This document shows positions 1-64,000 of a DNA stretch of 64,000 nt, piece by piece. Source of the DNA: Armatimonadota bacterium (lineage in GTDB: Bacteria > Sysuimicrobiota > Sysuimicrobiia > Sysuimicrobiales > Humicultoraceae); NCBI GenBank assembly GCA_031081585.1, contig JAVHLY010000006.1, forward strand, positions 1 to 64,000. The letters run 5' to 3'. Positions within the stretch are counted from its first letter, which is position 1. Every line of letters begins with the position of its first letter. The position numbers were made by a program, and so were the translations under genes. The notes beneath the pieces are model-generated. The model had not been told where the DNA came from. It searched no databases and was given only the letters and a program-made list of their open reading frames with translations.

Positions 1-411
1 CTAGGACGGGCGGCCTCACGCCTGGTGGCGGAGCACGAGTGGCAGGGCACGCGCGACATCGCCGCCTGGCTCAGCGTCCCCGAGGCCATCCGGTTCGTCC
101 AGACACACCTGGGACCGAAGGTCCGCGACCGCTGTCACGCCCTGGCCCGGCGGGCCCGCGTCGAGATCACCGCCCTCACCGGCCTGCCTCCGCTCAGCCC
201 CGACGATGCGGGCTGGTACGCCCAGATGGTCAGCGTGCCCTTGCCCGTGGCCGACCCCGAGGCCGCGCAGCGGCACCTGCGCGGGGAGGGGATCGAGGTG
301 CCGGTCTTCCGCTGGACCGACCGCTGCCTGCTCCGGGTGTCGGTGCAGGCCTACAACGAGCCGGCCGACATCGAGCGCCTGGTCGCGGCGGTGCGACGGC
401 TCCTGGGCTGA
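1..411 (+). CDS. Class V aminotransferase-like protein, C-terminal part (5' end outside window)
   Basis: Only the last 136 codons are present; the frame is open from base 1, so the gene starts upstream of the window. The visible part begins LGRAASRL and contains a GTRD motif followed by AAWLSVPEAIRF, the layout seen in the isopenicillin-N-epimerase/cysteine-desulfurase-like class V PLP aminotransferases, where a GT(R)D motif follows the PLP lysine region. The C-terminal small domain (about the last 70 residues) has the expected alternating strand and helix pattern, ending in VAAVRRLLG. The PLP lysine itself is outside the window. The gene converges on trpB, with 9 bases between the two stop codons. 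Substrate cannot be deduced. Confidence 0.7.
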   Translation, partial: LGRAASRLVAEHEWQGTRDIAAWLSVPEAIRFVQTHLGPKVRDRCHALARRARVEITALTGLPPLSPDDAGWYAQMVSVPLPVADPEAAQRHLRGEGIEVPVFRWTDRCLLRVSVQAYNEPADIERLVAAVRRLLG

Positions 412-420
412 CCGGGCACC

Positions 421-1779
421 TCAGGGCTGCAGAGGCGCCAGGGCGGCCATCGCCGCCTCCACCGCCTCCTGCGGGTAGGCGAAGTCCTCCAGCCGGCCGG
501 CCAGGAACTCCTCGTAGGCGCGCAGGTCGAAGTGCCCGTGCCCGCTCAGGTTGAAGAGGATCACCCGCCGCTCGCCGCGCTCGCGCGCCTCCACCGCCTC
601 GTCGATGACCCGGCGGACGGCGTGCGCCGACTCCGGTGCCGGCACGATCCCCTCGGCCCGGGCGAACTGCACCGCCGCCTCGAAGACGGCCCGCTGCGGG
701 TACGCCGCCGCCTCGATGTACCCGTGGTCGTAGAGCAGGCACAGCGACGGCGCGTCGCCGTGGTAGCGCAGCCCGCCGGCGTGGATCCCGGGCGGCACGA
801 AGGTGTGGCCGAGCGTGTACATCTTGAAGAGCGGAGTGGTGGCGGCGGTGTCGCCAAAGTCGTAGAGGTAGCGCCCGCGGGTGAGGGAAGGACAGGCCTC
901 GGGCTCCACCGCCACGAAGCGCGTCTTCGCCCCCTTGAAACGGTCGGGCAGGAAAGGGTAGGCCAGGCCGGAGAAGTTACTCCCCCCGCCCACGCACCCG
1001 ATGACCACATCCGGCCCTTCCCCGGCCAGCTCCATCTGCCGGCGGGCCTCCAGCCCGATCACCGTCTGGTGGAGGAGGACATGGTTGGCCACGCTGCCGA
1101 TGGCGTACTTGGTGTCGTCGTGGGTAGCGGCGTCCTCCACCGCCTCGCTGATGGCGATGCCGAGGCTGCCCGGCGAGTCGGACTGGCGCTCCAGGACGTC
1201 CCGCCCCGCCCGCGTCCGCTGGCTGGGGCTCGGCACCACCTCGGCGCCCCAGGTCTCCATCATCACGCGGCGGTAGGGCTTCTGCTCGTACGAGACCCGC
1301 ACCATATACACGGTGCACGCCAGGTCGAAGAGCCGGCAGGCCAGGGCCAGCGCCGAGCCCCACTGCCCGGCCCCCGTCTCCGTGGTCAGGCGTCGGGTCC
1401 CCGCCTGTCTATTGTAGAAGGCCTGGGCCACGGCGGTGTTGGGCTTGTGGCTGCCGGCCGGGCTCACGCCTTCGTACTTGTAGTAGATGTGCGCGGGCGT
1501 CTGGAGGGCCTGCTCCAGCCGGTAGGCGCGGTGGAGCGGCGTGGGGCGCCACAGGCGGTAGACGTCGCGCACCGGTTCGGGGATGGGGATCTCCCGCTCG
1601 GTGGAGACCTCCTGGAGGATGATCTCCGTGGGGAAGATGGGAGCCAGGTCGTCGGGACCGATGGGCTGCTTCGTCCCCGGGTGGAGAACGGGCGGCAGCG
1701 GGACGGGCAGGTCGGCCAGGACGTTGTACCAGGCCTTCGGCAGGTCGCGCTCGTCCAGGACGAACTTGGTCTGGGGCAT
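421..1779 (-). CDS. trpB: Tryptophan synthase beta chain, TrpB2 type
   Basis: 452 residues. PLP-dependent fold-type II enzyme that makes tryptophan from indole or indole derivatives and serine. The PLP lysine lies in GSHKPNTA (K112), preceded by [12 protein letters not shown] and a YYKYEG stretch, and a glycine-rich phosphate-binding loop GCVGGGSN lies at about 258-265. The longer N-terminus and the IYYKYEG wording fit the TrpB2 branch rather than the TrpA-partnered TrpB1. No trpA or other trp gene is adjacent, which also fits TrpB2, often a stand-alone salvage enzyme. A GGGAGGG ribosome site lies 8 bases before the ATG. Whether it acts on indole or on another substrate such as O-phosphoserine is not visible. 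Confidence 0.92.
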
Positions 1780-1895
1780 GACACCATCCCTCCCGGTCGC
1801 ACGACAGCTCCGTGCGGTGACTCCCTGAGGAACCCAGCAGGGGCCATTCGCCGCGGCCCGCCCGGCTTCCCGCTGGGCGCCCCCTCCGCGCCCCC

Positions 1896-2276
1896 CTAGG
1901 CGTCAGCCGGCTTCGATGGGGGTTCGATGGGGGCGTGCAGCTCGACCATGCGGCCGTCGGGGTCGTAGAGGTAGGCCGAGCGCCCCCAGGGAAACCGCGC
2001 TGGTCCCAGGACCGCGTAGCCGGCGGTCCGCAGGCGCTCGCACTCCGCCTCCAGGTCGTCCACCTCGAGGGCGATGTGGTCCACGTCCGCAGGCCAGCCG
2101 GGGGCGGGGGGCCCATCGCCGACCGGGTGGACGAGCAGCGTGACTCCGTCCACCGAGAAGTGGTAGGCACCCTGACCCGAGGCCGGGATCGGGTGCTCCA
2201 GCAGGGCGGCGTAGAACGCGGCCACAGCGTCCGGTTGCCTCGTGAACCGGGCCACCTCGCTGATGCGGCGCCTCAT
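1896..2276 (-). CDS. VOC (glyoxalase/dioxygenase superfamily) protein
   Basis: 126 residues from the chosen ATG, which directly follows a GGGGGGAGGG ribosome site; an in-frame ATG 13 codons upstream has no such site. The protein has the two beta-alpha-beta-beta-beta halves of the vicinal-oxygen-chelate fold. The conserved pattern [14 protein letters not shown] is at about 70-83 and the C-terminal [13 protein letters not shown] carries the typical metal-ligand glutamate. Members are glyoxalases, dioxygenases or resistance proteins; nothing shows which. A 4 x 10-bp repeat lies 60-100 bases upstream. It is separated from trpB by 116 bases. Confidence 0.75.
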
Positions 2277-2336
2277 CCCTCCCCCCTTCACCCCAGTGAA
2301 CGCCGAGGAGTCCATGACTTCGAAGGCTCTTCACAT

Positions 2337-2376
2337 AGCGTCACTCAGCGTCGCTTAGCGTCACTCAGCGTCGCCG
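2337..2376. repeat. Four tandem 10-bp repeats, possible operator
   Basis: Four head-to-tail copies of AGCGTCRCTY (AGCGTCACTC, AGCGTCGCTT, AGCGTCACTC, AGCGTCGCCG) lie in the 168-base gap between the opine dehydrogenase stop codon and the start of the VOC gene. The 10-base period places each copy on the same DNA face, which would suit a cooperatively binding regulator. The function is inferred only from placement. Confidence 0.5.
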
Positions 2377-2444
2377 TCGGCGCCTCCTCCAGGGCGGCCG
2401 GTCCGGTCCCCATGGCGGGAACGGCGATTCGCGACCTCGCCGCC

Positions 2445-3566
2445 TCACCGCGGAAAACCCTCCCAGGGGCCGTTTGCCGCCAGTCGTTCCACCTCCGCCC
2501 GCGTCGCCCCGGCGATGCCCAGACGGCCCGCATGGAGCCCGACGGCCCGGTAGTCCACGCCGGTGACCACGGAGGCCAGGTGGATGAGCGCGTCCACCGT
2601 GGGCACCGACACGGCCGCGGCCTGCGCGAAGGCGGCCATGGGGACCAGGCCGTAGCCCACGTCCTCCTCGATGTACCGCCCCTCTAGGTTGGGCGGGGCC
2701 TTGATGTACCTGTTCGGGACGCTGTCGCGCAGCGCTTCGAAGACCGACCCGGCCTCCCAGGCGCGGCGCGACGTGAAGCCGGCCCGGTAGAAGAACTCCA
2801 GGAAGGAAGGCGTCTCGACACCGTAGGCCCGGGCGATCGCCTGGCGGTCCCGGTCCAGGGCCTCGATGGCCCGGGCCACCCCCGGGGTGGTCCCCTCGTA
2901 GTAGTAGTAGAACTGCCCGGCGGTGTGCTCGACCCACCCGGTGTTCAGCACCATGCCCGCCGGGTGGAGGACCGCGTTGAAGTTGGACAGCGAGGTGACC
3001 AGCACCGTGGGGACGGGCTGGAGCTGCGGGTAGTAGCGCGCCAGCCGCCGGCAGGCATCCTCCCTGAGGCGCGCGGGCAGGACGCCGGCGGCGACGGTGC
3101 GGGCGGGCCCGGTGATGTTCACCCTGGTCGGCGAGACCATGCGGCAGATGTAGGTTAGCGTGTTGAACTCGACGACGGGCACCGGAGGAGCACCGCGGTC
3201 GGCGAGCCGCCGGGCGACGTGCAGGGCGCTGCCGGTGTTGCTGGCGTTGAGGACCACCAGCTGGCCGGGCTCCAGGCAGTGCGCCAGCTGGTCGACGTAG
3301 AAGCTCTGACCCGGTGCGGGCACGGTGAGCATGACGACCTCCGCCCCGCGTACCGCCTCGGCCACCTCGGTGGTGATGCGCCCCACGGGTACGGTGGCCT
3401 CGCCCGGCGCTCCTGTGACCTCCACACCGCCCAGGCGCTGGAAGGGCAGGAGCCGCTCGGGACTCCGGTTGCACAGCGCCACGCGGAAGCCGCGCAGCCC
3501 CAGGTCCGCCGCTGCGGCCACGCCGCCGTTGCCCGCCCCCAGCACCGCCACGTCGATCCGCTCCAC
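2445..3566 (-). CDS. Opine dehydrogenase family NAD(P)-dependent oxidoreductase
   Basis: 373 residues, GTG start with GGAG 10 bases upstream, 5 bases after the enolase-superfamily gene. The N-terminal Rossmann domain carries GAGNGG at 10-15. The C-terminal NAD/NADP octopine/nopaline dehydrogenase domain has SLSNFNAVLHPAGMVLN at about 213-229, whose histidine matches the catalytic histidine region of the family. Known members reductively join an amino acid to a 2-oxoacid, or run in reverse to release the two. As last gene of the IclR-led run it probably works in the same catabolic route. The substrate pair is unknown; related fungal and bacterial ketopantoate reductase-like enzymes are less likely given the C-terminal pattern. 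Confidence 0.8.
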   Translation of the reverse strand: MERIDVAVLGAGNGGVAAAADLGLRGFRVALCNRSPERLLPFQRLGGVEVTGAPGEATVPVGRITTEVAEAVRGAEVVMLTVPAPGQSFYVDQLAHCLEPGQLVVLNASNTGSALHVARRLADRGAPPVPVVEFNTLTYICRMVSPTRVNITGPARTVAAGVLPARLREDACRRLARYYPQLQPVPTVLVTSLSNFNAVLHPAGMVLNTGWVEHTAGQFYYYYEGTTPGVARAIEALDRDRQAIARAYGVETPSFLEFFYRAGFTSRRAWEAGSVFEALRDSVPNRYIKAPPNLEGRYIEEDVGYGLVPMAAFAQAAAVSVPTVDALIHLASVVTGVDYRAVGLHAGRLGIAGATRAEVERLAANGPWEGFPR

Positions 3567-3571
3567 GGCGG

Positions 3572-4729
3572 CTAGCTCCAGGCCAGGCGGTAACGGCCCA
3601 GCTTGTCCGGGTCCACCGTAATCCCCAGCCCCGGCCCTGAGGGCACGCGCAGGGCGCCGGCACGGTATTCGAAGGGCGCGGCGAGGAGGTCATCGGTGTA
3701 GATCCGACCGGCCACCCGGGTCTGCTCCCGGCCGGCCACCGTGGTGATCGGGATGATGGCCGGCACCGTGACGGCCGCCGACGCTGCCCCCAGGTGCAGA
3801 TTGGCCGCGTTGCCGATGCCAAACTCCGCCGAGCCGCCCACGTCGGCCTCCATCCCCGCTGCCTCCAGGACGGCGGCCATCTGGCGCGCCCGGTACAGGC
3901 CGCCCGGTTTGGTCACGTAGAGCGAGACGTACCGCGCCGCACCGGCCTCCCGCAGGTGGAGGACGTCGCGCGGCGTCCAGGCGCTCTCGTCGGCCATGAT
4001 GGGGACACTGACCGCGCGGGCGACGGCCGCCAGTTCGTCGATCCCTTCCGTCGGCTGCTCGGCCAGGGCCAGCCCCCACCGCTCCAGGACCCGGAGGGTC
4101 CGGATGGCCACGGGGACGGTGTAGGCCTGGTTGGCGTCGAGCCGGATCTCCACGTCCGGTCCCACGGCTTCCCGCACCGCCTCCACGGTGCGGATGTCCC
4201 GTGCCGGATCGGGGCCGCCTTTGACCTTGATGTGCGCGATCCCCTCCCCGACGACCTGCCGCGCCTCCTCCACGGCCGCCTCCACGTCCATCAGGCCGAT
4301 GCTGTGCCCCACGGGGATCCACTCCCGCACCTTCCCGCCCAGGAGCTCGTAGACCGGGACGCCCAGGGCCCTCCCCTTCAGATCGTGCAGGGCGATGTCC
4401 AGGGCGGCCTTGGCGTAGGGGTGGCCCTTGATGACGCGGTCCATGACCTGATGGACCCGGGGCAGGTCGAAAACGTCCTCCTCCCGGAGGGCGGGCAGGA
4501 GGAGGTCCTGCAGCACGTGGCGCACCGTCTGCGGCGTCTCGCCGTAGTGGGTGCCGTAGGCGCCGCCCCAGTCTGGCAGGCAGGGCGTCTCTCCCCACCC
4601 CTCCAGGCCGTCCTCGCCACGTACCCGCACGACGACGTAGCGGCCGATGGGTCCCTGCAGGCCCGCCCACCGGTGCACCCGGCGGGTCGGCAGGCCGACC
4701 AGCATCACCTCGAGCTCCGCAATCCTCAT
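3572..4729 (-). CDS. Enolase superfamily enzyme (mandelate racemase/muconate lactonizing type)
   Basis: 385 residues. The chosen ATG follows GGGCGGAG and overlaps the upstream stop codon as ATGA; the longer open frame to 4990 is rejected because it covers the reductase gene. The capping N-terminal domain is followed by a TIM barrel with the full active-site set: KVK (168-170), metal ligands D198 (RLDANQAY), E224 (LAEQPTEG) and D247-E248 (MADES), and the second base K274 (YVTKPGG). The KxK motif and DANQAY place it in the MLE-like subgroup, which includes cycloisomerases, dipeptide epimerases, N-succinylamino-acid racemases and sugar acid dehydratases. Specificity cannot be read from sequence; the neighbouring opine dehydrogenase would fit an N-substituted amino acid racemase or a dehydratase. 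Confidence 0.85.
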   Translation of the reverse strand: MRIAELEVMLVGLPTRRVHRWAGLQGPIGRYVVVRVRGEDGLEGWGETPCLPDWGGAYGTHYGETPQTVRHVLQDLLLPALREEDVFDLPRVHQVMDRVIKGHPYAKAALDIALHDLKGRALGVPVYELLGGKVREWIPVGHSIGLMDVEAAVEEARQVVGEGIAHIKVKGGPDPARDIRTVEAVREAVGPDVEIRLDANQAYTVPVAIRTLRVLERWGLALAEQPTEGIDELAAVARAVSVPIMADESAWTPRDVLHLREAGAARYVSLYVTKPGGLYRARQMAAVLEAAGMEADVGGSAEFGIGNAANLHLGAASAAVTVPAIIPITTVAGREQTRVAGRIYTDDLLAAPFEYRAGALRVPSGPGLGITVDPDKLGRYRLAWS

Positions 4730-5616
4730 GCTCCGCCCTCGCCCGCTGCCCGCCGCCGCCCCGCCCTGGCGACCCGGGAGCGGAGGAAGAGGTAGTCGCC
4801 GGCGCGCCGGACGCTGTGGAGGGAGAGGTGGGGCGCCACACCCGGCAGGAAGCCGGCGCCCTCCACCAGGCTCGGACGGGGACGGCGGCGGGACCCATCG
4901 CCGATGATGAGAGGACAGATCGTCAGGAACTCGTCGTCGACGCAGCCGGCCCGCAGCAGGGTGCCGTAGGTCCGCGCGCCCCCCTCGCACAACAGCGTGC
5001 GCACGGCGAACCGCCGGACCAGCATGGCCAGCAGCCGGCGGACCTGCACGGTGGCCGTCCCGAATGCCAAGACCTCCACCCCCCCTCGCCTGGCTACGGC
5101 GCGGGCAGCCTTCACCCCCCTGGTGGTGGTGGCCACGAGGACGCGCTGCCCCGTGCGGAACACCCGGGCCCGGCCGGGCAGCTCACCCGTCTGGGAGAGG
5201 ATGACCAGCAGAGGGACCCGCTCCCGCCCCTCGGCGCGTCGGAGGGCGGCGAAGGCGGCCGCGTCGGCAGGAAAGATGTGTTCCGCGGTCCACACGTGGG
5301 AGGGGGAGGCCCGCAGGGTGCCGTCCCCGACCATCACCGCGTCCGCCCGCGCCCGCAGGAGGCCCATGAGCCAGCGGTCGTGCGGGTTGCGCTCGCTGAC
5401 GTCGGCCGCCCCCCTGTGCCCCGGCACGTTGAAGGAGATCCGCCCGTCGTGCGAGGTGGCGAAGTTGACGAAGGTGTAGGGACGGCGCTCCCCACGGGGC
5501 AGCCGCCAGTCTCCACCATAGATGGCCCGAAAGGGCTCCGGCAGGGGGAGATCGCCTTCCTGGTCCCGCTCGAAGAGCAGGGCAAAGGGCCGACCGGGGC
5601 CCGTGGGCGCGATCAC
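4726..5616 (-). CDS. RibD C-terminal (DHFR-like) reductase domain protein
   Basis: 296 residues from a GTG that overlaps the previous stop as GTGA and is preceded by GGGGAG. The family pattern is clear: YTFVNFATSHDGRISF (about 48-63) is the nucleotide and substrate-binding start of RibD_C, followed by DRWLMGLLRARADAVMVGDGTL and the C-terminal LLCEGGARTYGTLL. In riboflavin synthesis this domain reduces the ribosylamino-pyrimidine with NADPH, but there is no deaminase domain and no rib gene here. Its 4-base overlaps on both sides tie it to the catabolic operon, so a role as a stand-alone NAD(P)H reductase in that pathway is more likely. Confidence 0.82.
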   Translation of the reverse strand: MIAPTGPGRPFALLFERDQEGDLPLPEPFRAIYGGDWRLPRGERRPYTFVNFATSHDGRISFNVPGHRGAADVSERNPHDRWLMGLLRARADAVMVGDGTLRASPSHVWTAEHIFPADAAAFAALRRAEGRERVPLLVILSQTGELPGRARVFRTGQRVLVATTTRGVKAARAVARRGGVEVLAFGTATVQVRRLLAMLVRRFAVRTLLCEGGARTYGTLLRAGCVDDEFLTICPLIIGDGSRRRPRPSLVEGAGFLPGVAPHLSLHSVRRAGDYLFLRSRVARAGRRRAAGEGGA

Positions 5617-5888
5617 CGCTCCCCGCTCCGCACCCGCATTGCCTCTTCCGGGGTCGAGGCGATGACGGCGATGGGCGTCCCCACCGTCACCGTGTGGCCT
5701 TCGCGGACCAGGATGCGGGCCACCACGCCGGCACAGGGCGCGGGCAGCTCCACATTCGTCTTCTCGGTTTCCACAATGCAGAGGACGTCGCCTTCGGTCA
5801 CGGGCTCGTCCTCGTCCACCATCCACTCGACGATGCGCCCCTCCGCCATGGTCAGCCCCCACTTCGGCATGCGCACCGTCTCGACCAT
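5613..5888 (-). CDS. Free-standing lipoyl/biotinyl domain protein
   Basis: 91 residues, a single lipoyl domain. MPKWGLTMAEGRIVEW opens the domain and the modified lysine lies in VETEKTNVE (about 43-51), the lipoylation-type ETEK(A/T) turn rather than a biotin AMKM motif. There is no E1/E3-binding domain and no acyltransferase domain, so it is not a normal E2. It sits directly after E1 beta and probably carries acyl groups or reducing equivalents for that E1. Start is the ATG; a GTG three codons upstream is equally possible. A swinging-arm role is inferred. Confidence 0.82.
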   Translation of the reverse strand: MVETVRMPKWGLTMAEGRIVEWMVDEDEPVTEGDVLCIVETEKTNVELPAPCAGVVARILVREGHTVTVGTPIAVIASTPEEAMRVRSGER

Positions 5889-5898
5889 GTCCGGCACG

Positions 5899-6918
5899 CT
5901 ACGGCCGCCCGGCCGCCATGACCGCCCGGATCCCTTGGACGATGCGCGCCTCGCCGGGGAGGACGGCGTCTTCGAGTTCCGGCGCATAGGGGACGGGCGC
6001 GTTGAGCCCGGCGACCCGGACGATGGGCGCGCGCAGGAGGTCGAAGCACTCCTCCGCCACCAGGGCGGCCACCTCCGCCCCAAAGCCGGCACGCCGGGGC
6101 GCCTCGTGGACGATGACCAGGCGTCCCGTGCGGGCCAGGGAGCGACGGAGGCCGGCGCGGTCGAAGGGTACCAGCGAGCGCGGGTCCCACACCTCGACGG
6201 AGATGCCCTCGGCCGCCACCGCCTCGGCGGCGGCCAGGGCGCGGGGGACCATGGCCAGGTAAGCCAGCACGGTGACGTCCGTTCCCTCCCGCACCACCCG
6301 CCCGCTGCCCAGGGACACGGTGTAGTCTGACGCCGGCACGGCGCCCCGGCTCGTGTAGAGCAGTTTGTGCTCGAAGAAGAGGACCGGGTCCGGGTCCCGG
6401 ATGGCGGCCTTGAGCAGCCCTTTGGCGTCGTACGGGGTCGCGGCGGTGACCACCTTCAAGCCGGGCGTGTGGGTGAACCACGCCTCCAGGCTCTGCGAGT
6501 GCTGGGCGGCCGTCGCGCCGGCCGTTCCCGTGACCATGCGGATGACCAGGGGGACGTTCACCTGCCCGCCCGTCATGTAGCGCAGCTTGGCCGCCTGGTT
6601 GACGATCTGGTCCATGGCCAGGGTGGCAAAGTCGCCGAACATGATCTCCACCACGACGGGGATGCCGGCCAGCGCCGCCCCCAGGGCCGTGCCGACGATC
6701 GCCGCCTCGGAGATCGGCGTGTCGAGGACGCGGTGGGGACCAAAGCGCTGCCACAACCCCTGGGTGACCCCGAAGACGCCGCCGGGCTCGCCGATGTCCT
6801 CGCCCAGGAGGAGGAGCGCCGGGTCGCGCGCCAGCTCCTCCTCCAGCGCCTCCCGGATGGCCGCGGCGTAGCTGAGCTGACGGTCGGCCGCCTGCGGCTC
6901 AGGCCGGCGGGGGGTCAT
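5899..6918 (-). CDS. 2-oxoacid (acetoin/pyruvate-type) dehydrogenase E1 beta subunit
   Basis: 339 residues; the ATG overlaps the E1 alpha stop as ATGA. The transketolase pyrimidine-binding domain begins SYAAAIREALEEEL and includes LLLGEDIGEPGG and FGVTQGLWQRFGPHRVLDTPISE, all standard for E1 beta of pyruvate, acetoin and branched-chain dehydrogenases. The C-terminal transketolase domain has VEVWDPRSLVPFDR. It pairs with the adjacent alpha subunit to form the thiamine-diphosphate site and passes the acyl group to lipoate. No catalytic E2 or E3 gene occurs in the window, so the complex either borrows these or works differently. Confidence 0.9.
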   Translation of the reverse strand: MTPRRPEPQAADRQLSYAAAIREALEEELARDPALLLLGEDIGEPGGVFGVTQGLWQRFGPHRVLDTPISEAAIVGTALGAALAGIPVVVEIMFGDFATLAMDQIVNQAAKLRYMTGGQVNVPLVIRMVTGTAGATAAQHSQSLEAWFTHTPGLKVVTAATPYDAKGLLKAAIRDPDPVLFFEHKLLYTSRGAVPASDYTVSLGSGRVVREGTDVTVLAYLAMVPRALAAAEAVAAEGISVEVWDPRSLVPFDRAGLRRSLARTGRLVIVHEAPRRAGFGAEVAALVAEECFDLLRAPIVRVAGLNAPVPYAPELEDAVLPGEARIVQGIRAVMAAGRP

Positions 6919-7937
6919 GCGAGTGCGCTCCCGTCGTGGGTCTCGACGTAGACGTCCTCCAGGGCTTCGTCGGCCGCGGGGCGCGGCGCCTGCAACGCGA
7001 AGCGGACGCCGGCCTCCAGCCGCGCCTCCACCGCGCGCTCGACCTCCTCCAGGTCGGCCGTGGTGAACCCCGCCTCGGCCAGCAAGCGCTCCCGGAAGGT
7101 GACCACGGGATCCCGGGCCTGCCAGGCGGCCACCTCGTCCGGCGGACGGTAGTGTCCCATGTCGCCTTCGTAGTGCCCGCGCAGGCGGTAGGTCTTGCAC
7201 TCGACCAGCGTCGGCCCCCGCCCCTGGCGCGCGTCGGTCACGGCCTTGCCCACGACACGGAAGACATCGAGGACGTCGTTGCCGTCGGCGACCACCCCCG
7301 GCATGGCGTAGGCCACCGCCCGCCCGGCGATGTCCCGGATCGGCTGGTGCCTGTGCTGGGGGGTGAACTCGCCGTAGAGGTTGTTCTCGCAGATGAAGAC
7401 GACCGGCAACCGCCACAGGGCGGCCAGGTTCAACGACTCGTGAAACACCCCTTGGTTGGAGGCCCCGTCGCCGAAGAAAGCCACGGCCACGCCGGCTGTG
7501 GGGGCCCCGGTCCCGGCCAGACGGGCGCGCACCGTCAGGGCGAGCGCCAGGCCCACCGCGATGGGGATGCCGCCGCCCACGATGCCGTTGGCGCCCATGA
7601 TGCCCAAGGCCGCGCTGGCGATGTGCAGGGACCCGCCCTTCCCCCGGTTGTAGCCTTCGCGGCGGGCAAAGAGCTCCGCGTACATGCGTCCGGGATCGGC
7701 GCCGCGCGCCAGGATGTGGCCGTGCCCCCGGTGGGTGCTGGTGATGTAGTCCTGGGGCTCGAGGGCGGCGCAGGCGCCCACCGCCACCGCCTCCTGTCCG
7801 ATGGAGGGGTGGAGGAAGCCAGGGATGTGGCCGGCCAGGCGCAGTTGGGCCGCCCGCTCCTCGAACCGGCGGATGAGCAGCATGTCCGCGTACAGCCGTC
7901 GGAGGAAGTCGGGGGTGTAAACCATGGAGGCGCGCAT
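6915..7937 (-). CDS. 2-oxoacid (acetoin/pyruvate-type) dehydrogenase E1 alpha subunit
   Basis: 340 residues, start ATG with GGAGGG just upstream; a second ATG follows 4 codons later. The thiamine diphosphate motif is present as FFGDGASNQGVFHESLN (about 160-176), with upstream HPSIGQEAVAVG and THRGHGH and the phosphorylation-loop region YRLRGHYEGD. These fit the acetoin/pyruvate E1 alpha family. It lies between a hydroxypyruvate isomerase-like gene and E1 beta in one coupled operon. The sugar-related neighbours suggest a 2-oxoacid or acyloin derived from a carbohydrate as substrate, which is inference. Confidence 0.9.
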   Translation of the reverse strand: MRASMVYTPDFLRRLYADMLLIRRFEERAAQLRLAGHIPGFLHPSIGQEAVAVGACAALEPQDYITSTHRGHGHILARGADPGRMYAELFARREGYNRGKGGSLHIASAALGIMGANGIVGGGIPIAVGLALALTVRARLAGTGAPTAGVAVAFFGDGASNQGVFHESLNLAALWRLPVVFICENNLYGEFTPQHRHQPIRDIAGRAVAYAMPGVVADGNDVLDVFRVVGKAVTDARQGRGPTLVECKTYRLRGHYEGDMGHYRPPDEVAAWQARDPVVTFRERLLAEAGFTTADLEEVERAVEARLEAGVRFALQAPRPAADEALEDVYVETHDGSALA

Positions 7938-7940
7938 GGC

Positions 7941-8774
7941 TCACCCGCCCTCCCGGCGGGGAAACCGGTCGGCAAAGATCGCGTGGATGGCCCGCACAGC
8001 CTCCCCGGACGTGCCCCGCGGTTTCACCTCGAACACCAGGGTCCCGTCGAAGCCCAGCTGGTGGAGATGCCGGTTGAGGTTCACAAAGTTGATCTCCCCG
8101 GTCCCCGGCTCGTGACGTCCGGGGACGTCGGCCACGTGCACGGCGGCCACCCGGTGGTGACACCGCTCCAGCGTCGCCATGAGGTTGCCTCCCGCCTGCT
8201 GCTGGTGGAAGTAGTCGTAGGTCATCGCCAGGGAGGGGTGGTCGACGGCCTCCACGAGGCGCAGGCATTTCTCCGCCGTGTCCAGGAAGTACCCGGGGAC
8301 CGAGACGGGGTTGATGGCCTCCAGCAACAGCACGACCCCGTGGGCCTGGGCCAGCGCGGCGGCCTGCCTCAACCCCTCCACCGCGTTCTCGAAGGCCTCC
8401 GCCTCGGCGAGCGGCCGGGTCGGGGGCACCACCGTCCCGTCCTGGCGGATCTCCTGGACGAAGGCGTGGACGGCCGGACACCCGACACGCCGGGCGCAGG
8501 CCAGGGACTCGGCCAGGCCGTCCAGGTTCGGGGCGTGCTGGGTGCGGTCAATGAGGGAGTAGCGGCGGTTGCCGAAGAAACCGGTAATGACCACGCCGGC
8601 GTGCGCCGCGGCGTCCGCCAGCCGGTCCATCTCCTTGGTGCGCCAGTCCCAGAACTCCACGCCCTGGAACCCCGCCTGGGCCGCCGCCGCCACCCGGTCC
8701 ACCAGCGGGAGCTCCGCGAACAGGAACTCGATGGACGCCGACGTGCCGACCACGGACCCGGGCGGGCGGCTCAT
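7941..8774 (-). CDS. Hydroxypyruvate isomerase family TIM-barrel protein
   Basis: 277 residues, ATG overlapping the permease stop as ATGA. It is an AP-endonuclease-2-like xylose isomerase TIM barrel. The late motif VADVPGRHEPGTGEINF (about 217-233) is characteristic of hydroxypyruvate isomerase (Hyi) and its relatives, and LLLEAINP carries the usual metal-ligand glutamate. Hyi interconverts hydroxypyruvate and tartronate semialdehyde; relatives isomerise 2-keto sugar acids. Its place between the sugar permeases and the E1 genes suggests a step between uptake and oxidative decarboxylation. Confidence 0.83.
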   Translation of the reverse strand: MSRPPGSVVGTSASIEFLFAELPLVDRVAAAAQAGFQGVEFWDWRTKEMDRLADAAAHAGVVITGFFGNRRYSLIDRTQHAPNLDGLAESLACARRVGCPAVHAFVQEIRQDGTVVPPTRPLAEAEAFENAVEGLRQAAALAQAHGVVLLLEAINPVSVPGYFLDTAEKCLRLVEAVDHPSLAMTYDYFHQQQAGGNLMATLERCHHRVAAVHVADVPGRHEPGTGEINFVNLNRHLHQLGFDGTLVFEVKPRGTSGEAVRAIHAIFADRFPRREGG

Positions 8775-9583
8775 CCCTTCAGCCCCGACATGGTGTACGT
8801 GCCGACGATCTCGCGCTGGGCCGCCAGGAACAGGGCCATGGCTGGCACCGTGGCCATGGTGGCCGCCGCCATCAGAGGGCCGAAGAGGGTGCCCCCCTCG
8901 GCGCTGACGAACCGGGCCAGCCCCAGGGGCAGGGTGGTGGCCCGGTCGCGGGCGACCAGCAGCGGCCAGAAGTACTCGTTCCAGTTCTGGATGAAGAAGA
9001 GGATGGCCAGCGCCCCCAGCGCCCCGCGGTTGACCGGCACCACTACCCGCCAGAGGATCTGCCAGCGGGAAGCCCCCTCCAGCGCCGCCGCCTCCTCCAG
9101 GGAGGCGGGGAAGGCCAGGAAGTGCTGGCGCAGGAGGAAGATGCCAAAGGCGCTGGCCAGGTGGGGCACCGCCAGCCCCGGGATGGTGTCGATCCAGCCC
9201 AGGCGGGAAACCAGCAGGAAGTTGGGGATCATCGTGATCTGAAACGGCACCAGCATGGTGCCCACGGTCAGCAGGAAGATCGCCTCCCGCCCGGGCGGGC
9301 GGAGGCGGGCGAAGGCGTAGGCCGCCAGGATGCTGGAGAGCAGCTGCCCCGCCACCACCACGGCCGCCACCGCTAGGCTGTTGACGACGTAGCGCAGCAT
9401 GGGCACCCGGGTCCAGACGTAGCGGAAGTTCTCCAGGGTGGGGGCGGTCGGCCACAGGCTCAACGAACCGAAGACCTCCCGCTCGGTCTTGAACGCCGTG
9501 GTCACCATCCACAGGAGGGGAAACACCTGCAGCGCCGCCGCGGCCAGCACCACGGTGAAGGCCAGGGGGCGGTTAACCCTCAT
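8771..9583 (-). CDS. Carbohydrate ABC transporter permease (MalG/UgpE type)
   Basis: 270 residues with about six membrane helices. The cytoplasmic EAA loop that docks to the ATPase reads EEAAALEGASRWQILWRVVVPVNRGAL (split around residues 168-194). The start FALKTEREVFG-like region and the ending EIVGTYTMSGLKG are typical of MalG-type permeases. It overlaps the MalF-type partner by 11 bases. No ATPase gene accompanies this importer, so a shared MsmK/UgpC-type ATPase elsewhere must energise it. Confidence 0.9.
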   Translation of the reverse strand: MRVNRPLAFTVVLAAAALQVFPLLWMVTTAFKTEREVFGSLSLWPTAPTLENFRYVWTRVPMLRYVVNSLAVAAVVVAGQLLSSILAAYAFARLRPPGREAIFLLTVGTMLVPFQITMIPNFLLVSRLGWIDTIPGLAVPHLASAFGIFLLRQHFLAFPASLEEAAALEGASRWQILWRVVVPVNRGALGALAILFFIQNWNEYFWPLLVARDRATTLPLGLARFVSAEGGTLFGPLMAAATMATVPAMALFLAAQREIVGTYTMSGLKG

Positions 9584-10505
9584 AGTGGACGAACCGCTCC
9601 AGCAGCCGGAACTGCGCCCACGTCGCCCCCAGGAAGGCGACGAACATCACCACCGCCACCGCCGAGGCCAGTCCGGTCTGGAAGAACTGGAACCCGTAGT
9701 CGTAGATCAGGTAGACCAGGTTGGTCGTGCTACGATTGGGGCCGCCGGCGGTGAGGATCTGGATGGGCGTGAAGGTGTGCTGGGCCGTGGCGATGAGCGT
9801 GCTGAGACCGACGAACAGCGTCGTCGGCGAGAGGAGGGGCCAGACCACGTGGCGGAAGGTCTGCCAGGCCGAGGCGCCGTCCGCAGCCGCGGCGTCCAGG
9901 TACTCGGCGGGGATCGCGGCCAGCCCGGCCAGGTAGATCACCAAGTTGTACCCGAAGCTCTTCCAGGCCATGAGCACCACGATGGCCCAGAGGGCCCAGT
10001 CCGGGTCGCTGAGCCAGGAGCGCCCGGGCAACCCCGCCAGCGCCAGGGCCCGGTTGGCCACCCCGTGGATGGGATTGAGGATCCACAGCCAGACCATGCT
10101 GCCCACCGCGAAGGAGACCACGGACGGCGAGAACAGGGCCAGCTTGAGGACCGGCTGCAGCCGGCGGGAGAGCGCCAGCAGGCACACCGCCACGGCCAGG
10201 GGGACGCCGGCGGCCAGAGGGAGCACGGCACCGAAGTACTTGAGGGTGGTCCAGACGGCGCCCCAGAACTCCGCGGAGCGCGCCAGGTCCCGGTAGTTCT
10301 CCAGCCCCAGGTAGGTGCGTGTGGGCGCGATGAGGTTCCAGCGGAAGAGGCTGAGCTCAACGGTCCGGAGGACCGGCCAGTAGGTGAACACCAGCAGCAC
10401 CACCAGCGCCGGAATTGCGTACAGGTAGCCCAGGGGGCCCCTCCCCGTGGCCTCCCAGCTGCGGGGTCGGCGCAGAGCCCACCCGGCGGCCTGGGCGCGC
10501 GTCAC
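9573..10505 (-). CDS. Carbohydrate ABC transporter permease (MalF/UgpA type)
   Basis: 310 residues from a GTG that overlaps the upstream stop as GTGA. Six predicted membrane spans begin at YLYAIPALVVLLVFTYWPVLRTVELS, the usual opening of MalF/UgpA permeases, and the EAA loop is AAAADGASAWQTFRHVVWPLL (about residues 208-228). It forms the heterodimeric channel with the MalG-type partner downstream and receives substrate from the binding protein encoded two genes upstream. A longer upstream frame to 10748 is rejected because it runs through the preceding gene. Confidence 0.9.
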   Translation of the reverse strand: MTRAQAAGWALRRPRSWEATGRGPLGYLYAIPALVVLLVFTYWPVLRTVELSLFRWNLIAPTRTYLGLENYRDLARSAEFWGAVWTTLKYFGAVLPLAAGVPLAVAVCLLALSRRLQPVLKLALFSPSVVSFAVGSMVWLWILNPIHGVANRALALAGLPGRSWLSDPDWALWAIVVLMAWKSFGYNLVIYLAGLAAIPAEYLDAAAADGASAWQTFRHVVWPLLSPTTLFVGLSTLIATAQHTFTPIQILTAGGPNRSTTNLVYLIYDYGFQFFQTGLASAVAVVMFVAFLGATWAQFRLLERFVHYEG

Positions 10506-11302
10506 CGGGCCAGCCACCGGGCCAGCAGTGCCGCGCCCTCCCGCAGCCGGTCCAGGGCCGTGCCGGGCGCGTACTCGAGGACGCACTGACAGCGCGCCGG
10601 CAGCGCGTGCAGCACCGGGTGGAGCGCGGCCCACCCGATGGTCCCGTCGCCGATGGGCAGGTGCCGGTCGGCGACGCCGTCGTTGTCGTGCAGGTGCACG
10701 GCCACGAGGCGGGACGCAAGGGTGCGGAAGGCCTCGGGGAGGTCCCACCCCGCCAGGTAGGCGTGGCCCACGTCCAGGAGGACCCCCGCCGTGTCAGGCA
10801 GCCGGGCAGCCAGGGCTGTGAACTCCTCCTGGTCGCAGACCTCCTGCCCGTGCCAGCCCACGTTCTCCACCGCCAGCACCACGCCGGCCTCGCGGGCCAG
10901 CGGGGCCAGGATCCCGATGGCCTCCTCCGCCCGTCGCAGGCAGGCAGGCCGCGGCAGGCTGGGGTCGCCCCGCCAGCCGACGTGCACCACGACGTAGGCG
11001 GCCTCCAGCCGGTGCGCCCACTCCAGGGCCTGGCGGTAGACGCCCAGCGCGGCCTCGCGGACGGGCGCGGTGTAGCTGGCGATGTTCACGTCCCAGGCGG
11101 GCGGGTGGAGGGAGACGGGGCCGGCGAAGGCGGACCGCGCCCGCCGCACCTCCTCGAAGGCGTCGGCAGCCCACCACTGGGGGCCTTCCATGAAGATCTC
11201 GAGCGCCGGGATGCCGGTCCGTGCCAGCGCCTGCAGCCCCGCCCCGATCGGCTCGGTGAGGACGGCAAACTGCGACACGGCCAGGCCGGGCCCGCTGGGC
11301 AT
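10502..11302 (-). CDS. Sugar phosphate isomerase/epimerase-like TIM-barrel protein
   Basis: 266 residues, four bases after the binding-protein gene and overlapping the MalF-type gene. It belongs to the xylose isomerase-like TIM-barrel family (AP endonuclease 2 fold): metal-site residues appear as LAVENVGWHG (Glu), LLDVGHAYLAGWD (Asp and His) and VAVHLHDNDGVADRHLPIGDG (His, Asp). This pattern is common in IolE/IolI, sugar epimerases and uncharacterised catabolic proteins. It probably acts on the imported carbohydrate; the reaction is unknown. Confidence 0.78.
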   Translation of the reverse strand: MPSGPGLAVSQFAVLTEPIGAGLQALARTGIPALEIFMEGPQWWAADAFEEVRRARSAFAGPVSLHPPAWDVNIASYTAPVREAALGVYRQALEWAHRLEAAYVVVHVGWRGDPSLPRPACLRRAEEAIGILAPLAREAGVVLAVENVGWHGQEVCDQEEFTALAARLPDTAGVLLDVGHAYLAGWDLPEAFRTLASRLVAVHLHDNDGVADRHLPIGDGTIGWAALHPVLHALPARCQCVLEYAPGTALDRLREGAALLARWLAR

Positions 11303-11306
11303 GGGC

Positions 11307-12578
11307 TCAGCGCCCGACCAGGTCGGTGATGCGCGCCTGCGCCTCGTCCAGGGCCTGGGCGACGGGCGTGCGGCCGCTCAGGATGGCCGTCACCGCGTCG
11401 AGGATGGCGCGCTCGGCCTGGGGCCCCTGGCTGCCGGGGAAGTTGGTCCACCGCACCACGGCGTCCAGCGTCTCCAGAGCCGGCCGGGCCAGCGGGTTGA
11501 GGGGGCGCACCTTCTGCGCCTCCACCATGCGCCGCAGCGGGGAGAGGTACCCCAGCCCGGTGGTCCACCGGCTCAACCCGTCCGCGGAGACCAGGTAGCG
11601 GATCAGCTTCCACGCGGCCTCCTGCTGCCGCGGGTCGAGGGCGAAGACGAAGAGGTTGTTGCCGCCGGCGACGACGCGGCGCGGGCGCGTCCCGAAGGTG
11701 GGGAAGGCCGCCGTCCGGAGCGTGAAGCGCGCGCTGCGCTGGAAGTTCTCCAGGTTGGCGATGGAGGCCACGTGCATGGCGATCTCTCCGCGCAGGAAGC
11801 TCGCCTGCGCTTCGTCGGAGGTGGCCAGCGGCGTGACCCGGTGGACGTTGACCAGGTCGCTGTAGAACTGGAGCGCCTCGCGGTTGGCCGGGGCGTTCAC
11901 CGTCACCCGGCGGTTGTCGAGGCTCATGAACGCGCCCCCGGCGGACTCCACCAGCGACTGGATGACGAACGTGTCCCGGTTCCACAGGAAGACCCCGAAC
12001 TTGCCCGTCCTGGCCCGAATGGCCAGAGCCGCCTGGAGCACCTCTTCCCACGTCGCCGGGGGGCGGTCAGGGTCCAGGCCGGCGGCCCGGAAGAGGTCCG
12101 CGTTGTAGAACATGACGGGGACGCTCAGGCTGTAGGGGATGCCGTGCTGCCGCCCGTGCTTCTGCCCGAAGGCCACCACCCGGGGCGCGAACCCGGCCAG
12201 CAGCTCCTTCCAGCCCGGGAACTCCTGGGCGGGCTTGTGTGGAAAGGTGTCGATGACGAACTCCGTGAAGTTGTAGCCGATCACGGCCACGGCCGGAGGG
12301 GTCCGGGCGGCGATGGCAGCCTGGAGGCTCTGCAGCAGGCCGATGTAGCCGCCCGGCTGCAGGCGCTCGACGACGCGCACGCTGCCCTGGGACTCGTTGA
12401 ACCGGCTCACGACGCTGCGCAGGACCGGGCCGCCGAAGGTCTCGGAGAAGATGTGCCAGTACTCGATGGTGATGCCGCCTGCCGGCGCCCCCCCGGTCGG
12501 TCGCACCCCCCAGACCCCCGGGAGCAACAGCGCCAGCGCCATGGCCAGCACCACCCCGATGCCGCGTGTCGACCTCAT
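11307..12578 (-). CDS. Carbohydrate ABC transporter substrate-binding protein
   Basis: 423 residues; the ATG is preceded by a long GGGGAGGGGGGAAGGG ribosome site. An N-terminal signal peptide (GIGVVLAMALALLLPGVWG) is followed by the UgpB/MalE-type core: ITIEYWHIFSETFGGPVLRSVVSRFNES and, near the middle, GIPYSLSVPVMFYNADLFRAAGLDPDRPP-like sequence, the classic extracellular solute-binding family 1 pattern. The membrane anchor cysteine of lipoproteins is not evident. It delivers substrate to the two permeases two genes downstream. Glycerol-3-phosphate/oligosaccharide-like ligands are usual for this family. Confidence 0.92.
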   Translation of the reverse strand: MRSTRGIGVVLAMALALLLPGVWGVRPTGGAPAGGITIEYWHIFSETFGGPVLRSVVSRFNESQGSVRVVERLQPGGYIGLLQSLQAAIAARTPPAVAVIGYNFTEFVIDTFPHKPAQEFPGWKELLAGFAPRVVAFGQKHGRQHGIPYSLSVPVMFYNADLFRAAGLDPDRPPATWEEVLQAALAIRARTGKFGVFLWNRDTFVIQSLVESAGGAFMSLDNRRVTVNAPANREALQFYSDLVNVHRVTPLATSDEAQASFLRGEIAMHVASIANLENFQRSARFTLRTAAFPTFGTRPRRVVAGGNNLFVFALDPRQQEAAWKLIRYLVSADGLSRWTTGLGYLSPLRRMVEAQKVRPLNPLARPALETLDAVVRWTNFPGSQGPQAERAILDAVTAILSGRTPVAQALDEAQARITDLVGR

Positions 12579-12598
12579 GATCCCTTCCCCCCTCCCCC

Positions 12599-13375
12599 TC
12601 AGGTCATCACCAACCCGCCGTCCACGTGGATGGCGTGGCCGGTGATGTAGGCCCCGTCCGGTCCGCACAGGAAGGCCACCACGCCGGCCACGTCCTCGGG
12701 CGTCCCCAGGCGCCCCAGCGGGATCTGTCCCGGCCGCTCCCGCAGGAACGTCCCTGGCGCCCGCCCGTCGCGCGCCGTGACCGCGGCGTCCACCTCTTCC
12801 AACATGCGGGTGTGAATGTTGCCCGGGCAGACGGCGTTCACCGTGATGCGATGCGGCGCCAGCTCGACCGCCAACGCCCGGGTCAGGCCCAGGAGCCCGG
12901 TCTTGGACGCCACGTAGGCCACGTCTTGGCCGAAGGCCGTCTTGCTGGAGATGGAGGCCATGTTGACGATGGTGCCCTGCCCGCGGGCGAGCATATCCGG
13001 GACCACCGCGCGTGCGCACAGCAGCGGACCCGTGAGGTTGACCGCCAGGCTCTGGTGCCAGTCCTCCAGGGGGAAGCCCAGCAGGGGCGTGCGGCGGTAG
13101 ACTCCGGCGTTATTGACCAGGATGTCGATGGGCCCCAGCGCCTCCCGGGCGTCGCGGCAGGCCCGGGCGATGCTCGCCTCGTCGCGCACATCGAGCCGGG
13201 TCGCGATGGCCCGCCCGCCGGCGCGGGTGATCTCCGCGGCCACGCCCGCGGCGCTGTCTTCCTCGATATCCGCCACGACCACGGCCCCCCCGTCCCGCGC
13301 CAGCCGCAGCGCGATCCCCCGGCCGATCCCCCGACCGGCTCCCGTCACCAGGGCGACCCGCCCCGCCAGCGTCAC
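12599..13375 (-). CDS. Short-chain dehydrogenase/reductase (classical SDR)
   Basis: 258 residues. The GTG start overlaps the IclR stop as GTGA and has GGAGGG at ideal spacing; an ATG 19 codons upstream inside iclR is less likely. The NAD(P) motif TGAGRGIG, structural NNAG, catalytic serine region MASISSK, YVASK (Tyr-x3-Lys) and PGNIHT are all present. The aspartate in VVADIEED at the end of the second strand favours NAD(H). It probably oxidises a sugar alcohol or related polyol in the IclR-governed pathway. Confidence 0.9.
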   Translation of the reverse strand: MTLAGRVALVTGAGRGIGRGIALRLARDGGAVVVADIEEDSAAGVAAEITRAGGRAIATRLDVRDEASIARACRDAREALGPIDILVNNAGVYRRTPLLGFPLEDWHQSLAVNLTGPLLCARAVVPDMLARGQGTIVNMASISSKTAFGQDVAYVASKTGLLGLTRALAVELAPHRITVNAVCPGNIHTRMLEEVDAAVTARDGRAPGTFLRERPGQIPLGRLGTPEDVAGVVAFLCGPDGAYITGHAIHVDGGLVMT

Positions 13376-14232
13376 CGACGCCCTCCGACCGGGCGCCGGC
13401 GGCCGGCCCCCCGACCGCTCCCTGTCCGCCACCGGTCCGCCGTCAGGTGGCGCCGCCCACCCGTCCGGCCGGCCGGGTGACCCAGCTCCTCAGAGAGGCG
13501 CGCCGCCGTTTCCACCACCACCCGGGCCAGCGGCGGGATCCGCCCGGACGGGATGTCGGCCGCGATCCCCGAGATCCCGATGGAGGCCACGACCTCGCCA
13601 CCCCTGCCCCGGACCGGCGCGGCGATGCAGCGGATGTTGCGGTGGAACTCCTCGTCGTCCACGGCGTAGCCCTGGCGGCGAACGACCGCCAGGTGCCGCT
13701 CCAGCGACGGCAGCGTCACGCGGGTCTTGGGTGTGAACTTGGTCAGTCGGGCGTCGGCCAGCACGGCGCGCAGCCTGTCCGGCGGCAGACCCGCCAGCAG
13801 GGCCTTGCCCACGGCGGTGCAGTGCGCGGGGGCGACGTGACCGATGCCGATGTCCACCTGGACGCGGGAGGGCCCCTTCTCCTGGCCGACGTAGACGGTC
13901 CACAGCGGGTTCTCTGGCGCCAGCACCGCCAGGTGGGCGCTCTGCCCGGTCCGCGTCACCAACGCGGCCAGGTACGGCCGCGCGCGCTGGGGGAGGTCCA
14001 TGCGGGAGAGCACCCGCGCCGACAGGGTCAGCAGGCCGGCGTCCAGGTCGTACCGGCGAGTCTGCGGGTCCTGGCGCACGTAGCCCCGCCGGCTCCAGGC
14101 CGCCAGGATACGGAAGACCGTGGCCTTGTCCAGGCGCAGGACGCGGGTCAGCTCGGACACCCCCAGCGGCCCCTCGCTGGCCACCAGCGCCTCGATGACC
14201 GCCAGCGCCCGCTCCAACGTCCGCGTGCGCAC
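13372..14232 (-). CDS. IclR-family transcriptional regulator
   Basis: 286 residues. An N-terminal winged helix-turn-helix (about 1-65: LERALAVIEALVASEGPLGVSEL, then ATVFRILAAWSRRGYV) is followed by the IclR effector-binding GAF-like domain with GHVAPAHCTAVGKALLA and the late GEVVASIGISG. The first gene of the leftward carbohydrate/dehydrogenase run, it is probably its effector-responsive, autoregulated switch. The start is uncertain: the GTG used here has AGGAGG almost touching it, and an in-frame TTG five codons later has better spacing. The C-terminal tail is unusually arginine-rich. Confidence 0.88.
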   Translation of the reverse strand: MRTRTLERALAVIEALVASEGPLGVSELTRVLRLDKATVFRILAAWSRRGYVRQDPQTRRYDLDAGLLTLSARVLSRMDLPQRARPYLAALVTRTGQSAHLAVLAPENPLWTVYVGQEKGPSRVQVDIGIGHVAPAHCTAVGKALLAGLPPDRLRAVLADARLTKFTPKTRVTLPSLERHLAVVRRQGYAVDDEEFHRNIRCIAAPVRGRGGEVVASIGISGIAADIPSGRIPPLARVVVETAARLSEELGHPAGRTGGRRHLTADRWRTGSGRGAGRRRPVGGRR

Positions 14233-14245
14233 CCCTCCTGGGTGG

Positions 14246-14274
14246 TCTGTTTTATTGAGCGCAACTCTGTTTCA
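14246..14274. promoter_or_regulatory. Candidate IclR operator: 9-bp direct repeat, two helical turns apart
   Basis: In the 161-base AT-richer gap in front of iclR, TCTGTTTTA (14246-14254) and TCTGTTTCA (14266-14274) are repeated 20 bases apart in the same orientation. The placement just upstream of the iclR start suits an autoregulatory site. Only placement and repetition support this. Confidence 0.35.
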
Positions 14275-14393
14275 CTTCTTCCCGAACAAATACCTCTTCG
14301 ACACCCGGGCGGGTCCCTTCCTCCTCCCGCGCCCCTACCCCCGCACGCCGGGACGGCGCGGCGGCTCCGACCTCTTCCGCCGTGGGCCGCGGC

Positions 14394-15743
14394 TCAGTAC
14401 GACCGCAGGACCCGACCCGCCGGCGGTCCGATGACCTCCCCGTCGCGGAAGACCACGCGCCCCCCCTTGATGGTCGTCGTCGGCCAGCCGCGCAGGCGCA
14501 TGCCATTGGCCGCGGTTTTGAACCGCGAGACCGTGGTCTGCGGGCTCACCACCCGCTCCCGGTCCATGTCGACCAGCACCAGGTCGGCGTCCTTGCCGAC
14601 GGCGATGGCCCCCTTGCGGTCGTCGATGTGGTAGAGGCGGGCGGGGGTGAGACAGGCCACCCGGACCAGGTCCTGCAGGGTGATCCGCCCCCGGTGCACG
14701 CCCTCCGAGAGGAGCAGGGGCAAGGCCACCTCGATCCCCGGCATGCCGGCGGTGGCCTGCCAGAGGTCGTCGGTCTCGTGCTTCTCACACGAGATGTGGT
14801 CGGTACCGACGGTGGCGATGGCCCCGGAGCGCACCCCCGCCCACAGCCGCTCGCCGTTGGTGCGGTCGCGCAACGGCGGGTTCATCTTGCCGATGGCGCC
14901 GATCCGCGGTCCCGCCTCTTCCGGAAAGACCGTGAGGAACTGCACCAGCGTCTCCAGGATCAAGGGGCGCTGGGTCCACCGCTGCGCCGCCTCGATGCCC
15001 TCGGCGGCCGCCAGGTGCAGGACGACCGCGCGGCAGCCGGTGAGCTCGCTGAGGTAGGCCATCGTGTGGATGTCCGCCACCTCGCAGAAGGCCGGTCGGG
15101 CGTCGGTCCACGCCTGCAGGTCCCGCCGGCCCGTGCGCTGGACGGCCGGCAGCGTGTAGCGGATGATCTCGACGTCTTCGCAGTGGAGGGCGCAGAGGGC
15201 GTCGATCTGCGCGCACTGCCGCATGGTCAGGTAGGCGTCACCGTCGTCCAGGGGTTCGATGTCCAGCTCCGCCACGGCCCGGACACGGTAGTCCAGGTGC
15301 AGCTTGTAACAGAGGACCCCGAACCGCTCCCGGTACTGGGGAATCTCGTCGATGTGGCGGCGGTTCTGGATCTGAAGGTGGAAGACGACGTCGCAGTGAG
15401 AGCGCGCGGCCACCACCTGCTCCCAGGCCGGATAGACTTCCAGGTACGACGCCTTGGCGCGGGCGTGGGGCATCATCACCGTCGTGCCGCCCGCCACGGC
15501 CGCGGCGCTGGTCTGCTCCACGTCCACCTCGAAGGGGTAGTGGACCCCGAGGTGGATGTGGGGCTCCACCCGGCCCGGCAGCAGCACCTGCCCGCGCCCC
15601 TCCAGGACCTCCTCAGCTGCAGGGCCGTCCCCCTCGTCGCCCATGGCCACGATGCGCCCTCCCCGCACGGCCACCCAGCCCCGGAAGGTCAGGTCGGGGG
15701 TCACCACGTGGCAGTCGCGGACCACCAGATCGACTCGCGCCAT
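14394..15743 (-). CDS. Hydantoinase/dihydropyrimidinase-family amidohydrolase
   Basis: 449 residues, ATG with GGAGGAGG 6 bases upstream. The cyclic amidohydrolase metal site is nearly complete: HIH at 62-64 (VEPHIHLG), the carboxylated lysine in CYKLH (K147), H187 in LHCED, a later histidine in VVLHLAA and the aspartate in VGTDH. The usual DxHxH is here PHIH. The family opens cyclic amides (hydantoins, dihydropyrimidines, allantoin). It closes the FadR-led half of the island, next to an isochorismatase-fold hydrolase able in principle to cut the ring-opened carbamoyl product. The natural ring is unknown; the gap to iclR is 161 bases. Confidence 0.85.
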   Translation of the reverse strand: MARVDLVVRDCHVVTPDLTFRGWVAVRGGRIVAMGDEGDGPAAEEVLEGRGQVLLPGRVEPHIHLGVHYPFEVDVEQTSAAAVAGGTTVMMPHARAKASYLEVYPAWEQVVAARSHCDVVFHLQIQNRRHIDEIPQYRERFGVLCYKLHLDYRVRAVAELDIEPLDDGDAYLTMRQCAQIDALCALHCEDVEIIRYTLPAVQRTGRRDLQAWTDARPAFCEVADIHTMAYLSELTGCRAVVLHLAAAEGIEAAQRWTQRPLILETLVQFLTVFPEEAGPRIGAIGKMNPPLRDRTNGERLWAGVRSGAIATVGTDHISCEKHETDDLWQATAGMPGIEVALPLLLSEGVHRGRITLQDLVRVACLTPARLYHIDDRKGAIAVGKDADLVLVDMDRERVVSPQTTVSRFKTAANGMRLRGWPTTTIKGGRVVFRDGEVIGPPAGRVLRSY

Positions 15744-15774
15744 CGCTGCCTCCTCCCGGACCCGTCCCCCCGCC

Positions 15775-16416
15775 TCAGGATCCCGGTGCGGGCGCGGGGG
15801 ACGCGGCCAGCATCTCCAGGACCTGGTCGGAGGTCACCACCAGACCGCAGTAGTGCGCCCAGACGGCCAGGGCCATCTCGTGCCAGTCGCGGCGGATGCC
15901 GCCGATGCAGTCCGCGACGATGAGGAGGTCGTAGTCGCGCATGTACGCCTCGCGGACGGAGGTGTCGATACAGGCGTTGGTGGTGGTCCCGGTGACCAGG
16001 AGCGTGCGCCGGCCGAGAATGCGCAGCAGCACCTCGAGGCGCGTCCCGTAGAAGACGCTGAACTTGTGCTTCTCGATGACGTGGCTGCGCCCGTCCAACA
16101 GCGGCTTGAGCTCGTCGGCGATCTCCGCATCCCACGTGCCGGGCTGGCAGGCGATCCGGGCCCGCTTCTGGGTATGGGGCTGGATGCGGTGCAGGGTGCG
16201 GGTGCGGTCCTCGGGCAGGTGGTGCTGCACGGTCCAGATGTCGGGGATCGCCCGGGCCTTGCAGGCCTCGATGAGGCGCCGCAACGGCGGGAGGATGGCC
16301 GAGAGCAGTGTGGTGTCCACGCCGCTCAGCCCCAGGGTGCCCTGGGGGTGCAGGAAGGCGTTCTGGGCGTCGATGACCAGCAGCGCCGTATCGTTTACAT
16401 CGAGGGTGTAGTCCAT
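15775..16416 (-). CDS. Isochorismatase-fold cysteine hydrolase (N-carbamoylsarcosine amidase-like)
   Basis: 213 residues, ATG with GGAGGAG upstream. The catalytic triad is visible: D16 in VIDAQNAF, K116 in VIEKHKFSVF and C149 in TGTTTNACIDTS, with the cis-peptide GTTTN turn. The TTTNACID wording is typical of the N-carbamoylsarcosine amidase/ureidoacrylate amidase branch rather than nicotinamidase. It overlaps the upstream deaminase-like gene by 22 bases. A likely job is hydrolysis of a carbamoyl or amide group released by the neighbouring hydantoinase, which is inference from context. Confidence 0.85.
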   Translation of the reverse strand: MDYTLDVNDTALLVIDAQNAFLHPQGTLGLSGVDTTLLSAILPPLRRLIEACKARAIPDIWTVQHHLPEDRTRTLHRIQPHTQKRARIACQPGTWDAEIADELKPLLDGRSHVIEKHKFSVFYGTRLEVLLRILGRRTLLVTGTTTNACIDTSVREAYMRDYDLLIVADCIGGIRRDWHEMALAVWAHYCGLVVTSDQVLEMLAASPAPAPGS

Positions 16417-17657
16417 ACCGGTGCCTCCTCCACGCCGCCGTCCGCCACGGAGAGGGGGGCCACCCGACCTCCCCGCACCACCAGCGCCCGGCGAGGCAAG
16501 CTGACCACCGGACCGTCGGGCGGCCGGCAGTCCAGGACCACCAGATCGGCCCGCCCGCCCGGCCGCACGCCGTAGTCGCCCAGGGCCAACACCTCGGCAG
16601 CGGCGGTGGTGACCATCGTCGTCAGTGCCGCGCGCTCGGCCTCTGTGGTGAGCTGCGCCGCAATGCCCAGGACGAAGGCCGCCAGCAGCGGATCACCGTT
16701 CCCATACGGCAAGAACGCATCCTGCACGTTGTCCGAACCGCAGACCACCTGCACGCCAGCGGCCAGCAGCTCGCGCACCGGGGCGATGCCCCGTGGGCCC
16801 GAGGGGTCGCCCCGGCCCTGCAGGAAGAGGTTGGTCAGCGGCAGGACCGCCACGGTGATCCGCGCTGTCGCCAGACCCTCGATCAGGGAGGCGCGCTCGG
16901 TGGCGTCGACGCAGGCCAAGGCGGAGCAGTGGCCGGCCACGACGCGACCGGCATAGCCATGGGCCAGGGTCGCCGGGATGAGCGCCGCCAGGCCAGGGCA
17001 GCGCGGCTCCGTGTGTTCGTCCACATGGAGGTCCACCCCCAGCCCGCGAGCCTCCGCCAGCTCGAAGAGGACCTTCAGGACCGGCCCCGGATCGTCGTCG
17101 ATGCCGATGCTGGCGCCGAGACTGTCGCATCCCAGGCGGGCGGCCTCGACCAGCAATTCCCGGGTGGGGCGTTCCGGGAGCCCGTGCCGCGAGGCAAAGG
17201 CGACGACCTGCACACGCAGCCGATCACCGTACTCCTCGCGCAACGCCAGCGCCGCCTCGACGCCGAGCAGCCCGACGGCCGGATCCACATTCACGTGGGC
17301 GCGTAACGCCCCCACGCCCCAAGCCTGGACGGTATCCAGCAATCGGCGGCCCCGGGTCATCAACCCCGGGCGGTCCCTGACCTGGCGCAGAGCCGCCGTG
17401 GCGGTGACAGCGCCGGCCAGGTCGGCAGCCGGCCCGGTGAGGTCCAGCGAGAAAGCCTTGTCCAGGTGCAGGTGCGGTTCGACCAGCGCCGGCAGCACCC
17501 ACCGCTGCGCGCCGGACCACTCCCCACGCCCCCGGCCCTCCAGCCGTGGCGCCACCTCCGCGATCCGCTCCCCCACCATGGCGATGTCGCAGGGCATCGG
17601 CCACCCGGGGACGGTGACGTCCCGCAGGATCAGGTCGTAGGCCGCTGCGGAGCTCAC
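16395..17657 (-). CDS. Cytosine deaminase-like metal-dependent amidohydrolase
   Basis: 420 residues from a GTG overlapping the upstream stop as GTGA, with GGAG 8 bases before it; a second GTG lies three codons upstream. Motifs follow the cytosine/creatinine deaminase (CodA) layout: HLHLDKAF (metal HxH plus Asp-Lys), LRAHVNVD, DLHVDEH, VAGHCSAL and VCGSDNVQDAF. The enzyme should remove an amino or imino group from a ring, or hydrolyse a ring amide. Its neighbours (hydantoinase and carbamoyl amidase) match the logic of a deaminase-first route. Substrate is not identifiable. Confidence 0.83.
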   Translation of the reverse strand: MSSAAAYDLILRDVTVPGWPMPCDIAMVGERIAEVAPRLEGRGRGEWSGAQRWVLPALVEPHLHLDKAFSLDLTGPAADLAGAVTATAALRQVRDRPGLMTRGRRLLDTVQAWGVGALRAHVNVDPAVGLLGVEAALALREEYGDRLRVQVVAFASRHGLPERPTRELLVEAARLGCDSLGASIGIDDDPGPVLKVLFELAEARGLGVDLHVDEHTEPRCPGLAALIPATLAHGYAGRVVAGHCSALACVDATERASLIEGLATARITVAVLPLTNLFLQGRGDPSGPRGIAPVRELLAAGVQVVCGSDNVQDAFLPYGNGDPLLAAFVLGIAAQLTTEAERAALTTMVTTAAAEVLALGDYGVRPGGRADLVVLDCRPPDGPVVSLPRRALVVRGGRVAPLSVADGGVEEAPVWTTPSM

Positions 17658-18571
17658 GGCGGCCACTCCGTGGCCAGGATGCGCGTGATGCCCAGCCACT
17701 GGCTGTACCCCACCGTCCGGGGGGCACGCCCGCCCAGGCCCCTCGCCCACACCACTGGCACCCCCAGCTCGCCGGCGGCAGCCAGGTCGACGGCCCCCGG
17801 CGGCCCGCTGAGGTCGATCAACAGGCACTGCGGGTCCAGGCGGGTCAGCACCTCGCGGGTGAAGAGGCGCGCCGGGGCCGTGTTGAAGATCACGCACATG
17901 TCGCGCGCACGCTCGGCGAGCGCCTCCAGGGGAACCGCGGCGCACCCCATCGCCCAGGCCCGCGCCAGCTGTGCGGGGTTCCTGGCGGCCACCGTCACGC
18001 GTGCGCCGAGCCCGCGCAGCGTAGCCGCCAGCACGGGACCGATCCTGCCGAAGCCCACGACCATGCAGGGGTGTCCGTGCAGGGTGACTTCCGTGTGCTC
18101 GATGGCCACCCGGATGGCCCCCTCGGCAATGGCGGGGGCGCGCAGCAACATCAGGTCCTCCTCCTGCTCGTACTCGCGGAGGCGCAGGTGCAGCGCCTGC
18201 GCAGCCTCGGCCATCTGCGGGCTGGCACGGCCGGTGATGAGGACGGCCCCGGGACGCACGCCCCGCAGGGTGGCCGTGTTCACCACCAGCGGGTCGGGGG
18301 CGTGGGGGGCGAAGAGACTCCCGTCCGCCGCGGGCAGGGGGACCGGGCAGATCACCACGTCGGCGTCCCGTACGGCTTCCGCCACCGTCGAGGCGGGAGT
18401 TCCGGGCACGTCGCCGGTGACAGGCAGCCCGCAGGTCCGGACGACGGCCCCGGCCCGCGCAGCCTGGCGGGCGATCTCCACCTCGCGGCCGTCCCCGCCC
18501 AGCACGGCCACGGTGCGGCCGCGCAGGTCCAGATCGGGTACCGCCCCCACGACCACGGCGTCCCCGTTCAC
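17654..18571 (-). CDS. Dipicolinate synthase subunit A (DpaA/SpoVFA)-like dehydrogenase
   Basis: 305 residues, GTG start overlapping the peptidase stop (GTGA) with GGGGGA upstream. The N-terminus has the DpaA hallmark VAVLGGDGREVEIARQ (GGDxRE at 25-30). The second half is a Rossmann domain with VVGFGRIG (173-178) preceded by IAEGAIRVAIEHTEVTLHG, close to the SpoVFA wording around EGTIMLAIQHT. In spore formers DpaA with DpaB makes dipicolinic acid. Here no dpaB, dapA or sporulation gene is near, and the gene sits inside a cyclic-amide catabolic operon. It is probably an NAD(P)-dependent oxidoreductase recruited for another cyclic imine-like or 2-oxoacid-derived substrate. Confidence 0.78.
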   Translation of the reverse strand: MNGDAVVVGAVPDLDLRGRTVAVLGGDGREVEIARQAARAGAVVRTCGLPVTGDVPGTPASTVAEAVRDADVVICPVPLPAADGSLFAPHAPDPLVVNTATLRGVRPGAVLITGRASPQMAEAAQALHLRLREYEQEEDLMLLRAPAIAEGAIRVAIEHTEVTLHGHPCMVVGFGRIGPVLAATLRGLGARVTVAARNPAQLARAWAMGCAAVPLEALAERARDMCVIFNTAPARLFTREVLTRLDPQCLLIDLSGPPGAVDLAAAGELGVPVVWARGLGGRAPRTVGYSQWLGITRILATEWPP

Positions 18572-19692
18572 GGCCGGTCCCCCGGCACCATCTGCCACAG
18601 CCGGCCCACGTCGTACTGGCAGGTCGCCACCTCGCACCCCGTTGCGGTCACGATCACGGTCTCCTCCAGCTGCATGCCCAGGGCCGGGAGGGTGACCAGC
18701 GGCTCGATGGCCAGCACCATTCCCTCCTCCAGGGTCGTGTCGGCGTAGCGGTTGAGGTAAGGCTCCTCGTGCAGGGTCAGGCCGAGGCCGTGGCCCAGGA
18801 AGTGCAGCGTCGGCAGCCTCCAGGCGTCCATCTTCTCGATGTACGCTCGGAAGATGGCGCGCGTGCTGGCGCCCGGGCGGATCAGGTCCAGGGCCAGGTG
18901 GCGGCACTCCACCAGCCGCCCCCAGAGCGCCTCCTGCTCCGGGGTCGGAGGGCCCACCACGGCCGTCCGGGCCACGTCGCACACGTAGTGCTGGACCGTC
19001 CCGATGACGTCGATGCGCACCACCTCCCCCGGCCGAATCTCCCGGCGGGTGGGCGGCCCGTTGAGCATGGGGGTACGCTCGCCCGCGGTCACGCTGAGCA
19101 TGGTCAGGTTCTCTCCACCGGCCGCGCTGAAGGCGTCGGCGATGCGCCGGCCCAGGTCGGCCTCGGTCATCCCCGGCCACCACGTCTGCAGCCCGGCATG
19201 GGCCGCCTGCTCCGCCACCTGCGCGGCACGGCGCAACCGGGCCAGCTCCTCGGGGGTCTTGACCATCCGCAGGGCGGCCAGCACCTCGTCGACAGGGACG
19301 AGGTGGGCCACGCCGTCCAGCGCCTGCTCCAGGAGGCGGTAGTCGGCGTAGTTCAGGTAGGCTGCCTCGACGCCCACCGCCCCGCGCAGGCCCCGGGCCC
19401 GAATCGCCTCCGCCAGCACCAGCACCGGCCGCTGGGTGAACTCGTTGTAGGCGGTCACCCGGGCCACGTCCGCGTGGGCCCGGGCGAAGCCCTCCTCGAC
19501 GTCCACGACGAACAGCTCCGCCTCGCCTTCGCCGGGCACCAGGGCGATGGCGTGACGGTGGCGGACCGTCCGCTGGGAGGGGATCAGGGCGCCGGTGGTC
19601 CAGCAGACGTTTTCGGGGGCCACGATCACCATGGCCGCCAGCCCCAGGCGCGCCATGGCCTCGCGCTGGCGCCGGCGGATCTCCTCAGGCAT
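18568..19692 (-). CDS. M24-family (Xaa-Pro peptidase/creatinase fold) hydrolase
   Basis: 374 residues, ATG with GGAGGGG at 8 bases. An N-terminal creatinase-like domain (about 1-150) precedes the pita-bread domain. The five metal ligands of metallopeptidases are kept: Asp in VVRIDVIG, Asp in YVCDVAR, His in FLGHGLG, Glu in LAIEPLV and Glu in QLEETVIV. True creatinases have lost these ligands, so this is more likely a metal-dependent dipeptidase or amidase. Its place in the ureide-like operon suggests it cuts a pathway intermediate rather than acting in general protein turnover. Confidence 0.85.
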   Translation of the reverse strand: MPEEIRRRQREAMARLGLAAMVIVAPENVCWTTGALIPSQRTVRHRHAIALVPGEGEAELFVVDVEEGFARAHADVARVTAYNEFTQRPVLVLAEAIRARGLRGAVGVEAAYLNYADYRLLEQALDGVAHLVPVDEVLAALRMVKTPEELARLRRAAQVAEQAAHAGLQTWWPGMTEADLGRRIADAFSAAGGENLTMLSVTAGERTPMLNGPPTRREIRPGEVVRIDVIGTVQHYVCDVARTAVVGPPTPEQEALWGRLVECRHLALDLIRPGASTRAIFRAYIEKMDAWRLPTLHFLGHGLGLTLHEEPYLNRYADTTLEEGMVLAIEPLVTLPALGMQLEETVIVTATGCEVATCQYDVGRLWQMVPGDRP

Positions 19693-19748
19693 CGCCCATC
19701 CCCTCCGCCTCCCCGCCTCCCGGCCGGCCGGTAGCCAGCGCGCCCCGG

Positions 19749-21182
19749 TCAGTCATAGGCCGTGCTAACCGTGGGGGTGACCCCCGGGCGGATGCCGGCG
19801 CGTTCCACCACCCGACGGGCGTGCTCCCGCGCCAGGGCGTAGACCTCGTGCTCGTCCACCGTGAGGACCCGGCGGTCGCGCATGACCACCCGGCCGTCGA
19901 TGATCACGGTGTGGACGGAGCTCACGCTGGCCGAATAGACCAGGGTCTGGATGGGGTCGCCGTAGGGGACCCAGTCGCACGCTTCGAGGGTGAAGAGCAC
20001 CAGGTCGGCCCGCTTGCCCACCTCCACGGAGCCGATCTCATCATCCCACAGCAGGGCGCGGGCTCCGTCGATGGTGGCCATGCGTAGCGCCTGCCGCGCG
20101 CCGATGAGCGTGGGATCCATCCGGGCGTCCTTGAAGAGGCCGGCCGCCAGGTACATCTGGCGCATCATGTCCAGCGAGCCCGCCGCCGAGGGACCATCGC
20201 AGCCCAGGGCCACGGTGATCCCGGCCTGGAGCATCTCCGGGTACTTCCCGATGCGGGTGGCGCCCTTGGCCAGCTTGAGCGCGGTGCCCGGACAGAAGGC
20301 CACCTTGGTGCCGGCCTCGGCCAGGTAGGCGATCTCCTCGCTCCGCACGGCCACCACGTGGGCCAGAACCAGGTTGTCCTGCAGGGCGCCCCACTCGTGC
20401 AGCAGCGTGACCGGCCACTTCCCGGTCCGGCGCTCGCTGGCCTGCGCCTCCTCGATGGACGACGCGATGTGGTAGGTCGTCCCCACGCCGAGGCGTCGAG
20501 CCAGCGCCGGTGCTCCCGCATGGAGCTCCGGGGAGCAGGGCTCCTTCCCCTCGATGTTCACCCACACCCGGATGCGCCCCCCGCCGCTTCCGTGGTACTG
20601 CCGCACGCAGCGCTCCAGCTCGCCCAGCGCGGCCTCGGCACTGGGGAAGAAGTGGCGCTCGACCATCTCGGGAGTCCAGTGGGGCGGCAGCCGCTCAGGC
20701 AGGCGGTCGGCGGCGTGGCGCCCGGTCACCGCCCGCACGCCCACCCGCTCCAGGGCCCGTACGACGGCCCCCACGTCGCTCTGTGCCCCCATGTCCAGGG
20801 CGCAGGTGGTTCCGGTCTTGATCATCTCGATGCCGGCCAGCAGGGTGGCGACGTACTCGTCCTCGGCCCGCATGGCCGCGTAGACCGGCTTGGCCCAGTT
20901 GAAAACCCACGGGCGGGTCGACAGGGTGTCGACGAAGACGCCCCGGACCAGCTGCTCGGAGAAGTGGAGGTGGGCGTCGACCAGTCCGGGCATCACCAGG
21001 CGCCCGCGCCCGGGGATCACCTCGTCGAACGGCGTCTCGCCGTAGCGACGGTCGATCTCCTCCGTGGGGCCCAGGGCGGCGATCCGGCCGTCCTCCACCA
21101 CGATGGAGTGCGCGGTGAGGACGCGGTCCTGGGGATCGACGGTGAGGACCACGTCGGCGTCGCGGATCAGCAGGCGTGCCAT
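19749..21182 (-). CDS. Amidohydrolase of the TrzN/ATZ/guanine deaminase-like family
   Basis: 477 residues from the ATG opening MARLLIRDADVV; an in-frame ATG six codons upstream overlaps the VOC stop as ATGA and is an alternative. The subtype III amidohydrolase metal site is visible: VDAHLHFSEQ (HxH), the GTTCALDMG strand, a YHIAS stretch, LAHVVAVRSEEI and GCDGPSAAG (Asp). The C-terminal composite domain ends with IIDGRVVMRDRRV. Members hydrolyse amino or chloro groups of nitrogen heterocycles. The second deaminase-type enzyme in this operon, it supports an N-rich ring substrate. Confidence 0.83.
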   Translation of the reverse strand: MARLLIRDADVVLTVDPQDRVLTAHSIVVEDGRIAALGPTEEIDRRYGETPFDEVIPGRGRLVMPGLVDAHLHFSEQLVRGVFVDTLSTRPWVFNWAKPVYAAMRAEDEYVATLLAGIEMIKTGTTCALDMGAQSDVGAVVRALERVGVRAVTGRHAADRLPERLPPHWTPEMVERHFFPSAEAALGELERCVRQYHGSGGGRIRVWVNIEGKEPCSPELHAGAPALARRLGVGTTYHIASSIEEAQASERRTGKWPVTLLHEWGALQDNLVLAHVVAVRSEEIAYLAEAGTKVAFCPGTALKLAKGATRIGKYPEMLQAGITVALGCDGPSAAGSLDMMRQMYLAAGLFKDARMDPTLIGARQALRMATIDGARALLWDDEIGSVEVGKRADLVLFTLEACDWVPYGDPIQTLVYSASVSSVHTVIIDGRVVMRDRRVLTVDEHEVYALAREHARRVVERAGIRPGVTPTVSTAYD

Positions 21183-21196
21183 GGCTATGCCCGGCC

Positions 21197-21589
21197 TCAT
21201 GCGGGGCCTTCGTCCCGCCACCGATCGTGCAGCTCGATGCGCGTCCCGTCGGGGTCGACGACGTAGATCGAGGTCCCGTACGCGGCGGTGGTCACCGGCC
21301 CCTCGGAGGGCAGCCCGGCCCGGAGGAGTCGCGCCCGCAGCGCGTCGAGGTCCCGGACGCGGAAGGCGATGTGGTCCACCAACCCCGGCCCGGCGGGGAT
21401 GCCGGCCGGGCGGGCCGTCAGGCCGAGCCCCTGCTGCAGGACGACGAGGGGCCGGCCGTCGCGCAGCGTCCCGCGGTCCCGCACGGTGAAGCCCAGCACG
21501 TCGACGAAGAACCGCTCCGCCGCAGCCAGGTCCCCGACCTGCAGCAGCACGTGGCTGAGCCCCTCGGGACGAGAGGGCGCGGCCACCAC
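21197..21589 (-). CDS. VOC (glyoxalase superfamily) protein
   Basis: 130 residues; GTG start immediately after the tautomerase stop, with GGGAG 8 bases upstream inside that gene. The VOC fold is shown by LSHVLLQVGDLAAAERFFVDVLGF, the central GLVDHIAFRVRDLDALRARL and the closing IYVVDPDGTRIELHDRW, with His and Glu at the metal positions. Such proteins are isomerases, epimerases or ring-cleaving dioxygenases. Adjacent genes on both sides belong to the same operon, so it probably handles a pathway intermediate. Confidence 0.8.
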   Translation of the reverse strand: MVAAPSRPEGLSHVLLQVGDLAAAERFFVDVLGFTVRDRGTLRDGRPLVVLQQGLGLTARPAGIPAGPGLVDHIAFRVRDLDALRARLLRAGLPSEGPVTTAAYGTSIYVVDPDGTRIELHDRWRDEGPA

Positions 21590-21781
21590 CTACCGCTCCC
21601 GGTCCGACCCCAGGACCCCCGCCCGGGCCCAGTTGTGCCTGGGGACCTCGTGGATGATCACGTGGAGGTGATCCGCGCTGGCGCCAGCGTGGCGGACCAT
21701 TGCCTCGGTGATCGCCGCCACGAGGCGGCGCTTCTGTTCCAGCGTCCGTCCTTCCCACATCTCCACCGTCACGACGGGCAC
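21590..21781 (-). CDS. 4-oxalocrotonate tautomerase-like protein
   Basis: 63 residues, the normal size for this hexameric family. After removal of the initiating residue (GTG start) the chain would begin with proline (PVVTVEM), the catalytic base of the superfamily. The helix LEQKRRLVAAITEAMVRH and the strand HVIIHEVPRHNW follow the usual layout. GGGGGTG lies upstream. It overlaps the ATPase gene by 13 bases. It probably interconverts enol and keto forms of an unsaturated acid made in the operon's pathway. Confidence 0.85.
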   Translation of the reverse strand: MPVVTVEMWEGRTLEQKRRLVAAITEAMVRHAGASADHLHVIIHEVPRHNWARAGVLGSDRER

Positions 21782-22632
21782 GGCGTCACCCCCTTCTCGT
21801 CAGTGTGCTCGCGCACTCGGCCGGCCCCCCGGCCGCGGCCGGCCTCACCGGGCGGGCCCAGGAGGCCCTGGCTGCGGAACAGGTCGCGGATCCTCCGCAC
21901 GGCGCTGTGGAAGGCGTCCTCCTCCCGCAGTGCGGGGGTCCGCGGCCGCCCCAGCGGGACCTCGACGGACTGGACCACGCGCCCGGGGCGCGGCGACATC
22001 ACCACCACCCGGTCGGCCAGCAGGACCGCCTCCTCGATGGCATGGGTAACGAAGACCACGGTGTTCTGCCGGTCCTGCCACAACCCGAGGAGGTACGTCC
22101 CCAGTTCTTCGCGCGTAAAGGCGTCCAGCGCGGCAAAGGGTTCGTCCATGAGCAGGAGGGGCGGGTCGTGGATGAGGGCCCGGCAGAGGGCCACCCGCTG
22201 GCGCATGCCGCCGGAGAGCTCGTGCGGGTACCGGTGCTCGAACCCGGCCAGGCCCACGCGCTGCAGGAGCTGGCGGGCACGGTCGACGGCGGCGGCGCGG
22301 GAGAGGTTCTTGATCTCCGCGGGCAGGAGGACGTTGCCCAGGACGGTGCGCCACTCCAGCAAGGCGTCCCGCTGGAACACGACGCCCACGTCCGTGTAGG
22401 GGCGCGTCCGCACCTGGCCGTCGACGGCGATGGTCCCGCCGGTGGGAGGGATGAGCCCGGCGATCATCAGGAGCAACGTGCTCTTGCCGCACCCGCTGGG
22501 CCCGACCAACGCGACGAACTCTCCCGGCCGGACCGCCAGGCTCACCCCCTCGACGGCCAGGATATCCGCCCCGCGGGCGCGGTACCGCTTGGACACCCGC
22601 TCCAGGGCGATGCCGACGGCCTGTTGTGTCAT
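21769..22632 (-). CDS. NitT/TauT-family ABC transporter ATP-binding protein
   Basis: 287 residues. Walker A GPSGCGKST, Q-loop VVFQRDALLEW, signature LSGGMRQRVALCRAL, Walker B LLLMDEPFAALD and the switch histidine in VFVTHAIEEA are all intact. The DALLEW Q-loop and short length match SsuB/TauB/nitrate-type ATPases. It serves the permease (22740-23555) and binding protein (23573-24583) just upstream. No strong ribosome site precedes the ATG, and a 107-base gap separates it from the permease gene. Confidence 0.93.
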   Translation of the reverse strand: MTQQAVGIALERVSKRYRARGADILAVEGVSLAVRPGEFVALVGPSGCGKSTLLLMIAGLIPPTGGTIAVDGQVRTRPYTDVGVVFQRDALLEWRTVLGNVLLPAEIKNLSRAAAVDRARQLLQRVGLAGFEHRYPHELSGGMRQRVALCRALIHDPPLLLMDEPFAALDAFTREELGTYLLGLWQDRQNTVVFVTHAIEEAVLLADRVVVMSPRPGRVVQSVEVPLGRPRTPALREEDAFHSAVRRIRDLFRSQGLLGPPGEAGRGRGAGRVREHTDEKGVTPCPS

Positions 22633-22739
22633 GCCCAGTCCGGGACGCGTCTGGCCACGGGCGGCTACCCCTCACGCCCTCACGAACCGGTTGGTGCAGG
22701 AGTCTCCAGCGGCAGATACCGAGCCACCCTTCACCCCCA

Positions 22740-23555
22740 TCACAGCGTCTCCCGGGCAGCCTCCAGCTGCTCCTCCCCCGGCCGCCAGCGGACCACCAGC
22801 CGTTCCAACACGCCGACGGCGTAGAAGAGCACGATGCCCAACGCCGACAGGACCGCGATGGTCGCAAAGAGCATCACCGTATCCAGATTGCTGTTGGCCT
22901 GGAGCTGGATGTACCCCAGCCCTTCGTTGGCGGCGATGTACTCCCCCACGATGGCGCCGACGACCGCGAGCGTAATGGCCACCTTCAGGCCCCCGAAGAT
23001 GCTTGGCAGGGCCCGGGGGAGCCTCACCTTGAGGAAAACCTGCAGGGGGGTCGCCCCCAGGGACTGCGCCAGGTAGATGGTCTCGGGTTCCACCGAGCGC
23101 ATCCCGATAACGGTGTTCACGACGATGGGGAAGAAGGCGATGAGGAAGGCGACCGCCACTTTGGAGAGCAGCCCGAACCCGAACCAGAGTACGAACAGCG
23201 GGGCCAGGGCGGTCTTGGGAATCGTCTGGAAAGCCACGATCACCGTGTAGCTCACCCGTTCGAAGACGCGCGAGTACACGATGCCGATGGCCACGGGGAT
23301 GCCGACCAGGGTACTGGCGAGGAAGCCCAGCAGGATTTCCTGTGTCGTGGGCAGGGCATGGCGCAGGAAGAGGTCGTGGCGACTGACCAGCATCCCCGCC
23401 ACCGCGGACGGCCGCGGGAGGACGAAGGCCGGCACCTGCAGGGCCCGGACACCCGCTTCCCACAGGAGCACACCGGCCAGCAGGACCCCCAGGGACGGAC
23501 CGTGGGTCTGGAGCAGCCGCCCCGTGCTCTTCCCGACCCCGAGCCCGCGAGCCAC
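22740..23555 (-). CDS. NitT/TauT-family ABC transporter permease
   Basis: 271 residues from a GTG placed 17 bases after the binding-protein stop. Longer frames run back into that gene and are rejected. Five or six membrane spans are seen, starting with LGVLLAGVLLWEAGVRAL. The coupling loop is LAQSLGATPLQVFLKVRLPRALPSIFGG (about 171-198), with the typical IPVAIGI and VGAIVGEYI helices of SsuC-like permeases. It forms a homodimer with the ATPase downstream. Start choice is moderately certain because the ribosome site is weak. Confidence 0.9.
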   Translation of the reverse strand: MARGLGVGKSTGRLLQTHGPSLGVLLAGVLLWEAGVRALQVPAFVLPRPSAVAGMLVSRHDLFLRHALPTTQEILLGFLASTLVGIPVAIGIVYSRVFERVSYTVIVAFQTIPKTALAPLFVLWFGFGLLSKVAVAFLIAFFPIVVNTVIGMRSVEPETIYLAQSLGATPLQVFLKVRLPRALPSIFGGLKVAITLAVVGAIVGEYIAANEGLGYIQLQANSNLDTVMLFATIAVLSALGIVLFYAVGVLERLVVRWRPGEEQLEAARETL

Positions 23556-23572
23556 TGGTTGCCCCGCGGATC

Positions 23573-24583
23573 TCAGTCGCCGACGAAGCGGTTCGTGAAG
23601 TACTCCGTGGGCGCCTTCACCTTCTGCAGCAGCCCCCCGCGCGCCAGGATCTCCACGGTCTTCCGCCACTCGTCCATGGAGTTCCAGCCCAGCGGCCGGC
23701 CTGCCACAGCGCGTGTCCGCACCAGCTCCAAGGTGAAGCTGATCTGCAGCGGTGTCGTCTCACGATCGAGGGCGTCCGGGAAGAGCCTCACCAGGATGTC
23801 GGAGGCCTCCACGGGGTGGCGCAGCGTGTACTCAAAGCCCTCGTTGGTCCCGGCCACCACGGCCCTGACTGTCTGCGGGTTCTGCTCCGCAAATCGCAGG
23901 CTGGTAACCAGTCCGTGGCCCAGGATGTTAAACCCGTGGTCGGCGACCCAGAGGAGGTTCAGGCGGCGCCCCGCCCGGACCTCCACGACCGGGACCTCGT
24001 TGGTGTAGAACGCCGACAGGACATCCAGGCGGCCCTGGAGGAACTGGGCCAGCCGGGCGCTGGGATCCAGGTTCACCAGCCGGACCTTGGACTCGTCGAT
24101 GCCGTTAGCCCGGGCAAATGCCGGCCAGATCCGCTGGAAGGTATCCGCGGGCGAGGTGCCCACGCTTTTGCCCTCCAGGTCCCGCGGGGAGGCCAGGGGG
24201 CCAAACGACGCCAGGACCATGGGGCTCTTGCGAATGTAATTGGCCACCATGACGATCGGCATGTCCTGGGACACGCCCTGAGCCGTCTCGATGGCCCCCA
24301 CGTAGGCGAACTCGTCGTTGCCATTGGCCAGCGCGGTCAGCGTGGGGCCGGCACCCGCCCCCTCGAGCACCCGCACGGAGACCCCGCGCTTGGTGTAGAA
24401 GCCCTTCTGCACAGCGACGAAGAGGGGCGCGAACTCCCCCTTGATCTTCCAGCTCAGGCGGATCGTCACCGTCGGTCGCGTCTGCGCCACGCTCGCGGCC
24501 GGGACGAACATGCCGCTCAGGAGGACCGTCACGACCGCCGCCAACCAAACCTTCCCCCACCGTGCCCTTCCTCGCCCTCGCAT
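23573..24583 (-). CDS. NitT/TauT-family ABC transporter substrate-binding protein
   Basis: 336 residues with a signal peptide (KVWLAAVVTVLLSGMFVPAASVAQ). The mature part opens VTIRLSWKIKGEFAPLFVAVQKGFYTKRGVSV, the SsuA/THI5-like pattern shared by binding proteins for sulfonates, nitrate, pyrimidine precursors and hydantoin or riboflavin-like compounds. LEGKSVGTSPADTF marks the second lobe hinge. The W-K-I-K-GEFAPLF wording is close to the pyrimidine/thiamine-precursor branch, consistent with a nitrogen ring compound as ligand. It lies 29 bases after the FadR-type regulator gene. Confidence 0.9.
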   Translation of the reverse strand: MRGRGRARWGKVWLAAVVTVLLSGMFVPAASVAQTRPTVTIRLSWKIKGEFAPLFVAVQKGFYTKRGVSVRVLEGAGAGPTLTALANGNDEFAYVGAIETAQGVSQDMPIVMVANYIRKSPMVLASFGPLASPRDLEGKSVGTSPADTFQRIWPAFARANGIDESKVRLVNLDPSARLAQFLQGRLDVLSAFYTNEVPVVEVRAGRRLNLLWVADHGFNILGHGLVTSLRFAEQNPQTVRAVVAGTNEGFEYTLRHPVEASDILVRLFPDALDRETTPLQISFTLELVRTRAVAGRPLGWNSMDEWRKTVEILARGGLLQKVKAPTEYFTNRFVGD

Positions 24584-24612
24584 GGCCCACCCCCTCTGCT
24601 CCGCCGGGCCGT

Positions 24613-25428
24613 CTACCCCGACAGAGAGTCTCGGCCTCCGTCCGCCTCCCCGGTCATCGGCCCCTCGGTCCCCACGGACCGGTCCGCCGGCCCGTCTCCG
24701 CTGGCGCGCAGGGCCCGCACCGACGCCATCGTGGACTGCAGGTGTCTGGACATGCGCTCGGCCGCCTCCGTTGCGTTGCCGGCCTTGATCGCCTCGAGGA
24801 TCAGACGGTGCTGCTCCACCGACTGCAGGGCGCGACCCGGGAGTGCCATCACCGCCCGCCGGTCGGCGAAGACGTAGTTGATCGAGCGCGAGAGGTAGAC
24901 CAGGTAGGGGTTGCCGCCCAGGTCGGCGATGAGGCCGTGAAAGGCCAGGTCGATCTGCTCCAGGGCGACGATGTCCCGGCTGCGGGCGGCGACGGCCATC
25001 TCGGCCACGTTGGCCTCCAGTGCCGAGAGGTGCCGCCCCGCGTCCCCGGAGGCGTTGGCCACAGCCCGGGCGGCCAGGGCCGCCGCCTTCGTCTCCAGGA
25101 CCTCTCTGACCTCAAGCAGAGCCAGGACATCGTCGCGGTGCGACTCCAGCCAGGGCAACCAGGCGGCCGGATCGCCGGCTCCGTCAGCGGTCGGTGACGC
25201 GACAACTGTCCCCCGCCCCTGGCGGACGTCGACCAGCCCGAGGGCCGACAGGATCTGGATCGCCTCCCGAACGGTGGATTGGCTCACGCCAAATCGGAGC
25301 GCCAGTTCCCTGACGGAAGGCAAGTGGGCCCCCGGACCCAGGCGGCCTTGGTGAATCAGCTCGCGGATCTGCTCGACCACCTGCTGCGCGGTGGTCTGCA
25401 GACGCACCGGGCGAAAGTCAACACTCAT
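24613..25428 (-). CDS. FadR/GntR-family (FCD domain) transcriptional regulator
   Basis: 271 residues. A GntR winged helix-turn-helix (about 10-75: VVEQIRELIHQGRLGPGAHLPSVRELALRFGVSQSTVREAI) precedes an FCD effector domain. Its metal-site residues appear in DLAFHGLIADLGGNPYL, EQHRLILEAI and MSRHLQ. First gene of the uptake and hydrolase operon, it is probably a repressor released by a carboxylate-type intermediate. A near-perfect FadR/PdhR-type operator overlaps its promoter, suggesting autoregulation. The last 30 residues form a disordered, glycine- and serine-rich tail. Confidence 0.92.
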   Translation of the reverse strand: MSVDFRPVRLQTTAQQVVEQIRELIHQGRLGPGAHLPSVRELALRFGVSQSTVREAIQILSALGLVDVRQGRGTVVASPTADGAGDPAAWLPWLESHRDDVLALLEVREVLETKAAALAARAVANASGDAGRHLSALEANVAEMAVAARSRDIVALEQIDLAFHGLIADLGGNPYLVYLSRSINYVFADRRAVMALPGRALQSVEQHRLILEAIKAGNATEAAERMSRHLQSTMASVRALRASGDGPADRSVGTEGPMTGEADGGRDSLSG

Positions 25429-25439
25429 CCGTTTACCCG

Positions 25440-25452
25440 TTGGTCAGACCAA
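25440..25452. promoter_or_regulatory. FadR/PdhR-type operator in front of the GntR-family regulator
   Basis: On the minus strand TTGGTCTGACCAA is a perfect 6-bp inverted repeat around one base, and the flank AA extends it to AATTGGTCTGACCAA. This matches the TGGTnnnACCA core known for FCD-type GntR repressors. It begins 11 bases upstream of the regulator start and directly abuts the -10 box. Confidence 0.8.
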
Positions 25453-25481
25453 TTCTAGCGCCTCATTACCGACATCGGCAA
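25452..25481 (-). promoter_or_regulatory. Sigma-70-type promoter of the FadR-led operon
   Basis: Reading leftward, TTGCCG is followed after 18 bases by TAGAAT (25457-25452), a good -10 box overlapping the first base of the operator at 25440-25452. A further inverted repeat GAACA-CT-TGTTC lies just upstream (25485-25496). The transcript would start about 15-20 bases before the regulator gene. Confidence 0.6.
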
Positions 25482-25573
25482 TTCGAACACTTGTTCAATA
25501 AAGGTGGTATCTCACGGTGGGCCCCTCGGGGCCACCGCAATGCGGGTGACTCATACACCGTCCGTGGGAACGA

Positions 25574-27520
25574 TCAGGTGTCGATCAAGCCCGGATCGCC
25601 AGCAGCGTCCGCCTGCCGCATCTCCGTGTCAGCTCCAACCGGCGCGTCAGCCTCCATCGGTGACGGCTGGCTCCGCCCTGACCCTGGTGGCGCGCCCAGC
25701 GGCATCGGGGGGGGCATGTGGCTGCCTGGGGAACGCCCTGCGTTTGCCCCCACCTCACCCGCGCCCGGCATCATGGGCTCCGCGGAGGGGGTGTCGGCTC
25801 CGCCTGCCTGTCGCACCACCAGCGTCCGCAGCCGGTTGATGGCTGCGGCCACCTCGAACCGCCGCGGCCGCGCGTAGTCGCCCGGGTGGCCCTCGAAGGT
25901 GGAGAGGACCTCGAGCCCGCGCCGGTCGATGTCCGCCATGAGCGCGTCCAGCACCTGGCTCAGCGTGCGGGTGCCGTCGAAGTACTCCTGCTCCAGGGCG
26001 TAGAAGATGGCGTCCCCGATGGCCCGGGTCTGGCTCTCGTCCACCACCTGCTCCACGGCGGAGAGGTCGATGACATCACGCCCGAAGACGATGGTCCGCA
26101 GCCCCCGGGCGTTCACCCGTACCCGCCGCCCCCGGTAGGGGTTGAACCCCTGCGGGAGGGGCAGACGCGGGCGGGGCGGGCCGAAGGGCCGTCCCTCCGG
26201 CACGCGCCGGTCCCCGTGCTCGGCCGCCAGCCGCCGGGCCTCCTCCGTCACCACCCGGGGCACGAAGTGGTCCATGAGGATGACCGTGTCGGCCACCCCC
26301 AAATAATCCCCCGACCCGCCGATCACCAGGATGGTGGAGACACCCAGGGCGTCGCGCAGGTGGCGCACCTGGTCGACGAAGGGGGTGATCGGCTCCAGCG
26401 CCTTCGGGACGAGCCGCTGCATCAGCTCGTCACGGATCATGAAGTTGGTGGCACAGGTGTCCTCGTCCATCAGGAGGACCTGCGCACCCACCTCGAGCGC
26501 CTCCATGATGTTGGCGGCCTGGGAGGTGCTGCCGCTGGCGTTGTCGGTGGAGAACGCGGTCGTCTCCACCCCGCCGGGCAGGGTGCCGATGAAGGGGCTG
26601 ATGTCCACCCGGGCGATCCGGCGGCCGTCTTCAGCCCGGATCTTCACCGCCCCGGGGAGCGTGACGACGTACTCCCGCCCGTCGCCGGGGACGTGCGGGT
26701 AGACGCCGCGGACGAGGGCGCGGAGCAAGGTGGATTTCCCGTGAAAGCCGCCGCCGACAATCAGGGTGATCCCCCGCGGGATGCCCATGCCCGTGACCGG
26801 GCCACGGTTGGGCGCGTGCAGGGTGACGCGGAGCCCCTCCGGGGCGCGGAAGGGCACGGCACGGTGGGCGGGCAGGGGGAGCTCGGAGACGCCGCTCTCC
26901 CGCGGGAGGATGGCGCCCTCGGCGACCAAGGCGACGAGCCCGTGCTCGCGCAGGGCAGCCTGCAGGGCGGCGTGGTCCTCGGCGACCTCGACGTGCCGGC
27001 GGGCCGCCGCCCCATCGAGCCGCGACCAGTACAGGGCCGCCTCCAGCGCGCGCGGGAGCTCGTCGAAGAAGAGGGCTGTCGCGTCTTTGGGCAGCGGCCG
27101 GCGGCCCTCCGCGGGGAGCCCTGCCGCCAGTCGCACCTCCACGTACTCCTCCGTCAGCCGGACGGCGGTGCGCTCGAGGATCTCCTGCCCCCCGGCGTCC
27201 ACCGTCACCTGCCCGGACCGGCCCGCGCCCCGACGCGGCCGGACATGCGCCCGCAGCGCCTCGGCCATGCGGCGCCCCAGGAAGTCCTCCAGGGCCACCC
27301 GTCGGACCCGCGTGGCCCACAGCTCCGGAGGGAGCTGGGCTTCGGCCATGTCGACCCGGATCCGGAGCAGGGAGGGCGGGGCGAAGGGGTCGGGCTGGAC
27401 GTGGTCGATGTAGAGGACGTGGCGGGGGAAACGGTAGGCCCCCATCAGGGCCTTGTACGCTCCATAGCCCTTCCCCTCGATGGTCAGGAGCTTGTCGCGG
27501 AGGCGTTCCGCCGGCAGCAT
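25574..27520 (-). CDS. ABC-class ATPase of the COG3044/PF09818 family
   Basis: 648 residues. The N-terminal region carries LLTIEGKGYGAYKALMG, a family signature. The ATPase core has Walker A GGGFHGKST (256-264), a modified signature ASGSTSQ (328-334) and Walker B VLLMDED (348-354) followed by TCATNFMIRD; GGSGDYLGVADTVILMDHFVPR follows. It has no membrane part. The kinetoplastid RNA-editing factor MRB1590 is a structurally known relative, so nucleic acid (RNA) binding is the best family-level hint. The last 80 residues are a proline-, glycine- and alanine-rich tail unlike the core. It is the last gene of an operon with an M20 hydrolase and an S41 peptidase. Confidence 0.88.
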   Translation of the reverse strand: MLPAERLRDKLLTIEGKGYGAYKALMGAYRFPRHVLYIDHVQPDPFAPPSLLRIRVDMAEAQLPPELWATRVRRVALEDFLGRRMAEALRAHVRPRRGAGRSGQVTVDAGGQEILERTAVRLTEEYVEVRLAAGLPAEGRRPLPKDATALFFDELPRALEAALYWSRLDGAAARRHVEVAEDHAALQAALREHGLVALVAEGAILPRESGVSELPLPAHRAVPFRAPEGLRVTLHAPNRGPVTGMGIPRGITLIVGGGFHGKSTLLRALVRGVYPHVPGDGREYVVTLPGAVKIRAEDGRRIARVDISPFIGTLPGGVETTAFSTDNASGSTSQAANIMEALEVGAQVLLMDEDTCATNFMIRDELMQRLVPKALEPITPFVDQVRHLRDALGVSTILVIGGSGDYLGVADTVILMDHFVPRVVTEEARRLAAEHGDRRVPEGRPFGPPRPRLPLPQGFNPYRGRRVRVNARGLRTIVFGRDVIDLSAVEQVVDESQTRAIGDAIFYALEQEYFDGTRTLSQVLDALMADIDRRGLEVLSTFEGHPGDYARPRRFEVAAAINRLRTLVVRQAGGADTPSAEPMMPGAGEVGANAGRSPGSHMPPPMPLGAPPGSGRSQPSPMEADAPVGADTEMRQADAAGDPGLIDT

Positions 27521-27530
27521 CCTCCGAGGG

Positions 27531-28724
27531 TCAGGACCGCCCCAGCAACCTGATGGCCACCTGGGCGTAGAAGGTCGCGGCGGTCATCACATCGTCCAGG
27601 TCGACGTACTCGTCCGACGCGTGGGCCAGCTCGGGGATGCCGGGGCCGAAGAGGATCGTCTCCACACCCCGCACGCTGAAGAAGCGGCCGTCGCTGGCCT
27701 GCTGGTAGCCCACCGGGCTGGGGTCCAGGCCCAGGGTGATGGCCGCCTCCTGGGCCGCCCGCACCAGCAGGGCCTCGGGAGAGGTCTCCACCGGCGGTCC
27801 CGTCTGAATGGGCTCGACGGTGACGTCCAGGTCCGGGTCCTCGTGCCGCAGGCGGGCGATCACGCGGTCGATCTCGGCCAGGGCCTCCTGCGGGCTCTCC
27901 TCCGGGAGGGTCCGGCGGTCGATGGTCGCCTCGCACCGGTCGGGCACGACATTCGTGGCGATGCCGCCGCGAATCGTCCCGAAGCTCAGTGAGGGCGGCG
28001 GCGTGAGCGGGTGGGTGCGCCGGGCCAGCGCCGTCCCGATCTCGGCGTCCAGCGCCGCCAGCACGCGGACCATCGAGCGGATGGCGTTCACGCCCGTCCA
28101 GGGCGTGGAGCCGTGCGCCGTGCGCCCCCGCGTGACCAGGCGGACCCAGAGCACGCCCTTCTCGGCGATGGCGATGCGGTTGTTGGTCACCTCCCCCACG
28201 ATGACGCGGTCGGGGCGCAGGAAGCCGCGCGTGACCAGCATCTCCGTGCCGCGCGCTCCGCCCACCTCTTCGTCGCTGACGAGGGCGAGGAGCAGCGAAC
28301 CGGCCAGCGGGACGGCCAGGCGCGCCAGCGTCTCCACCGCCACCACCATCGCCGCCGCACACCCCTTGGGGTCGCCGGCACCGAGCCCGTACAGCCGCGT
28401 GCCTACCAGCTGCGCGGCGAAGGGCGGGTGCCGCCACGCTCCAGGGTCGCCCGGGGGGACGGTGTCCAGGTGGGTGAGGAGGAGCAGCTCCGGCCGGCCG
28501 CGGCCGAGCCGCAGGAGCAGGTTGGGCTTCTTGGGCTCGTCGGCCAGAATCTGGAAGTCGAGGCCGGCGCTGCGCAGCCGGGACGCCACCAGGTCCACGG
28601 CGCGGCGCGTGTCCCCGGGCGGGTTGGTCGTGTCGGTGCGCACGAGCGCCCCCAGCAGCCCGCACAGCGTGGGCCGCTGTCGGGCGATCTCGGCCGTGAC
28701 ATCGGGGACGGTGACCTGGGCCAT
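27531..28724 (-). CDS. M20-family metallohydrolase (ArgE/DapE/CPG2-like)
   Basis: 397 residues. The di-zinc site is recognisable: LLLTHLDTVPPGD (His and the following Asp), LGAGDPKGCAAA (bridging Asp; most relatives have GA-x-DMKG), SDEEVGG (catalytic Glu and ligand Glu), GEVTNN and the C-terminal ELAHASDEYV (His). A dimerisation lid domain lies at about 185-300. Family members remove acyl or carbamoyl groups from amino acids or cut dipeptides. GGAGG lies 14 bases before the ATG. It is co-transcribed with the S41 peptidase upstream (20-base gap) and the COG3044 ATPase downstream (10-base gap). Confidence 0.88.
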   Translation of the reverse strand: MAQVTVPDVTAEIARQRPTLCGLLGALVRTDTTNPPGDTRRAVDLVASRLRSAGLDFQILADEPKKPNLLLRLGRGRPELLLLTHLDTVPPGDPGAWRHPPFAAQLVGTRLYGLGAGDPKGCAAAMVVAVETLARLAVPLAGSLLLALVSDEEVGGARGTEMLVTRGFLRPDRVIVGEVTNNRIAIAEKGVLWVRLVTRGRTAHGSTPWTGVNAIRSMVRVLAALDAEIGTALARRTHPLTPPPSLSFGTIRGGIATNVVPDRCEATIDRRTLPEESPQEALAEIDRVIARLRHEDPDLDVTVEPIQTGPPVETSPEALLVRAAQEAAITLGLDPSPVGYQQASDGRFFSVRGVETILFGPGIPELAHASDEYVDLDDVMTAATFYAQVAIRLLGRS

Positions 28725-28744
28725 CGGACAGGGTGCCTCCGTGG

Positions 28745-30124
28745 CTAGGGTCGCGGGGACTGCGCCACCGTCGGTACCCGGCCGGCGGCCACCCGCTGCC
28801 GGGCGAGCTGCACCGCCCGGGCCAGCGGCGGGTCCACCCCCCGCTCCAGATCCTCGACGGTGAGCTCCAGGGTGACGTGCGGGGTCACGCCCTCGCGCTC
28901 CAGCCGGGCGCCCTTCGCCGAGCGCATCCGCAGGATCGTCACCGAGAGCGCCGAGCCGTCGGAGAGGCGGTAGAGCGTGCTCGCCTCCACGGCGCCGGCC
29001 GTCTTCGTCCCCACGATCAGGGCCCGCCCGTGCTCCTTCAACGCCGCGGCCAGCAGCTCGGCCGCCGACGCGCTGCCCTCGTCCACCAGGACCACCATCG
29101 GCACCGTCCGCGGCAGGAAGGCCGGCGCCCGGGTGCGCACGACCGTCGTCTGCCCGCCCCGCGTCGTCTCCTGGTAGATGGGGAGCCCCGCCGGGAGCAG
29201 CAGGTTCAGCGTCCCGCGCAGCTCGTGGAGGAAGCCGCCGCTGTTGCCGCGCACGTCCAGCACCAGCGCCCGCATCCCCTGCCCGAGCAGCCGCCCCAGC
29301 GCGGCCCGCATCTCCGCCGTCGTCCCCTCGACGAACTGGTAGAGCTGGACGTAGCCGATGCCGGGCTGGACCATCTCCGCGGCGAAGACGGAGGGCATCT
29401 CGATGGGCGCCCGCACCACGGTCACGACGAGCGGCGTGGGGCGGCCGGGACGCTGCAGGGTCAGCGTCACCGCCGTCCCCTCGGGACCGCGGATCAGGTT
29501 CACCACCTGGTCCACCTCCAGGCCGCTGGTGGAGACATCGCCGACGCGCAGGATGCGGTCGAACCGTCGCACGCCGGCGCGCTGGGCCGGGGTGTTGGGG
29601 ATGACGTCCCGCACGTAGAAGCGCCCCTCGTTCGGCAGCAGCACGATGCCGACACCGGAGAAGAAGGCCTCGCGGCGCTGCTTGCGCAGGCGCTCGGTGT
29701 ACTGCTCCGGCGTCATGAAGCCTGTGTGGGAGTCGTTGAAGGCGGCGGTCATCCCGCGGATGGCGGCGTAGGCCAGCGCCTGGGCCGAGAGCTTCCCCTG
29801 GACCGCCGCCTGTGCGGCGTCGAAGCGGGCGCGGAAAAGGCGGTCCGCCTCGCCGTCGGTGGTCCCCGGCGGCAGGGGCTCGAGGGTGACGGTCACGCCG
29901 GCCGCGGCCAGCGCCCGCTCCAGAGTGGTCAGCGCCGCGTTCAGCAGCCGCACGCGGTCGACCGGGTCGACGTAGTGCTGGTCGAGCACCCCGAGGGCCT
30001 CCAGGACCAGCCCGGCGTCGGCAGGTGCGGCCTGCCCCCGGCCGACATGCGGCGCCAGGAGCAGGCCCGCAGCCAGGACCACCCCGAGGGCCAGGACCTG
30101 CCACGGCGCAGCCCGTCGCTTCAC
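28745..30124 (-). CDS. S41-family C-terminal processing peptidase with PDZ domain
   Basis: 459 residues, GTG start with GGGAGGAG. A signal peptide or N-terminal anchor (VLALGVVLAAGLLLAPHVGRG) is followed by a helical prodomain. A PDZ domain lies at about 150-240 (GVGIVLLPNEGRFYVRDVIPNTPAQRAG, DRILRVGDVSTSGL). The tail-specific protease core carries the catalytic serine in VDEGSASAAELLAAAL and the lysine in VGTKTAGAVEAS. It should cut proteins at the C-terminus in the cell envelope. First gene of the three-gene operon ending with the COG3044 ATPase. Confidence 0.92.
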   Translation of the reverse strand: MKRRAAPWQVLALGVVLAAGLLLAPHVGRGQAAPADAGLVLEALGVLDQHYVDPVDRVRLLNAALTTLERALAAAGVTVTLEPLPPGTTDGEADRLFRARFDAAQAAVQGKLSAQALAYAAIRGMTAAFNDSHTGFMTPEQYTERLRKQRREAFFSGVGIVLLPNEGRFYVRDVIPNTPAQRAGVRRFDRILRVGDVSTSGLEVDQVVNLIRGPEGTAVTLTLQRPGRPTPLVVTVVRAPIEMPSVFAAEMVQPGIGYVQLYQFVEGTTAEMRAALGRLLGQGMRALVLDVRGNSGGFLHELRGTLNLLLPAGLPIYQETTRGGQTTVVRTRAPAFLPRTVPMVVLVDEGSASAAELLAAALKEHGRALIVGTKTAGAVEASTLYRLSDGSALSVTILRMRSAKGARLEREGVTPHVTLELTVEDLERGVDPPLARAVQLARQRVAAGRVPTVAQSPRP

Positions 30125-30254
30125 GTCGCTCCTCCCATCAGCGCAGCCGCCTCCGCGCCGCGCACGGTCTCGACCCTCCCGCCCTCATCCCGCGGACGGC
30201 GCCGGTCCCGCACACCGCCGCCCGTCCACCGCCGCGCTCACGGTGCCAGCCCCC

Positions 30255-30983
30255 TCACAGCGCCGGCCGGAAGGGCAGCAGCCGGAAGAGCCAGGCGTTC
30301 ACCGTATACACGAGGTCGGTCACCAGCGCCAGCCCCATGACCACCAGGAAGGCGCCGCTCAGCGCCGTCGTCGGTCCGGTCAGGCGGCGCAGGACGCCGA
30401 GCGTGTCGAACGCCAGGACGAGCGCCGCGGCGGTGACGAGGAACGGCACCCCCAGCCCGAGCGAGTAGGCGAAGAGCAACGTCGCGCCCGTCGCGGCATC
30501 CTGCTGCGTCGCCGCCAGCGTCAGCACCGCCGCCAGCACCGGCCCCACGCACGGCGTCCAGGCGAAGCCGAAGGCCATCCCCACGGGGATCGCCCCCAGC
30601 AGGCCAACGGGGCGGTGGGTCAGGCGGATGCGTCGCTCCCGCAGGAGGAACGGCGCACGGGTCAGCACCGCCACCCCCAGGAGGAGGACCACGGCCCCAC
30701 CCACGCGGCTCAGCCAGACCCGGTTGGTCAGGACGAAGCCGCCGACCACCGAGGCCGACGCCCCCAGCGCCGTGAACACCAGGGCAAACCCCAGGACGAA
30801 GAGGGCCGTGGCGCTGAGCACGCGGGCCAGGTGACGGCGGCGCTCCCGCGGGTCCAGCGCGGGGAGCGCGACCCCCGAGACGAACGAGACGTAGCCGGGG
30901 ATGAGGGGGACGATGCAGGGCGACAGGAACCCCAGCACGCCCGCCGCGAAGGCGACGAGGATGCCGACCTCAGCCACGTTCAC
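30255..30983 (-). CDS. ccdA: CcdA-type thiol:disulfide membrane transporter
   Basis: 242 residues, six membrane helices. The two redox cysteines are in the standard motifs LSPCIVPLIPGY (C23) and WTPCVGPVL (C145). CcdA carries electrons across the membrane from thioredoxin to periplasmic or extracytoplasmic thioredoxin-like proteins used in cytochrome c maturation and other reductions. No partner (resB, resC or thioredoxin-like) gene is adjacent. It is monocistronic, with 130 bases to the S41 operon. Confidence 0.93.
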   Translation of the reverse strand: MNVAEVGILVAFAAGVLGFLSPCIVPLIPGYVSFVSGVALPALDPRERRRHLARVLSATALFVLGFALVFTALGASASVVGGFVLTNRVWLSRVGGAVVLLLGVAVLTRAPFLLRERRIRLTHRPVGLLGAIPVGMAFGFAWTPCVGPVLAAVLTLAATQQDAATGATLLFAYSLGLGVPFLVTAAALVLAFDTLGVLRRLTGPTTALSGAFLVVMGLALVTDLVYTVNAWLFRLLPFRPAL

Positions 30984-31025
30984 ACGCTCTCGAGCCCCTC
31001 TCCGCCTCGCCCCCAGCCTTCCCGC

Positions 31026-31037
31026 GCCATTCTAGCA
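31026..31037 (-). promoter_or_regulatory. Extended -10 promoter for ccdA
   Basis: On the minus strand TGCTAGAAT (31037-31029) is a TG-n-TAnAAT extended -10 element, 46 bases upstream of the ccdA start. No convincing -35 box is present, as is common for extended -10 promoters. Confidence 0.45.
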
Positions 31038-31115
31038 CCGCCACGCCGCTTCGCTCTGGCACCGGCGCTCCGCTCGTGCAACGGCGCTGGGGCCGCCGGT
31101 GTTCCTGGGTACGTG

Positions 31116-31889
31116 CTACGCCGGCTTCAGCCGCACCGGCGCGCCCGGCCCGAGACCTAGCACCGCCGCGGCGCTCCCCTCCCGGACCGCGACCTCCACG
31201 AGGCCGTCGCTGCCCGCCAGCACGAGGAGTTCTCCCGTCACCCCCTCGCCGTACGTCCGCCGCACCGCCACCTCCCGCGTGCTGCCCGGCGTCTCCAGGC
31301 GGAGGGCGCCGGCCCCGGGCAGCAGGGTCGCGGGGATGCTGGTGATCAGGTTCCCGAAGGGGTCGATGTAGAGGACCTCGCCGACCAGATCCTCCCCCTC
31401 CCGCCGCCCCACGGCCCAGGCGAGGTCGACGAGGTCCGTGACCGGCACGCCCAGGCGGTCGGGAAGTTCTCCCGCCAGCAGGCGGGCGGCGGCCGGGGCA
31501 AACAGGTCCCGCCCGTGGAACGTCGTGGAGGCACCCGGGAGCGCCACACCCGGGTCAAGGGTCCAGGCCTGCGGCCGCCCCAGACGGCGAGCCGCGGGGA
31601 GCAGCAGCCCGTTGTCCGGCCCGACGAAGAGGTGCCCCCCGCTGCGGACCACCAGCGGGCGGCGGGCGGTACCGACGCCGGGATCCACCACGGCCAGGTG
31701 GACCGTGCCCGGCGGGCAGAACGGCGCCACCGCGGCGAGCAGGTAGGCCCCCTGCCGGACGTCGTGGCGCGGCACGTCGTGGGTGATGTCCAGGAAGAGC
31801 GCCTCCACCCGCGCGGCCACGACGGCTTTCATCGCGGCCGGGTAGGGCGAGGCGGACCCGAAGTCGGAGAGCAGGGTGAGCAGCCGCAT
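31116..31889 (-). CDS. SAM hydrolase (SAM hydroxide adenosyltransferase, DUF62 family)
   Basis: 257 residues, the usual length. The N-terminus LLTLLSDFGSASPYPAAMKAVV is the family opening. The three residues that activate water in hydroxide adenosyltransferases are present: Asp and Arg in VDPGVGTARRPLVV and His in TFHGRDLFAPAAA. GPDNGLL binds adenosine. It converts S-adenosylmethionine to adenosine and methionine; fluorinases share the fold but differ at these residues. Last gene of the operon with the two DNA glycosylases and an O-methyltransferase. Confidence 0.9.
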   Translation of the reverse strand: MRLLTLLSDFGSASPYPAAMKAVVAARVEALFLDITHDVPRHDVRQGAYLLAAVAPFCPPGTVHLAVVDPGVGTARRPLVVRSGGHLFVGPDNGLLLPAARRLGRPQAWTLDPGVALPGASTTFHGRDLFAPAAARLLAGELPDRLGVPVTDLVDLAWAVGRREGEDLVGEVLYIDPFGNLITSIPATLLPGAGALRLETPGSTREVAVRRTYGEGVTGELLVLAGSDGLVEVAVREGSAAAVLGLGPGAPVRLKPA

Positions 31890-31924
31890 CCCGTGTCAGC
31901 CAGCCGACGCCCGGGAGCCGTGCA

Positions 31925-32725
31925 TCACCGCTGGCAGGTGGGGCACCAGAACGACGGACGGCCGCCCAGGCGCCCCTGCCGGATCGGCGTGCCGTCGCGC
32001 GGGCAGGGCTGGCCGGCCCGCCCGTAGACCGCCAGCGGGAACCGCCCGTGCCGTCCGCGGGCGTCGACGAAGTCCGGCTCGCCGCCCAGGCGGACGGCTT
32101 CGCGCAGCACGGTGCGCACTGCGTCGTAGAGCGCCGCCCGCTCGGCCTCACCGAGGGACTCCACCGGCCGGTGGGGCGCCAGGCCGGCCCGGTGGGCGAT
32201 TTCGTGAGCCCAGAGGTTGCCGATCCCGGCAACGCGCGCCTGGTCGGTGAGGACCGTCCAGACGGCGCCCCGGGCCCCCGCCAGGCGCGCCTCGAAGGCG
32301 GAGCGCGTGAAGGCGCGGCTCAGCGGGTCGATCCCCAGCTCCTCGACGCCGGGCACCTCGTGGTCCCGCAGCCGCACCAGGTGGATCTCGCTGAGCTGCA
32401 GCTCCCGGAACTCAAGGGCGCTGCCGTCATCGAAGGTGAGGAGGAGCGCGGTCTCCCGGTCGGGAGCGGGAGGGCGCCGGTGGAGCCGCACCGCGCCCCA
32501 GAGTTTGAAGTGGAAGCGCAGCGCGTGCCCGTCCACACGCAAGACGAGCGACTTCCCCAGCCGTTCCAGGCGCTCCACGCGCTTCCCGCGCAGCGCCCGC
32601 GCCAGGGCGGGGGCAGTGTGGGTGCGCACCGCCACCGGCCGCAACACCTCCACCGCGGTGATGCGCCGGCCCAGGATGGGGCGCAGGGTGCGGCGGGCGG
32701 TCTCGACCTCGGGCAGCTCGGGCAC
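31925..32725 (-). CDS. Fpg/Nei-family DNA glycosylase, paralogue 1 (altered zinc finger)
   Basis: 266 residues from a GTG two bases after the stop of the second paralogue. P2 and E3 of PELPEVET form the catalytic N-terminus after methionine removal. The lysine in ERLGKSLVL (K58) and the helix-two-turn-helix AGIGNLWAHEIA are kept. The C-terminal zinc finger is unusual: its first half reads CPRDGTP where CPRCGTP is expected, while CPTC is intact at the end. Together with WAHEIA in place of YADEIL this suggests a Nei-like or specialised enzyme. It may still bind zinc with Asp, or have lost it. Confidence 0.87.
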   Translation of the reverse strand: MPELPEVETARRTLRPILGRRITAVEVLRPVAVRTHTAPALARALRGKRVERLERLGKSLVLRVDGHALRFHFKLWGAVRLHRRPPAPDRETALLLTFDDGSALEFRELQLSEIHLVRLRDHEVPGVEELGIDPLSRAFTRSAFEARLAGARGAVWTVLTDQARVAGIGNLWAHEIAHRAGLAPHRPVESLGEAERAALYDAVRTVLREAVRLGGEPDFVDARGRHGRFPLAVYGRAGQPCPRDGTPIRQGRLGGRPSFWCPTCQR

Positions 32726-32727
32726 GG

Positions 32728-33594
32728 CTAGCGCAGGAGGCGGGAGAGGCGGCGGTCGGCGTAGACCTTGCCGCCGGTCTGGCAGGTCGGACAGTAGGTC
32801 GTCTCGTGCTCGGCGTAGTAGACGGCGGCAAGGAGCGTCCCGCAACGCGGGCAGGGCTCGCGGGCGTGGCGGTGGACGCGCAGCAGGTCGAGCGGCTCGC
32901 GCTGCGGCCAGGTGCCGGCGAAGCGGCGGCGGTGCGCCTCCACCGCCCGGTCGAGCACGATGCGGACGGCCTCGTAGAGGCGGCGGCGGGCTGCGTCATC
33001 CAGCGTGGCGGTGATGGCGAAGGGGGAGCAGCGGGCCTCCCAGAGGATCTCGTCGGCATAGGCGTTGCCGATGCCGGCCAGGAACGTCTGCGTGGTGAGG
33101 AAGCGCTTGGCCTGGGTGCGCGCCCGGTCCAGGAGGGCGTCCAGCACGTCGGGAGTGAAGGCCGCCTCCAGCGGCTCCACGCCCAACGCCGCGACCGGCT
33201 CGAGGCGCTCCGCCTCGGCGGTGGGGCGCACCCACAGCCCCGCCCGCTTCCTGGGGCCCGGCTCGACCAGGCGCACCTCTTCGCCGCCGTCCAGCCGCAG
33301 CACGAGGGCGACGTCGCGCGCCGGCCGGCGCGCGCCCGGGGCGAGCAGCAGACGGCCATCGCGCTTCAGGTGGAGGATCAGGGTCAGTCCCCCGCTCAGG
33401 TCGAGGAGGAGGAGCTTCCCGCGGCGGCGCGCGGCCTCCACGCGGCGGGGCGGCACGGCCGCGACGCTGCCGAGCGGCGGCTCCACGGTCTTGAGCAGGG
33501 AGGGGGCCAGGACGTGGACGCCGGTGACGGGGCGGCCGACGACCTTCGCCCTGAGCGTCTCCACCAGGACCTGCACGAAGGGCAGCTCAGGCAT
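32728..33594 (-). CDS. Fpg/Nei-family DNA glycosylase, paralogue 2
   Basis: 288 residues. It starts PELPFVQV after the initiator: Pro and Glu catalytic residues are kept, but the normal second Glu is Phe. The lysine in RRRGKLLLLD, the H2TH motif AGIGNAYADEILW and an intact zinc finger (CPRCG and CPTC, about 21 residues apart) are present. It removes oxidised bases from DNA by beta,delta-elimination in the known family. It lies 21 bases after the O-methyltransferase gene and immediately before paralogue 1, so the pair is expressed together. Wording is closer to the actinobacterial Fpg-like branch than to canonical MutM. Confidence 0.87.
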   Translation of the reverse strand: MPELPFVQVLVETLRAKVVGRPVTGVHVLAPSLLKTVEPPLGSVAAVPPRRVEAARRRGKLLLLDLSGGLTLILHLKRDGRLLLAPGARRPARDVALVLRLDGGEEVRLVEPGPRKRAGLWVRPTAEAERLEPVAALGVEPLEAAFTPDVLDALLDRARTQAKRFLTTQTFLAGIGNAYADEILWEARCSPFAITATLDDAARRRLYEAVRIVLDRAVEAHRRRFAGTWPQREPLDLLRVHRHAREPCPRCGTLLAAVYYAEHETTYCPTCQTGGKVYADRRLSRLLR

Positions 33595-33615
33595 GGCGCG
33601 CGGCCGCCGCCTCCC

Positions 33616-34272
33616 TCACCGGCGCAGGCTGAGCGTCACCCCGTCGTGCAGCGGCAGGATCACGGAGAGGAGCGCGGGATCGCTGAAGGCGCGCGCGTTG
33701 TAGGCGCGGACGCCCTCCCGGGCCTCCTCGTCCCAGAACCCCGGGCCCGAGCCGGGGATGACCTCTCCCCCGAGGAGGGCGTTGTCCGCCAGGATGAGGC
33801 CGCCCGGCGTGGTCAGGCGCAGGGCGTGCTCGAGGTAGGCGGGGTACTCGGCCTTCACCGCATCCAGGAAGATCAGGCCGAAGCCGGGGTCCAGCTGGGG
33901 CAGCACGTCCAGGGCGGCACCCACGCGCACCTCCACCACCTCCGCCAGCCCCGCCTCCGCCAGATTGCGCCGCGCCCGCGCCGCCATGGACTCGCGCAGC
34001 TCCACGGTGAGCAGCCGGCCGCCCGTCTCGCGCAGCGCGCGGCCCATCCAGATGGCGGCGTACCCGATGGCGGTGCCCACCTCCAGGGCCCGCGCCGGGC
34101 GGGTCGCCCCGATCAGGGCCGCCAGGAGGTGGCCGACGTGGGGGCCGGAGATGGGGATGCGCTCCTCGCGCGCCTGGGCCTCCAGATCGGCCAGCAACGG
34201 GTCGCGTGGAGGCAGCAGGCCATCGAGGTAGGCGTTGAGTCGCGCTTCGAGCACGTCCGGCATGCGCGCCAT
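33616..34272 (-). CDS. Class I SAM-dependent O-methyltransferase (caffeoyl-CoA/catechol type)
   Basis: 218 residues. The SAM-binding motif is ALEVGTAIGYAAIWMG (about 62-77), followed by LLTVELRESMAARARRN and the metal-site LIFLDAVKAEYPAYLEHAL. LILADNALLGGEV carries the typical second metal ligand region. The family methylates catechols, flavonoids or tRNA hydroxyuridines (the TrmR branch in Firmicutes). Its operon with DNA glycosylases and SAM hydrolase gives no clear metabolic hint; a tRNA role is possible. First gene of this four-gene run. Confidence 0.87.
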   Translation of the reverse strand: MARMPDVLEARLNAYLDGLLPPRDPLLADLEAQAREERIPISGPHVGHLLAALIGATRPARALEVGTAIGYAAIWMGRALRETGGRLLTVELRESMAARARRNLAEAGLAEVVEVRVGAALDVLPQLDPGFGLIFLDAVKAEYPAYLEHALRLTTPGGLILADNALLGGEVIPGSGPGFWDEEAREGVRAYNARAFSDPALLSVILPLHDGVTLSLRR

Positions 34273-34483
34273 ACGGCAGCCTCACGCCCGCACGATTGGG
34301 GCGTCACCGGAAGGCGGCACCCCTGGGGGGACGGCACTACGGTAGCGCGGCCGGTCGTACCCGTACAGCCACGGGAACGATAGTGGAGAAGCGAGGGGGG
34401 GTGGAGGAGCGCCCGGACACCCACCCCATCGCCGGGGCCGCGACCCGGCCACCGGCCAGGTCGCGGTGAAGGAGGCAACGGGA

Positions 34484-34508
34484 CCCGGCACCCGCAGGAG
34501 GTGCCGGG
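34484..34508 (-). terminator. Hairpin after the small secreted-protein gene
   Basis: A perfect 9-bp stem CCCGGCACC/GGTGCCGGG with a 7-base loop lies 30 bases downstream of the 34538-34768 gene (minus strand). No clear T-run follows, so it could be a terminator or an mRNA-stabilising end. The rest of the 265-base gap up to the O-methyltransferase start holds no gene. Confidence 0.45.
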
Positions 34509-34537
34509 CTCGCCTCCACGCCCGGGCCTGCTCTTGC

Positions 34538-34768
34538 CTAACGCCCGGCCTGCTGGCGGACGATCCGCTCCGCCTCGGCCCGGCTGATCCAGTTGCCCGT
34601 CTGCTGGAAGACCAGCCAGCGCAGGTAGCCCGGCAGCGACATGTACATCGTCTGCTGGCTGAACGGCTCCAGCGTGCTGACGTTGGGCACCTGCTGCGCG
34701 GCGGCCCCCTGCACCAGCAGGGCGCCCACGACGAGCGCCGCGAGGACAAGGGACGCCAGGACTCGCAT
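34538..34768 (-). CDS. Small secreted protein, unknown function
   Basis: 76 residues, ATG with GGGAGGT 7 bases upstream. The first 25 residues are a signal peptide (MRVLASLVLAALVVGALLVQ) with a likely cut after AAA. The mature part of about 50 residues reads VPNVSTLEPFSQQTMYMS, then a PGYLRWLVFQQTG stretch, then a helix ISRAEAERIVRQQ. No cysteine or known domain. I do not recognise it. It is divergent from the PDZ-less S41 protein, 286 bases away, and both products are predicted to be exported. Confidence 0.72.
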   Translation of the reverse strand: MRVLASLVLAALVVGALLVQGAAAQQVPNVSTLEPFSQQTMYMSLPGYLRWLVFQQTGNWISRAEAERIVRQQAGR

Positions 34769-34861
34769 GGCGCACACCTCCCTGGATTCTGGCATCGGGT
34801 CGGGCGGTCCGCCCCAGGCGGCCCGCCCGGAGAAGAGTTTCCCCCGCCCCGGGGACCGGCT

Positions 34862-34909
34862 AACTCCTCCGCCCGACAGAGGGGCCGGAGCGGATCGGAC
34901 AGAGGAGTT
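34862..34909. promoter_or_regulatory. Inverted and direct repeats between divergent exported-protein genes
   Basis: AACTCCTC (34862-34869) and GAGGAGTT (34902-34909) form an 8-bp inverted repeat. Between and overlapping them, SGACAGAGG occurs twice in direct orientation (34874-34882 and 34897-34905). The site is central in the 286-base region separating the small secreted protein from the S41 gene, so a shared regulator site is possible. No clear -35/-10 pair was seen in the region. Confidence 0.35.
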
Positions 34910-35054
34910 CCCCCGAACCGCCATCGAGACAGCCGGGAAGTGGCCGCAGGGTGCATGGAGGCTGCGGGGCCGACGGCTGGCAGGGGGCAGGGGCGCGGCG
35001 ATGAAGCAGGCCCCGACGACTGGCAGGGGCGCGGCGGCGGGCAGGCGAAGAGTG

Positions 35055-36104
35055 ATGCGACCGAGAGCGATGTCCCGCTGCTACTGCGTCGTCGCGCTCC
35101 TCGTCGTCGCCGCGCTCGCGCTCCCCGACCCGACCGCCGCCGCCGAGGCCCAGACCGCCCTGGCCGCGGTCCTGGGAGCCTACCACCGTCTCCACGACGA
35201 GCACCTGCAGCCGCTTGGCCCCGAGGTCCTGCTCACCCGCGCGCTGGCCGCAGCCTTCCGCCAGGTCAGGGTGGGGCGTCCCGTCCCGTCACCGGTGGTG
35301 GCCGACGTCGGCGAGGCGGGGCGTCCGGCAGGCGCCTTTGACCTGCGCGGCGACGAGGCCCGGGACCTGCAGCGGTTCCAGCAGGTCTTCCTGCTGGCCC
35401 TGGCGGGCGCGCCCCACCTCCCACCGTTGGTGGTGGGGCACGCGGCGATCCGCGGGATGACGCAGGCGTACCATGATCCCTACACCCGGCTGCTGGACGA
35501 GGACGGGGCTGCGGGGCCGCCGGTCCCCGGACGGACGGCCGTCACTGTCCGCGCCCTCGACGGCGGGCTGGCGCACCTGGTCGTGCCGACCCTGGCGGGG
35601 GCCGTGCCGCGTCAGGCCCTGCAGGCCATCACCGCGCTGCAGGCCCGCGGGACGCGAGGGCTGATCCTCGACCTGCGCGGCAACGGCGGAGGACCGGTCC
35701 TGGGCGCCATGCTGCTGGCCGGCCCGTTCCTGCCCTCCGGGCCCGTGGCGCGGGCGCGCTACCGCAGCGGGCGGACCGTCCCCTACCCTGTCCTGCCGGC
35801 GCGGCGGTTCGAGGGCGGCGTGGCGGTCCTGGTCGACGGGGGCACGGCGTCGGCGGCGGAGATCCTGGCCGCGGCGCTACAGGAGGAGGGCATCCCGCTG
35901 GTGGGCCGGCGGACGTACGGCAAGGCGCTGGTGCAGAGCGTGTGGCGCCTCCCCGACGGGGCGATCCTGCAGTACACGACTGCGCGCGTCCTCACCCCGC
36001 AGGGGCGGGACCTGGGCGATCACGGGCTCGCCCCCGACGTAGCGGTGGCCCGGGGTGAGGACCCGCTGGCCGCCGCGGCCGCGCTGCTGCGGGCGCGGCC
36101 CTGA
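35055..36104 (+). CDS. S41-family peptidase without PDZ domain
   Basis: 349 residues from the ATG opening MRPRAMSRCYC; an ATG five codons later and longer upstream frames are alternatives, and the ribosome site is weak. A signal peptide (VVALLVVAALALPDPTAAAEA) is followed by a helical region. The tail-specific protease core follows: RGTRGLILDLRGNGGG, the catalytic serine in VDGGTASAAEILAAAL and the lysine in GRRTYGKALVQS. The PDZ segment found in the paralogue at 28745-30124 is missing: only about 30 residues separate the helical part (HAAIRGMTQAYHDPYTRLLDE) from the core. Substrate selection must therefore differ. Confidence 0.83.
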   Translation: MRPRAMSRCYCVVALLVVAALALPDPTAAAEAQTALAAVLGAYHRLHDEHLQPLGPEVLLTRALAAAFRQVRVGRPVPSPVVADVGEAGRPAGAFDLRGDEARDLQRFQQVFLLALAGAPHLPPLVVGHAAIRGMTQAYHDPYTRLLDEDGAAGPPVPGRTAVTVRALDGGLAHLVVPTLAGAVPRQALQAITALQARGTRGLILDLRGNGGGPVLGAMLLAGPFLPSGPVARARYRSGRTVPYPVLPARRFEGGVAVLVDGGTASAAEILAAALQEEGIPLVGRRTYGKALVQSVWRLPDGAILQYTTARVLTPQGRDLGDHGLAPDVAVARGEDPLAAAAALLRARP

Positions 36105-36107
36105 GGG

Positions 36108-36152
36108 CTGAGGCCATACAGCGCGGTGTACTGCCTGAGGCCATACAGCGCG
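36108..36152 (+). repeat. Two direct copies of an 18-bp sequence upstream of the cold-shock gene
   Basis: CTGAGGCCATACAGCGCG occurs perfectly at 36108-36125 and 36135-36152, a 27-base period. The second copy ends directly at the -35 box of the cold-shock promoter and the first starts 3 bases after the S41 stop codon. It could be a regulator-binding array or a recent duplication. Confidence 0.6.
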
Positions 36153-36181
36153 TTGCGTTCCCTCCCGGGGTGTGCTAGACT
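36153..36181 (+). promoter_or_regulatory. Sigma-70 promoter with extended -10 for the cold-shock gene
   Basis: TTGCGT (36153-36158), 17-base spacer, TAGACT (36176-36181) preceded by TGC, giving an extended -10. The predicted start near 36188 leaves a 5' leader of about 90 bases, the long-leader arrangement typical of cold-shock genes. A 7-bp GC hairpin (CCCGCCC/GGGCGGG, 36243-36257) lies just before the ribosome site. Confidence 0.72.
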
Positions 36182-36280
36182 CCGCGCGGCAGGTAAGGCG
36201 CGGGGCGTCCCCGTACGTCAACAGCGCAGTATCTGTACGTCACCCGCCCAGGGCGGGACAAGAGGAAAGGGGTTGTCTCC

Positions 36281-36481
36281 ATGGCAACTGGTACGGTCAA
36301 GTGGTTCAGCGCGGAGAAAGGCTACGGCTTCATCTCCGTGGAAGGCGGCAAGGACGTCTTCGTGCACTACACGGCGATTCAGGCCGACGGCTTCCGGAAC
36401 CTCCAGGAAGGCCAGGCGGTGCAGTTCGACATCGTCGAGGGGAAGAAGGGGCCGCAGGCCGCCAACGTGATCCCGCTCTAA
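36281..36481 (+). CDS. csp: Cold-shock domain protein (CspA family)
   Basis: 66 residues, one OB-fold cold-shock domain. Both RNA-binding motifs are intact: KGYGFI (13-18, RNP1) and VFVHY (26-30, RNP2), with the opening [11 protein letters not shown] and the closing ANVIPL typical of the family. It binds single-stranded RNA or DNA as a chaperone in the cytoplasm. AGAGGAAAGGGG precedes the ATG. Own promoter and terminator make it a single-gene unit. Confidence 0.97.
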
Positions 36482-36505
36482 GACGCACCTGTCGGACCAC
36501 GACCG

Positions 36506-36540
36506 GGAAGCCCGGGCATGCCCCGGGCTTCCGGCATTTC
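36506..36540 (+). terminator. Rho-independent terminator of the cold-shock gene
   Basis: An 11-bp perfect stem GGAAGCCCGGG/CCCGGGCTTCC with loop CATGC lies 25 bases after the stop codon, followed by the short T-rich GGCATTTCTC. Strong hairpin, weak T-run. Confidence 0.78.
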
Positions 36541-36607
36541 TCAGCCCCCGGGACACATCCCCCGGGAGACAAGGAAGTGGCCGGCGGGAGGTGAAGTAGC
36601 CGAGCCG

Positions 36608-36880
36608 ATGGGACTGCTCGGTCTGGTGCAGCTCCTCTTCCGGCTCGTCTACCTCCTGCTGCTGGCCCGGGTGGTGATGTCGTGGGTCTTCCCGCGCGGT
36701 GTCGACCACCCCGTGGCGCTGGCGATCTACCGGCTCACCGACCCCATCCTCGAACCGCTGCGCCGGCTCGTCCCCCCCATCGGCGGCCTCGACATCTCCC
36801 CCATCCTGGCGTTCCTGGTCCTGGGCCTCCTCGAGCGGCTGGTCGTGGAGGCGCTGGTGGCCTCAGGGCTGGCCTTCTGA
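36608..36880 (+). CDS. YggT-family membrane protein
   Basis: 90 residues with two hydrophobic stretches, LVQLLFRLVYLLLLARVVMSWVF split around residues 6-28 and ISPILAFLVLGLLERLVVEAL near the end. The linker YRLTDPILEPLRRLVPPIGGLDISP is the family hallmark (TDP-x2-EP-x-RR). GGGAGGTGA lies upstream. YggT proteins sit in the membrane near cell-division or osmotic-shock functions; the exact role is not settled. Here it is outside the usual sepF/proC cluster. Its end overlaps the convergent MFS gene by 18 bases. Confidence 0.9.
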   Translation: MGLLGLVQLLFRLVYLLLLARVVMSWVFPRGVDHPVALAIYRLTDPILEPLRRLVPPIGGLDISPILAFLVLGLLERLVVEALVASGLAF

Positions 36881-38101
36881 GTCCCCGTCCCGTCGGTAGC
36901 GCCTGCGCCCCCGCGGGAGGCCCGGCACCGTGAGCGCTCCCAGCGCCAGGAGGGCCAGGGTGACGGTGAGGGTGCGCTGCAGGCCCACCGCGTCGGCGAC
37001 GGCACCGAAGAGGGTGAGGGTGAGGGCGGCCACGCCCCAGGCCAGACCCATGACGATGCTCGAGGCCAGGCCGGCGTGCTGCGGCAGGACCTCCTGGGCC
37101 ATGACGATGGTCACCGGCGCGGAGAGGTAGATGATCACGCCGGCCACCGGCAGGAGGGCGAGGCGCCACCCCACCGGGGCCTGGAGGTAGAGCGCGAGGA
37201 GCGGCAGCGCGAGCAGGAAGGAGAGGGCCAGCACGGCCCGCCGGCCCCACCGGTCGGCCAGCATGCCGCCCGTGACACCTCCGATGGCGCCGATGCCCCC
37301 GAAGAGGAAGACGGCGGTGCCGCCCATGACCAGCGACACCCCCTGCTGCCGAAGCAGCAGCGGCAGGAAGGTCAGGAACGTCAGCGTCACGATGCTCCGG
37401 ACGACCACGTAGGCCCACAGCAGTCCCAGCGTGCGGCGCTCCAGCGCCAGCGCCGACCCGAGCGTGCCGCGCCGCGCGGGCGGGGCCGTGGGCCAGCGGG
37501 CGACGGCCAGCGCCAGGGCTGCCGCCGCCACCACCCCGGGGAGGGCCGCCGCGCCTGTCGCGTCCAGGCCCTGCCACTGCACGATCGCCGAGATGTACAG
37601 GGGGCCCAGCGCGTAGGCCAGCTCGCCGCCGGCCACGAAGATGGAGAGCCCGGCGGCGCGCCGGTCGCCGCTCAGGTGGCCGGCCAGGGCCGCGCCCTGG
37701 GGGTGGAAGGCGGCGGTGCCGAGGCCGGCGGCGAAGAGCGCCAGGACGAGCACCTGGTACGCCGGCAGGAGCCCCAGCAGCGCCATCGCCGCCACGGTCA
37801 GCGCCGGACCCACGGCGGCCAGCACGCCGGTGCGCAGGCGGTCGGCGAGCAGGCCGAAGAGGGGCTGCGCCAGAGCCGCCGCCGTGTTGAGGATCGTGCC
37901 GAGCAGGCCGGCCAGCGCCAGGCTGAGGTCGAAGCGCGCGACCACCAGCGGCAGGAGCGGGGCCAGCCAGCTCATGTGGAAGTCGTTGAGGAAGTGGTTG
38001 GCCGTCACCCCGAGCAGGCGGCGGAGGTCGGGCGCGCGCGGCGGAGCGACGGGAGGCACGGCTGGAGCCGGACGGGTCGGTGCGAGGGACACGCCGCCCA
38101 T
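36863..38101 (-). CDS. MFS transporter, fosmidomycin-resistance (Fsr)-like
   Basis: 412 residues, twelve predicted membrane helices in two halves. The N-terminal helix segment ANHFLNDFHMSWLAPLLPLVV matches the Fsr branch, where a HFxxDxY/FxG-like motif lies in helix 1. ADRLRTG and ADRWGRRAV are the MFS loop motifs after helices 2 and 8. Fsr relatives export fosmidomycin or other small compounds; the natural substrate here is unknown. The start is uncertain since no clear ribosome site precedes the ATG. Much longer antisense frames upstream are shadows of the dehydrogenase gene. Confidence 0.85.
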   Translation of the reverse strand: MGGVSLAPTRPAPAVPPVAPPRAPDLRRLLGVTANHFLNDFHMSWLAPLLPLVVARFDLSLALAGLLGTILNTAAALAQPLFGLLADRLRTGVLAAVGPALTVAAMALLGLLPAYQVLVLALFAAGLGTAAFHPQGAALAGHLSGDRRAAGLSIFVAGGELAYALGPLYISAIVQWQGLDATGAAALPGVVAAAALALAVARWPTAPPARRGTLGSALALERRTLGLLWAYVVVRSIVTLTFLTFLPLLLRQQGVSLVMGGTAVFLFGGIGAIGGVTGGMLADRWGRRAVLALSFLLALPLLALYLQAPVGWRLALLPVAGVIIYLSAPVTIVMAQEVLPQHAGLASSIVMGLAWGVAALTLTLFGAVADAVGLQRTLTVTLALLALGALTVPGLPRGRRRYRRDGDSEGQP

Positions 38102-38167
38102 TATACCGGAGGTCCCCCACGCGACGAGGAGACGGCGCGCGCGGCCGGCGAATCCCTTGGCGGAACC

Positions 38168-41062
38168 ATGACGACGGAGACGCTCGCCCGACGGCTGCGC
38201 GAAGCCGTCCGCGGGGAGGTGCGCTTCGACGCCTTCTCCCGCGTCCTCTACAGCACCGACGCCTCGATCTACCAGATCCTGCCCATCGGCGTGGTCCTGC
38301 CCCGCGACGCCGACGACATCGCCGCGGCGCTGCGGGTCTGCGCCGACGCCGGCGTGCCGGTGCTCCCGCGCGGGGCCGGCACCAGCCTGGCCGGCCAGAC
38401 GGTCGGGCGGGCCGTGGTGCTGGACTGCTCGCGCCACATGGACCGCATCCTGGAGGTCGACCCGGCGGAGCGGCGGGCGCGGGTCGAGCCCGGCGTCGTG
38501 CAGGACGTCCTGAACCAAGCCGTGGCCCCCTACGGCCTGCGCCTGGGCCCCGACACGGCCACGAGCAACCGGGCCACGCTCGGCGGGATGATCGGCAACA
38601 ACTCCGCGGGCGCCCGCTCCATCGTCTACGGGAAGATGGTCGACCACGTCGAGCGCCTGCGCGTGCTGCTGGCCGACGGCACCGAACTCCACCTGGGGCC
38701 GCTGGACGACGCGGCGCTGGCGGCCGTCCGCGCCCGCCCGTCCCGCGAGGGGCGGCTGGTGGACACCGTCCTGCGCCTGGTCGAGGCCCACCGCGACGAG
38801 ATCGACCGCCGCTACCCCAGGCTCCTGCGGCGCGTCGCCGGCTACAACCTGCCCGAGCTGCTCCTGCGGCCCTTCAACCTGGCCCGCCTGATCGTCGGCT
38901 CCGAAGGGACACTGGGCGTCGTCACCGAGGCCACGGTGCGCCTCGTCCCCCGCCCGCGCCACACCGCCCTGGCCGTGGTCCACTTCGCCGACCTGCTGGA
39001 GGCGCTGGAGGCCACGCAGGTCATCCTGCCCCACGGCCCCTCGGCGGTGGAGCTGCTCGACCGCATGATCCTGGAGATGACCCGCGCCCAGCTGGAGTAC
39101 GCCCGCCGCCTCACCTTCGTGCAGGGGGAGCCGGAGGCGCTGCTCATCGTGGAGTTCAGCGGGGAGCGCCGGGAGGAGGCGCTGGAGCGCCTCGACGCCA
39201 TGACGCGCGCGCTGGCGGCGGCCCGGATGGGGTACGCGGTCGTGCCCGCCGTGGAGGCGGCCGAGCAGGACAACATCTGGCGCGTGCGCAAGGCCGGCCA
39301 GGGGCTGCTGCAGGGGGTGAAGGGCGACACCAAGCCCATCACCTTCGTCGAGGACACGGCGGTCCCGCCGGCGGTCCTGGCCCCCTACATCCGGCGCCTG
39401 CGGGCGATCCTGGAGGCGCACGGCCTGCGCGCGGCCGTCTACGCCCACGCCAGCGTCGGCTGCCTGCACGTCCGCCCCCTCATCAACTTGAAGGACGCGC
39501 AGCAGGTGGCCACGATGCGCGCTGTCGCCGAGGCGGTGGGGGAGCTGGTCCTGGAGTTCGGCGGGGCGATGAGCGGCGAGCACGGGGACGGGTTGGTGCG
39601 CGGCTGGTTCCTGGAGCGCTACTTCGGGCCGGTGGTCTACGACCTCTTCCGCCACATCAAGCGCGCCTTCGACCCGCAGGGGCTGATGAACCCCGGGAAG
39701 ATCGTGGACGCCCCACCCATGACCGAGGACCTGCGCTACGGCCCCGGCTACCGCACGATCGCCGTCCCCACCGTCTTCGACTGGAGCCGCGACGGGGGGT
39801 TCGCCGCCGCGGTGGAGCTGTGCAGCGGCGTGGGCGCCTGCCGCAAGACCACCGACGGCGTCATGTGCCCCTCCTACATGGCGACGCGCGAGGAGGAGCA
39901 CAGCACGCGCGGGCGCGCCAACCTGCTGCGGGCGGTCCTCTCCGGGGTGCTGCCGCCCGAGGAACTCACCGGGCGCCGCCTGTACGAGGCCCTCGACCTC
40001 TGCCTGGAGTGCAAGGGGTGCAAGGCGGAGTGCCCGGCCAACGTGGACATGGCCAAGATGAAGTACGAGTTCCTGGCCCGCTACCACGAGGCGCACGGCA
40101 CGCCCCTGCGCGCCCGCCTCTTCGCCCACGTCCACACCCTGAGCCGCTGGGGCGCCGCGGCGGCCCCCCTCGCCGGGGCGCTGGCCCGCTCCACCCCGGT
40201 GCGCTGGGCGCTGGACCGGTTCCTGGGGATCGACCGGCGGCGGCCGCTGCCGCCGCTGGCCCGCCCCACCTTCGACCGCTGGTGGCACCGGCGCAACGGG
40301 ACCGCTCCGGCGCCGGACGCGCCGCGCGTGGCGCTCTTTGCCGACACCTTCACGCGCTTCACCGTGCCCGAAGTGGGGCGGGCGGCGGTGCAGGTGCTGG
40401 AGGCCCTGGGCTACCGGGTGGAGGTGCCGGCGGTGGGGTGCTGCGGGCGGCCGATGATCAGCAAGGGCCTCCTGCGGGAGGCGCGCCGCGCCGCCGAAGC
40501 CAACGTCCGCCGCCTCCTCCCCTACGCGGCCGCGGGAATCCCCATCGTCGGGCTGGAGCCCTCCTGCCTGCTCACCTTCCGCGACGAGGTGCCGGACCTG
40601 CTGCCGGGCGAGGACACGCGCACCCTGGCCGCGCACGCCGTCCTCATCGACGAGTTCTTGGCCCGCCACCTCGAGGCGTCGCCCGCGGGGCTGGGCGCGG
40701 TGGGGGACGGGCGCCGGGTACTGCTGCACCCGCACTGCCACCAGCGGGCGGCGGTGGGGACCGGGCCTGCTACGGCAGTGCTGCGGGCGGCGGGGTTCGC
40801 GGTGGACGTGGTGGACTCGGGGTGCTGCGGGATGGCCGGCGCCTTCGGGTACGAACGGGAGCACTACGCGCTCTCCATGGCCATCGCCGAACGCCGCCTG
40901 CTCCCGGCGGTGCGCGCGCTCCCCCCCGAGGTGGAGGTGGTGGCGATGGGCATCTCCTGCCGCCAGCAGATCGCCCACGGGACGGGTCGGCGGGCGAAGC
41001 ACCTGGTGGAGGTGCTCGCCGGCGACGCGGGCCGCAGCGCCGTCCGGGCGGCGAGAGCCTAA
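38168..41062 (+). CDS. FAD-linked D-2-hydroxyacid dehydrogenase with Fe-S and CCG domains (GlcD-GlpC fusion)
   Basis: 964 residues. Domain order: PCMH-type FAD-binding domain (about 20-240, with LPRGAGTSLAGQ and GGMIGNNSAGARS), C-terminal FAD oxidase domain with the GEHGDGLVRGWF histidine region (about 460), two 4Fe-4S motifs (CSGVGACRKTTDGVMCPS near 560 and CLECKGCKAECP near 620), then two CCG domains with VGCCGRP and SGCCGMAGAFGYE. This is the YdiJ/Dld-II-like layout, oxidising D-lactate, D-2-hydroxyglutarate or glycolate and passing electrons to a quinone or other carrier. GGCGGA precedes the ATG. It is a single-gene unit divergent from the MFS gene. Confidence 0.93.
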   Translation: MTTETLARRLREAVRGEVRFDAFSRVLYSTDASIYQILPIGVVLPRDADDIAAALRVCADAGVPVLPRGAGTSLAGQTVGRAVVLDCSRHMDRILEVDPAERRARVEPGVVQDVLNQAVAPYGLRLGPDTATSNRATLGGMIGNNSAGARSIVYGKMVDHVERLRVLLADGTELHLGPLDDAALAAVRARPSREGRLVDTVLRLVEAHRDEIDRRYPRLLRRVAGYNLPELLLRPFNLARLIVGSEGTLGVVTEATVRLVPRPRHTALAVVHFADLLEALEATQVILPHGPSAVELLDRMILEMTRAQLEYARRLTFVQGEPEALLIVEFSGERREEALERLDAMTRALAAARMGYAVVPAVEAAEQDNIWRVRKAGQGLLQGVKGDTKPITFVEDTAVPPAVLAPYIRRLRAILEAHGLRAAVYAHASVGCLHVRPLINLKDAQQVATMRAVAEAVGELVLEFGGAMSGEHGDGLVRGWFLERYFGPVVYDLFRHIKRAFDPQGLMNPGKIVDAPPMTEDLRYGPGYRTIAVPTVFDWSRDGGFAAAVELCSGVGACRKTTDGVMCPSYMATREEEHSTRGRANLLRAVLSGVLPPEELTGRRLYEALDLCLECKGCKAECPANVDMAKMKYEFLARYHEAHGTPLRARLFAHVHTLSRWGAAAAPLAGALARSTPVRWALDRFLGIDRRRPLPPLARPTFDRWWHRRNGTAPAPDAPRVALFADTFTRFTVPEVGRAAVQVLEALGYRVEVPAVGCCGRPMISKGLLREARRAAEANVRRLLPYAAAGIPIVGLEPSCLLTFRDEVPDLLPGEDTRTLAAHAVLIDEFLARHLEASPAGLGAVGDGRRVLLHPHCHQRAAVGTGPATAVLRAAGFAVDVVDSGCCGMAGAFGYEREHYALSMAIAERRLLPAVRALPPEVEVVAMGISCRQQIAHGTGRRAKHLVEVLAGDAGRSAVRAARA

Positions 41063-41136
41063 GGGTCCGGAGCGGTCCCCGCTCGATCTCCAACCCGCAA
41101 CGCGTGTAGCGCGGACGACACCGCGGAGTCGGCCAA

Positions 41137-41168
41137 CCCGCCGCGCGGCGCCTCTTGCGCGCGGCGGG
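41137..41168. terminator. Bidirectional hairpin between the dehydrogenase and DUF72 genes
   Basis: Perfect 11-bp stem CCCGCCGCGCG/CGCGCGGCGGG with a 10-base loop in the 141-base gap between two converging genes. No T-run on either side, so a Rho-independent role is only likely, not certain. Confidence 0.5.
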
Positions 41169-41203
41169 GGTCGAGGCCGGCGGCCTCGGCCGGCACGAGC
41201 GCC

Positions 41204-41977
41204 TCAGCCAACGCGCCGCGCTCCCCGGCCCGCGCGGGCGCCCGCCGGCTCGCCCGCGCGCACCAGCGCGGCGAAGCGGCGGGCGTCCTCCCACATGGCC
41301 ACGTTGTTGAAGAGGACGTACGTCTCGCCGCGGCAGCGGGCGCGCAGGAGGGCCAGGTCGTCGTCGGTGTAGCGGTAGCGGTACCCGCCGCGCCCGTGCA
41401 ACCGGTAGTAGCGCGGCCGACCGGCGACCGGCGACGCGACGAACGGGTCCACGGCGTGGATCAGGTCCAGCTCGCGGCACAGCGCGCGCACGAGGGTAGC
41501 CGGCCACGCACCGCGGGGCTCCCAGGCGAAGCGCAGGCCGTCCCGGTCGACCCGCGCGAAGAAGCGGCGCAGCCGCTCGACGTTGCCGTCGGAGGGGAGG
41601 AAGCTGGCCGGGCACTGGAAGAGGACCAGGCGGGCGCGCAGTACCCGGGCGATCTCCCGCGTCGCCTCCCAGGCCTGGGCCACCTCCTCGGTGGGGGCGA
41701 AGCTGCCGTAGCGGTCGTGGTGCGCCTCGGGGATGGCGCGGCCGAGGCGACGGTAGGTCGGGCTGGTGGGCGGGTGGGTGATGAGCTGCCAGGCCTTCAG
41801 GGTGAACTCGAAGGACTCCGGGACGCGCGCGCGCCACCGCGCCGCCGTGGCCGGGCGCGGCGGGCGGTAGAAGGTCTGCTGCACTTCCACCACCGGCATC
41901 TCACGGGCATAGAGGTCGAGCCGGCGGGGGAACCCGCAGCAGCCGACGCGGATGGCCTCGGGGCGTTGCACGGGCAT
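41204..41977 (-). CDS. DUF72 (YecE-like) protein
   Basis: 257 residues. The DUF72 TIM-barrel-like family features are visible: IRVGCCGFPRRLDLYAREMPVVEVQQTFYR (opening with the Cys-Gly and the ExxxTFY motif), FEFTLKAWQLITHP, LVLFQCPASF, WEPRGAWP and YRLHGRGGYRYRYTDDDL, YVLFNNVAMWEDA. Function of the family is not established. It follows hisIE by 39 bases on the same strand and probably ends the his transcript. The last 20 residues are an arginine- and alanine-rich tail. Confidence 0.85.
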   Translation of the reverse strand: MPVQRPEAIRVGCCGFPRRLDLYAREMPVVEVQQTFYRPPRPATAARWRARVPESFEFTLKAWQLITHPPTSPTYRRLGRAIPEAHHDRYGSFAPTEEVAQAWEATREIARVLRARLVLFQCPASFLPSDGNVERLRRFFARVDRDGLRFAWEPRGAWPATLVRALCRELDLIHAVDPFVASPVAGRPRYYRLHGRGGYRYRYTDDDLALLRARCRGETYVLFNNVAMWEDARRFAALVRAGEPAGARAGRGARRVG

Positions 41978-42016
41978 GCGCTCGCGGCCCCCCTTCGCCG
42001 CGAGGGCGCAGGGCTC

Positions 42017-42769
42017 CTACGGACCGCCCCTCCCGGCGCGGCGGCGCCGCAGCACGCCGCGCACCGCCTCCAGGCTCACGCCGCGCTCGACCAGCAGCAC
42101 CAGGGTGTGGTAGAGGAGGTCGGCCGCCTCCTCGGCCACCCGCTCATCGCGCTCGGCGACGGCCGCGCGCACGAGTTCTCCGGCCTCCTCACGGACCTTC
42201 GCCCCGATGCGCGCGCGCCCGGCTCGCAGGAGGGCGGTGGTGTAGGACCCTGCGGGCAGCTCGGCACGGCGGCGGACGAGCAGCGCAAAGAGCTCGTCCA
42301 GGATGTCGGGCGCCGCTCCCCCGGGTGTCGCCGGCGGGAGGAGGGTCGAACCATCGGGAGCGCGGAAGAAGCAGGAAGGCTCGCCGGTGTGGCAGGCGGG
42401 GCCGGTCTGGTCCACCAGCAGCAGCAGAGCGTCGCCGTCGCAGTCCACCCGCACCTCGCGCACCGTCTGGGTGTGGCCGGAGGTCTCGCCCTTGCGCCAC
42501 AGCGCCGCTCGGCGGCGGCTCCAGTACCAGGCCTGCCCGGTGGCCAGCGTGCGCGCCAGCGCCTCGGCGTTCATCCACGCCACCATGAGGATCCGACCGG
42601 TGCGCGCCTCCTGCGCGACGACCGGCAGAAGACCGTCCGGGCCGAACTGCACGGCGCGCGTCCGCGCGTCCTCCGCAGCCCGCGCGTCCTCGGCAGGCCG
42701 CCCATCCTCGACCGACCGCACCGGCATGGGGTCGGGCTGCGGCCTGCCGGCGGCGTCCGTCCCGCTCAT
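42017..42769 (-). CDS. hisIE: Phosphoribosyl-AMP cyclohydrolase / phosphoribosyl-ATP pyrophosphatase
   Basis: 250 residues, ATG overlapping the hisF stop as ATGA. The HisI half (about 38-150) has [43 protein letters not shown] and [11 protein letters not shown], which hold the zinc and magnesium ligands. The HisE half (about 155-250) has [10 protein letters not shown] and [14 protein letters not shown]. Together they catalyse steps 2 and 3 of histidine synthesis. The N-terminal 37 residues are a charged, repetitive leader absent from most HisIE proteins. Confidence 0.95.
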
Positions 42770-43554
42770 GGGATCGGTCCTCCCACCGGCGTCTCCCGGC
42801 GCACCGCCACGCCCCGCGCCTCCAGGTAGCGCTTCACCTCGTCGATGCGCACCGCCCCCGTGTGGAAGATGGACGCGGCCAGGGCGGCATCGGCCTTGCC
42901 CGCGGTGAGGACGGCGTGGACGTGCTCCGGGGTCCCCGCCCCGCCCGAGGCGATGACCGGGATCGCCACGGCCTCGGCGACGGCGCGCGTGAGCGCCAGG
43001 TCGTAGCCCTCCTGGGTGCCGTCGCGGTCGATGCTCGTCAGCAGGATCTCCCCGGCGCCCCGCGCGGCCACCTCCTGCGCCCACGCCACCGCGTCCCGCC
43101 CGGTGGGGCGGCGGCCGCCGTGGGTGTAGACCTCCCACCCGTCGCCGGCGGCGCGCCGCTTCGCGTCGATGGCCACGACCACGCACTGGCTGCCGAAGCG
43201 GTCGGCCGCCTCCTCGACCAGCGCCGGGTCGGCCACCGCCGCCGTGTTGACCGCCACCTTGTCCGCGCCCGCCCGCAGGAGCCGCCGCACGTCCTCCACC
43301 GAGCGCACCCCGCCGCCGACGGTCAGCGGGATGGTGAGACGGGCCGCGGCCGCCCGCACCGCCGCCTCGAGCGTCTCCCGGCCCTCCACGGAGGCCGTGA
43401 TGTCGAGGAAGACCACCTCGTCCGCGCCCTCCCGGTCGTAGAGCGCGGCCAGCTCGGCGGGGTCGCCGGCGTCACGCAGGTTCACGAAGCGGACACCCTT
43501 CACCACCCGGCCGGCATCCACGTCCAGGCAGGGGATGATGCGCGCGGCTACCAT
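42766..43554 (-). CDS. hisF: Imidazole glycerol phosphate synthase cyclase subunit
   Basis: 262 residues. TIM barrel with catalytic aspartates in [14 protein letters not shown] (Asp near 11) and [15 protein letters not shown] (Asp near 136), and phosphate-binding loops TVGGGVRSV and [11 protein letters not shown]. With HisH it makes imidazole glycerol phosphate and AICAR from PRFAR and ammonia. Overlaps the hisA stop region by 7 bases and hisIE by 4. Confidence 0.97.
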
Positions 43555-44294
43555 GCGCCTCCTCCCGTGGCCGTTCCCGTTCCGACAGCCATCAGGTCAA
43601 CCCGTCCCTCGTACAGCGCCCGGCCCACGATGGCCCCGGCCGCGCCCGCCTCCGCCAGCGCCGCCAGGTCCTCGGGGCGGCCCACGCCCCCGGCCGCCAG
43701 GACGGGGACCTGCACAGCCCGGCAGAAGGCCCGGACCGCCTCCACGTCCGGTCCTGTCAGCGTCCCGTCCCTGCTCACCGCCGTGTAGATGAAGCGCCGG
43801 ATCCCCGCGTCGACCAGCCGCCGGGCCAGGTCGAGCGGGGCGTCCCCGGCCGCCCTCCACCCGTCCACCATCGCCCGCCCGCCCCGCACGTCCAGGGCCG
43901 CAGCGACCCGCTCGCCGAACCGCCCCGTCGCCGCAGGGGCCAGGGCCAGGGCGGCGGTGCCGAGCACCACGCGGGCCACGCCGGCAGCGAGCAGCCGCTC
44001 GACGTCCTCGAGCGTGCGCACGCCGCCGCCGGCCTGCACCGGCACGGGGACCGCCCGGGCGATCGCCTCGATGAGGTCGCGGTGCACGGGACGGCCGGCG
44101 AAGGCGCCATCGAGGTCCACCACGTGCAGCCAGGGAGCGCCCCGCTGTGCCCAGGTCCGCGCCACCGCCACCGGGTCGCCACTGTAGACGCGCTCGCGGG
44201 CGGGATCCCCCTGGACGAGGCGGACGCAGCGGCCGGCGCGCAGGTCCACCGCCGGGATCACCGCGAACGTGCGGAGCGGCGCGGGGAGCGTCAT
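43548..44294 (-). CDS. hisA: ProFAR isomerase
   Basis: 248 residues, ATG overlapping the hisH stop as ATGA. Catalytic aspartates are in [14 protein letters not shown] (Asp near 16) and [14 protein letters not shown] (Asp near 138), with the phosphate loops [12 protein letters not shown] and [12 protein letters not shown]. It isomerises ProFAR to PRFAR by an Amadori rearrangement. The RDGTLTGP motif fits HisA rather than a dual TrpF-type PriA, though dual activity cannot be excluded. Confidence 0.96.
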
Positions 44295-44980
44295 GGCACG
44301 GGCGCCGGATGGCGGGGCTCGCCGCCCAGCCGGCCCGCAGCGGCCAGGCGGACGATCCCTTCCAGCAGGCGGCGGCCGGTCGCCCCGCTCTTCTCCGGGT
44401 GGAACTGCACCCCGAGGAGCGCTCCACGGCCCACCACTGCCGCCACGGGGCCGCCGTAGTCGGTGACGGCCAGGACATCCTCCGTGCGGCCCGGGCGCAC
44501 GACGTAGCTGTGGACGAAGTAGGCCCACGCGCCCTCGAGGCCGTCCAGCACCGGGTGCGCGGCCGTGCAGCGCAGGCGGTTCCAGCCCATGTGCGGGACC
44601 TTCAGCTCCGCCGGCAGCCGGACCACCTCGCCGGGGAGCAGCCCCAGCCCCTCCGCCCCGCCGCCTTCGCCGCTGCGCTCGAAGAGCAGCTGCATCCCCA
44701 GGCAGACGCCCAGCAGCGGGGTGCCCCGTCGCACCTCCTCCACCAGCCAGGCCGGAAACCCGGCGGCGGCCAGACGGGCCATGGCCGGCGGGAAGGCGCC
44801 CACACCGGGCAGCACCAGCAACGCCCACGGACCGGCTTCCGGCGCGGGCGCGGGCAACACCGTCACCGCCGCACCCGCGCGGGTGAGCGCGCCCACCAGG
44901 CTGAAGAGGTTGCCGGCCCCGTAGTCGATCACGCCGACGCGCGGGGCCTGCGGCACGGACGGGGCGCCCGGAGCGCTCAC
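44291..44980 (-). CDS. hisH: Imidazole glycerol phosphate synthase glutaminase subunit
   Basis: 229 residues from a GTG overlapping the hisB stop as GTGA. Class I glutamine amidotransferase with the nucleophile in LLGVCLGMQLLFE and the His-Glu pair in GVQFHPEKS, plus IDYGAGNLFSLVGAL at the N-terminus and HMGWN typical of HisH. It supplies ammonia to HisF. Confidence 0.96.
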   Translation of the reverse strand: MSAPGAPSVPQAPRVGVIDYGAGNLFSLVGALTRAGAAVTVLPAPAPEAGPWALLVLPGVGAFPPAMARLAAAGFPAWLVEEVRRGTPLLGVCLGMQLLFERSGEGGGAEGLGLLPGEVVRLPAELKVPHMGWNRLRCTAAHPVLDGLEGAWAYFVHSYVVRPGRTEDVLAVTDYGGPVAAVVGRGALLGVQFHPEKSGATGRRLLEGIVRLAAAGRLGGEPRHPAPVP

Positions 44981-45603
44981 AGCACGCCCTTCGTCGAGGG
45001 GATGGCCTCGCCGCGCACCCGGGTAGCCCGTCCCAGGACGATCCCCGTCCCCTTGAAGGCCGCCTCCAGCACGTGGTGCGCGTTCTCGCCGTGCCACTGC
45101 ACCAGGTGGAGCGTGACCGCGGCGTGCGTGGTGAAGGCACGGAAGAACTCCCGCGCGAGGTCGGTGGGGAACGTGCCGAGGAGCTGCGGCGGCACGGTCA
45201 GCCCGTAGTGCAGGTAGGGGCGGCCGCCCACGTCGACGGCGGCCAGCACGAGCGCGTCGTCCATGGGCACGTGCTGCGAGGCGAAGCGCACGATCCCCTG
45301 CCCGCTGCCGACGGCCTCGCGCAGGGCCTGGCCCAGCACGATCCCCGTGTCCTCGACGGTGTGGTGGGGGTCGACCGCCAGGTCGCCCCGCGCGTGGACC
45401 TCCAGGTCGAAGCCGCTGTGCCGGGCCAGGGCGGTGAGCATGTGGTCGAGGAAGGGCACCCCGGTCGCCACCACGCTCTCGCCGGCACCGTCCAGGGTGA
45501 GCGCCACGGTCACCGCCGTCTCGGCGGTGCGGCGCTCCACGCGCGCCAACCGCAGGGCGCGCTCCCCGCCGCCCGCTGCCGACGCGCGCGCCCCCGGCGG
45601 CAT
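44977..45603 (-). CDS. hisB: Imidazoleglycerol-phosphate dehydratase
   Basis: 208 residues, dehydratase only, without the HAD phosphatase domain of enterobacterial HisB. The metal-binding signatures FLDHMLTALARHSGFDL, DPHHTVEDTGIVLG and WHGENAHHVLEAAFK are complete. The stop of hisC overlaps the ATG by one base. The matching histidinol-phosphate phosphatase is not in the operon. Confidence 0.97.
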   Translation of the reverse strand: MPPGARASAAGGGERALRLARVERRTAETAVTVALTLDGAGESVVATGVPFLDHMLTALARHSGFDLEVHARGDLAVDPHHTVEDTGIVLGQALREAVGSGQGIVRFASQHVPMDDALVLAAVDVGGRPYLHYGLTVPPQLLGTFPTDLAREFFRAFTTHAAVTLHLVQWHGENAHHVLEAAFKGTGIVLGRATRVRGEAIPSTKGVL

Positions 45604-46754
45604 CAGGCGCCCTCCCCCAGCACGCGCCGCAGGGCGGCGACGAACCGGTCGTCCTCCCCCGGCTGCCCCACGCTCACCCGCAGGCAGCCGGCCAGCGCCG
45701 GCCAGGCGGAGACGTCGCGCACCAGCACCCCGTGCGCCAGGAGGCGCGCCGCCACCTCGGGCGCGGGCAGCGGCGTGCGAAAGAGGAGGAAGTTGGCGTC
45801 GGAGGGGAAGACGGTGACACCCGGCACCTCTCGGAGCGCACCGGCCAGCCGCTCCCGCTCCGCCACCACCGTCCGCACCCGCTCGGCCACGAGGTCGGGG
45901 CGTTCCGCCGCGGCCCGGGCCGCCTCCAGCGAGAAGACGTTCAGCGTGTAGGGTGGCAACGCCCGGCGCACCGCGCCGATGACCTCCGGGTCGGCGACGA
46001 TCCAGCCGATCCGTGCGCCGGCGAGCGCCAACGCCTTCGACGCGGTACGCAGCAGGGCGACGTGCGGGTACCGGTCTAGCAGCGGCCGGTGCGTGCGCCC
46101 GGCGAAGGCGGCATAAGCCTCGTCGACCACCACGAGCCCGGGGGCGCCGCGCACGACCGCCTCCACGGCCTCGGGGGAGAAGGCGTTCCCGGTAGGGTTG
46201 TTGGGCGAGGTGAGGAAGACCACGGGCGCGGTCTCGCCCGAACCCGCCCCATCCGCTGCCGGTTCGCCCGCTGCCGTCTGGCGCGCGGTTGCGTGGCGCG
46301 CGGCCGCCAGCACCGCCCCGGGGTCGAGCGCGAAGTTAGGGCGCAGCGGCACCTCGACCAGACGCGCGCCGGCGCTCGCCGCCAGCGCCCGGACCATCGA
46401 GTACCCGGGCACCGGGAAGACCACGGCACCGCCGGCGGCGAAGGCCAGCAGCACTCCCAGGATGGCCTCGTTGGAGCCGTTCGTCGCCAGCATCATCTCC
46501 GGGTCGACGCCCTCCAGGCGGGCCAGCGCCGCGCGCACCTCCGCCGCGTCGGCCTCCGGGTAGCGGTGCCACGCCCGGGCGGCCACGCGCTCCAGGACGA
46601 CGCGCTTGAGGTCGGCCGGCCAGTCGGCCGGGCTCTCGTTCCGGTTGAGCCGCACCGGCGCGTGCTGCGCGACCCGGTACAGGGGCAGCGCGGCCACTTC
46701 CGGGCGGGGCCGGGCGCGCTGCGGGATCGGGCGGACGCCGGGGCGCGGCATCAC
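45603..46754 (-). CDS. hisC: Histidinol-phosphate aminotransferase
   Basis: 383 residues, class I/II PLP aminotransferase. Substrate and cofactor motifs are LNRNESPADWP, ATNGSNEAIL, SPNNPTGNAF, VVVDEAYAAF and the PLP lysine in RTASKALALAGARIGW. The C-terminal arginine region FLLFRTPLP and LRVSVG also fit. An alanine- and glycine-rich insertion of about 15 residues lies before VVFLTSPNNPTG. It lies 22 bases after hisG, the place where hisD usually sits, and hisD is absent. Confidence 0.95.
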   Translation of the reverse strand: MMPRPGVRPIPQRARPRPEVAALPLYRVAQHAPVRLNRNESPADWPADLKRVVLERVAARAWHRYPEADAAEVRAALARLEGVDPEMMLATNGSNEAILGVLLAFAAGGAVVFPVPGYSMVRALAASAGARLVEVPLRPNFALDPGAVLAAARHATARQTAAGEPAADGAGSGETAPVVFLTSPNNPTGNAFSPEAVEAVVRGAPGLVVVDEAYAAFAGRTHRPLLDRYPHVALLRTASKALALAGARIGWIVADPEVIGAVRRALPPYTLNVFSLEAARAAAERPDLVAERVRTVVAERERLAGALREVPGVTVFPSDANFLLFRTPLPAPEVAARLLAHGVLVRDVSAWPALAGCLRVSVGQPGEDDRFVAALRRVLGEGA

Positions 46755-46776
46755 GCGGGGCTCACGAACGGCCGAT

Positions 46777-47406
46777 TCATGTGGCCTGCACCGCAGGCGC
46801 CACCGCCTCGAGCAGCGCCCGCACGCCCGGCGCCTTGAGCCGCAGGCTCACCCGGTTTACCACCAACCGGGCGGTGGAGCGGAAGACCTCGGCCACCTCG
46901 ACCAGGCGGTTCGCCCGCAGCGTGCGACCGGTCATCACCAGGTCGACGATGGCGTCCGCCAGGCCCACCTGCGGGGCCAGCTCCAGCGCCCCGTGCAGGA
47001 CGATGACCTCCACCGGACGGCGGGCCTGCTCGAAGAACCGCGCCGTCACGCGCGGGTAGCGGGTGGCCACGCGCAGCGGGGCCGAGCCGGCGAGCAGCGC
47101 CTCCCGGCCGGCCGGCACCGCCACCACAGCCCGGCAGGCGCCGAACCCCAGGTCGGCCAGCTCGTAGACGTCGGCCTCCTGCTCGAGGAGCAGGTCCTGG
47201 CCGACGATGCCCGCGTCGGCCGCGCCGTGCTCCACGTACGTGAGGATGTCGAGCGGCTTGGCCACGAGGATGCGCCCGCCCTCCGGCCCCGGCAGGACGA
47301 GGGCGCGCTCGGGCGGCGGGGCGTCGAGCAGCCGGAGCCGCTGCAGCAGCGCCACGGCCTCGGGGAAGAGGCGGCCGGTGGGGACGGCCAGCGTCAGTGG
47401 CTCCAC
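46777..47406 (-). CDS. hisG: ATP phosphoribosyltransferase, short form
   Basis: 209 residues from a GTG with GGAGGTGGGAG just upstream, overlapping hisZ by 13 bases. It lacks the C-terminal regulatory domain of long HisG, so it needs HisZ, which is encoded directly upstream. LAVPTGRLFPEAVALL, the GIVGQDLLLEQ loop and the PRPP-binding DAIVDLVMTGRTLRANRL are present. It performs the first committed step of histidine synthesis. Confidence 0.96.
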   Translation of the reverse strand: MEPLTLAVPTGRLFPEAVALLQRLRLLDAPPPERALVLPGPEGGRILVAKPLDILTYVEHGAADAGIVGQDLLLEQEADVYELADLGFGACRAVVAVPAGREALLAGSAPLRVATRYPRVTARFFEQARRPVEVIVLHGALELAPQVGLADAIVDLVMTGRTLRANRLVEVAEVFRSTARLVVNRVSLRLKAPGVRALLEAVAPAVQAT

Positions 47407-48701
47407 GCTCCCACCTCCGGACCCCCGGCCACCTGGTGGGCGTCCGCGGCGGCCACCACGTCGGCGGCCCCTGCCACCGGCACGCGCCGCTCGACGGTGG
47501 GACCGTCGCCGCGGAGCCGGCGCACGCGAGCACCGTCGCCGTCCACCCACATCACCCAGCGCGCGCCTTCGCGCCCGGCCCGGTCCAGGGTCTTCTCCCA
47601 GGAGCGGCCCGGCTCGGCGATGACGGCGGCCCCGGCCTCGCGCAGGCCGCGGGCCAGGCGCAACGCGGAGGCGCGCGCCGTCGGTTCCGCCCAGGCGATG
47701 AGGACGTCCAGCTCCTCCTCGCCGTCCGCGACGAGGGCCACCACGCGGTCGACGCCCAGGGCGAACCCCGTCGCCGGGGCAGGGGTCCCGAAGGCGGCCA
47801 GGAGGCCATCGTACCGCCCGCCGCCGAGCAGCGGGTAGCCCGAGCCGGCCCCGTAGCCCTCGAAGACGACGCCGGTGTAGTAGCTGAAGTCCCGGATGAT
47901 GCTGAGGTCGACCGCCGCCGCCTCGCCCACACCGTGCTCCTCCAGCCGGCCCAGCAGCGCCTCGAGCCCCGCGAGCGCGGCCTCCCCGCGTTCCGTGCGC
48001 ACCACCGCCCGCGCCGCCGCCAGGGCGTCACCCCCCTGCAGCAGCGGCAGCTCGCGAAGGAACGCGCCGAGGTGCCGGTCGGGGACCGTCGTCTCGATGC
48101 CGGCGAACTGCTTGCGGTAGAGACGGGCCACGAGCGCGTCCCGCGTCTCCGGGGGCAGCGCGCCCAGGGCGTCGTCCAGGAAGCCGATGTGGCCCACCGT
48201 CACGACCGGCCGGGCGATGCCGGCGCGCCGCAGCGCCTCCACGGCCAGCGCGATCACCTCGGCGTCCGCGTCTACGCCGTCCTCGCCCAGGCGCTCGACC
48301 CCGGCCTGCGTGAACTCCCGCAGCCGCCCCCGCCCCTCCTCCTGCTCCCGGTAGACCGGCGCCACGTAGGCCAGGCGCAGCGGCCCGGCGGCATCCGGCA
48401 GGAGACGGGTGGCGGCCAGCCGGGCGATGGAGACGGTCAGGTCGGGGCGCAGGGCCAGCAGCTCCCCCCGCCGGCCGACCACCTTGAAGAGGCGGTCCTG
48501 GATCCCGGGCCCGCCGCCGTGGACGAGCGTCTCCAGGTACTCCAGCGCGGGGGTGAGGACCTCGCGGTAGCCCCAGGCGCGGAAGGTGCCCCGCAGGCGG
48601 CCGACCACCCGCAGGTGGCGGGCCGCCTCGGCGGGGGCCAGGTCGCGCAGGCCGCGGGGCAGCGCGGCCCAGCGCTGGCGGGGGCCGGTGCGCAGGCGCA
48701 G
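47394..48701 (-). CDS. hisZ: ATP phosphoribosyltransferase regulatory subunit, probable CTG start
   Basis: 435 residues if started at the CTG at 48701. The open frame begins after a TAA at 48717-48719, and no ATG, GTG or TTG occurs until the GTG at 48608. Starting there would lose ALPRGLRDLAPAEA, the conserved N-terminal segment of the family. AAAGGAG lies 10 bases before the CTG. HisRS-like catalytic core: GYREVLTPALEYLE, RPDLTVSIARLAA, YREQEEGRGRLREFTQAGVE and YYTGVVFEGYG, LLGGGRYDGLL. HisZ regulates short HisG and replaces its missing domain. First gene of the his operon. Confidence 0.88.
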   Translation of the reverse strand: MRLRTGPRQRWAALPRGLRDLAPAEAARHLRVVGRLRGTFRAWGYREVLTPALEYLETLVHGGGPGIQDRLFKVVGRRGELLALRPDLTVSIARLAATRLLPDAAGPLRLAYVAPVYREQEEGRGRLREFTQAGVERLGEDGVDADAEVIALAVEALRRAGIARPVVTVGHIGFLDDALGALPPETRDALVARLYRKQFAGIETTVPDRHLGAFLRELPLLQGGDALAAARAVVRTERGEAALAGLEALLGRLEEHGVGEAAAVDLSIIRDFSYYTGVVFEGYGAGSGYPLLGGGRYDGLLAAFGTPAPATGFALGVDRVVALVADGEEELDVLIAWAEPTARASALRLARGLREAGAAVIAEPGRSWEKTLDRAGREGARWVMWVDGDGARVRRLRGDGPTVERRVPVAGAADVVAAADAHQVAGGPEVGAWSH

Positions 48702-48717
48702 CGAGACTTCACTCCTT

Positions 48718-48735
48718 TAGCAAGTTAAATTGCTA
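48718..48735. promoter_or_regulatory. Perfect palindrome at the 5' end of the his operon
   Basis: TAGCAA-GTTAAA-TTGCTA is a perfect 6+6 inverted repeat in an AT-rich island just before the hisZ ribosome site. A third half-site (AGCAA, 48740-48744) forms an overlapping TTGCT-n5-AGCAA repeat. A YerC/TrpR-family gene lies about 1.2 kb away; YerC-type proteins are reported to regulate his genes in Firmicutes. This makes it a strong candidate operator. A leftward -35/-10 pair (TTGCTT-17-GCTAAA) overlaps it but is poor. Confidence 0.68.
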
Positions 48736-48822
48736 CCGAAGCAAACTGCCGTTGAGGATACCCCGGCGGTGGCCGGCACGTCAACCCGGTGGGGCGGCAG
48801 GGCGGCCGCGGCGCGAGGTCGG

Positions 48823-49656
48823 CTAACCGACGCGCTCGGTCGTCGGGCGCAGCTCCCGGAGGGTGGGCGGGCGGAAGTAGGCCCACCCCACGAGCCCGAG
48901 GTAGCCCCCGTAGGCCACGACCTCCACCAGCGAGGGGTCGCCGTTGTAGCCGAAGAGCGCGGCCAGGAAACTCCCCAAGAGGGACCGTTCGTCCAGCACG
49001 GCGTTCGTGTTCCAGACGGGCTCCACGAGCGCCGGTACCAGGCCGGCCTCGTGGAACTCGTGAAGGCCGTGGGCGAGCAACCCGGCCGCGAAGAGGAGCA
49101 GCAGGATGCTGGTGACGTTGAAGAACGCCCGCAGGTTCAGCCGGTAGGTGCCGCGGTAGAGCAGGTAGCCCAGCACCGCCGCGGCCGCGAGGCCGAGCCC
49201 TCCGCCCAGCAGCGCCGCGGAGGCCGAGGCGGTCGTGATCGCCGCGATCATGAAGAGGACGGTCTCGAGCCCTTCCCGCCCCACCGCGACGAAGGCCAGC
49301 AGGCCCAGCGCCCACAGGGAGCCGGATTCCAGCGCCGTCTGCACCTGGGCCTGCAGGTGCGCCCGGATGCCGATGGCCTGACGCCGCATCCAGAAGATCA
49401 TGTAGGCGAGGACGCCCGCGGCCGCCACCATGGTAGCGCCCTCGAAGATCTCCTCGGCGTGCCCCTCCAGGCCCCCAGCCGTGAGGAAGATCGCTACGCC
49501 GGCGGCCACGCTGAGCACGATGCTCGACACGGTCCCCAGCCAGACGGCGCCCGCCTTGTCCCGGTGTCCGGTCCTGGCCAGGTAGGCCAGGATGATGCCG
49601 AGGATCAGCGCCGCTTCCAGACCCTCCCGCAGGGTGATCAGCAGAGACGAAGCCAT
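48823..49656 (-). CDS. FTR1/EfeU-family high-affinity iron permease
   Basis: 277 residues, ATG with GGAGAGGAG upstream. About seven membrane spans. Both REGLE iron-binding motifs are present: LREGLEAAL (10-14) and GREGLETVLF (127-131). The family imports iron across the cytoplasmic membrane, usually with EfeO and the EfeB peroxidase or a multicopper oxidase. No such partner is encoded here. It may act alone or use partners elsewhere. An inverted-repeat cluster lies upstream at 49766-49797. Confidence 0.92.
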   Translation of the reverse strand: MASSLLITLREGLEAALILGIILAYLARTGHRDKAGAVWLGTVSSIVLSVAAGVAIFLTAGGLEGHAEEIFEGATMVAAAGVLAYMIFWMRRQAIGIRAHLQAQVQTALESGSLWALGLLAFVAVGREGLETVLFMIAAITTASASAALLGGGLGLAAAAVLGYLLYRGTYRLNLRAFFNVTSILLLLFAAGLLAHGLHEFHEAGLVPALVEPVWNTNAVLDERSLLGSFLAALFGYNGDPSLVEVVAYGGYLGLVGWAYFRPPTLRELRPTTERVG

Positions 49657-49765
49657 CGCTGCTCCTCTCCTGGGCCCGCGCGCGGGCTCGTGGGCCGGCG
49701 CGCGGGCTCGACGTGCCGGGGCCCGGGTGTCACGCCGCGGGTAGGCTACCTCGGTGCGTGCGGCG

Positions 49766-49797
49766 ACAACAAGGGGATTGCCGAACAATCGTTGTTA
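49766..49797. promoter_or_regulatory. Nested inverted repeats upstream of the iron permease gene
   Basis: GATTG-CCGAA-CAATC (49777-49791 region) overlaps AACAA-TCG-TTGTT (about 49785-49797), with ACAAC repeated at the left edge. The cluster is in the 221-base gap between ftr1 and yerC-like genes, roughly 110 bases before the ftr1 start. It does not match the Fur or DtxR consensus well. A regulator site is inferred from symmetry and position only. Confidence 0.4.
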
Positions 49798-49877
49798 CCA
49801 GCCAACAGGAGATGCGTCGGCCTGCGTGCGGGTCTCCGCTCTCCAGGGTGGTGCAGGAACCAGGCCAGCGGGGCGCC

Positions 49878-50216
49878 TCAACCGCGGCCCCCCCGCCCCG
49901 GGCGCACACCCAGACGGGTGAGCACCAGGCGGTAGCCGTCGGCGCCGTACTCCAGGAAGCGGCGCACACGGCTGATGGTGGCGCTGCTGGCCCCCGTGCG
50001 CGCCGCCACCTCCTGGTAGGTCCGTCCCTCGAAGAGGAGGCGGGCGATCTCCAGGCGCTGCGCCATCGCCTTGAACTCGCCGATGGTGGCGACGTCCTCG
50101 AAGAACCGGTAGCACTCCTCCACGGAGGTGAGGGTGAGCACCGCCTGGCAGAACCGGTCGGCCAGCGGGTCCTTCAGGCGCGGGTTGATGGGACGCCGGG
50201 GGCGTGGCACGGCCAT
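49878..50216 (-). CDS. YerC/YecD-type TrpR-family regulator (HisR-like)
   Basis: 112 residues. The TrpR/YerC helix-turn-helix fold is visible: DRFCQAVLTLTSVEECYRFFEDVATIGEFKAMAQRLEIARLLFEGRTYQEVAARTGASSATISRVRRFLEYG, given here in family order at about 20-92. The recognition helix is ASSATISRV. In Firmicutes, proteins of this type (YerC/HisR) are linked to histidine gene control. Here the gene lies on the same strand upstream of ftr1 and the his operon, which begins with a perfect palindrome. GGGGAAG precedes the ATG. The C-terminus is glycine- and arginine-rich. Confidence 0.88.
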   Translation of the reverse strand: MAVPRPRRPINPRLKDPLADRFCQAVLTLTSVEECYRFFEDVATIGEFKAMAQRLEIARLLFEGRTYQEVAARTGASSATISRVRRFLEYGADGYRLVLTRLGVRPGRGGRG

Positions 50217-50334
50217 GGCTGCTGCCTGCTTCCCCGGCCTCGGCGCATCCTCCTGCGCCCGCTGAGGCCTGGACCCCCGGCATCACGCGGCCCATGGTGC
50301 CCGCGGATGAGCAGGCCCTTCGGCGTGCGTCCCC

Positions 50335-50904
50335 TCAGTCCTCGAAGAGGGGCTTCAGCTCCAGCTCAAAGCCCGGGAGCTCCGGATCCAGTGGAACACG
50401 CGCGGGCTCGCGACTGACCTCAGGCGCGCGGCCCGGGCGGTGAACCTCCACCGTTCGCGTGTAGGGGTCCACCAGCACGGCCACCCGCGCGCCGTTCCTC
50501 AGGTAGGCCTGCAGCTTCTCACGCACCTCTTCGGCGTCCTGCCCCCGTGAGCGGAGTTCAAAGACCGCGTCCGGGCACAGGGGCACGAACCCCTCCCGTT
50601 CCTGCCGGGTCAGGACCTCCCACCGCTCTCGGGACACCCAGGATGCGTCGGGAGAGAACAGCGCCCCGTCGGGAAGCCGAAATCCCGTGGAGGAGTCGAA
50701 GACGACACCGGTCCGGGTCCGCTCATTCCACCCCTGGAGCTGGTAGCCCAAGTTCACGCTGCGCCGCCCATGCTCTCCTCCCGGAGGGCTCACCACCAGC
50801 CTCCCGTCCGCGGTGCGCTCAAACTGATACCCCGGGTTCCGCTCCGAGAGCCGCAACAGCTCCTCGTCCGTTACCGCCCGCAGCAGGTCGATCCGAACCA
50901 CCAC
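50335..50904 (-). CDS. Uma2-family (DUF820) putative restriction-like nuclease
   Basis: 189 residues from the first of two consecutive GTG codons, 7 bases after GGAGGAGG. The PD-(D/E)xK-like Uma2 pattern is visible: the central SPDASWVSRERW, then CPDAVFELRSRGQDAEEVREKLQAYLRNGARVAVLVDPYTRTVEVH. The usual acidic-x-Lys pair is weakened (FELRS where VEVLSPSD or EIKS is common). Function of this large family is unclear; a nuclease fold is established. It stands alone with no mobile-element signs around it. Confidence 0.84.
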   Translation of the reverse strand: MVVRIDLLRAVTDEELLRLSERNPGYQFERTADGRLVVSPPGGEHGRRSVNLGYQLQGWNERTRTGVVFDSSTGFRLPDGALFSPDASWVSRERWEVLTRQEREGFVPLCPDAVFELRSRGQDAEEVREKLQAYLRNGARVAVLVDPYTRTVEVHRPGRAPEVSREPARVPLDPELPGFELELKPLFED

Positions 50905-51001
50905 GGAAGACCTCCTCCCGGGCTCCGGAGAGCTCCGGAGAGATTGTAGCGTGCCGGCGAGACGATCCGGCCGCGACGGCGCCCTTCCTCCGGAACCCGG
51001 A

Positions 51002-51988
51002 TCAGTCGGGGATGTAGACCTCGTTGGCGCCGCTGAACGACCCGCCCGGGCGCGGCCCGCCGCTGAGGGCGTAGACGCGCCCCTCCAGCGCCACCGCGGC
51101 CAGCCCGTGGCGCGGCGTGGGCATGGGCGCGCGGGGGGTCCAGCTCCCCGTGCGCGTGTCGAACTCCTCGTTCTCGGGGTAGGTGGTGGGCCGGCCCAGT
51201 TCCCCGCCCATGACGAAGACGCGGGGACCCACCGCAGCCGCACCGTACCCGCTGCGCGGCGTCGGCATCGGTGCCGCCATGCGCCAGGTGTCGGCGGCCG
51301 GGTCGTAGACCTCGGTGACCGGCAGGTTCCGCCCACTCCGCCGTCCGCCGAAGGCATAGACCCTCCCATCCACCGCCACGGCCCCCAGGTGGTCGCGCGC
51401 CACGGCCATGGGGGCGAGCGCTCGCCACCGGTCCTGGTCCGGATCGTACAGCTCGACGGCCGTCACGTCGCCTCCCGGCCCCACGCCGCCCACGGCGATG
51501 ATGCGCCCGTCCACGACCGCTGCGGCGAGCGCCCCGCGCGGGGTCGGCAGCGGCGCGCGCTGCCGCCAGCGGTCCTGTGCGGGGTCGTACTCGAAGACGG
51601 CGGCGAGCGGTGTCCAGCGCGCGTCGAACCCGCCGATGACGTAGAGCCGGCCGCCGACGGCGGCCGCGGCGGCGTGGTGCACGGCGATGGGCAGGGAGGT
51701 CCGGGGGTGCCAGGTGTTCGCGGCGGGATCGTACTCCTCCACCGCCCCCGTCACCCCGCCCGGGACCAGACCGCCAATGACGTAGATCCGCCCGCCCAGC
51801 GCGGCCCCCGCCACCTCGGTGCGCTCTGAGGGCATCCGTGCCCGGGACTCCCAGCGTCCCGCACCGGGGGCAGCCCGCAGCGGGACCGCCTGCGTGCTGA
51901 GGAGCGCCAGGACGGTCAGGAAGGCCAGGGCAGGGGCAGGCGGGGTGGAGACGGGGCGGAGGGCCTGACCGGGCGAGATGCGCGCCAT
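51002..51988 (-). CDS. Exported kelch-repeat beta-propeller protein
   Basis: 328 residues from the ATG; a GTG directly before it is an equal candidate. A signal peptide (PALAFLTVLALLSTQAVPLRA) precedes six kelch repeats of about 47-48 residues. Each has the GGR-(I/L)-Y-VIGG and YDP-x(2-6)-W pattern, for example GGRIYVIGG, GGRLYVIGG, DGRIIAVGG, DGRVYAFGG, PRVFVMGG and EGRVYALSG. Six blades form a closed propeller, used for binding or as an oxidase scaffold; no catalytic addition is visible. It lies 66 bases after speH on the same strand. Confidence 0.87.
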   Translation of the reverse strand: MARISPGQALRPVSTPPAPALAFLTVLALLSTQAVPLRAAPGAGRWESRARMPSERTEVAGAALGGRIYVIGGLVPGGVTGAVEEYDPAANTWHPRTSLPIAVHHAAAAAVGGRLYVIGGFDARWTPLAAVFEYDPAQDRWRQRAPLPTPRGALAAAVVDGRIIAVGGVGPGGDVTAVELYDPDQDRWRALAPMAVARDHLGAVAVDGRVYAFGGRRSGRNLPVTEVYDPAADTWRMAAPMPTPRSGYGAAAVGPRVFVMGGELGRPTTYPENEEFDTRTGSWTPRAPMPTPRHGLAAVALEGRVYALSGGPRPGGSFSGANEVYIPD

Positions 51989-52057
51989 CACCCGCGCAGG
52001 CGAGCGGGACGCAGGGACGGCCGGACCTTCATCGGTTGAGCACGGGTTGGGCGACGC

Positions 52058-52534
52058 TCAGGTGCGCACGGCCCGGCGCGGCTGGTTGACGCGCGCGGTC
52101 CGGCGCGGCTTGGAGGGCGCGCCGTCGAGGCGGGCGGGCAGCGTCTCCTCCCAGGTGACGATGCTGTGGAAGAAGACGCGGTCGCCCTCCTCCAGGCCGC
52201 GCGTCACCTCGGTGATGTGGACACTCGTGGCGCCAAACTCCTTCAGCGCGTACTCCACGGCGGCCTCGGGCTTGGCCTCGTTCCCACAGGTGAAGATGTC
52301 CAGCGCCACGTAGCGGAGCTCGGGCCAGGTGTGCACGGAGAGGTGCGACTCGGAGATCACGACGACGCCGGAGACGCCGTTCGGGTTGAACCGGTGGAAG
52401 GAGATCGCCCAGACCTGGACCCGAGCCGCCTCGGCGGCGCGCACCAGGATCTGCTCCACGCGCTCGACGCTCCCGATGACCTCCGGGGTGCAGCCGGAGG
52501 CCTCGACGATGTAGTGGTGACCCACGGCGTCCAC
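52058..52534 (-). CDS. speH: S-adenosylmethionine decarboxylase proenzyme
   Basis: 158 residues from a GTG with GGAGGTGGG at 8 bases; an upstream ATG at 52603 almost touches the promoter start and is less likely. The prokaryotic class 1B pattern is complete: VSGVVVISESHLSVHTWPE, with self-cleavage between E62 and S63 to create the pyruvoyl group, and DIFTCG carrying the catalytic cysteine (C83). It makes the aminopropyl donor for spermidine. The chain is about 30 residues longer than usual, with an arginine- and proline-rich C-terminal tail. No spermidine synthase gene is adjacent. Confidence 0.95.
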   Translation of the reverse strand: MDAVGHHYIVEASGCTPEVIGSVERVEQILVRAAEAARVQVWAISFHRFNPNGVSGVVVISESHLSVHTWPELRYVALDIFTCGNEAKPEAAVEYALKEFGATSVHITEVTRGLEEGDRVFFHSIVTWEETLPARLDGAPSKPRRTARVNQPRRAVRT

Positions 52535-52613
52535 TGGTCCCACCTCCCCCCGAACCGCAGCAGCGGTGTGCTCCCGGCGACGCGCAGTGCGCCGGCCTTC
52601 CATGACGGCGTGG

Positions 52614-52641
52614 AGTATAACACCCCCCCTCCCCCTGTCAA
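52614..52641 (-). promoter_or_regulatory. Near-consensus sigma-70 promoter for speH
   Basis: On the minus strand TTGACA (52641-52636), 16-base spacer, TATACT (52619-52614). This is the best promoter in the window. It predicts a leader of about 70 bases before the GTG start of speH and supports that start choice. Confidence 0.85.
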
Positions 52642-52725
52642 CGCGACGGCTGGCATGAACCCCGGAGGCCGCTCGGACGTTTCACCGGCGGCGAGGCATC
52701 GAGGCTCGCCGGAGGGGTGAGGACC

Positions 52726-53436
52726 ATGCGACGGACCTGGCTGGTGGGCGTGACCGCGCTCGTCCTGCTGCCGCTCCTGGCCGCAGCGGCCCCACGGGCC
52801 CATGGGCAGGGAGGGGCGCCACCACCCGACCGCAACGAGATCGTCACCCGCGGCACGGGACAGGTGGAGGTCCCGCCCACACAGGCCAGCGTGGAGGTGG
52901 GCGTCGAGGTGCAGCGCCCCACCGCCGCCGACGCCGCTACGGCGGTGGCGCGCACCGCCGAGCGCATCATCACCCGGCTGGCGGGATTGGGCATGGCGCG
53001 GTCGGCCGTCCGGACCTCCGGGGTGCAGCTCACCCCGGTCTACACCACACCCCGAGAGGGCGCACCGCAGCTCGCCGGCTACCGGGCGGTCTACACCCTC
53101 AGCGTGGTGGTCACCGACCTGGCCCTGGCCGGGCGGGTCCTCGACGAGGCGGTGCGCGGCGGCGCCACCACGATCCTCGGGGTCACCTTCGGGCTGCGGG
53201 ACCCGTCGGCGGCGCGCCGGGAGGCGCTGGGCGCGGCGGTGCGGGAGGCGCGCGAGAAGGCCGAGGCCATCGCCCGTGCCGCGGGGGTGCAGATTCGGGG
53301 CGTGGAGCGGATCATCGAGGAGGGCGTGGAGGTCCCGGTCCGGGCGATGGAGCGCCTGGCTCTCGGTGCGCCGATGCCGGTGGAGGGCGGGCTGCTCACC
53401 GTCACGGCGCGCGTGACGATGGTCTTCCGGTACTGA
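52726..53436 (+). CDS. Exported SIMPL-domain (DUF541) protein
   Basis: 236 residues from the ATG 8 bases after GGAGGGG; a GTG nine bases upstream lies inside the ribosome site. A signal peptide (LVGVTALVLLPLLAAAAPRAHGQ) is followed by the SIMPL domain: IVTRGTGQVEVPPTQASVEVGVEVQRPTA, VRTSGVQLTPVY and the closing LTVTARVTMVFRY. The family (Omp28/BP26-like) forms channel-like or ring assemblies in the envelope; molecular role is not established. Transcribed divergently from speH and ended by a strong hairpin. Confidence 0.9.
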   Translation: MRRTWLVGVTALVLLPLLAAAAPRAHGQGGAPPPDRNEIVTRGTGQVEVPPTQASVEVGVEVQRPTAADAATAVARTAERIITRLAGLGMARSAVRTSGVQLTPVYTTPREGAPQLAGYRAVYTLSVVVTDLALAGRVLDEAVRGGATTILGVTFGLRDPSAARREALGAAVREAREKAEAIARAAGVQIRGVERIIEEGVEVPVRAMERLALGAPMPVEGGLLTVTARVTMVFRY

Positions 53437-53442
53437 GGGCGC

Positions 53443-53469
53443 CCGGGGGGCGCCTCAGGCGCCCCCCGG
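53443..53469. terminator. Strong bidirectional hairpin between converging genes
   Basis: Perfect 12-bp stem CCGGGGGGCGCC/GGCGCCCCCCGG around loop TCA, which is also the stop codon of the thioesterase gene on the minus strand. It begins 7 bases after the SIMPL gene stop. There is no T-run, but the stem is very stable and could stop or process both transcripts. Confidence 0.6.
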
Positions 53470-53985
53470 CGGGCGTGCCATCGCCTCGGGCAGGCGCACC
53501 GCCACTGCGCGGGCCCGGGCCGTGACGACACCGGCCGCCCGCAGCTCCGCCTCCACCACCACTTTGCGGTCGGTGACCTCCGTCGCCCGCCCGCGCAGCT
53601 CCAGCTCGGGACCGAGCGGCGTCGGCTTGAGGTAGTCGACCTGCAGCGACGCCGTGACGAAGCGCGCGACGGGTCCGTCGCCGAGCCGCTGCCCGGCCTG
53701 CGTTGCCGCCGCCGCGGCTGCGGTGGCGGTGCTGTGGCAGTCGAACAGCGAGGCGATGAGCCCGCCGTAGACGAACCCGGGGACGGCGACGTGGTGCGGC
53801 GCCGGGGTGAAACGGGTGCGGCTCTCCCGCCCGTCCCAGTAGGTCTTCAGGTGATAGCCCTGCGGGTTGAGGCGCCCGCACCCGTAGCAGTGGGCGAAGT
53901 CGTCCGGGTAGCAGTCCTGGACGGCAGGGCCCAGGGGCCCGCACGCTCCTGCCGTCATCGCGCCCGGACCGGTCCCCGTGGTCAC
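53455..53985 (-). CDS. PaaI-like hotdog-fold thioesterase
   Basis: 176 residues from a GTG; an ATG nine codons later is an alternative and neither has a good ribosome site. The family opening DFAHCYGCGRLNPQGYHLKTYW (about 29-50) is followed by VPGFVYGGLIASLFDCHSTATA, the hotdog helix with the catalytic Asp position, and ASLQVDYLKPTPLGPELELRGRATEV. It probably hydrolyses acyl-CoA thioesters in the cytoplasm. Its last residues are encoded inside a strong hairpin. Confidence 0.85.
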   Translation of the reverse strand: MTTGTGPGAMTAGACGPLGPAVQDCYPDDFAHCYGCGRLNPQGYHLKTYWDGRESRTRFTPAPHHVAVPGFVYGGLIASLFDCHSTATAAAAAATQAGQRLGDGPVARFVTASLQVDYLKPTPLGPELELRGRATEVTDRKVVVEAELRAAGVVTARARAVAVRLPEAMARPPGGA

Positions 53986-54007
53986 TGCGGGGCGCCCGCT
54001 GCCGCCA

Positions 54008-54826
54008 TCACCGCCTCGGCACTCTCCGCTGCTCCCGCAGGGCCTGCAGGACGGGGATGGCGGCGATCTGCGCCGGTATGAGGTGGCTCCAGAGCACCCC
54101 GCGCGGGCGACGCGGGCGGGCGGGGCGGATCACCGCGTCCGGCGTGACGATGAGGTCGACGCGAAAGTCGTGCGCCGTCTCCGGCAGGGGCTGGTCCACG
54201 ACCTGCAGCGGGTGCACCGTCGTGGCGATGACGGTCTGCCGGTCGACGAGCCCCGCGGTGACGAGCAGGCCGAACTCGAGGTCGGAGTACCCGCCGCCCT
54301 TCCCCACTCGCGCGCCCCGGCGGTCCACGGCCACACTCCCGCAGACGATCAGGTCGATGCGCTCCATCTGCTCCACCCACACGGGTCGGCCCCAGCGAAA
54401 CGCTCCCCGAATCGAGGCGGCCTGCCGGGGCGCGACGGTGAGCCGACGCGGGTCCAGTTGGACGAAGGGCTCGGGCGCCGCCAGCCGCGGGACGGCCATG
54501 TAGAGCACCTTGCCCTCGGCCAGCGCCCGGGCCCGCACGGGCAGCTGCGGGCTGTCGGGATTGGCCTTGACGACGCGGGCCGCCTGCCATTCGGGCGTGG
54601 CGGCCAGCCGCTCCGCCGCCGCCTCCGCCCCGACGAAGTTGGGGATGCGGCCAGGCGCGCCGGGGAAGCGGACTACCCCGCGGTCCTCCAGCAGGCGCCA
54701 CAACCGCTCCCGCACGGCCGCCTTCGCGGCGTCTGCGGCCTGGGGGGGCGGGGCATCACCTGGCTGCGTGCCCCTGGAAGGATGGTGCGGGGCGGCGGTG
54801 CGCCGGGTGCGGCGGGCGGCCCTCAC
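54008..54826 (-). CDS. 5-formyltetrahydrofolate cyclo-ligase-like protein (MTHFSD-type)
   Basis: 272 residues from a GTG overlapping the permease stop as GTGA; the first 33 residues are low-complexity and a GTG near VRERLWRLLE is an alternative start. The fold pattern fits the ligase family: KVLYMAVPRL, FVQLDPRRLT and the nucleotide loop VGKGGGYSDLEFGLL, then TTVHPLQVVD. The canonical enzyme has GxGxGYYD; GGGYSDLE marks the divergent cyclo-ligase-like branch (as in MTHFSD). Folate activity is therefore uncertain. Why it is coupled to a peptide transporter is unclear. Confidence 0.8.
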   Translation of the reverse strand: MRAARRTRRTAAPHHPSRGTQPGDAPPPQAADAAKAAVRERLWRLLEDRGVVRFPGAPGRIPNFVGAEAAAERLAATPEWQAARVVKANPDSPQLPVRARALAEGKVLYMAVPRLAAPEPFVQLDPRRLTVAPRQAASIRGAFRWGRPVWVEQMERIDLIVCGSVAVDRRGARVGKGGGYSDLEFGLLVTAGLVDRQTVIATTVHPLQVVDQPLPETAHDFRVDLIVTPDAVIRPARPRRPRGVLWSHLIPAQIAAIPVLQALREQRRVPRR

Positions 54827-55752
54827 GGGCCCGACAGGCGCAGGCGTGGGTCGAGGGCGTCGCGGATGGCGTCGCCCAGCAGGTTGAAGCCCAGCACCGT
54901 GACCATGATGGCCAGTCCCGGGAAGACCACCGTGTGCGGGGCCAGCCGCAGGTACTGACGCGCGCTGCTCAGCATCGCTCCCCACTCCGCCGCCGGGGGC
55001 TGCGCGCCTAGCCCCAGGAAGCCCAACGCCGCCGCCGAGAGGATCGCGCCGGCGATCTGCAGCGTCGCCTGCACGATGATCACCGCCAGCGTGTTGGGGA
55101 GGACATGCCGGGCCAGGATGCGCACCGGGGTGGCCCCCAGAGCCCGCGCCGCTTCCACGAACTCCTGGGCCCGCAGGGAGAGGACCTGACCGCGCACCAG
55201 GCGGGCATAAGTGGGGACGCTCACGATGCCCACCGCCACCATCACCTGCACGAGCCCCACCCCCAGGATGGCCACGAGGATGATGGCCAGCAGGATCCCC
55301 GGGAAGGCCAGCATCACGTCCACCACCCGCTGCACGATCAGGTCGGTCCACCCGCCGAAGTAGCCGGAGAGCGCGCCGAGCGGCACCCCGGCACTGACTC
55401 CGATGGCGACGGCGATCACCCCGATGAGGAGCGAGAGGCGGGCGCCGTAGATCAGGCGGCTCAATACGTCCCGGCCCAGCTCGTCCCGACCGAGCAGCGC
55501 TGACCGTCCCGGCGGCTCCAGGCTGCGCTCCAGCGCCGGCTCGTAGGGGTCCTCGGGGGCGAGCAGGGGCGCCAGCAGCCCGGTCACCAGGAAGACCAGC
55601 AGGATGATCCCCCCGGCCAGCCCGGCCCGGTTGCGGACGAGCTGGCGCCAGACCGCCGCCCCCCGCGTGACGCGACCCCAGCGCACTGCCGGGACGGACC
55701 CGGTGGCGGGCAGCCGGACGGCGCGGACGGTGCGCACTGAGGGGTCACTCAT
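54823..55752 (-). CDS. Dipeptide/oligopeptide ABC transporter permease (DppC type), system 1
   Basis: 309 residues, ATG overlapping the DppB-type stop. Six membrane spans; the N-terminal helix (LAGGIILLVFLVTGLLAPLLAP) and the periplasmic segment LLGRDELGRDVLSRLIYGARLSL are diagnostic of DppC/OppC. The EAA loop is EAARALGATPVRILARHVLPN (about 207-227). It pairs with the DppB-type permease. No DppD or DppF ATPase gene is in the window. Confidence 0.93.
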   Translation of the reverse strand: MSDPSVRTVRAVRLPATGSVPAVRWGRVTRGAAVWRQLVRNRAGLAGGIILLVFLVTGLLAPLLAPEDPYEPALERSLEPPGRSALLGRDELGRDVLSRLIYGARLSLLIGVIAVAIGVSAGVPLGALSGYFGGWTDLIVQRVVDVMLAFPGILLAIILVAILGVGLVQVMVAVGIVSVPTYARLVRGQVLSLRAQEFVEAARALGATPVRILARHVLPNTLAVIIVQATLQIAGAILSAAALGFLGLGAQPPAAEWGAMLSSARQYLRLAPHTVVFPGLAIMVTVLGFNLLGDAIRDALDPRLRLSGP

Positions 55753-56665
55753 AGCGGATGCGCGGGTCCACCAGCGCGTAGAGCAAGTCCACCACCAGAT
55801 TCACCAGGACGAAGGAGAGGGCCACGAGCAGCACCGCCCCCTGCACCACCGGGTAGTCGCGGTTCAGCGTGGCGTCCACCATGAGACGGCCGATCCCCGA
55901 CCAGGCGAAGACGCTCTCCGTGAGCACGGCCCCGCTCAGCAGCGTCCCCGTCTGCAGCCCCACGACGGTGATGACCGGGATGAGCGCGTTGCACAGGGCG
56001 TGACGGTTGATGACGACGCGCTCCGCCAGCCCCTTGGCCCGGGCGGTGCGGATGTAGTCGGCGCGCAGCACCTCCAGCATGGCCGACCGGGTCATGCGCG
56101 CGATGATCGCCGCCGAGGTGAAGCCCAGCGCGGCGGCCGGCAGGACCAGGTGGGCCAGGGAGTCGCTCCCCACCGCCGGCAGCCAGTTGAGCCAGACCGC
56201 GAAGACCAGGATGAGCATGAGGCCGGACCAGTAGATGGGCATGGAGAGCCCGGCGAGCGCCACCACCATCACGGCGGTGTCGACGAGGGAGTAGGGGCGG
56301 ACGGCCGAGACCACCCCGGCGGTGACGCCCACGGTGGTCGCCACCAGCATTCCCGCAGCGGCCAAGCGCAGCGTGTTGGGGATCCGGTGGGCCAGCTCCT
56401 CGGTGACGGGGGCCCGGGAGCGGACCGACCGACCCAGGTCCCCCCGCAGCAGCCCGGCCATGAAGTCGGCGAACTGGACCAGCAGCGGCCGGTCCAACCC
56501 GAGATCCCGGCGGATGCCCTCGACCAGCTCGCGGGTGGCCTGCTGCCCGGCCATGATCTGGGCCGGGTCGCCCGGCACGATGCGGACCATGACGAAGACG
56601 ACGAAGGCCACCCCGAACAGGACGGGGACGGTCAGCAGGAGGCGCTTGACGATGTACCGCCACAT
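55745..56665 (-). CDS. Dipeptide/oligopeptide ABC transporter permease (DppB type), system 1
   Basis: 306 residues. The opening RYIVKRLLLTVPVLFGVAFVVFVMVRIVPGDP and the later FADFMAGLLRGDLGRS are characteristic of DppB/OppB. The EAA loop is RTARAKGLAERVVINRHALCNALIPV, at about 209-234. The ATG lies 96 bases after the binding-protein stop, with a stable hairpin in between. Its alignment with the second system's DppB supports a CTG start there. Confidence 0.93.
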   Translation of the reverse strand: MWRYIVKRLLLTVPVLFGVAFVVFVMVRIVPGDPAQIMAGQQATRELVEGIRRDLGLDRPLLVQFADFMAGLLRGDLGRSVRSRAPVTEELAHRIPNTLRLAAAGMLVATTVGVTAGVVSAVRPYSLVDTAVMVVALAGLSMPIYWSGLMLILVFAVWLNWLPAVGSDSLAHLVLPAAALGFTSAAIIARMTRSAMLEVLRADYIRTARAKGLAERVVINRHALCNALIPVITVVGLQTGTLLSGAVLTESVFAWSGIGRLMVDATLNRDYPVVQGAVLLVALSFVLVNLVVDLLYALVDPRIRYE

Positions 56666-56708
56666 CGCCCTAACAACGACATATCTCCGTTGTCAGGCCC
56701 CGGAGACC

Positions 56709-56739
56709 AGCGGGGGCGGGGTCACCCCCCGCCCCCGCT
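56709..56739 (-). terminator. Intra-operon hairpin between the binding protein and permease genes
   Basis: A 13-bp perfect stem AGCGGGGGCGGGG/CCCCGCCCCCGCT with a 5-base loop lies 23 bases after the dppA-type stop. Without a T-run it more likely blocks 3' decay or partly terminates, giving excess binding protein over permeases. A second weaker repeat ACAACG/CGTTGT (56673-56693) lies just before the DppB start. Confidence 0.55.
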
Positions 56740-56761
56740 CCCTGCCGGTGCCCGCCGGCAG

Positions 56762-58309
56762 TCAACGGCGGAAGAAACCCTGCATGGCCACCAGCCGCTC
56801 CGCCGGGTGCATGTAGACGTTCTGCACCTCGGCCCGGTAGGCGGTGACCTGCGACTCGCTGTGGAGGAAGATCCAGGGCGCGTCCTCCATGATGAGCGCC
56901 ATCGCCTCGCGGTAGATCCGGTTCCGCTCCGCCTGGTCGAGCGTGGTGCGGCCCCGGTCGAGGAGCGCGTCCACCTGGGGGTTGCGGTAGAAGCCCCGGT
57001 TGAAGCCGGCCGGCGGCCACTGGCTGGAGTGGAAGAGGTTGTACAGCCCGTAGTCGGCGTCGCCGGTCACCGTCCCCCACCCCAGCATGTACATCTGGTG
57101 GGTGGCCTCGGCCTGGGGCTTGTTCGTGAAGGCGACGAGGGAGCCGATGTCCATGGGCACGAGCTCGACCTCGACGCCGACGCGGCGCAGCAGGCCCTGG
57201 ATGGCCGCGGCAATCTCGGCGTCCCGGATGTAGCGCGCCACCGGGTGGTGGAGGGTGGCCCGGAAGCCGTTGGGGTAGCCGGCCTCGGCCAGGAGCTGGC
57301 GGGCCCGCTCCACGTTGTACTCGTAGGTCATGATCCTGGCGTAGCCGGCCACACCGGGCGCGATGGGCGCGTCGGAGACGCGTGCCGTCCCGCCGAGGAT
57401 GGCCCGGACGATCGCCTCCTTGTTGATGGCGTAGTTCAGCGCCTGCCGGACGCGGCGGTTGTTGAAAGGCGGGCGGGTGACGTTGAAGCCGATGAAGATC
57501 GTCCGCAGGCTCGTCTGCACCTCCACCCGCAGCGCCCGGTTGGCGCGCAACCGCTCCACGTCGCGCGGCGGGACGCGCTTGGCGATGTGCACCGCCCCGC
57601 TCTCCACGGCGGCCACGCGGGCGCCGTCGTCGGGGATGACGCGCCACTGGATCGCGTCGAAGTGCCCCTTCTCGCCCCAGTACTCCTCAAAGCGGGTCAC
57701 GGTGATGCGGTCGCCGCGGACCCACTCCCGGAAGCGGTAGGGGCCCGTGCCCACGGGGTTGCGGGCGTACTCGTCCGGCCCCAGGCGCTCGATGGCGGTG
57801 GGACTCTGCATGCAGACCCCGCCGTGAGTGAGGTTGAGGACGAGTGGGGCGAACGGAGCGTTGGTGAGCAGGACGAGCGTGTTCGCATCCAGGGCCACGA
57901 CCTGCGTCACCCGGTCGATCAGCGATCGGAACGATGCCCGGGTGGCGGGGTCGAGCACCCGGTCGAGGTTCCACTTGGCCGCCTGCGCGTTGAAGGGCGT
58001 GCCGTCATGGAAGCGCACGGTGGGGCGCAGCCGGATGGTCAGCCGGCGCCCGTCGGGGGAGAAGGTGAAGGCCGTGGCCAGCCGCGGCTCCACGCGGCCT
58101 TCCGGGCTGAGCCAGAAGAGCGTCTCGCAGATGTGCTCCATGCGCTCGGCTGTGGGCGAGTCGGTGTAGCGGTGGCCGTCTAGCGTGGTGGCGTCGCTCC
58201 CCTCGGCGATGATCAAGGTACCGCCGCGGGCGGGCGCGGGAGCGGCTCCCGCGACGGCACCGGCCGCCAGCATCGCGAACGCGAGCAGACAGACCGCGAG
58301 TACTCTCAT
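56762..58309 (-). CDS. Dipeptide/oligopeptide ABC transporter substrate-binding protein, system 1
   Basis: 515 residues. The ATG follows GGGGAGGAA at 11 bases; the longer frame to 58648 is not supported. Signal peptide VLAVCLLAFAMLAAGAVAGA. The family 5 extracellular solute-binding signature AERMEHICETLFWLSPEGRVEPRLAT is near 58-83, followed by WRLTIRLRPTVRFHDGTPFNA-like wording and YARNPVGTGPYRFREWVRGDRI. It captures peptides or other ligands such as opines or nickel chelates and hands them to the permeases downstream. Confidence 0.93.
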   Translation of the reverse strand: MRVLAVCLLAFAMLAAGAVAGAAPAPARGGTLIIAEGSDATTLDGHRYTDSPTAERMEHICETLFWLSPEGRVEPRLATAFTFSPDGRRLTIRLRPTVRFHDGTPFNAQAAKWNLDRVLDPATRASFRSLIDRVTQVVALDANTLVLLTNAPFAPLVLNLTHGGVCMQSPTAIERLGPDEYARNPVGTGPYRFREWVRGDRITVTRFEEYWGEKGHFDAIQWRVIPDDGARVAAVESGAVHIAKRVPPRDVERLRANRALRVEVQTSLRTIFIGFNVTRPPFNNRRVRQALNYAINKEAIVRAILGGTARVSDAPIAPGVAGYARIMTYEYNVERARQLLAEAGYPNGFRATLHHPVARYIRDAEIAAAIQGLLRRVGVEVELVPMDIGSLVAFTNKPQAEATHQMYMLGWGTVTGDADYGLYNLFHSSQWPPAGFNRGFYRNPQVDALLDRGRTTLDQAERNRIYREAMALIMEDAPWIFLHSESQVTAYRAEVQNVYMHPAERLVAMQGFFRR

Positions 58310-58476
58310 CCCGACCGATTCCTCCCCGTCGCCCGGCCCCGGCCGGGGCGGGCACTCACGATCGATACGTTGGGTCCCTGCCGTGAGGTGAACCCAGCCT
58401 GGCTTGTTCGCCTGCCAGGGCGACTTCCCCTCTTGACGCCCGGGCCGCGAGGTCCGGTCGCGTCGGCACTGGGGCC

Positions 58477-59130
58477 TCAGGCCTCCTCCCCCACCCCGGC
58501 CGGACGGGATCGGCGGTGCCGCCACACCTCCAGGGCCAGGGGGACCAGGGAGGCCGCGACGATGAGCAGCACCGCCACGCTGAAGTTGCGCTCCACCCAG
58601 GGGAGGGTGCCGAAGAGGTAGCCGCCGACCACGAAGAGGGCTACCCACACCACCCCGCCCGCGACGTTGTAGAGGAGAAAACGAGGGTAGGTCATCCGGC
58701 CGATGCCGGCCACGAAGGGGGCGAAGGTGCGCACCACCGGGACGAAGCGGGCCAGGATGATCGTGGCCGCCCCGTACTTCTCGTAGAACCGGTGCGTCCG
58801 CTCCAGGTGCTCCCGCCGGAAGAGGCGGGAGCGCTCTTGGCGGAAGACCCGCGGCCCCACGTGGTAGCCGGCCCAGTAGTTCACCGTGTCGCCGAGGATG
58901 GCAGCGGCCGCCAGCCCCACCAGCAGGACGCCCAGGTCGAGGGTGCCGCGCGCGGCGAAGGTGCCGAGCGCGAAGAGCAGCGAGTCGCCCGGCAGGAAGG
59001 GCGTGGCCACGAACCCGGTCTCGGCGAAGACCACCAGGAAGACGATGGCGTAGGTCCAGGTCCCGTAGGTGAGGAGGAGCGTGTCCAGGTGGCGGTCCAG
59101 GTGGAGGAGGTAGTCCAGCAGCGTCGTCAC
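58477..59130 (-). CDS. DedA-family membrane protein
   Basis: 217 residues, GTG start, 7 bases after the thioesterase stop. Several membrane segments. The DedA pattern is present: FAETGFVATPFLPGDSLLFALG, GDTVNYWAGYHVGPRVF, and the arginine-rich EKYGAATIILARFVPVVRTFAPFVAGIGRM, where the conserved acidic and arginine residues needed for lipid scrambling lie. Family members flip phospholipids or undecaprenyl phosphate and affect membrane homeostasis. The 3' end is followed by 167 bases leading to the dpp operon. Confidence 0.92.
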   Translation of the reverse strand: MTTLLDYLLHLDRHLDTLLLTYGTWTYAIVFLVVFAETGFVATPFLPGDSLLFALGTFAARGTLDLGVLLVGLAAAAILGDTVNYWAGYHVGPRVFRQERSRLFRREHLERTHRFYEKYGAATIILARFVPVVRTFAPFVAGIGRMTYPRFLLYNVAGGVVWVALFVVGGYLFGTLPWVERNFSVAVLLIVAASLVPLALEVWRHRRSRPAGVGEEA

Positions 59131-59137
59131 GGTACGG

Positions 59138-60157
59138 TCATACCCCCATCCCTGGCCGCAGCCCCCCGGCGATCCCCGGCTCCGGGGCCCCGCCGCCCCC
59201 GCGCAGCCCTGCCAGGCGGGCCTGCCGGGCCTGCCGCCGCTCCGCCGCCGCCTGCCAGCGCCGCCGCTCCGCCGCCGTCCGGGGCTCGTAGGGCGGGAGC
59301 GGTGCCGGCCGCCCGTCGGGGCCCACGTGCACGGCGGTGAGGAAGGCGGTGCAGGTGTGGCGCAGCTCCCCCGTGCGCGGGTTCTCCGCCAGCACCTTTA
59401 CGCCGATCTCCATGGAGGTGCGGCCGACATAGTTGATGGCCGTGCGGTAGGTGACGATCTCCCCCACGAAGATCGGCGCGTAGAAGTCGAGCGCGTCCAG
59501 GGAGGCGGTGACGACCGGCCCGCGGGCGTAGCGCACGGCCTGGATGGAGGCGCACTCGTCCAGCTGCTGCAGCAGCGTCCCGGCGAAGAGCATGTTCGCG
59601 CCGACGGCATCCTCGGGGAAGACCAGGCGGGAGACCTCGGCGGCGAAGCGCAGCTCCTCCGGCTCGGCGGCCACGTCCCGGGCGCGCTGGCGGCGGTCGG
59701 CCAGGCGTTGCATCCGCGCCGCCTTGCGGGCGCGGGCCCGCTCCGCCAGCTCCCGCTCCTCTGCGGTGGCCGGCTCCACCGCCGCCCCCACCGGCCGCGG
59801 CCGGCCGCCGTCGTCCACGGCCACGAGGACCAGGTGGGCCGTGGTGGCGCGGCGCCGCTCCCCGGTGCGCGGCTGCTCCGCCTCCACCTCCACGCCCACC
59901 TCCATGGACGCCCGCCCCACGTGCTCCACCTGCGCCCGCAGGACCACCAGGTCGCCCACGCGCACCGGGGCGAGGAAGTCGAGGTCGTCCATGCTGCCGA
60001 GCACCACGTTGCCGCGGGCCAGCCGCATGGCCACCAGCGTGGCCGCCGAGGCGATCCAGGCCATCATCCGGCCGCCGAAGAGGTTGCCGTAGAGGTTGCC
60101 GTGCTCCGGCAGGACGAGGTGGACGACCTCCTGCCGGGTCTCGGCGATGGACGGCAT
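59138..60157 (-). CDS. Tandem-hotdog acyl-CoA thioesterase
   Basis: 339 residues with two hotdog domains in one chain. The first (about 1-130) has LPEHGNLYGNLFGGRMMAWIASAATLVA and VGRASMEVGVEVEAEQPRTGERR. The second (about 170-300) has FPEDAVGANMLFAGTLLQQLDECASIQAVR and VGRTSMEIGVKVLAENPRTGE. The match between the two halves is obvious, so it arose by duplication and fusion of a YciA/BFIT-like acyl-CoA hydrolase. An arginine-rich linker and tail frame the second domain. It overlaps the dipeptidase stop by one base and is coupled to DedA downstream. Confidence 0.88.
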   Translation of the reverse strand: MPSIAETRQEVVHLVLPEHGNLYGNLFGGRMMAWIASAATLVAMRLARGNVVLGSMDDLDFLAPVRVGDLVVLRAQVEHVGRASMEVGVEVEAEQPRTGERRRATTAHLVLVAVDDGGRPRPVGAAVEPATAEERELAERARARKAARMQRLADRRQRARDVAAEPEELRFAAEVSRLVFPEDAVGANMLFAGTLLQQLDECASIQAVRYARGPVVTASLDALDFYAPIFVGEIVTYRTAINYVGRTSMEIGVKVLAENPRTGELRHTCTAFLTAVHVGPDGRPAPLPPYEPRTAAERRRWQAAAERRQARQARLAGLRGGGGAPEPGIAGGLRPGMGV

Positions 60158-61545
60158 CAGGCAGGCCGCCCTGGGAGCCCTGCGCTGCCCAGCAGCTCCA
60201 TGAAGCGGATCACCGTCTCGATCCCCTGGTAGAAGTTGGGCAGGTGGAACTTCTCGTTGGGGGCGTGCAGGTTGTCGTCCGGCAGCCCGAAGCCCATGAG
60301 CACCGCCGGGGCCTTCAGCGCGTTCACGAAGGCGGCCACCACCGGGACGCTGCCCCCCTCGCGCATGTAGACCGGCGGCCGGCCCACCACCTCCTCGAGC
60401 GCCCGGGCGGCCAGGCGCACCGGTGGGGCGTCCGGCGAGACCTGCACGGGGTCGCCCAGCGACAGCGCCCGCACCTCGGTGCGCACCCCCGGCGGGGTGA
60501 GCGCCTGCACCCGCCGGGTGAAGGCGCGCAGGATCGTCGCCGGGCGCTGCCGCGGCACCAGGCGCATGCTGATCTTCGCCACCGCCCGCGCGGGGATCAC
60601 CGTCTTGGCGCCGGGGCCGGTGAAGCCGCCGGCGATGCCGTGCACCTCCAGCGTGGGGCGGACCCAGCGACGCTCCAAAATGGAGTACCCGTCCTCGCCG
60701 GGGGCCGCGTCCACCCCGAGGTGCGCCAGGTAGGCCTGCTCGTCGAACCCCAGGCGCTCCCAGGCCTCCCGTTCCTCGGGGGCGGGCGGCTCCACCGCGG
60801 CGTAGTAGCGGGGGATGGTCACCCGTCCCCGCCGGTCCTTCAGCCCGGCGACGATGCGCGCCAGCGCCTCGACGGGATTGGGGGCCGCGCCACCGTACTG
60901 GCCGGAGTGGAGGTCGTGGCGCGCGCCCCGCGCTTCGACCTCCGTGTAGATCAGCCCGCGCAGCCCGGTCACGAGCGCCGGAACACCCGGGGCCCAGTAC
61001 TGCCCGTCGCAGACCAGCGCCGCGTCGGCGGCCAGCTGCCGGCGGTGGCGCGGCACGTACTCCACCACCCGCGGGCTGCCGATCTCCTCCTCGCCTTCGA
61101 TGAAGACCTTCACGTTCACGGGTAGGGTCCCCGTGGCGCGCAGCAGCGACTCGATGGCGAAGAGCTGCAGCATCAGCTGCCCCTTGTCGTCCGACGCCCC
61201 CCGCGCGTAGAGATCCTCCCCGCGCACGGTGGGCTCGAAGGGCGGCGTCTCCCACAGCTCCAGCGGGTCGGGCGGCTGGACGTCGTAGTGGCCGTAGCAC
61301 AGCAGTGTGGGCCTGCCCTCGGCGCCCAGCCACTCGCCGTAGACGATGGGGTGGTCGCCGCTCGGGATCACGCGCGCGCTGAAGCCCAGGTCGGCCAGGC
61401 GGTGGCACAGCCAGGCGGCGGCGCGTTCCAGGTCGGGACGGTGCTCGGGGAGCGTGCTGACGGTGGGGATGCGGATGAGGTCCTTCAGCTCCTCCAGGAA
61501 CCGGGCGCGGTGCTCTCGGGCGTAGGCTCGGGCGTCCGTGACCAT
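60157..61545 (-). CDS. M20-family dipeptidase (DUG1/CNDP-like)
   Basis: 462 residues, ATG with GGAGGTCACG; an upstream ATG is rejected. The metal site is complete: LLCYGHYDVQPPDP (His and Asp), YARGASDDKGQLM (bridging Asp), EGEEEIGS (catalytic and ligand Glu), VCDGQYWAPG and the C-terminal LHAPNEKFHLPNFYQGIE. The dimer lid lies at about 205-330. This is the long M20 dipeptidase branch. Located between two peptide-type importers, it probably hydrolyses imported dipeptides. Confidence 0.92.
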   Translation of the reverse strand: MVTDARAYAREHRARFLEELKDLIRIPTVSTLPEHRPDLERAAAWLCHRLADLGFSARVIPSGDHPIVYGEWLGAEGRPTLLCYGHYDVQPPDPLELWETPPFEPTVRGEDLYARGASDDKGQLMLQLFAIESLLRATGTLPVNVKVFIEGEEEIGSPRVVEYVPRHRRQLAADAALVCDGQYWAPGVPALVTGLRGLIYTEVEARGARHDLHSGQYGGAAPNPVEALARIVAGLKDRRGRVTIPRYYAAVEPPAPEEREAWERLGFDEQAYLAHLGVDAAPGEDGYSILERRWVRPTLEVHGIAGGFTGPGAKTVIPARAVAKISMRLVPRQRPATILRAFTRRVQALTPPGVRTEVRALSLGDPVQVSPDAPPVRLAARALEEVVGRPPVYMREGGSVPVVAAFVNALKAPAVLMGFGLPDDNLHAPNEKFHLPNFYQGIETVIRFMELLGSAGLPGRPA

Positions 61546-61632
61546 CGTGACCTCCGGGTCGGACTGAGATGCGGAGCCGGCGACGGGCCGGCCGCCCCTG
61601 GAACCGTGGGCCACAGGGGAGTTCGCTGGAGG

Positions 61633-61670
61633 GGCGGGTTGCCCTCCCCGTCAGGGCAGGGTGACCCGCC
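61633..61670 (-). terminator. Hairpin ending the second dpp-type operon
   Basis: GGCGGGT (61633-61639) pairs with ACCCGCC (61664-61670), and inside it TGCCCT pairs with AGGGCA around a 7-base loop. It lies 26 bases downstream of the DppC-type stop (minus strand) and before the dipeptidase. No T-run; a stable two-part stem. Confidence 0.55.
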
Positions 61671-61695
61671 TCGTCAAAGCGGGTGCCTCGACCTT

Positions 61696-62592
61696 TCAGG
61701 CCCGCAGGACCGTGCGCGGGTCGAGCGCGTCGCGCAGCCCGTCCCCGAGTAGGTTGAAGGCCATCACCGCCAGGAAGATCGCCAGCCCCGGGAAGGTGGC
61801 GATGAACCAGTAGGAGAGCAGGTAGGTCTGCCCTTCACCCAGCATTGTCCCCCACTCCGGGGTGGGCGGCCGGACGCCCAGGCCGAGGAAGCCCAACCCG
61901 GCGGCCGTCAGGATGGCGGTGCCCAGCTGGAGCGTGGACTGGACGATCACGGGCGCGACCGAGTTGGGCAGCACGTGCCGCGCCAGGACCCGCCACTCGG
62001 GAGCGCCGAGCGCCCGGGCCGCCTCGATGAACGTCTCCTCCCGCAGGGAGAGGGTGACCCCCCGCACCAGCCGGACGTAGACGGGGACCGCCGCCACCGC
62101 CACCGAGACCACGACGTTCGTCACCCCGACCCCCAGCACGGCGATGAGGGTGAGGGCCAGGAGGAAGCCGGGGAAGGCCAGGAGCAGGTCGATGATGCGC
62201 TGGACCGCCATGTCTACCATGCCGCCGAAGTAGCCCGAGACCAGGCCGATGGGCACACCCACCGCAGCAGCCAGGAGCACGGCGAGCAGGCCGATGAGCA
62301 GCGAGAGGCGTCCGCCATAGGCGACCCGGGTGAGGATGTCGCGGCCGAGCTGGTCGGTCCCCATCGGGTGGGGCCACGACGGCGGCTGGAGTACCCGGGT
62401 GAAGTCGGCCTCGTTGGGGTCGGCGGGCAGCACCACTGGCGCCAGGACAGACGCGCCGAAGAGGCCCAGCAGGATGACGAGCCCGGCCACCGCCGTGCGC
62501 CGGCGCCGCAGCCTGACCCAGGCTCCCCGGGCCGGAGCGGGACGCACCAGCAGCAGGGGGAGGTCACTCGTAGCGAATCCGCGGGTCGACAT
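61696..62592 (-). CDS. Dipeptide/oligopeptide ABC transporter permease (DppC type), system 2
   Basis: 298 residues if started at the ATG that overlaps the DppB-type gene by 29 bases; a GTG 15 codons later is possible. In system 1 the matching junction reads CTATGAGTGA, while here it is CTACGAGTGA, so the usual start codon is lost by one base. The body is a normal DppC: MGTDQLGRDILTRVAYGGRLSL and the EAA loop EAARALGAPEWRVLARHVLPN. About 6 membrane spans. Confidence 0.9.
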   Translation of the reverse strand: MSTRGFATSDLPLLLVRPAPARGAWVRLRRRRTAVAGLVILLGLFGASVLAPVVLPADPNEADFTRVLQPPSWPHPMGTDQLGRDILTRVAYGGRLSLLIGLLAVLLAAAVGVPIGLVSGYFGGMVDMAVQRIIDLLLAFPGFLLALTLIAVLGVGVTNVVVSVAVAAVPVYVRLVRGVTLSLREETFIEAARALGAPEWRVLARHVLPNSVAPVIVQSTLQLGTAILTAAGLGFLGLGVRPPTPEWGTMLGEGQTYLLSYWFIATFPGLAIFLAVMAFNLLGDGLRDALDPRTVLRA

Positions 62593-63484
62593 AGGCGTAG
62601 AGCACGTCCACGGTTAGGTTGACCAGGACGAAGGCGAGGGCGAAGAGGAGCACGATCCCCTGGATGACCGGATAGTCCCGCGCAGTGATCGCCGAGACCA
62701 GCAGCCGGCCGATCCCCGGCCAGGCGAAGGTGGTCTCCGTGAGCACGGCACCGCCGAGGAGCGCACCGAACTGGAGGCCGACGACCGTGATCACCGGGAT
62801 GAGGGCGTTGCGCAGCGCGTGCCGCGTCACCACCTGCCGCGGCGGGAGTCCCTTGGCCCGGGCGGTGCGCACAAAGTCCATGCCCAGGGTCTCCAGCAGG
62901 CTGCCGCGCGTCATGCGGGCGATGATGGCGGTGGAGAAGGCGGCCAGGGTCAGCGACGGGAGGATCAGGTGGGCCGGTCCGCCGTAGCCGCCTGCGGGCA
63001 GCCAGCGCAGCCGCACGGCGAACAGCAGCATGAGCATGATCCCCAGCCAGAAGACCGGGACGGAGACGCCGACGAGTGCCGCCACCATCACCGCGTAGTC
63101 CAGCGGCGAGTTGGCGGTGGTGGCGGAGACGATCCCGGCGACCAGGCCGAAGAGCGTGGCCAGCGCCGTGCTGGTCACCGCCAGGGTCACCGTGGCCCGC
63201 AGCCGGCTGCCGATCTCCGCCGCCACCGGCGTGCGAGTGGCGGCGGAGATCCCGAGGTCGCCCCGCAGGGCCGCGCCCAGGAAGCGCAGGTACTGCTCGT
63301 GCAGGGGCCGGTGGAGGCCCAGCTCCACGCGCAGCCGCGCCACCTCCTCCTCCGTCGCCAGCAGACCGGCGATGAGACGGGCTGGGTCGCCGGGGATGAG
63401 CCGGACCATGAGGAAGATGACGACAGTGACGCCGAGCAGCGTCGGCACCGCGTAGAGCAGGCGGCGGAGGATGTACCGACCCAG
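62564..63484 (-). CDS. Dipeptide/oligopeptide ABC transporter permease (DppB type), system 2, CTG start
   Basis: 306 residues from the CTG at 63484, identical in length to the system 1 DppB. The frame is closed by a TGA 5 codons upstream and has no ATG, GTG or TTG before the GTG at 63448. The GTG would remove GRYILRRLLYA, which aligns with WRYIVKRLLLT of system 1. GAGGGGG lies 7 bases before the CTG. The rest is a typical DppB: VPTLLGVTVVIFLMVRLIPGDP and FLGAALRGDLGIS, with the loop RTARAKGLPPRQVVTRHALRN. Confidence 0.9.
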   Translation of the reverse strand: MGRYILRRLLYAVPTLLGVTVVIFLMVRLIPGDPARLIAGLLATEEEVARLRVELGLHRPLHEQYLRFLGAALRGDLGISAATRTPVAAEIGSRLRATVTLAVTSTALATLFGLVAGIVSATTANSPLDYAVMVAALVGVSVPVFWLGIMLMLLFAVRLRWLPAGGYGGPAHLILPSLTLAAFSTAIIARMTRGSLLETLGMDFVRTARAKGLPPRQVVTRHALRNALIPVITVVGLQFGALLGGAVLTETTFAWPGIGRLLVSAITARDYPVIQGIVLLFALAFVLVNLTVDVLYAYVDPRIRYE

Positions 63485-63570
63485 GACCGGTCCCCCTCAT
63501 GCCCGGACGGTGCGGGAAGGCGGGCCGCGGCGGCGCCCGCGAACCGACTGTCGCGGTGGCGTCCGGGCGG

Positions 63571-64000
63571 CTACTGCCAGGTGGCGTGGATGGCGTCCCA
63601 CTTCTCGATCGGGGTGATGCTGACACCGCGCAGGTTCTTCACCGTGGCCACGTACCACTTCTGCGTCCACAGGAAGATCCAGGGCGCCTCGTTCCAGATG
63701 ATCGTCTGGGCCTCTCGGTAGAGCGCCTTGCGCCGCTCCTGGTCGACGATGGTGCGCGCCTCCTCCAGGAGGGCGTCCACCCGGGCGTTCCGGTAGAAGG
63801 CCGGGGCCAGCCCGCGGTTCGGGTGCTGGGAGGAGTGGAACTGCCCGAAGAGCACCCCGTCGCAGTCCAGGACCACCCAGGCCCACCCCAGCACCAGCAT
63901 CTGGAGGCGGGTCCGCTCAGGCGGCTGGGTGATCTCGGCCACGTAGCTCGGCCAGTCCATGGTGGCGACGTTGGCCCGGATCCCCACGTTGCGCAGCTGG
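63571..64000 (-). CDS. Dipeptide/oligopeptide ABC transporter substrate-binding protein, system 2 (5' end outside window)
   Basis: Only the last 142 codons are in the window; the frame is open to base 64000. It is the C-terminal part of a family 5 binding protein: FGQFHSSQHPNRGLAPAFYRNARVDALLEEARTIVDQERRKALYREAQTIIWNEAPWIFLWTQ closely follows the corresponding end of the system 1 protein (RGFYRNPQVDALLDRGRTTLDQAERNRIYREAMALIMEDAPWIFLHS). It is first gene of the second importer operon, 86 bases before the DppB-type gene. Confidence 0.9.
   Translation of the reverse strand, partial: QLRNVGIRANVATMDWPSYVAEITQPPERTRLQMLVLGWAWVVLDCDGVLFGQFHSSQHPNRGLAPAFYRNARVDALLEEARTIVDQERRKALYREAQTIIWNEAPWIFLWTQKWYVATVKNLRGVSITPIEKWDAIHATWQ

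Follow-up and report, generated by a model that had tools for sequence, protein, structure and literature searches.

A DpaA-like oxidoreductase gene with no dpaB, in a putatively catabolic gene cluster recurring in two phyla

The gene and its neighbours in the window

Within the 64-kb stretch of DNA analysed here (the window), an open reading frame occupying exactly 17654-18571 of the minus strand begins with GTG and encodes a full-length chain of 305 amino acids whose relatives, by domain model and solved structure alike, are dipicolinate synthase A proteins. It lies among genes for an importer and for several hydrolases, and the features relevant to what follows, all on the minus strand, are:

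2445..3566, minus strand: opine-dehydrogenase-like oxidoreductase (PF02317, 137 bits; PDB 1bg6, 2e-54)
3572..4729, minus strand: enolase-superfamily (muconate-cycloisomerase-like) enzyme, adjoining the opine-dehydrogenase-like gene (PF13378/PF02746; TIGR02534, 244 bits)
13372..14232, minus strand: IclR-type regulator, beyond the downstream end of the cluster (174 bits with the BhcR model, where the cut-off is 350)
14394..15743, minus strand: hydantoinase/dihydropyrimidinase-like amidohydrolase (PDB 1gkp, hydantoinase, 2e-52)
15775..16416, minus strand: isochorismatase-like cysteine hydrolase, a relative of biuret and ureidoacrylate hydrolases (PF00857; PDB 6xjm, biuret hydrolase, 5e-19; RutB, 1e-17)
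16395..17657, minus strand: cytosine-deaminase/AtzC-like amidohydrolase (PDB 2qt3, N-isopropylammelide amidohydrolase, 4e-37)
17654..18571, minus strand: DpaA-like NAD(P)-dependent oxidoreductase (PF16924, PRK08306, TIGR02853, PDB 2rir)
18568..19692, minus strand: M24 (prolidase/creatinase-fold) hydrolase (PF00557, 150 bits)
19749..21182, minus strand: AtzA/deaminase-type amidohydrolase (PDB 4v1x, atrazine chlorohydrolase, 3e-54)
21197..21589, minus strand: VOC (glyoxalase-fold) protein (PF00903)
21590..21781, minus strand: 4-oxalocrotonate-type tautomerase, 63 amino acids (PF01361, 73 bits)
21769..22632, minus strand: NitT/TauT-type ABC importer ATPase (56% identical to the Aminobacter cluster ATPase)
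22740..23669, minus strand: ABC importer permease (45-48% to the Aminobacter and Shinella cluster permeases), the true start of which may be further in, e.g., at 23555
23573..24583, minus strand: NMT1/THI5-like substrate-binding protein (PF09084, 134 bits)
24613..25428, minus strand: GntR/FCD regulator, upstream of the importer (PF00392, PF07729)

The earlier note on this DNA had described a full-length DpaA-like chain with particular motifs, translationally coupled to an M24 hydrolase gene and to a deaminase-type gene, and both descriptions hold. The protein matches the Pfam DpaA_N model (PF16924) with 71 bits and an E value of 1.2e-19, where the cut-off is 29.2 bits, and in phmmer searches of PDB it aligns end to end, far beyond chance, with 2rir (2.1e-35) and 3d4o (4.7e-30), the dipicolinate synthase A chains that are its nearest solved structures. 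GGDGRE is found at residues 25-30 and EGAIRVAIEHT at 150-160. The M24 gene and the start of the DpaA-like gene overlap by 4 bp, and at the other end the cytosine-deaminase-like gene starts with the GTG at 17657 and overlaps the DpaA-like stop by the same distance. A Foldseek search with the predicted structure again placed 3d4o and 2rir on top (E about 1e-20), with transhydrogenase domain I and alanine dehydrogenase after them. The AlphaFold model was built from four sequences, and its two domains are not reliably oriented, which keeps the TM-score against DpaA down at about 0.4; as a prediction it confirms the fold family, not the domain arrangement.

The importer, tautomerase, VOC, AtzA-type, M24, isochorismatase-like, hydantoinase-like and cytosine-deaminase-like genes all lie inside 14394-24583. 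The pair at 2445-4729, for the opine-dehydrogenase-like and enolase-superfamily enzymes, is 13-14 kb downstream of the DpaA-like gene, and with its finding all 13 families of the cluster considered below are present in the window; these two genes and the tautomerase gene are absent from the earlier note. No cluster hydrolase has an equivalog-level match, all being below the NCBIfam equivalog cut-offs. Directly upstream of the pair, at 4726-7937, are a RibD-C-type pyrimidine-reductase-like gene, a small lipoyl-domain-like ORF and genes for 2-oxoacid dehydrogenase E1 beta and alpha, which are possibly further pathway steps. Downstream of the opine-dehydrogenase-like gene, at 421-1779, is a TrpB-like PLP enzyme gene (TIGR01415, 662 bits, above cut-off).

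Separation from the DpaA of spore formers

Could this be the DpaA of a spore former, with its dpaB at a distance? The host genome, of 2.88 Mb in 66 contigs and 96% complete, was searched with models for which Bacillus subtilis served as positive control. The dpaB model (TIGR02852) had no match anywhere in it, SpoIVA was absent, and the Spo0A model retrieved response regulators only, all below cut-off. By these markers, in a genome of that completeness, the host does not qualify as an endospore former, and a sporulation DpaA working with a distant dpaB is ruled out. The earlier note had held that its reading would fall if the genome contained dpaB and a sporulation gene set with this as the only dpaA copy; instead, a different contig carries a further DpaA-like gene (G000:C35:7198-8100), whose product is 45% identical to the window copy and 63% to that of a Hyphomicrobiales MAG (L015). 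Its neighbours are NitT/TauT-type ABC genes and genes for an M24 protein, an isochorismatase-like hydrolase, an enolase-superfamily enzyme and a GntR regulator, and the locus is of another type than that of the window, again one that different phyla share. It lies directly before the NitT/TauT-type ATPase and permease genes; aminotransferase-like and DapE/ArgE-like genes are there too. DpaA_N proteins were found in two of the 43 genomes of the host phylum, the host itself and G038, whose locus is present letter for letter within GenBank JAJPJJ010000080 (Centralia_MAG_45). The dpaB search was likewise negative in G038 and in genomes G386 and G387.

Homology to DpaA/SpoVFA (TIGR02853, PRK08306; 2rir, 3d4o) extends over the whole length, comprising DpaA_N, the C-terminal Rossmann domain, GGDxR and AEGAI. 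However, the window protein differs in lacking dpaB and sporulation genes, in its scores, in its place in the tree and in its catabolic cluster. It scores 199.7 bits with TIGR02853 and 225.9 with PRK08306, against equivalog cut-offs of 319.65 and 261, whereas the positive controls, sporulation-type proteins of a Symbiobacteriaceae MAG and of genome G368 (L016 and L025; 349/327 and 384/402 bits), pass both. DpaA_N matches are found in 214 of 300 genomes of one sporulating phylum. With duplicate loci excluded, dpaB adjoins 30 of 32 sporulation-type dpaA genes and none of the 14 catabolic-type ones. Two sporulation-type loci of family f311 (L080 and L102) have no recognised dpaB alongside.

A phylogeny of DpaA homologues with and without dpaB had been proposed in the earlier note, and in the maximum-likelihood tree those without it form a group of their own: the 32 sporulation-type sequences are split from the other 18 with support of 95/90, though the 14 catabolic-type sequences alone are one side of a weakly supported branch (75/65). 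Mapped on the tree, the two type labels require one change, as against about 15 when shuffled. Taken as unrooted, the tree separates the two types and does not give the order in which they arose.

Kept in both types are G26, D27, R29, E150, G151, the GxGxxG glycines at 173, 175 and 178, and R197. From these residues we infer that cofactor binding is kept, and R197, following the second strand, makes NADP(H) the probable cofactor. By contrast, W275, R277 and W292 of the catabolic type are L, P and A in the sporulation type, and R144 of the main catabolic group is there N; the substrate pocket would thus seem to be changed, and the differing C-terminal positions may line it. Four Hyphomicrobiales genomes (L072-L075) encode DpaA-like proteins of 372-430 amino acids, counted from the longest possible starts, that have neither GGD nor GxGxxG and keep the catabolic-type W-A-R and C-terminal W; judged by these residues they are degenerate or repurposed relatives.

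The cluster in other genomes and on plasmids

The DpaA-like gene is not a lone oddity of its host genome, for it belongs to a conserved cluster in which about 13 gene families take part (the three-gene ABC importer, tautomerase, VOC, AtzA-type, M24, enolase-superfamily, opine-dehydrogenase-like, DpaA-like, cytosine-deaminase-like, isochorismatase-like and hydantoinase-like). The cluster is found again in one relative from the host's own phylum and on Aminobacter, Shinella and Phyllobacterium plasmids. In locus L014 the order is SBP-Perm-ATP-Taut-VOC-AtzA-M24-MLE-OctDH-DpaA-Isoch-Hyd-CytD. Its proteins are 66-84% identical to those of the window for most genes (hydantoinase-like 84%, AtzA-type 81%, M24 72%), the values for the enolase-superfamily, CytD and opine-dehydrogenase-like proteins being 53%, 40% and 39%. 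The closest annotated relatives of the DpaA-like protein, found by tblastn against plasmids, are 43-45% identical to it and come from ten Aminobacter records, three of Shinella and one of Phyllobacterium. Of the other window proteins, the tautomerase is 67% identical to its Aminobacter cluster counterpart, the AtzA-type amidohydrolase 53-54% to those of Aminobacter and Shinella plasmids, and the hydantoinase-like and M24 hydrolases 37% and 36% to those of Aminobacter.

The plasmid neighbourhoods and the Hyphomicrobiales genome loci have the same families as the window, the cytosine-deaminase-like and GntR genes being in most of them, and in the retrieved plasmid neighbourhoods there is no dpaB. 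The proteins annotated there as 'Dipicolinate synthase subunit DpsA', an automatic RefSeq name, are accordingly true relatives, 44-45% identical, with the same cluster and the same lack of dpaB. Their clusters differ from that of the window in three respects. First, their opine-dehydrogenase-like gene is directly adjacent: at nine of nine junctions checked in other clusters it has 4 bp in common with the DpaA-like gene, an arrangement from which the window departs, its own such gene being 14 kb downstream and not directly upstream. Second, in alphaproteobacterial plasmid clusters the VOC and isochorismatase-like proteins are one fused protein (L020, 15117-16106), and this links two genes that are separate in the window. 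Third, there are extra genes, for RidA and a CobW-type GTPase and, in several, for DadA and malate synthase; PntAB transhydrogenase genes flank several of the clusters. An L020 gene at 14234-14917, called 'resolvase' (227 amino acids), had no Pfam or NCBIfam match at the thresholds used, and its name looks wrong.

Close homologues are sparse. They were found in five of 398 sampled Hyphomicrobiales genomes, where all but nine of the lower-scoring matches are partial, mostly to the Rossmann domain. Among 399 sampled Pseudomonadota the DpaA_N model retrieved G387 alone, which was the centre of the search, and one false match. Rejected as relatives were L017 and L018, which match in the C-terminal domain region only, and G1146/L107, a hydroxyisobutyrate-dehydrogenase-like protein. 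One cluster in two phyla, so patchily distributed, indicates spread by horizontal transfer. Plasmid pAA03 of A. aminovorans, which PLSDB types as conjugative, has its cluster flanked on either side by a copy of one TniQ-TniB-transposase set (L021, 2137-5492 and 20444-23799). A truncated amidohydrolase gene is beside one of these copies, and another plasmid of that species, pAA01, carries a further copy of the cluster. Literature searches found no paper on the cluster.

Possible role, alternatives and significance

One part of the earlier note's proposal, a DpaA-type protein outside sporulation and inside a catabolic operon, is borne out by a catabolic context conserved between phyla and by the dpaB-less group in the tree. 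What, then, does the protein do? We lean towards an oxidoreductase of DpaA fold that would need no DpaB, use NADP(H) and catalyse one step in a horizontally transferred catabolism of a small nitrogen-rich cyclic compound. The broader proposition is that, in Hyphomicrobiales and a MAG-rich phylum, the DpaA family was recruited without DpaB as a stand-alone enzyme, paired with an opine-dehydrogenase-like one, for an undescribed pathway borne on plasmids and transposons by which a natural product or pollutant with an N-heterocycle would be degraded; this we rate at even chances. We take the protein as a divergent member of a known family of enzymes, its pathway being apparently undescribed.

The cluster probably breaks down a nitrogen-containing ring compound. 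That compound would enter through the NitT/TauT-type importer; the amidohydrolases together with the isochorismatase-like and M24 hydrolases would take off amino groups and open rings; the tautomerase, VOC and enolase-superfamily enzymes would rearrange unsaturated intermediates; and NAD(P)-linked redox steps would fall to the opine-dehydrogenase-like enzyme and the DpaA-like one. Members of the RidA family act on enamine or imine intermediates, and RidA in the plasmid clusters is a hint toward such chemistry, while malate synthase in several of them is a hint that would fit glyoxylate as end product. For the DpaA-like step the likeliest site would be the carbon of a C=N bond or of an enamine, by analogy with the proposal for dihydrodipicolinate. 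The presumed substrate of dipicolinate synthase itself is HTPA once dehydrated (PMC9024752). That the window protein has the same chemistry as DpaA is assumed from the fold, and the dehydrogenation of a cyclic imine or enamine suggested in the earlier note is a candidate among the several reactions that a Rossmann oxidoreductase might catalyse.

In s-triazine and pyrimidine-type catabolism, deamination, ring opening and the hydrolysis of carbamoyl groups are the work of the same superfamilies (AtzA, AtzC, biuret hydrolase, RutB, hydantoinase), but the window matches to them are all distant and sub-equivalog, and those pathways are not known to have a DpaA-like or opine-dehydrogenase-like enzyme. 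Opine dehydrogenase proper, N-(1-D-carboxylethyl)-L-norvaline dehydrogenase (1bg6), provides the fold of the partner gene's product, not of the DpaA-like protein. As sources of a substrate, the breakdown routes of creatinine/hydantoin, ectoine, triazines and cyclic dipeptides were weighed and set aside as each accounts for some of the hydrolases only, and since none explains the DpaA-like and opine-dehydrogenase-like pair no substrate is claimed; that the genes keep their order argues strongly that they share a function and weakly for a particular substrate.

Might the step instead run in the reductive direction, as an NADPH-dependent imine or enamine reduction preceding hydrolytic ring opening, with the opine-dehydrogenase-like enzyme taking the resulting secondary amine? 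R197, in suggesting NADP(H), and the flanking PntAB genes would suit this, as would the hydantoinase/dihydropyrimidinase relatives, which act on ring-reduced substrates. Direction, however, is not readable from sequence, and the oxidative and reductive readings of the step overlap; the reductive one is plausible though clearly the less favoured. Far less probable is a true subunit A of dipicolinate synthase, retained to supply dipicolinate or some related pyridine dicarboxylate, e.g., as metal ligand, with another flavoprotein replacing DpaB. Full-length homology and the CobW-type GTPase of the plasmid clusters would be in keeping with it, and there is precedent for the replacement: in some spore formers without dpaAB, dipicolinate is made by EtfA (PMC3533761), and therefore DpaA partners are replaceable. 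Against it are scores below both NCBIfam equivalog cut-offs, which true DpaA of other lineages passes, the lack of dpaB in the host genome, a cluster of importer plus hydrolases, and the altered sporulation-type positions. Least probable of all is a neutral passenger or a non-enzymatic or regulatory derivative, for while L072-L075 are evidence that degenerate forms exist, the window gene is of a kind kept in two phyla, is coupled by 4-bp overlap, has intact cofactor motifs and has a second paralogue in a similar setting.

The presence of DpaA is commonly read as a sign of sporulation. RefSeq nevertheless gives the name 'dipicolinate synthase' to genes of bacteria where no dpaB adjoins, a misleading annotation. 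What the cluster suggests is a catabolic pathway, as yet uncharacterised, moving on plasmids, and since Aminobacter, Shinella and Phyllobacterium are culturable that pathway is testable. A DpaA working without DpaB could, further, help to settle which half-reaction DpaA performs in the synthesis of spore dipicolinate.

Follow-up and report, generated by a model that had tools for sequence, protein, structure and literature searches.

The hisZ gene of this Armatimonadota bacterium, which encodes the regulatory subunit of ATP phosphoribosyltransferase, raises the question at which codon its translation begins. The gene lies on the minus strand of a 64,000-nucleotide stretch of DNA, which was analysed as a whole and is referred to as the window. 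Between the in-frame stop codon that closes the hisZ frame upstream (TAA, 48719-48717) and the GTG at 48608, the frame contains no ATG, GTG or TTG. The best reading, which is considered very probable, is that hisZ begins at the CTG at 48701. CTG start codons are already known, though rare, and hisZ is a new example of them.

The hisZ frame and its proposed CTG start

The following features define the 5' region of the gene:
47394-48701, minus strand: hisZ (ATP phosphoribosyltransferase regulatory subunit, TIGR00443), 435 codons counted from the CTG
48699-48701, minus strand: CTG, proposed hisZ start codon, with ATG or GTG at the same codon in relatives
48712-48718, minus strand: Shine-Dalgarno sequence AAAGGAG, followed by a 10-nt spacer (48711-48702) to the CTG
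48717-48719, minus strand: in-frame TAA closing the hisZ frame upstream
48606-48608, minus strand: GTG, first standard start codon in the hisZ frame (residue 32), rejected as start

HisZ matched TIGR00443 with 299.7 and 298.5 bits in two profile runs, which is above the cut-off of 271.65, and position 1 of the profile corresponds to residue 19 of the protein, counted from the CTG. After the TAA, the frame reads AGG AGT GAA GTC TCG CTG CGC CTG CGC ACC. A preliminary description of the locus had reported an ideal AAAGGAG 10 bases before a CTG and a conserved segment, ALPRGLRDL, upstream of the first GTG; both are found as described, with ALPRGLRDL forming residues 13-21. The AAAGGAG by itself is unremarkable (one occurrence in the window, 1.17 expected), and AAAGGAG-N10-CTG occurs once, with 0.01 expected. 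CTG makes up 7.5% of the codons in this genome, so that finding a CTG at any one codon is not unusual in itself.

Matches to hisZ were found in 59 of 61 genomes, the own genome included, and the DNA was compared for the matches of the best 29 relatives (L005-L033). The alignment was anchored on a conserved aromatic residue, W11 in this genome and Tyr in L014, which could be placed in 27 of the 29 (not in L015 and L029). In ten of these 27 (L005, L006, L008-L014, L017), an ATG or GTG is located exactly 10 codons before the anchor, that is, at the codon of the CTG; in the other 17, the nearest standard start lies at a different distance, and none of the 27 alignable relatives has a CTG at this codon. 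All seven hisZ loci of the same family among the best 29 (G001, G002, G003, G004, G006, G008, G009) carry ATG or GTG there; G005, G007 and G010 of this family are outside the count, having only weaker matches, perhaps to HisS. No second genome of the same genus is among the relatives listed.

The residues that follow the proposed start are also conserved. Residue 2 is Arg and residue 3 is Leu, Val or Ile in all 11 sequences (the ten relatives and this genome, G000), residue 4 is Arg in nine of them, and P15, G17 and D20 are invariant. Over codons 2-31, the 55 pairs differ 606, 589 and 908 times at codon positions 1, 2 and 3, respectively, and comparison of this genome with the ten relatives alone yields 121, 118 and 150 differences, a weaker third-position excess. 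Inspection by eye revealed AAAGGAG 8-12 nt before the ATG or GTG in L005, L009, L011, L012 and L013, GGAGGG in L008 and AAGGAG in L010, and no such clear Shine-Dalgarno sequence in L006, L014 and L017. The probable CTG start proposed for hisZ in the preliminary description is thus well supported by the homology of its codon to the ATG and GTG starts of relatives.

Four other explanations have to be weighed. An assembly or sequencing error at the initial C of the CTG, with GTG or ATG as the true start, is improbable. The genome is represented by one assembly of 66 contigs, and likely pieces of broken genes were encountered in the sample described below (L103, L077); however, hisZ, mltG and tyrA would each have to carry an independent substitution error at the start codon. 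Initiation at a different non-standard codon nearby, GTC 48707 or CTG 48695, is very improbable: GTC is documented as the start codon of Streptomyces sigR (PMC5472188), but the AAAGGAG would be spaced 4 nt from this GTC and 16 nt from CTG 48695, and the starts of the relatives coincide with the codon of CTG 48701 instead. Even less credence can be given to a shorter HisZ from GTG 48608, an outcome that the preliminary description had allowed for. This is the first in-frame ATG, GTG or TTG, but the resulting protein would lack residues 19-31, which match the beginning of the TIGR00443 profile, and the invariant P15, G17 and D20. The out-of-frame GTG at 48712-48710, which opens an overlapping frame of 91 codons and would have to be joined to hisZ by a base-count error or a frameshift, is the least plausible start of all, as it overlaps the Shine-Dalgarno sequence itself and is absent at this position from the five relatives that share the AAAGGAG.

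Regulatory setting and proposed route of initiation

The surroundings of the proposed CTG start contain four further features:
48716-48729, minus strand: TTTA-N6-TAAA palindrome that overlaps the hisZ Shine-Dalgarno sequence (putative HisR operator)
48755-48784, minus strand: promoter-like TTGACG-N18-TATCCT
49878-50216, minus strand: YerC/HisR-type regulator of the TrpR family (PF01371; TIGR02531, 127 bits, cut-off 42.2)
46777-47406, minus strand: hisG, with a GTG start (presumed position), overlapping the last hisZ codons (TIGR00070, 182.3 bits, cut-off 75.75)

The palindrome occurs once in the window and in none of 100 shuffles; among the 27 relatives, it is exact in 21, has one mismatch in four and is absent in two. 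Its sequence is identical to the core of cacTTTAnnnnnnTAAAgtg, the common HisR consensus given in PMC9413887. The AAAGGAG shares bases with this core, and the form of the site may therefore have two causes. The product of the YerC/HisR-type gene is a candidate ligand of the operator. A TTTA-N6-TAAA sequence before the his genes and a HisR-type gene are both present, as in HisR-regulated his operons, and the neighbouring hisG, which overlaps the end of hisZ, is in line with the assignment to the HisZ family. A search of 48400-49000 against Rfam at gathering scores gave no family match and no known RNA leader. The promoter-like sequence was found once in 48500-49000 (shuffle mean 0.0); with a promoter at 48784-48755, the hisZ mRNA would be leadered, and the leader is estimated at about 47 nt.

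We infer that hisZ is translated from CTG 48701 via the ordinary Shine-Dalgarno route. The promoter-like site, 54-83 nt upstream of the CTG, would give rise to a leadered hisZ mRNA, on which the AAAGGAG would position the 30S subunit, and the ordinary initiator tRNA with its CAU anticodon would take the CUG with a weak first-position pair, presumably at a reduced rate. If the CAU initiator tRNA reads CUG, HisZ should start with formyl-methionine. The ancestral hisZ start was probably GTG or ATG, of which the first base changed. Through the overlap of hisG with the end of hisZ, poor initiation at hisZ might in turn reduce the coupled translation of hisG.

A different arrangement was observed in three genomes of one genus (L028, L030, L031), in which the stretch from the operator to the conserved core of hisZ is devoid of ATG, GTG and TTG, and ATA AAG comes after the operator. 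The Trp is preceded by the nearest GTG at a distance of 15-19 codons, and a -10-like sequence (by eye) lies close to this GTG, as if hisZ translation were leaderless there and ran through the operator.

CTG candidates elsewhere in the genome

The preliminary description had mentioned a second CTG candidate in the window and had taken it as a sign that non-standard initiation might be tolerated in this genome. This candidate exists, but it is ambiguous:
62564-63484, minus strand: DppB-type ABC permease, no standard start in frame, CTG 63484 as candidate start

One related permease has ATG at the position of CTG 63484 (L041) and three have TTG (L044-L046), while those of L039, L040, L042, L043 and L050 have an ATG three or four codons earlier. 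An ATG at 63500 is out of frame with the permease, across a run of five G. With one base removed, the sequence would resemble L039, and the candidate may thus be due to a one-base length error.

A genome-wide count of genes that need a CTG, which had also been proposed, was carried out on a sample of 864 kb of this genome (the window and 40 further stretches), in which our own simple codon-usage gene finder predicted 710 genes. In nine of these, the coding signal reached far upstream beyond the first standard start: hisZ, mltG (L079), tyrA (L082), ksgA (L078), rlmB (L085), an ABC ATPase gene (L095), the DppB-type permease gene and the likely fragments L077 and L103. For mltG, an ATG or GTG was found at the codon of CTG 6446 (L079) in six of 20 relatives, four of which aligned directly (L219, L221, L222, L227) and two via ungapped extension (L224, L228). 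For tyrA, an ATG or GTG lies one codon before CTG 9919 (L082) in six of 20 relatives (in L209 by an alignment that begins at query residue 1, and in L200, L207, L210, L212 and L213 via ungapped extension). The remaining mltG and tyrA relatives start elsewhere. The rule recovered 134 of 561 genes of G000 when their start was turned into CTG, and the sensitivity-corrected share of CTG starts, calculated from three genes in 710, is about 1.8% (0.4-5.2%), a value inflated by the inclusion of hisZ as the given case. TTG was heuristically assigned to 17 of 671 starts.

A second rule flagged 11 of 668 genes at a coding threshold of 3, missing hisZ and tyrA, and 21 of 668 at a threshold of 2. In its loosened form, it added two genes, which may be CTG starts and constitute weaker cases. 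In the biotin-carboxylase-like gene (L078), CTG 7481 overlaps the preceding stop codon as CTGA, and the next residue corresponds to position 2 of the NF006367 profile, with scores below the curated cut-offs shown. In cysS (L085), the CTG likewise forms a CTGA overlap with the stop codon of the preceding gene, position 1 of the TIGR00435 profile is the CTG codon, and an ATT directly precedes it. By eye, the counterparts in G004 start upstream of the CTG position, the biotin-carboxylase-like gene by one codon (GTG) and cysS by two (ATG).

Among genes of G000 without a standard start, a Shine-Dalgarno sequence preceded CTG in eight of 22 cases and other codons in 48 of 224 (p = 0.096). The corresponding values were 1/4 and 1/28 in G004, 0/4 and 9/87 in G020, and 3/12 and 32/263 in G001, and the preference for CTG was not significant in any of the four genomes. 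The idea of genome-wide tolerance gains from mltG and tyrA, with starts of relatives within one codon, and to a lesser degree from the biotin-carboxylase-like gene and cysS, but few genes are involved and the generic test was not significant.

Three further candidates were rejected as CTG cases: ksgA, whose relatives keep sequence further upstream; the open reading frame 36881-41062, the first part of which has no family match while the rest is an FAD-oxidase gene starting later, and which is read as a shadow frame; and hisG of G001, which has a GTG and an ATG in frame upstream. Two genes may point to other codons. The ABC transporter ATPase gene (L095, 914-2020) lacks a standard start in the vicinity of the 5' end of its coding region, with an ACG behind AGGAG as candidate, and rlmB (L085, 2393-3316) has none before the conserved region, with an ATC behind GGAGGAG as a possible start. 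A contig scan of the genome gave four loci with 40-42% identity, which lie outside the analysis.

Application of the same upstream-coding rule to relatives flagged 0 of 306 genes in G004, two of 321 in G020 and ten of 325 in G001, 40 kb of the 400-kb G001 sample being N. The flagged genes include much noise as well as infC, identified by eye in L164 and starting at ATC. The rule recovered 36 of 247 (G004), 67 of 270 (G020) and 60 of 251 genes (G001) with starts turned into CTG, and at this sensitivity the samples are too small to set G000 apart from its relatives. A CTG start is also possible for a trmH-like gene of G001 (L164, 15085-16566) and for gatA of G020 (L138, 6292-8067).

It is conceivable, but rather doubtful, that CTG is a regular fourth start codon in this lineage, serving some 2% of genes, a frequency close to that of TTG, and found in genes of housekeeping type (cysS, tyrA, mltG and hisZ, for example), with IF3 discrimination still in place. 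The odds of this are lowered by the G004 counterparts of cysS and the biotin-carboxylase-like gene, which start at other codons, and by the scores of the latter gene under the cut-offs; generalisation to the genome has some support, drawn from few genes. According to PMC5622118, 2 of 61,358 ancestral AUG, 1 of 5,080 GUG and 1 of 2,468 UUG starts became CUG, so that the published rates of change to CUG range from about 3 in 10^5 (from AUG) to 4 in 10^4 (from UUG); these counts depend on annotations, which may under-report CTG. The possible genome-wide use of CTG (about 2%, with a wide interval) is the interesting part of these findings: if true, it would offer a natural case for testing how much initiation fidelity can be loosened. 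Gene finders restricted to ATG, GTG and TTG would truncate proteins with CTG starts or miss their starts.

Initiation machinery and comparison with known systems

Using ARAGORN on 30 of 46 tRNA matches, three CAU tRNAs were read, one of which (L259) carries the three initiator G-C pairs (by eye). The gene infC, encoding IF3, has a single match in the genome and most likely starts at an ATC (L269, 2005-2007) behind GGAGGG; infC of G001 seems to start at ATC, too. ATC-type infC starts are described as repressed by IF3 (PMC5472188), and the retention of the ATC start by infC suggests that codon discrimination is probably intact. A cryo-EM study reports a tRNAfMet variant whose CAU anticodon reads CUG in the normal frame, with a weak first pair (PMC11497404). 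N-terminomics of E. coli covered 688 annotated starts, namely 628 ATG, 50 GTG and 10 TTG (PMC13245402), and a mycobacterial selection showed no CTG enrichment at the leadered start position (PMC4633059).

In the infC genes described in PMC5472188, which start at ATT or ATC, a conserved gene likewise has a 5' end without ATG, GTG or TTG, and the Shine-Dalgarno sequence places the start. In contrast to hisZ, however, the odd codon of infC is a documented autoregulatory device. The sigR gene of Streptomyces, starting at GTC, is comparable to hisZ in that each stands first in two overlapping, probably coupled genes and has a non-standard start; the sigR codon was shown to be repressed by IF3 and has a known purpose (PMC5472188), whereas the CTG of hisZ is a proposed start. 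With HisR-regulated his operons as described in PMC9413887, the locus shares the nearby TrpR-family gene and the TTTA-N6-TAAA sequence before the his genes, but the putative operator of hisZ differs from theirs in that it overlaps the Shine-Dalgarno sequence.
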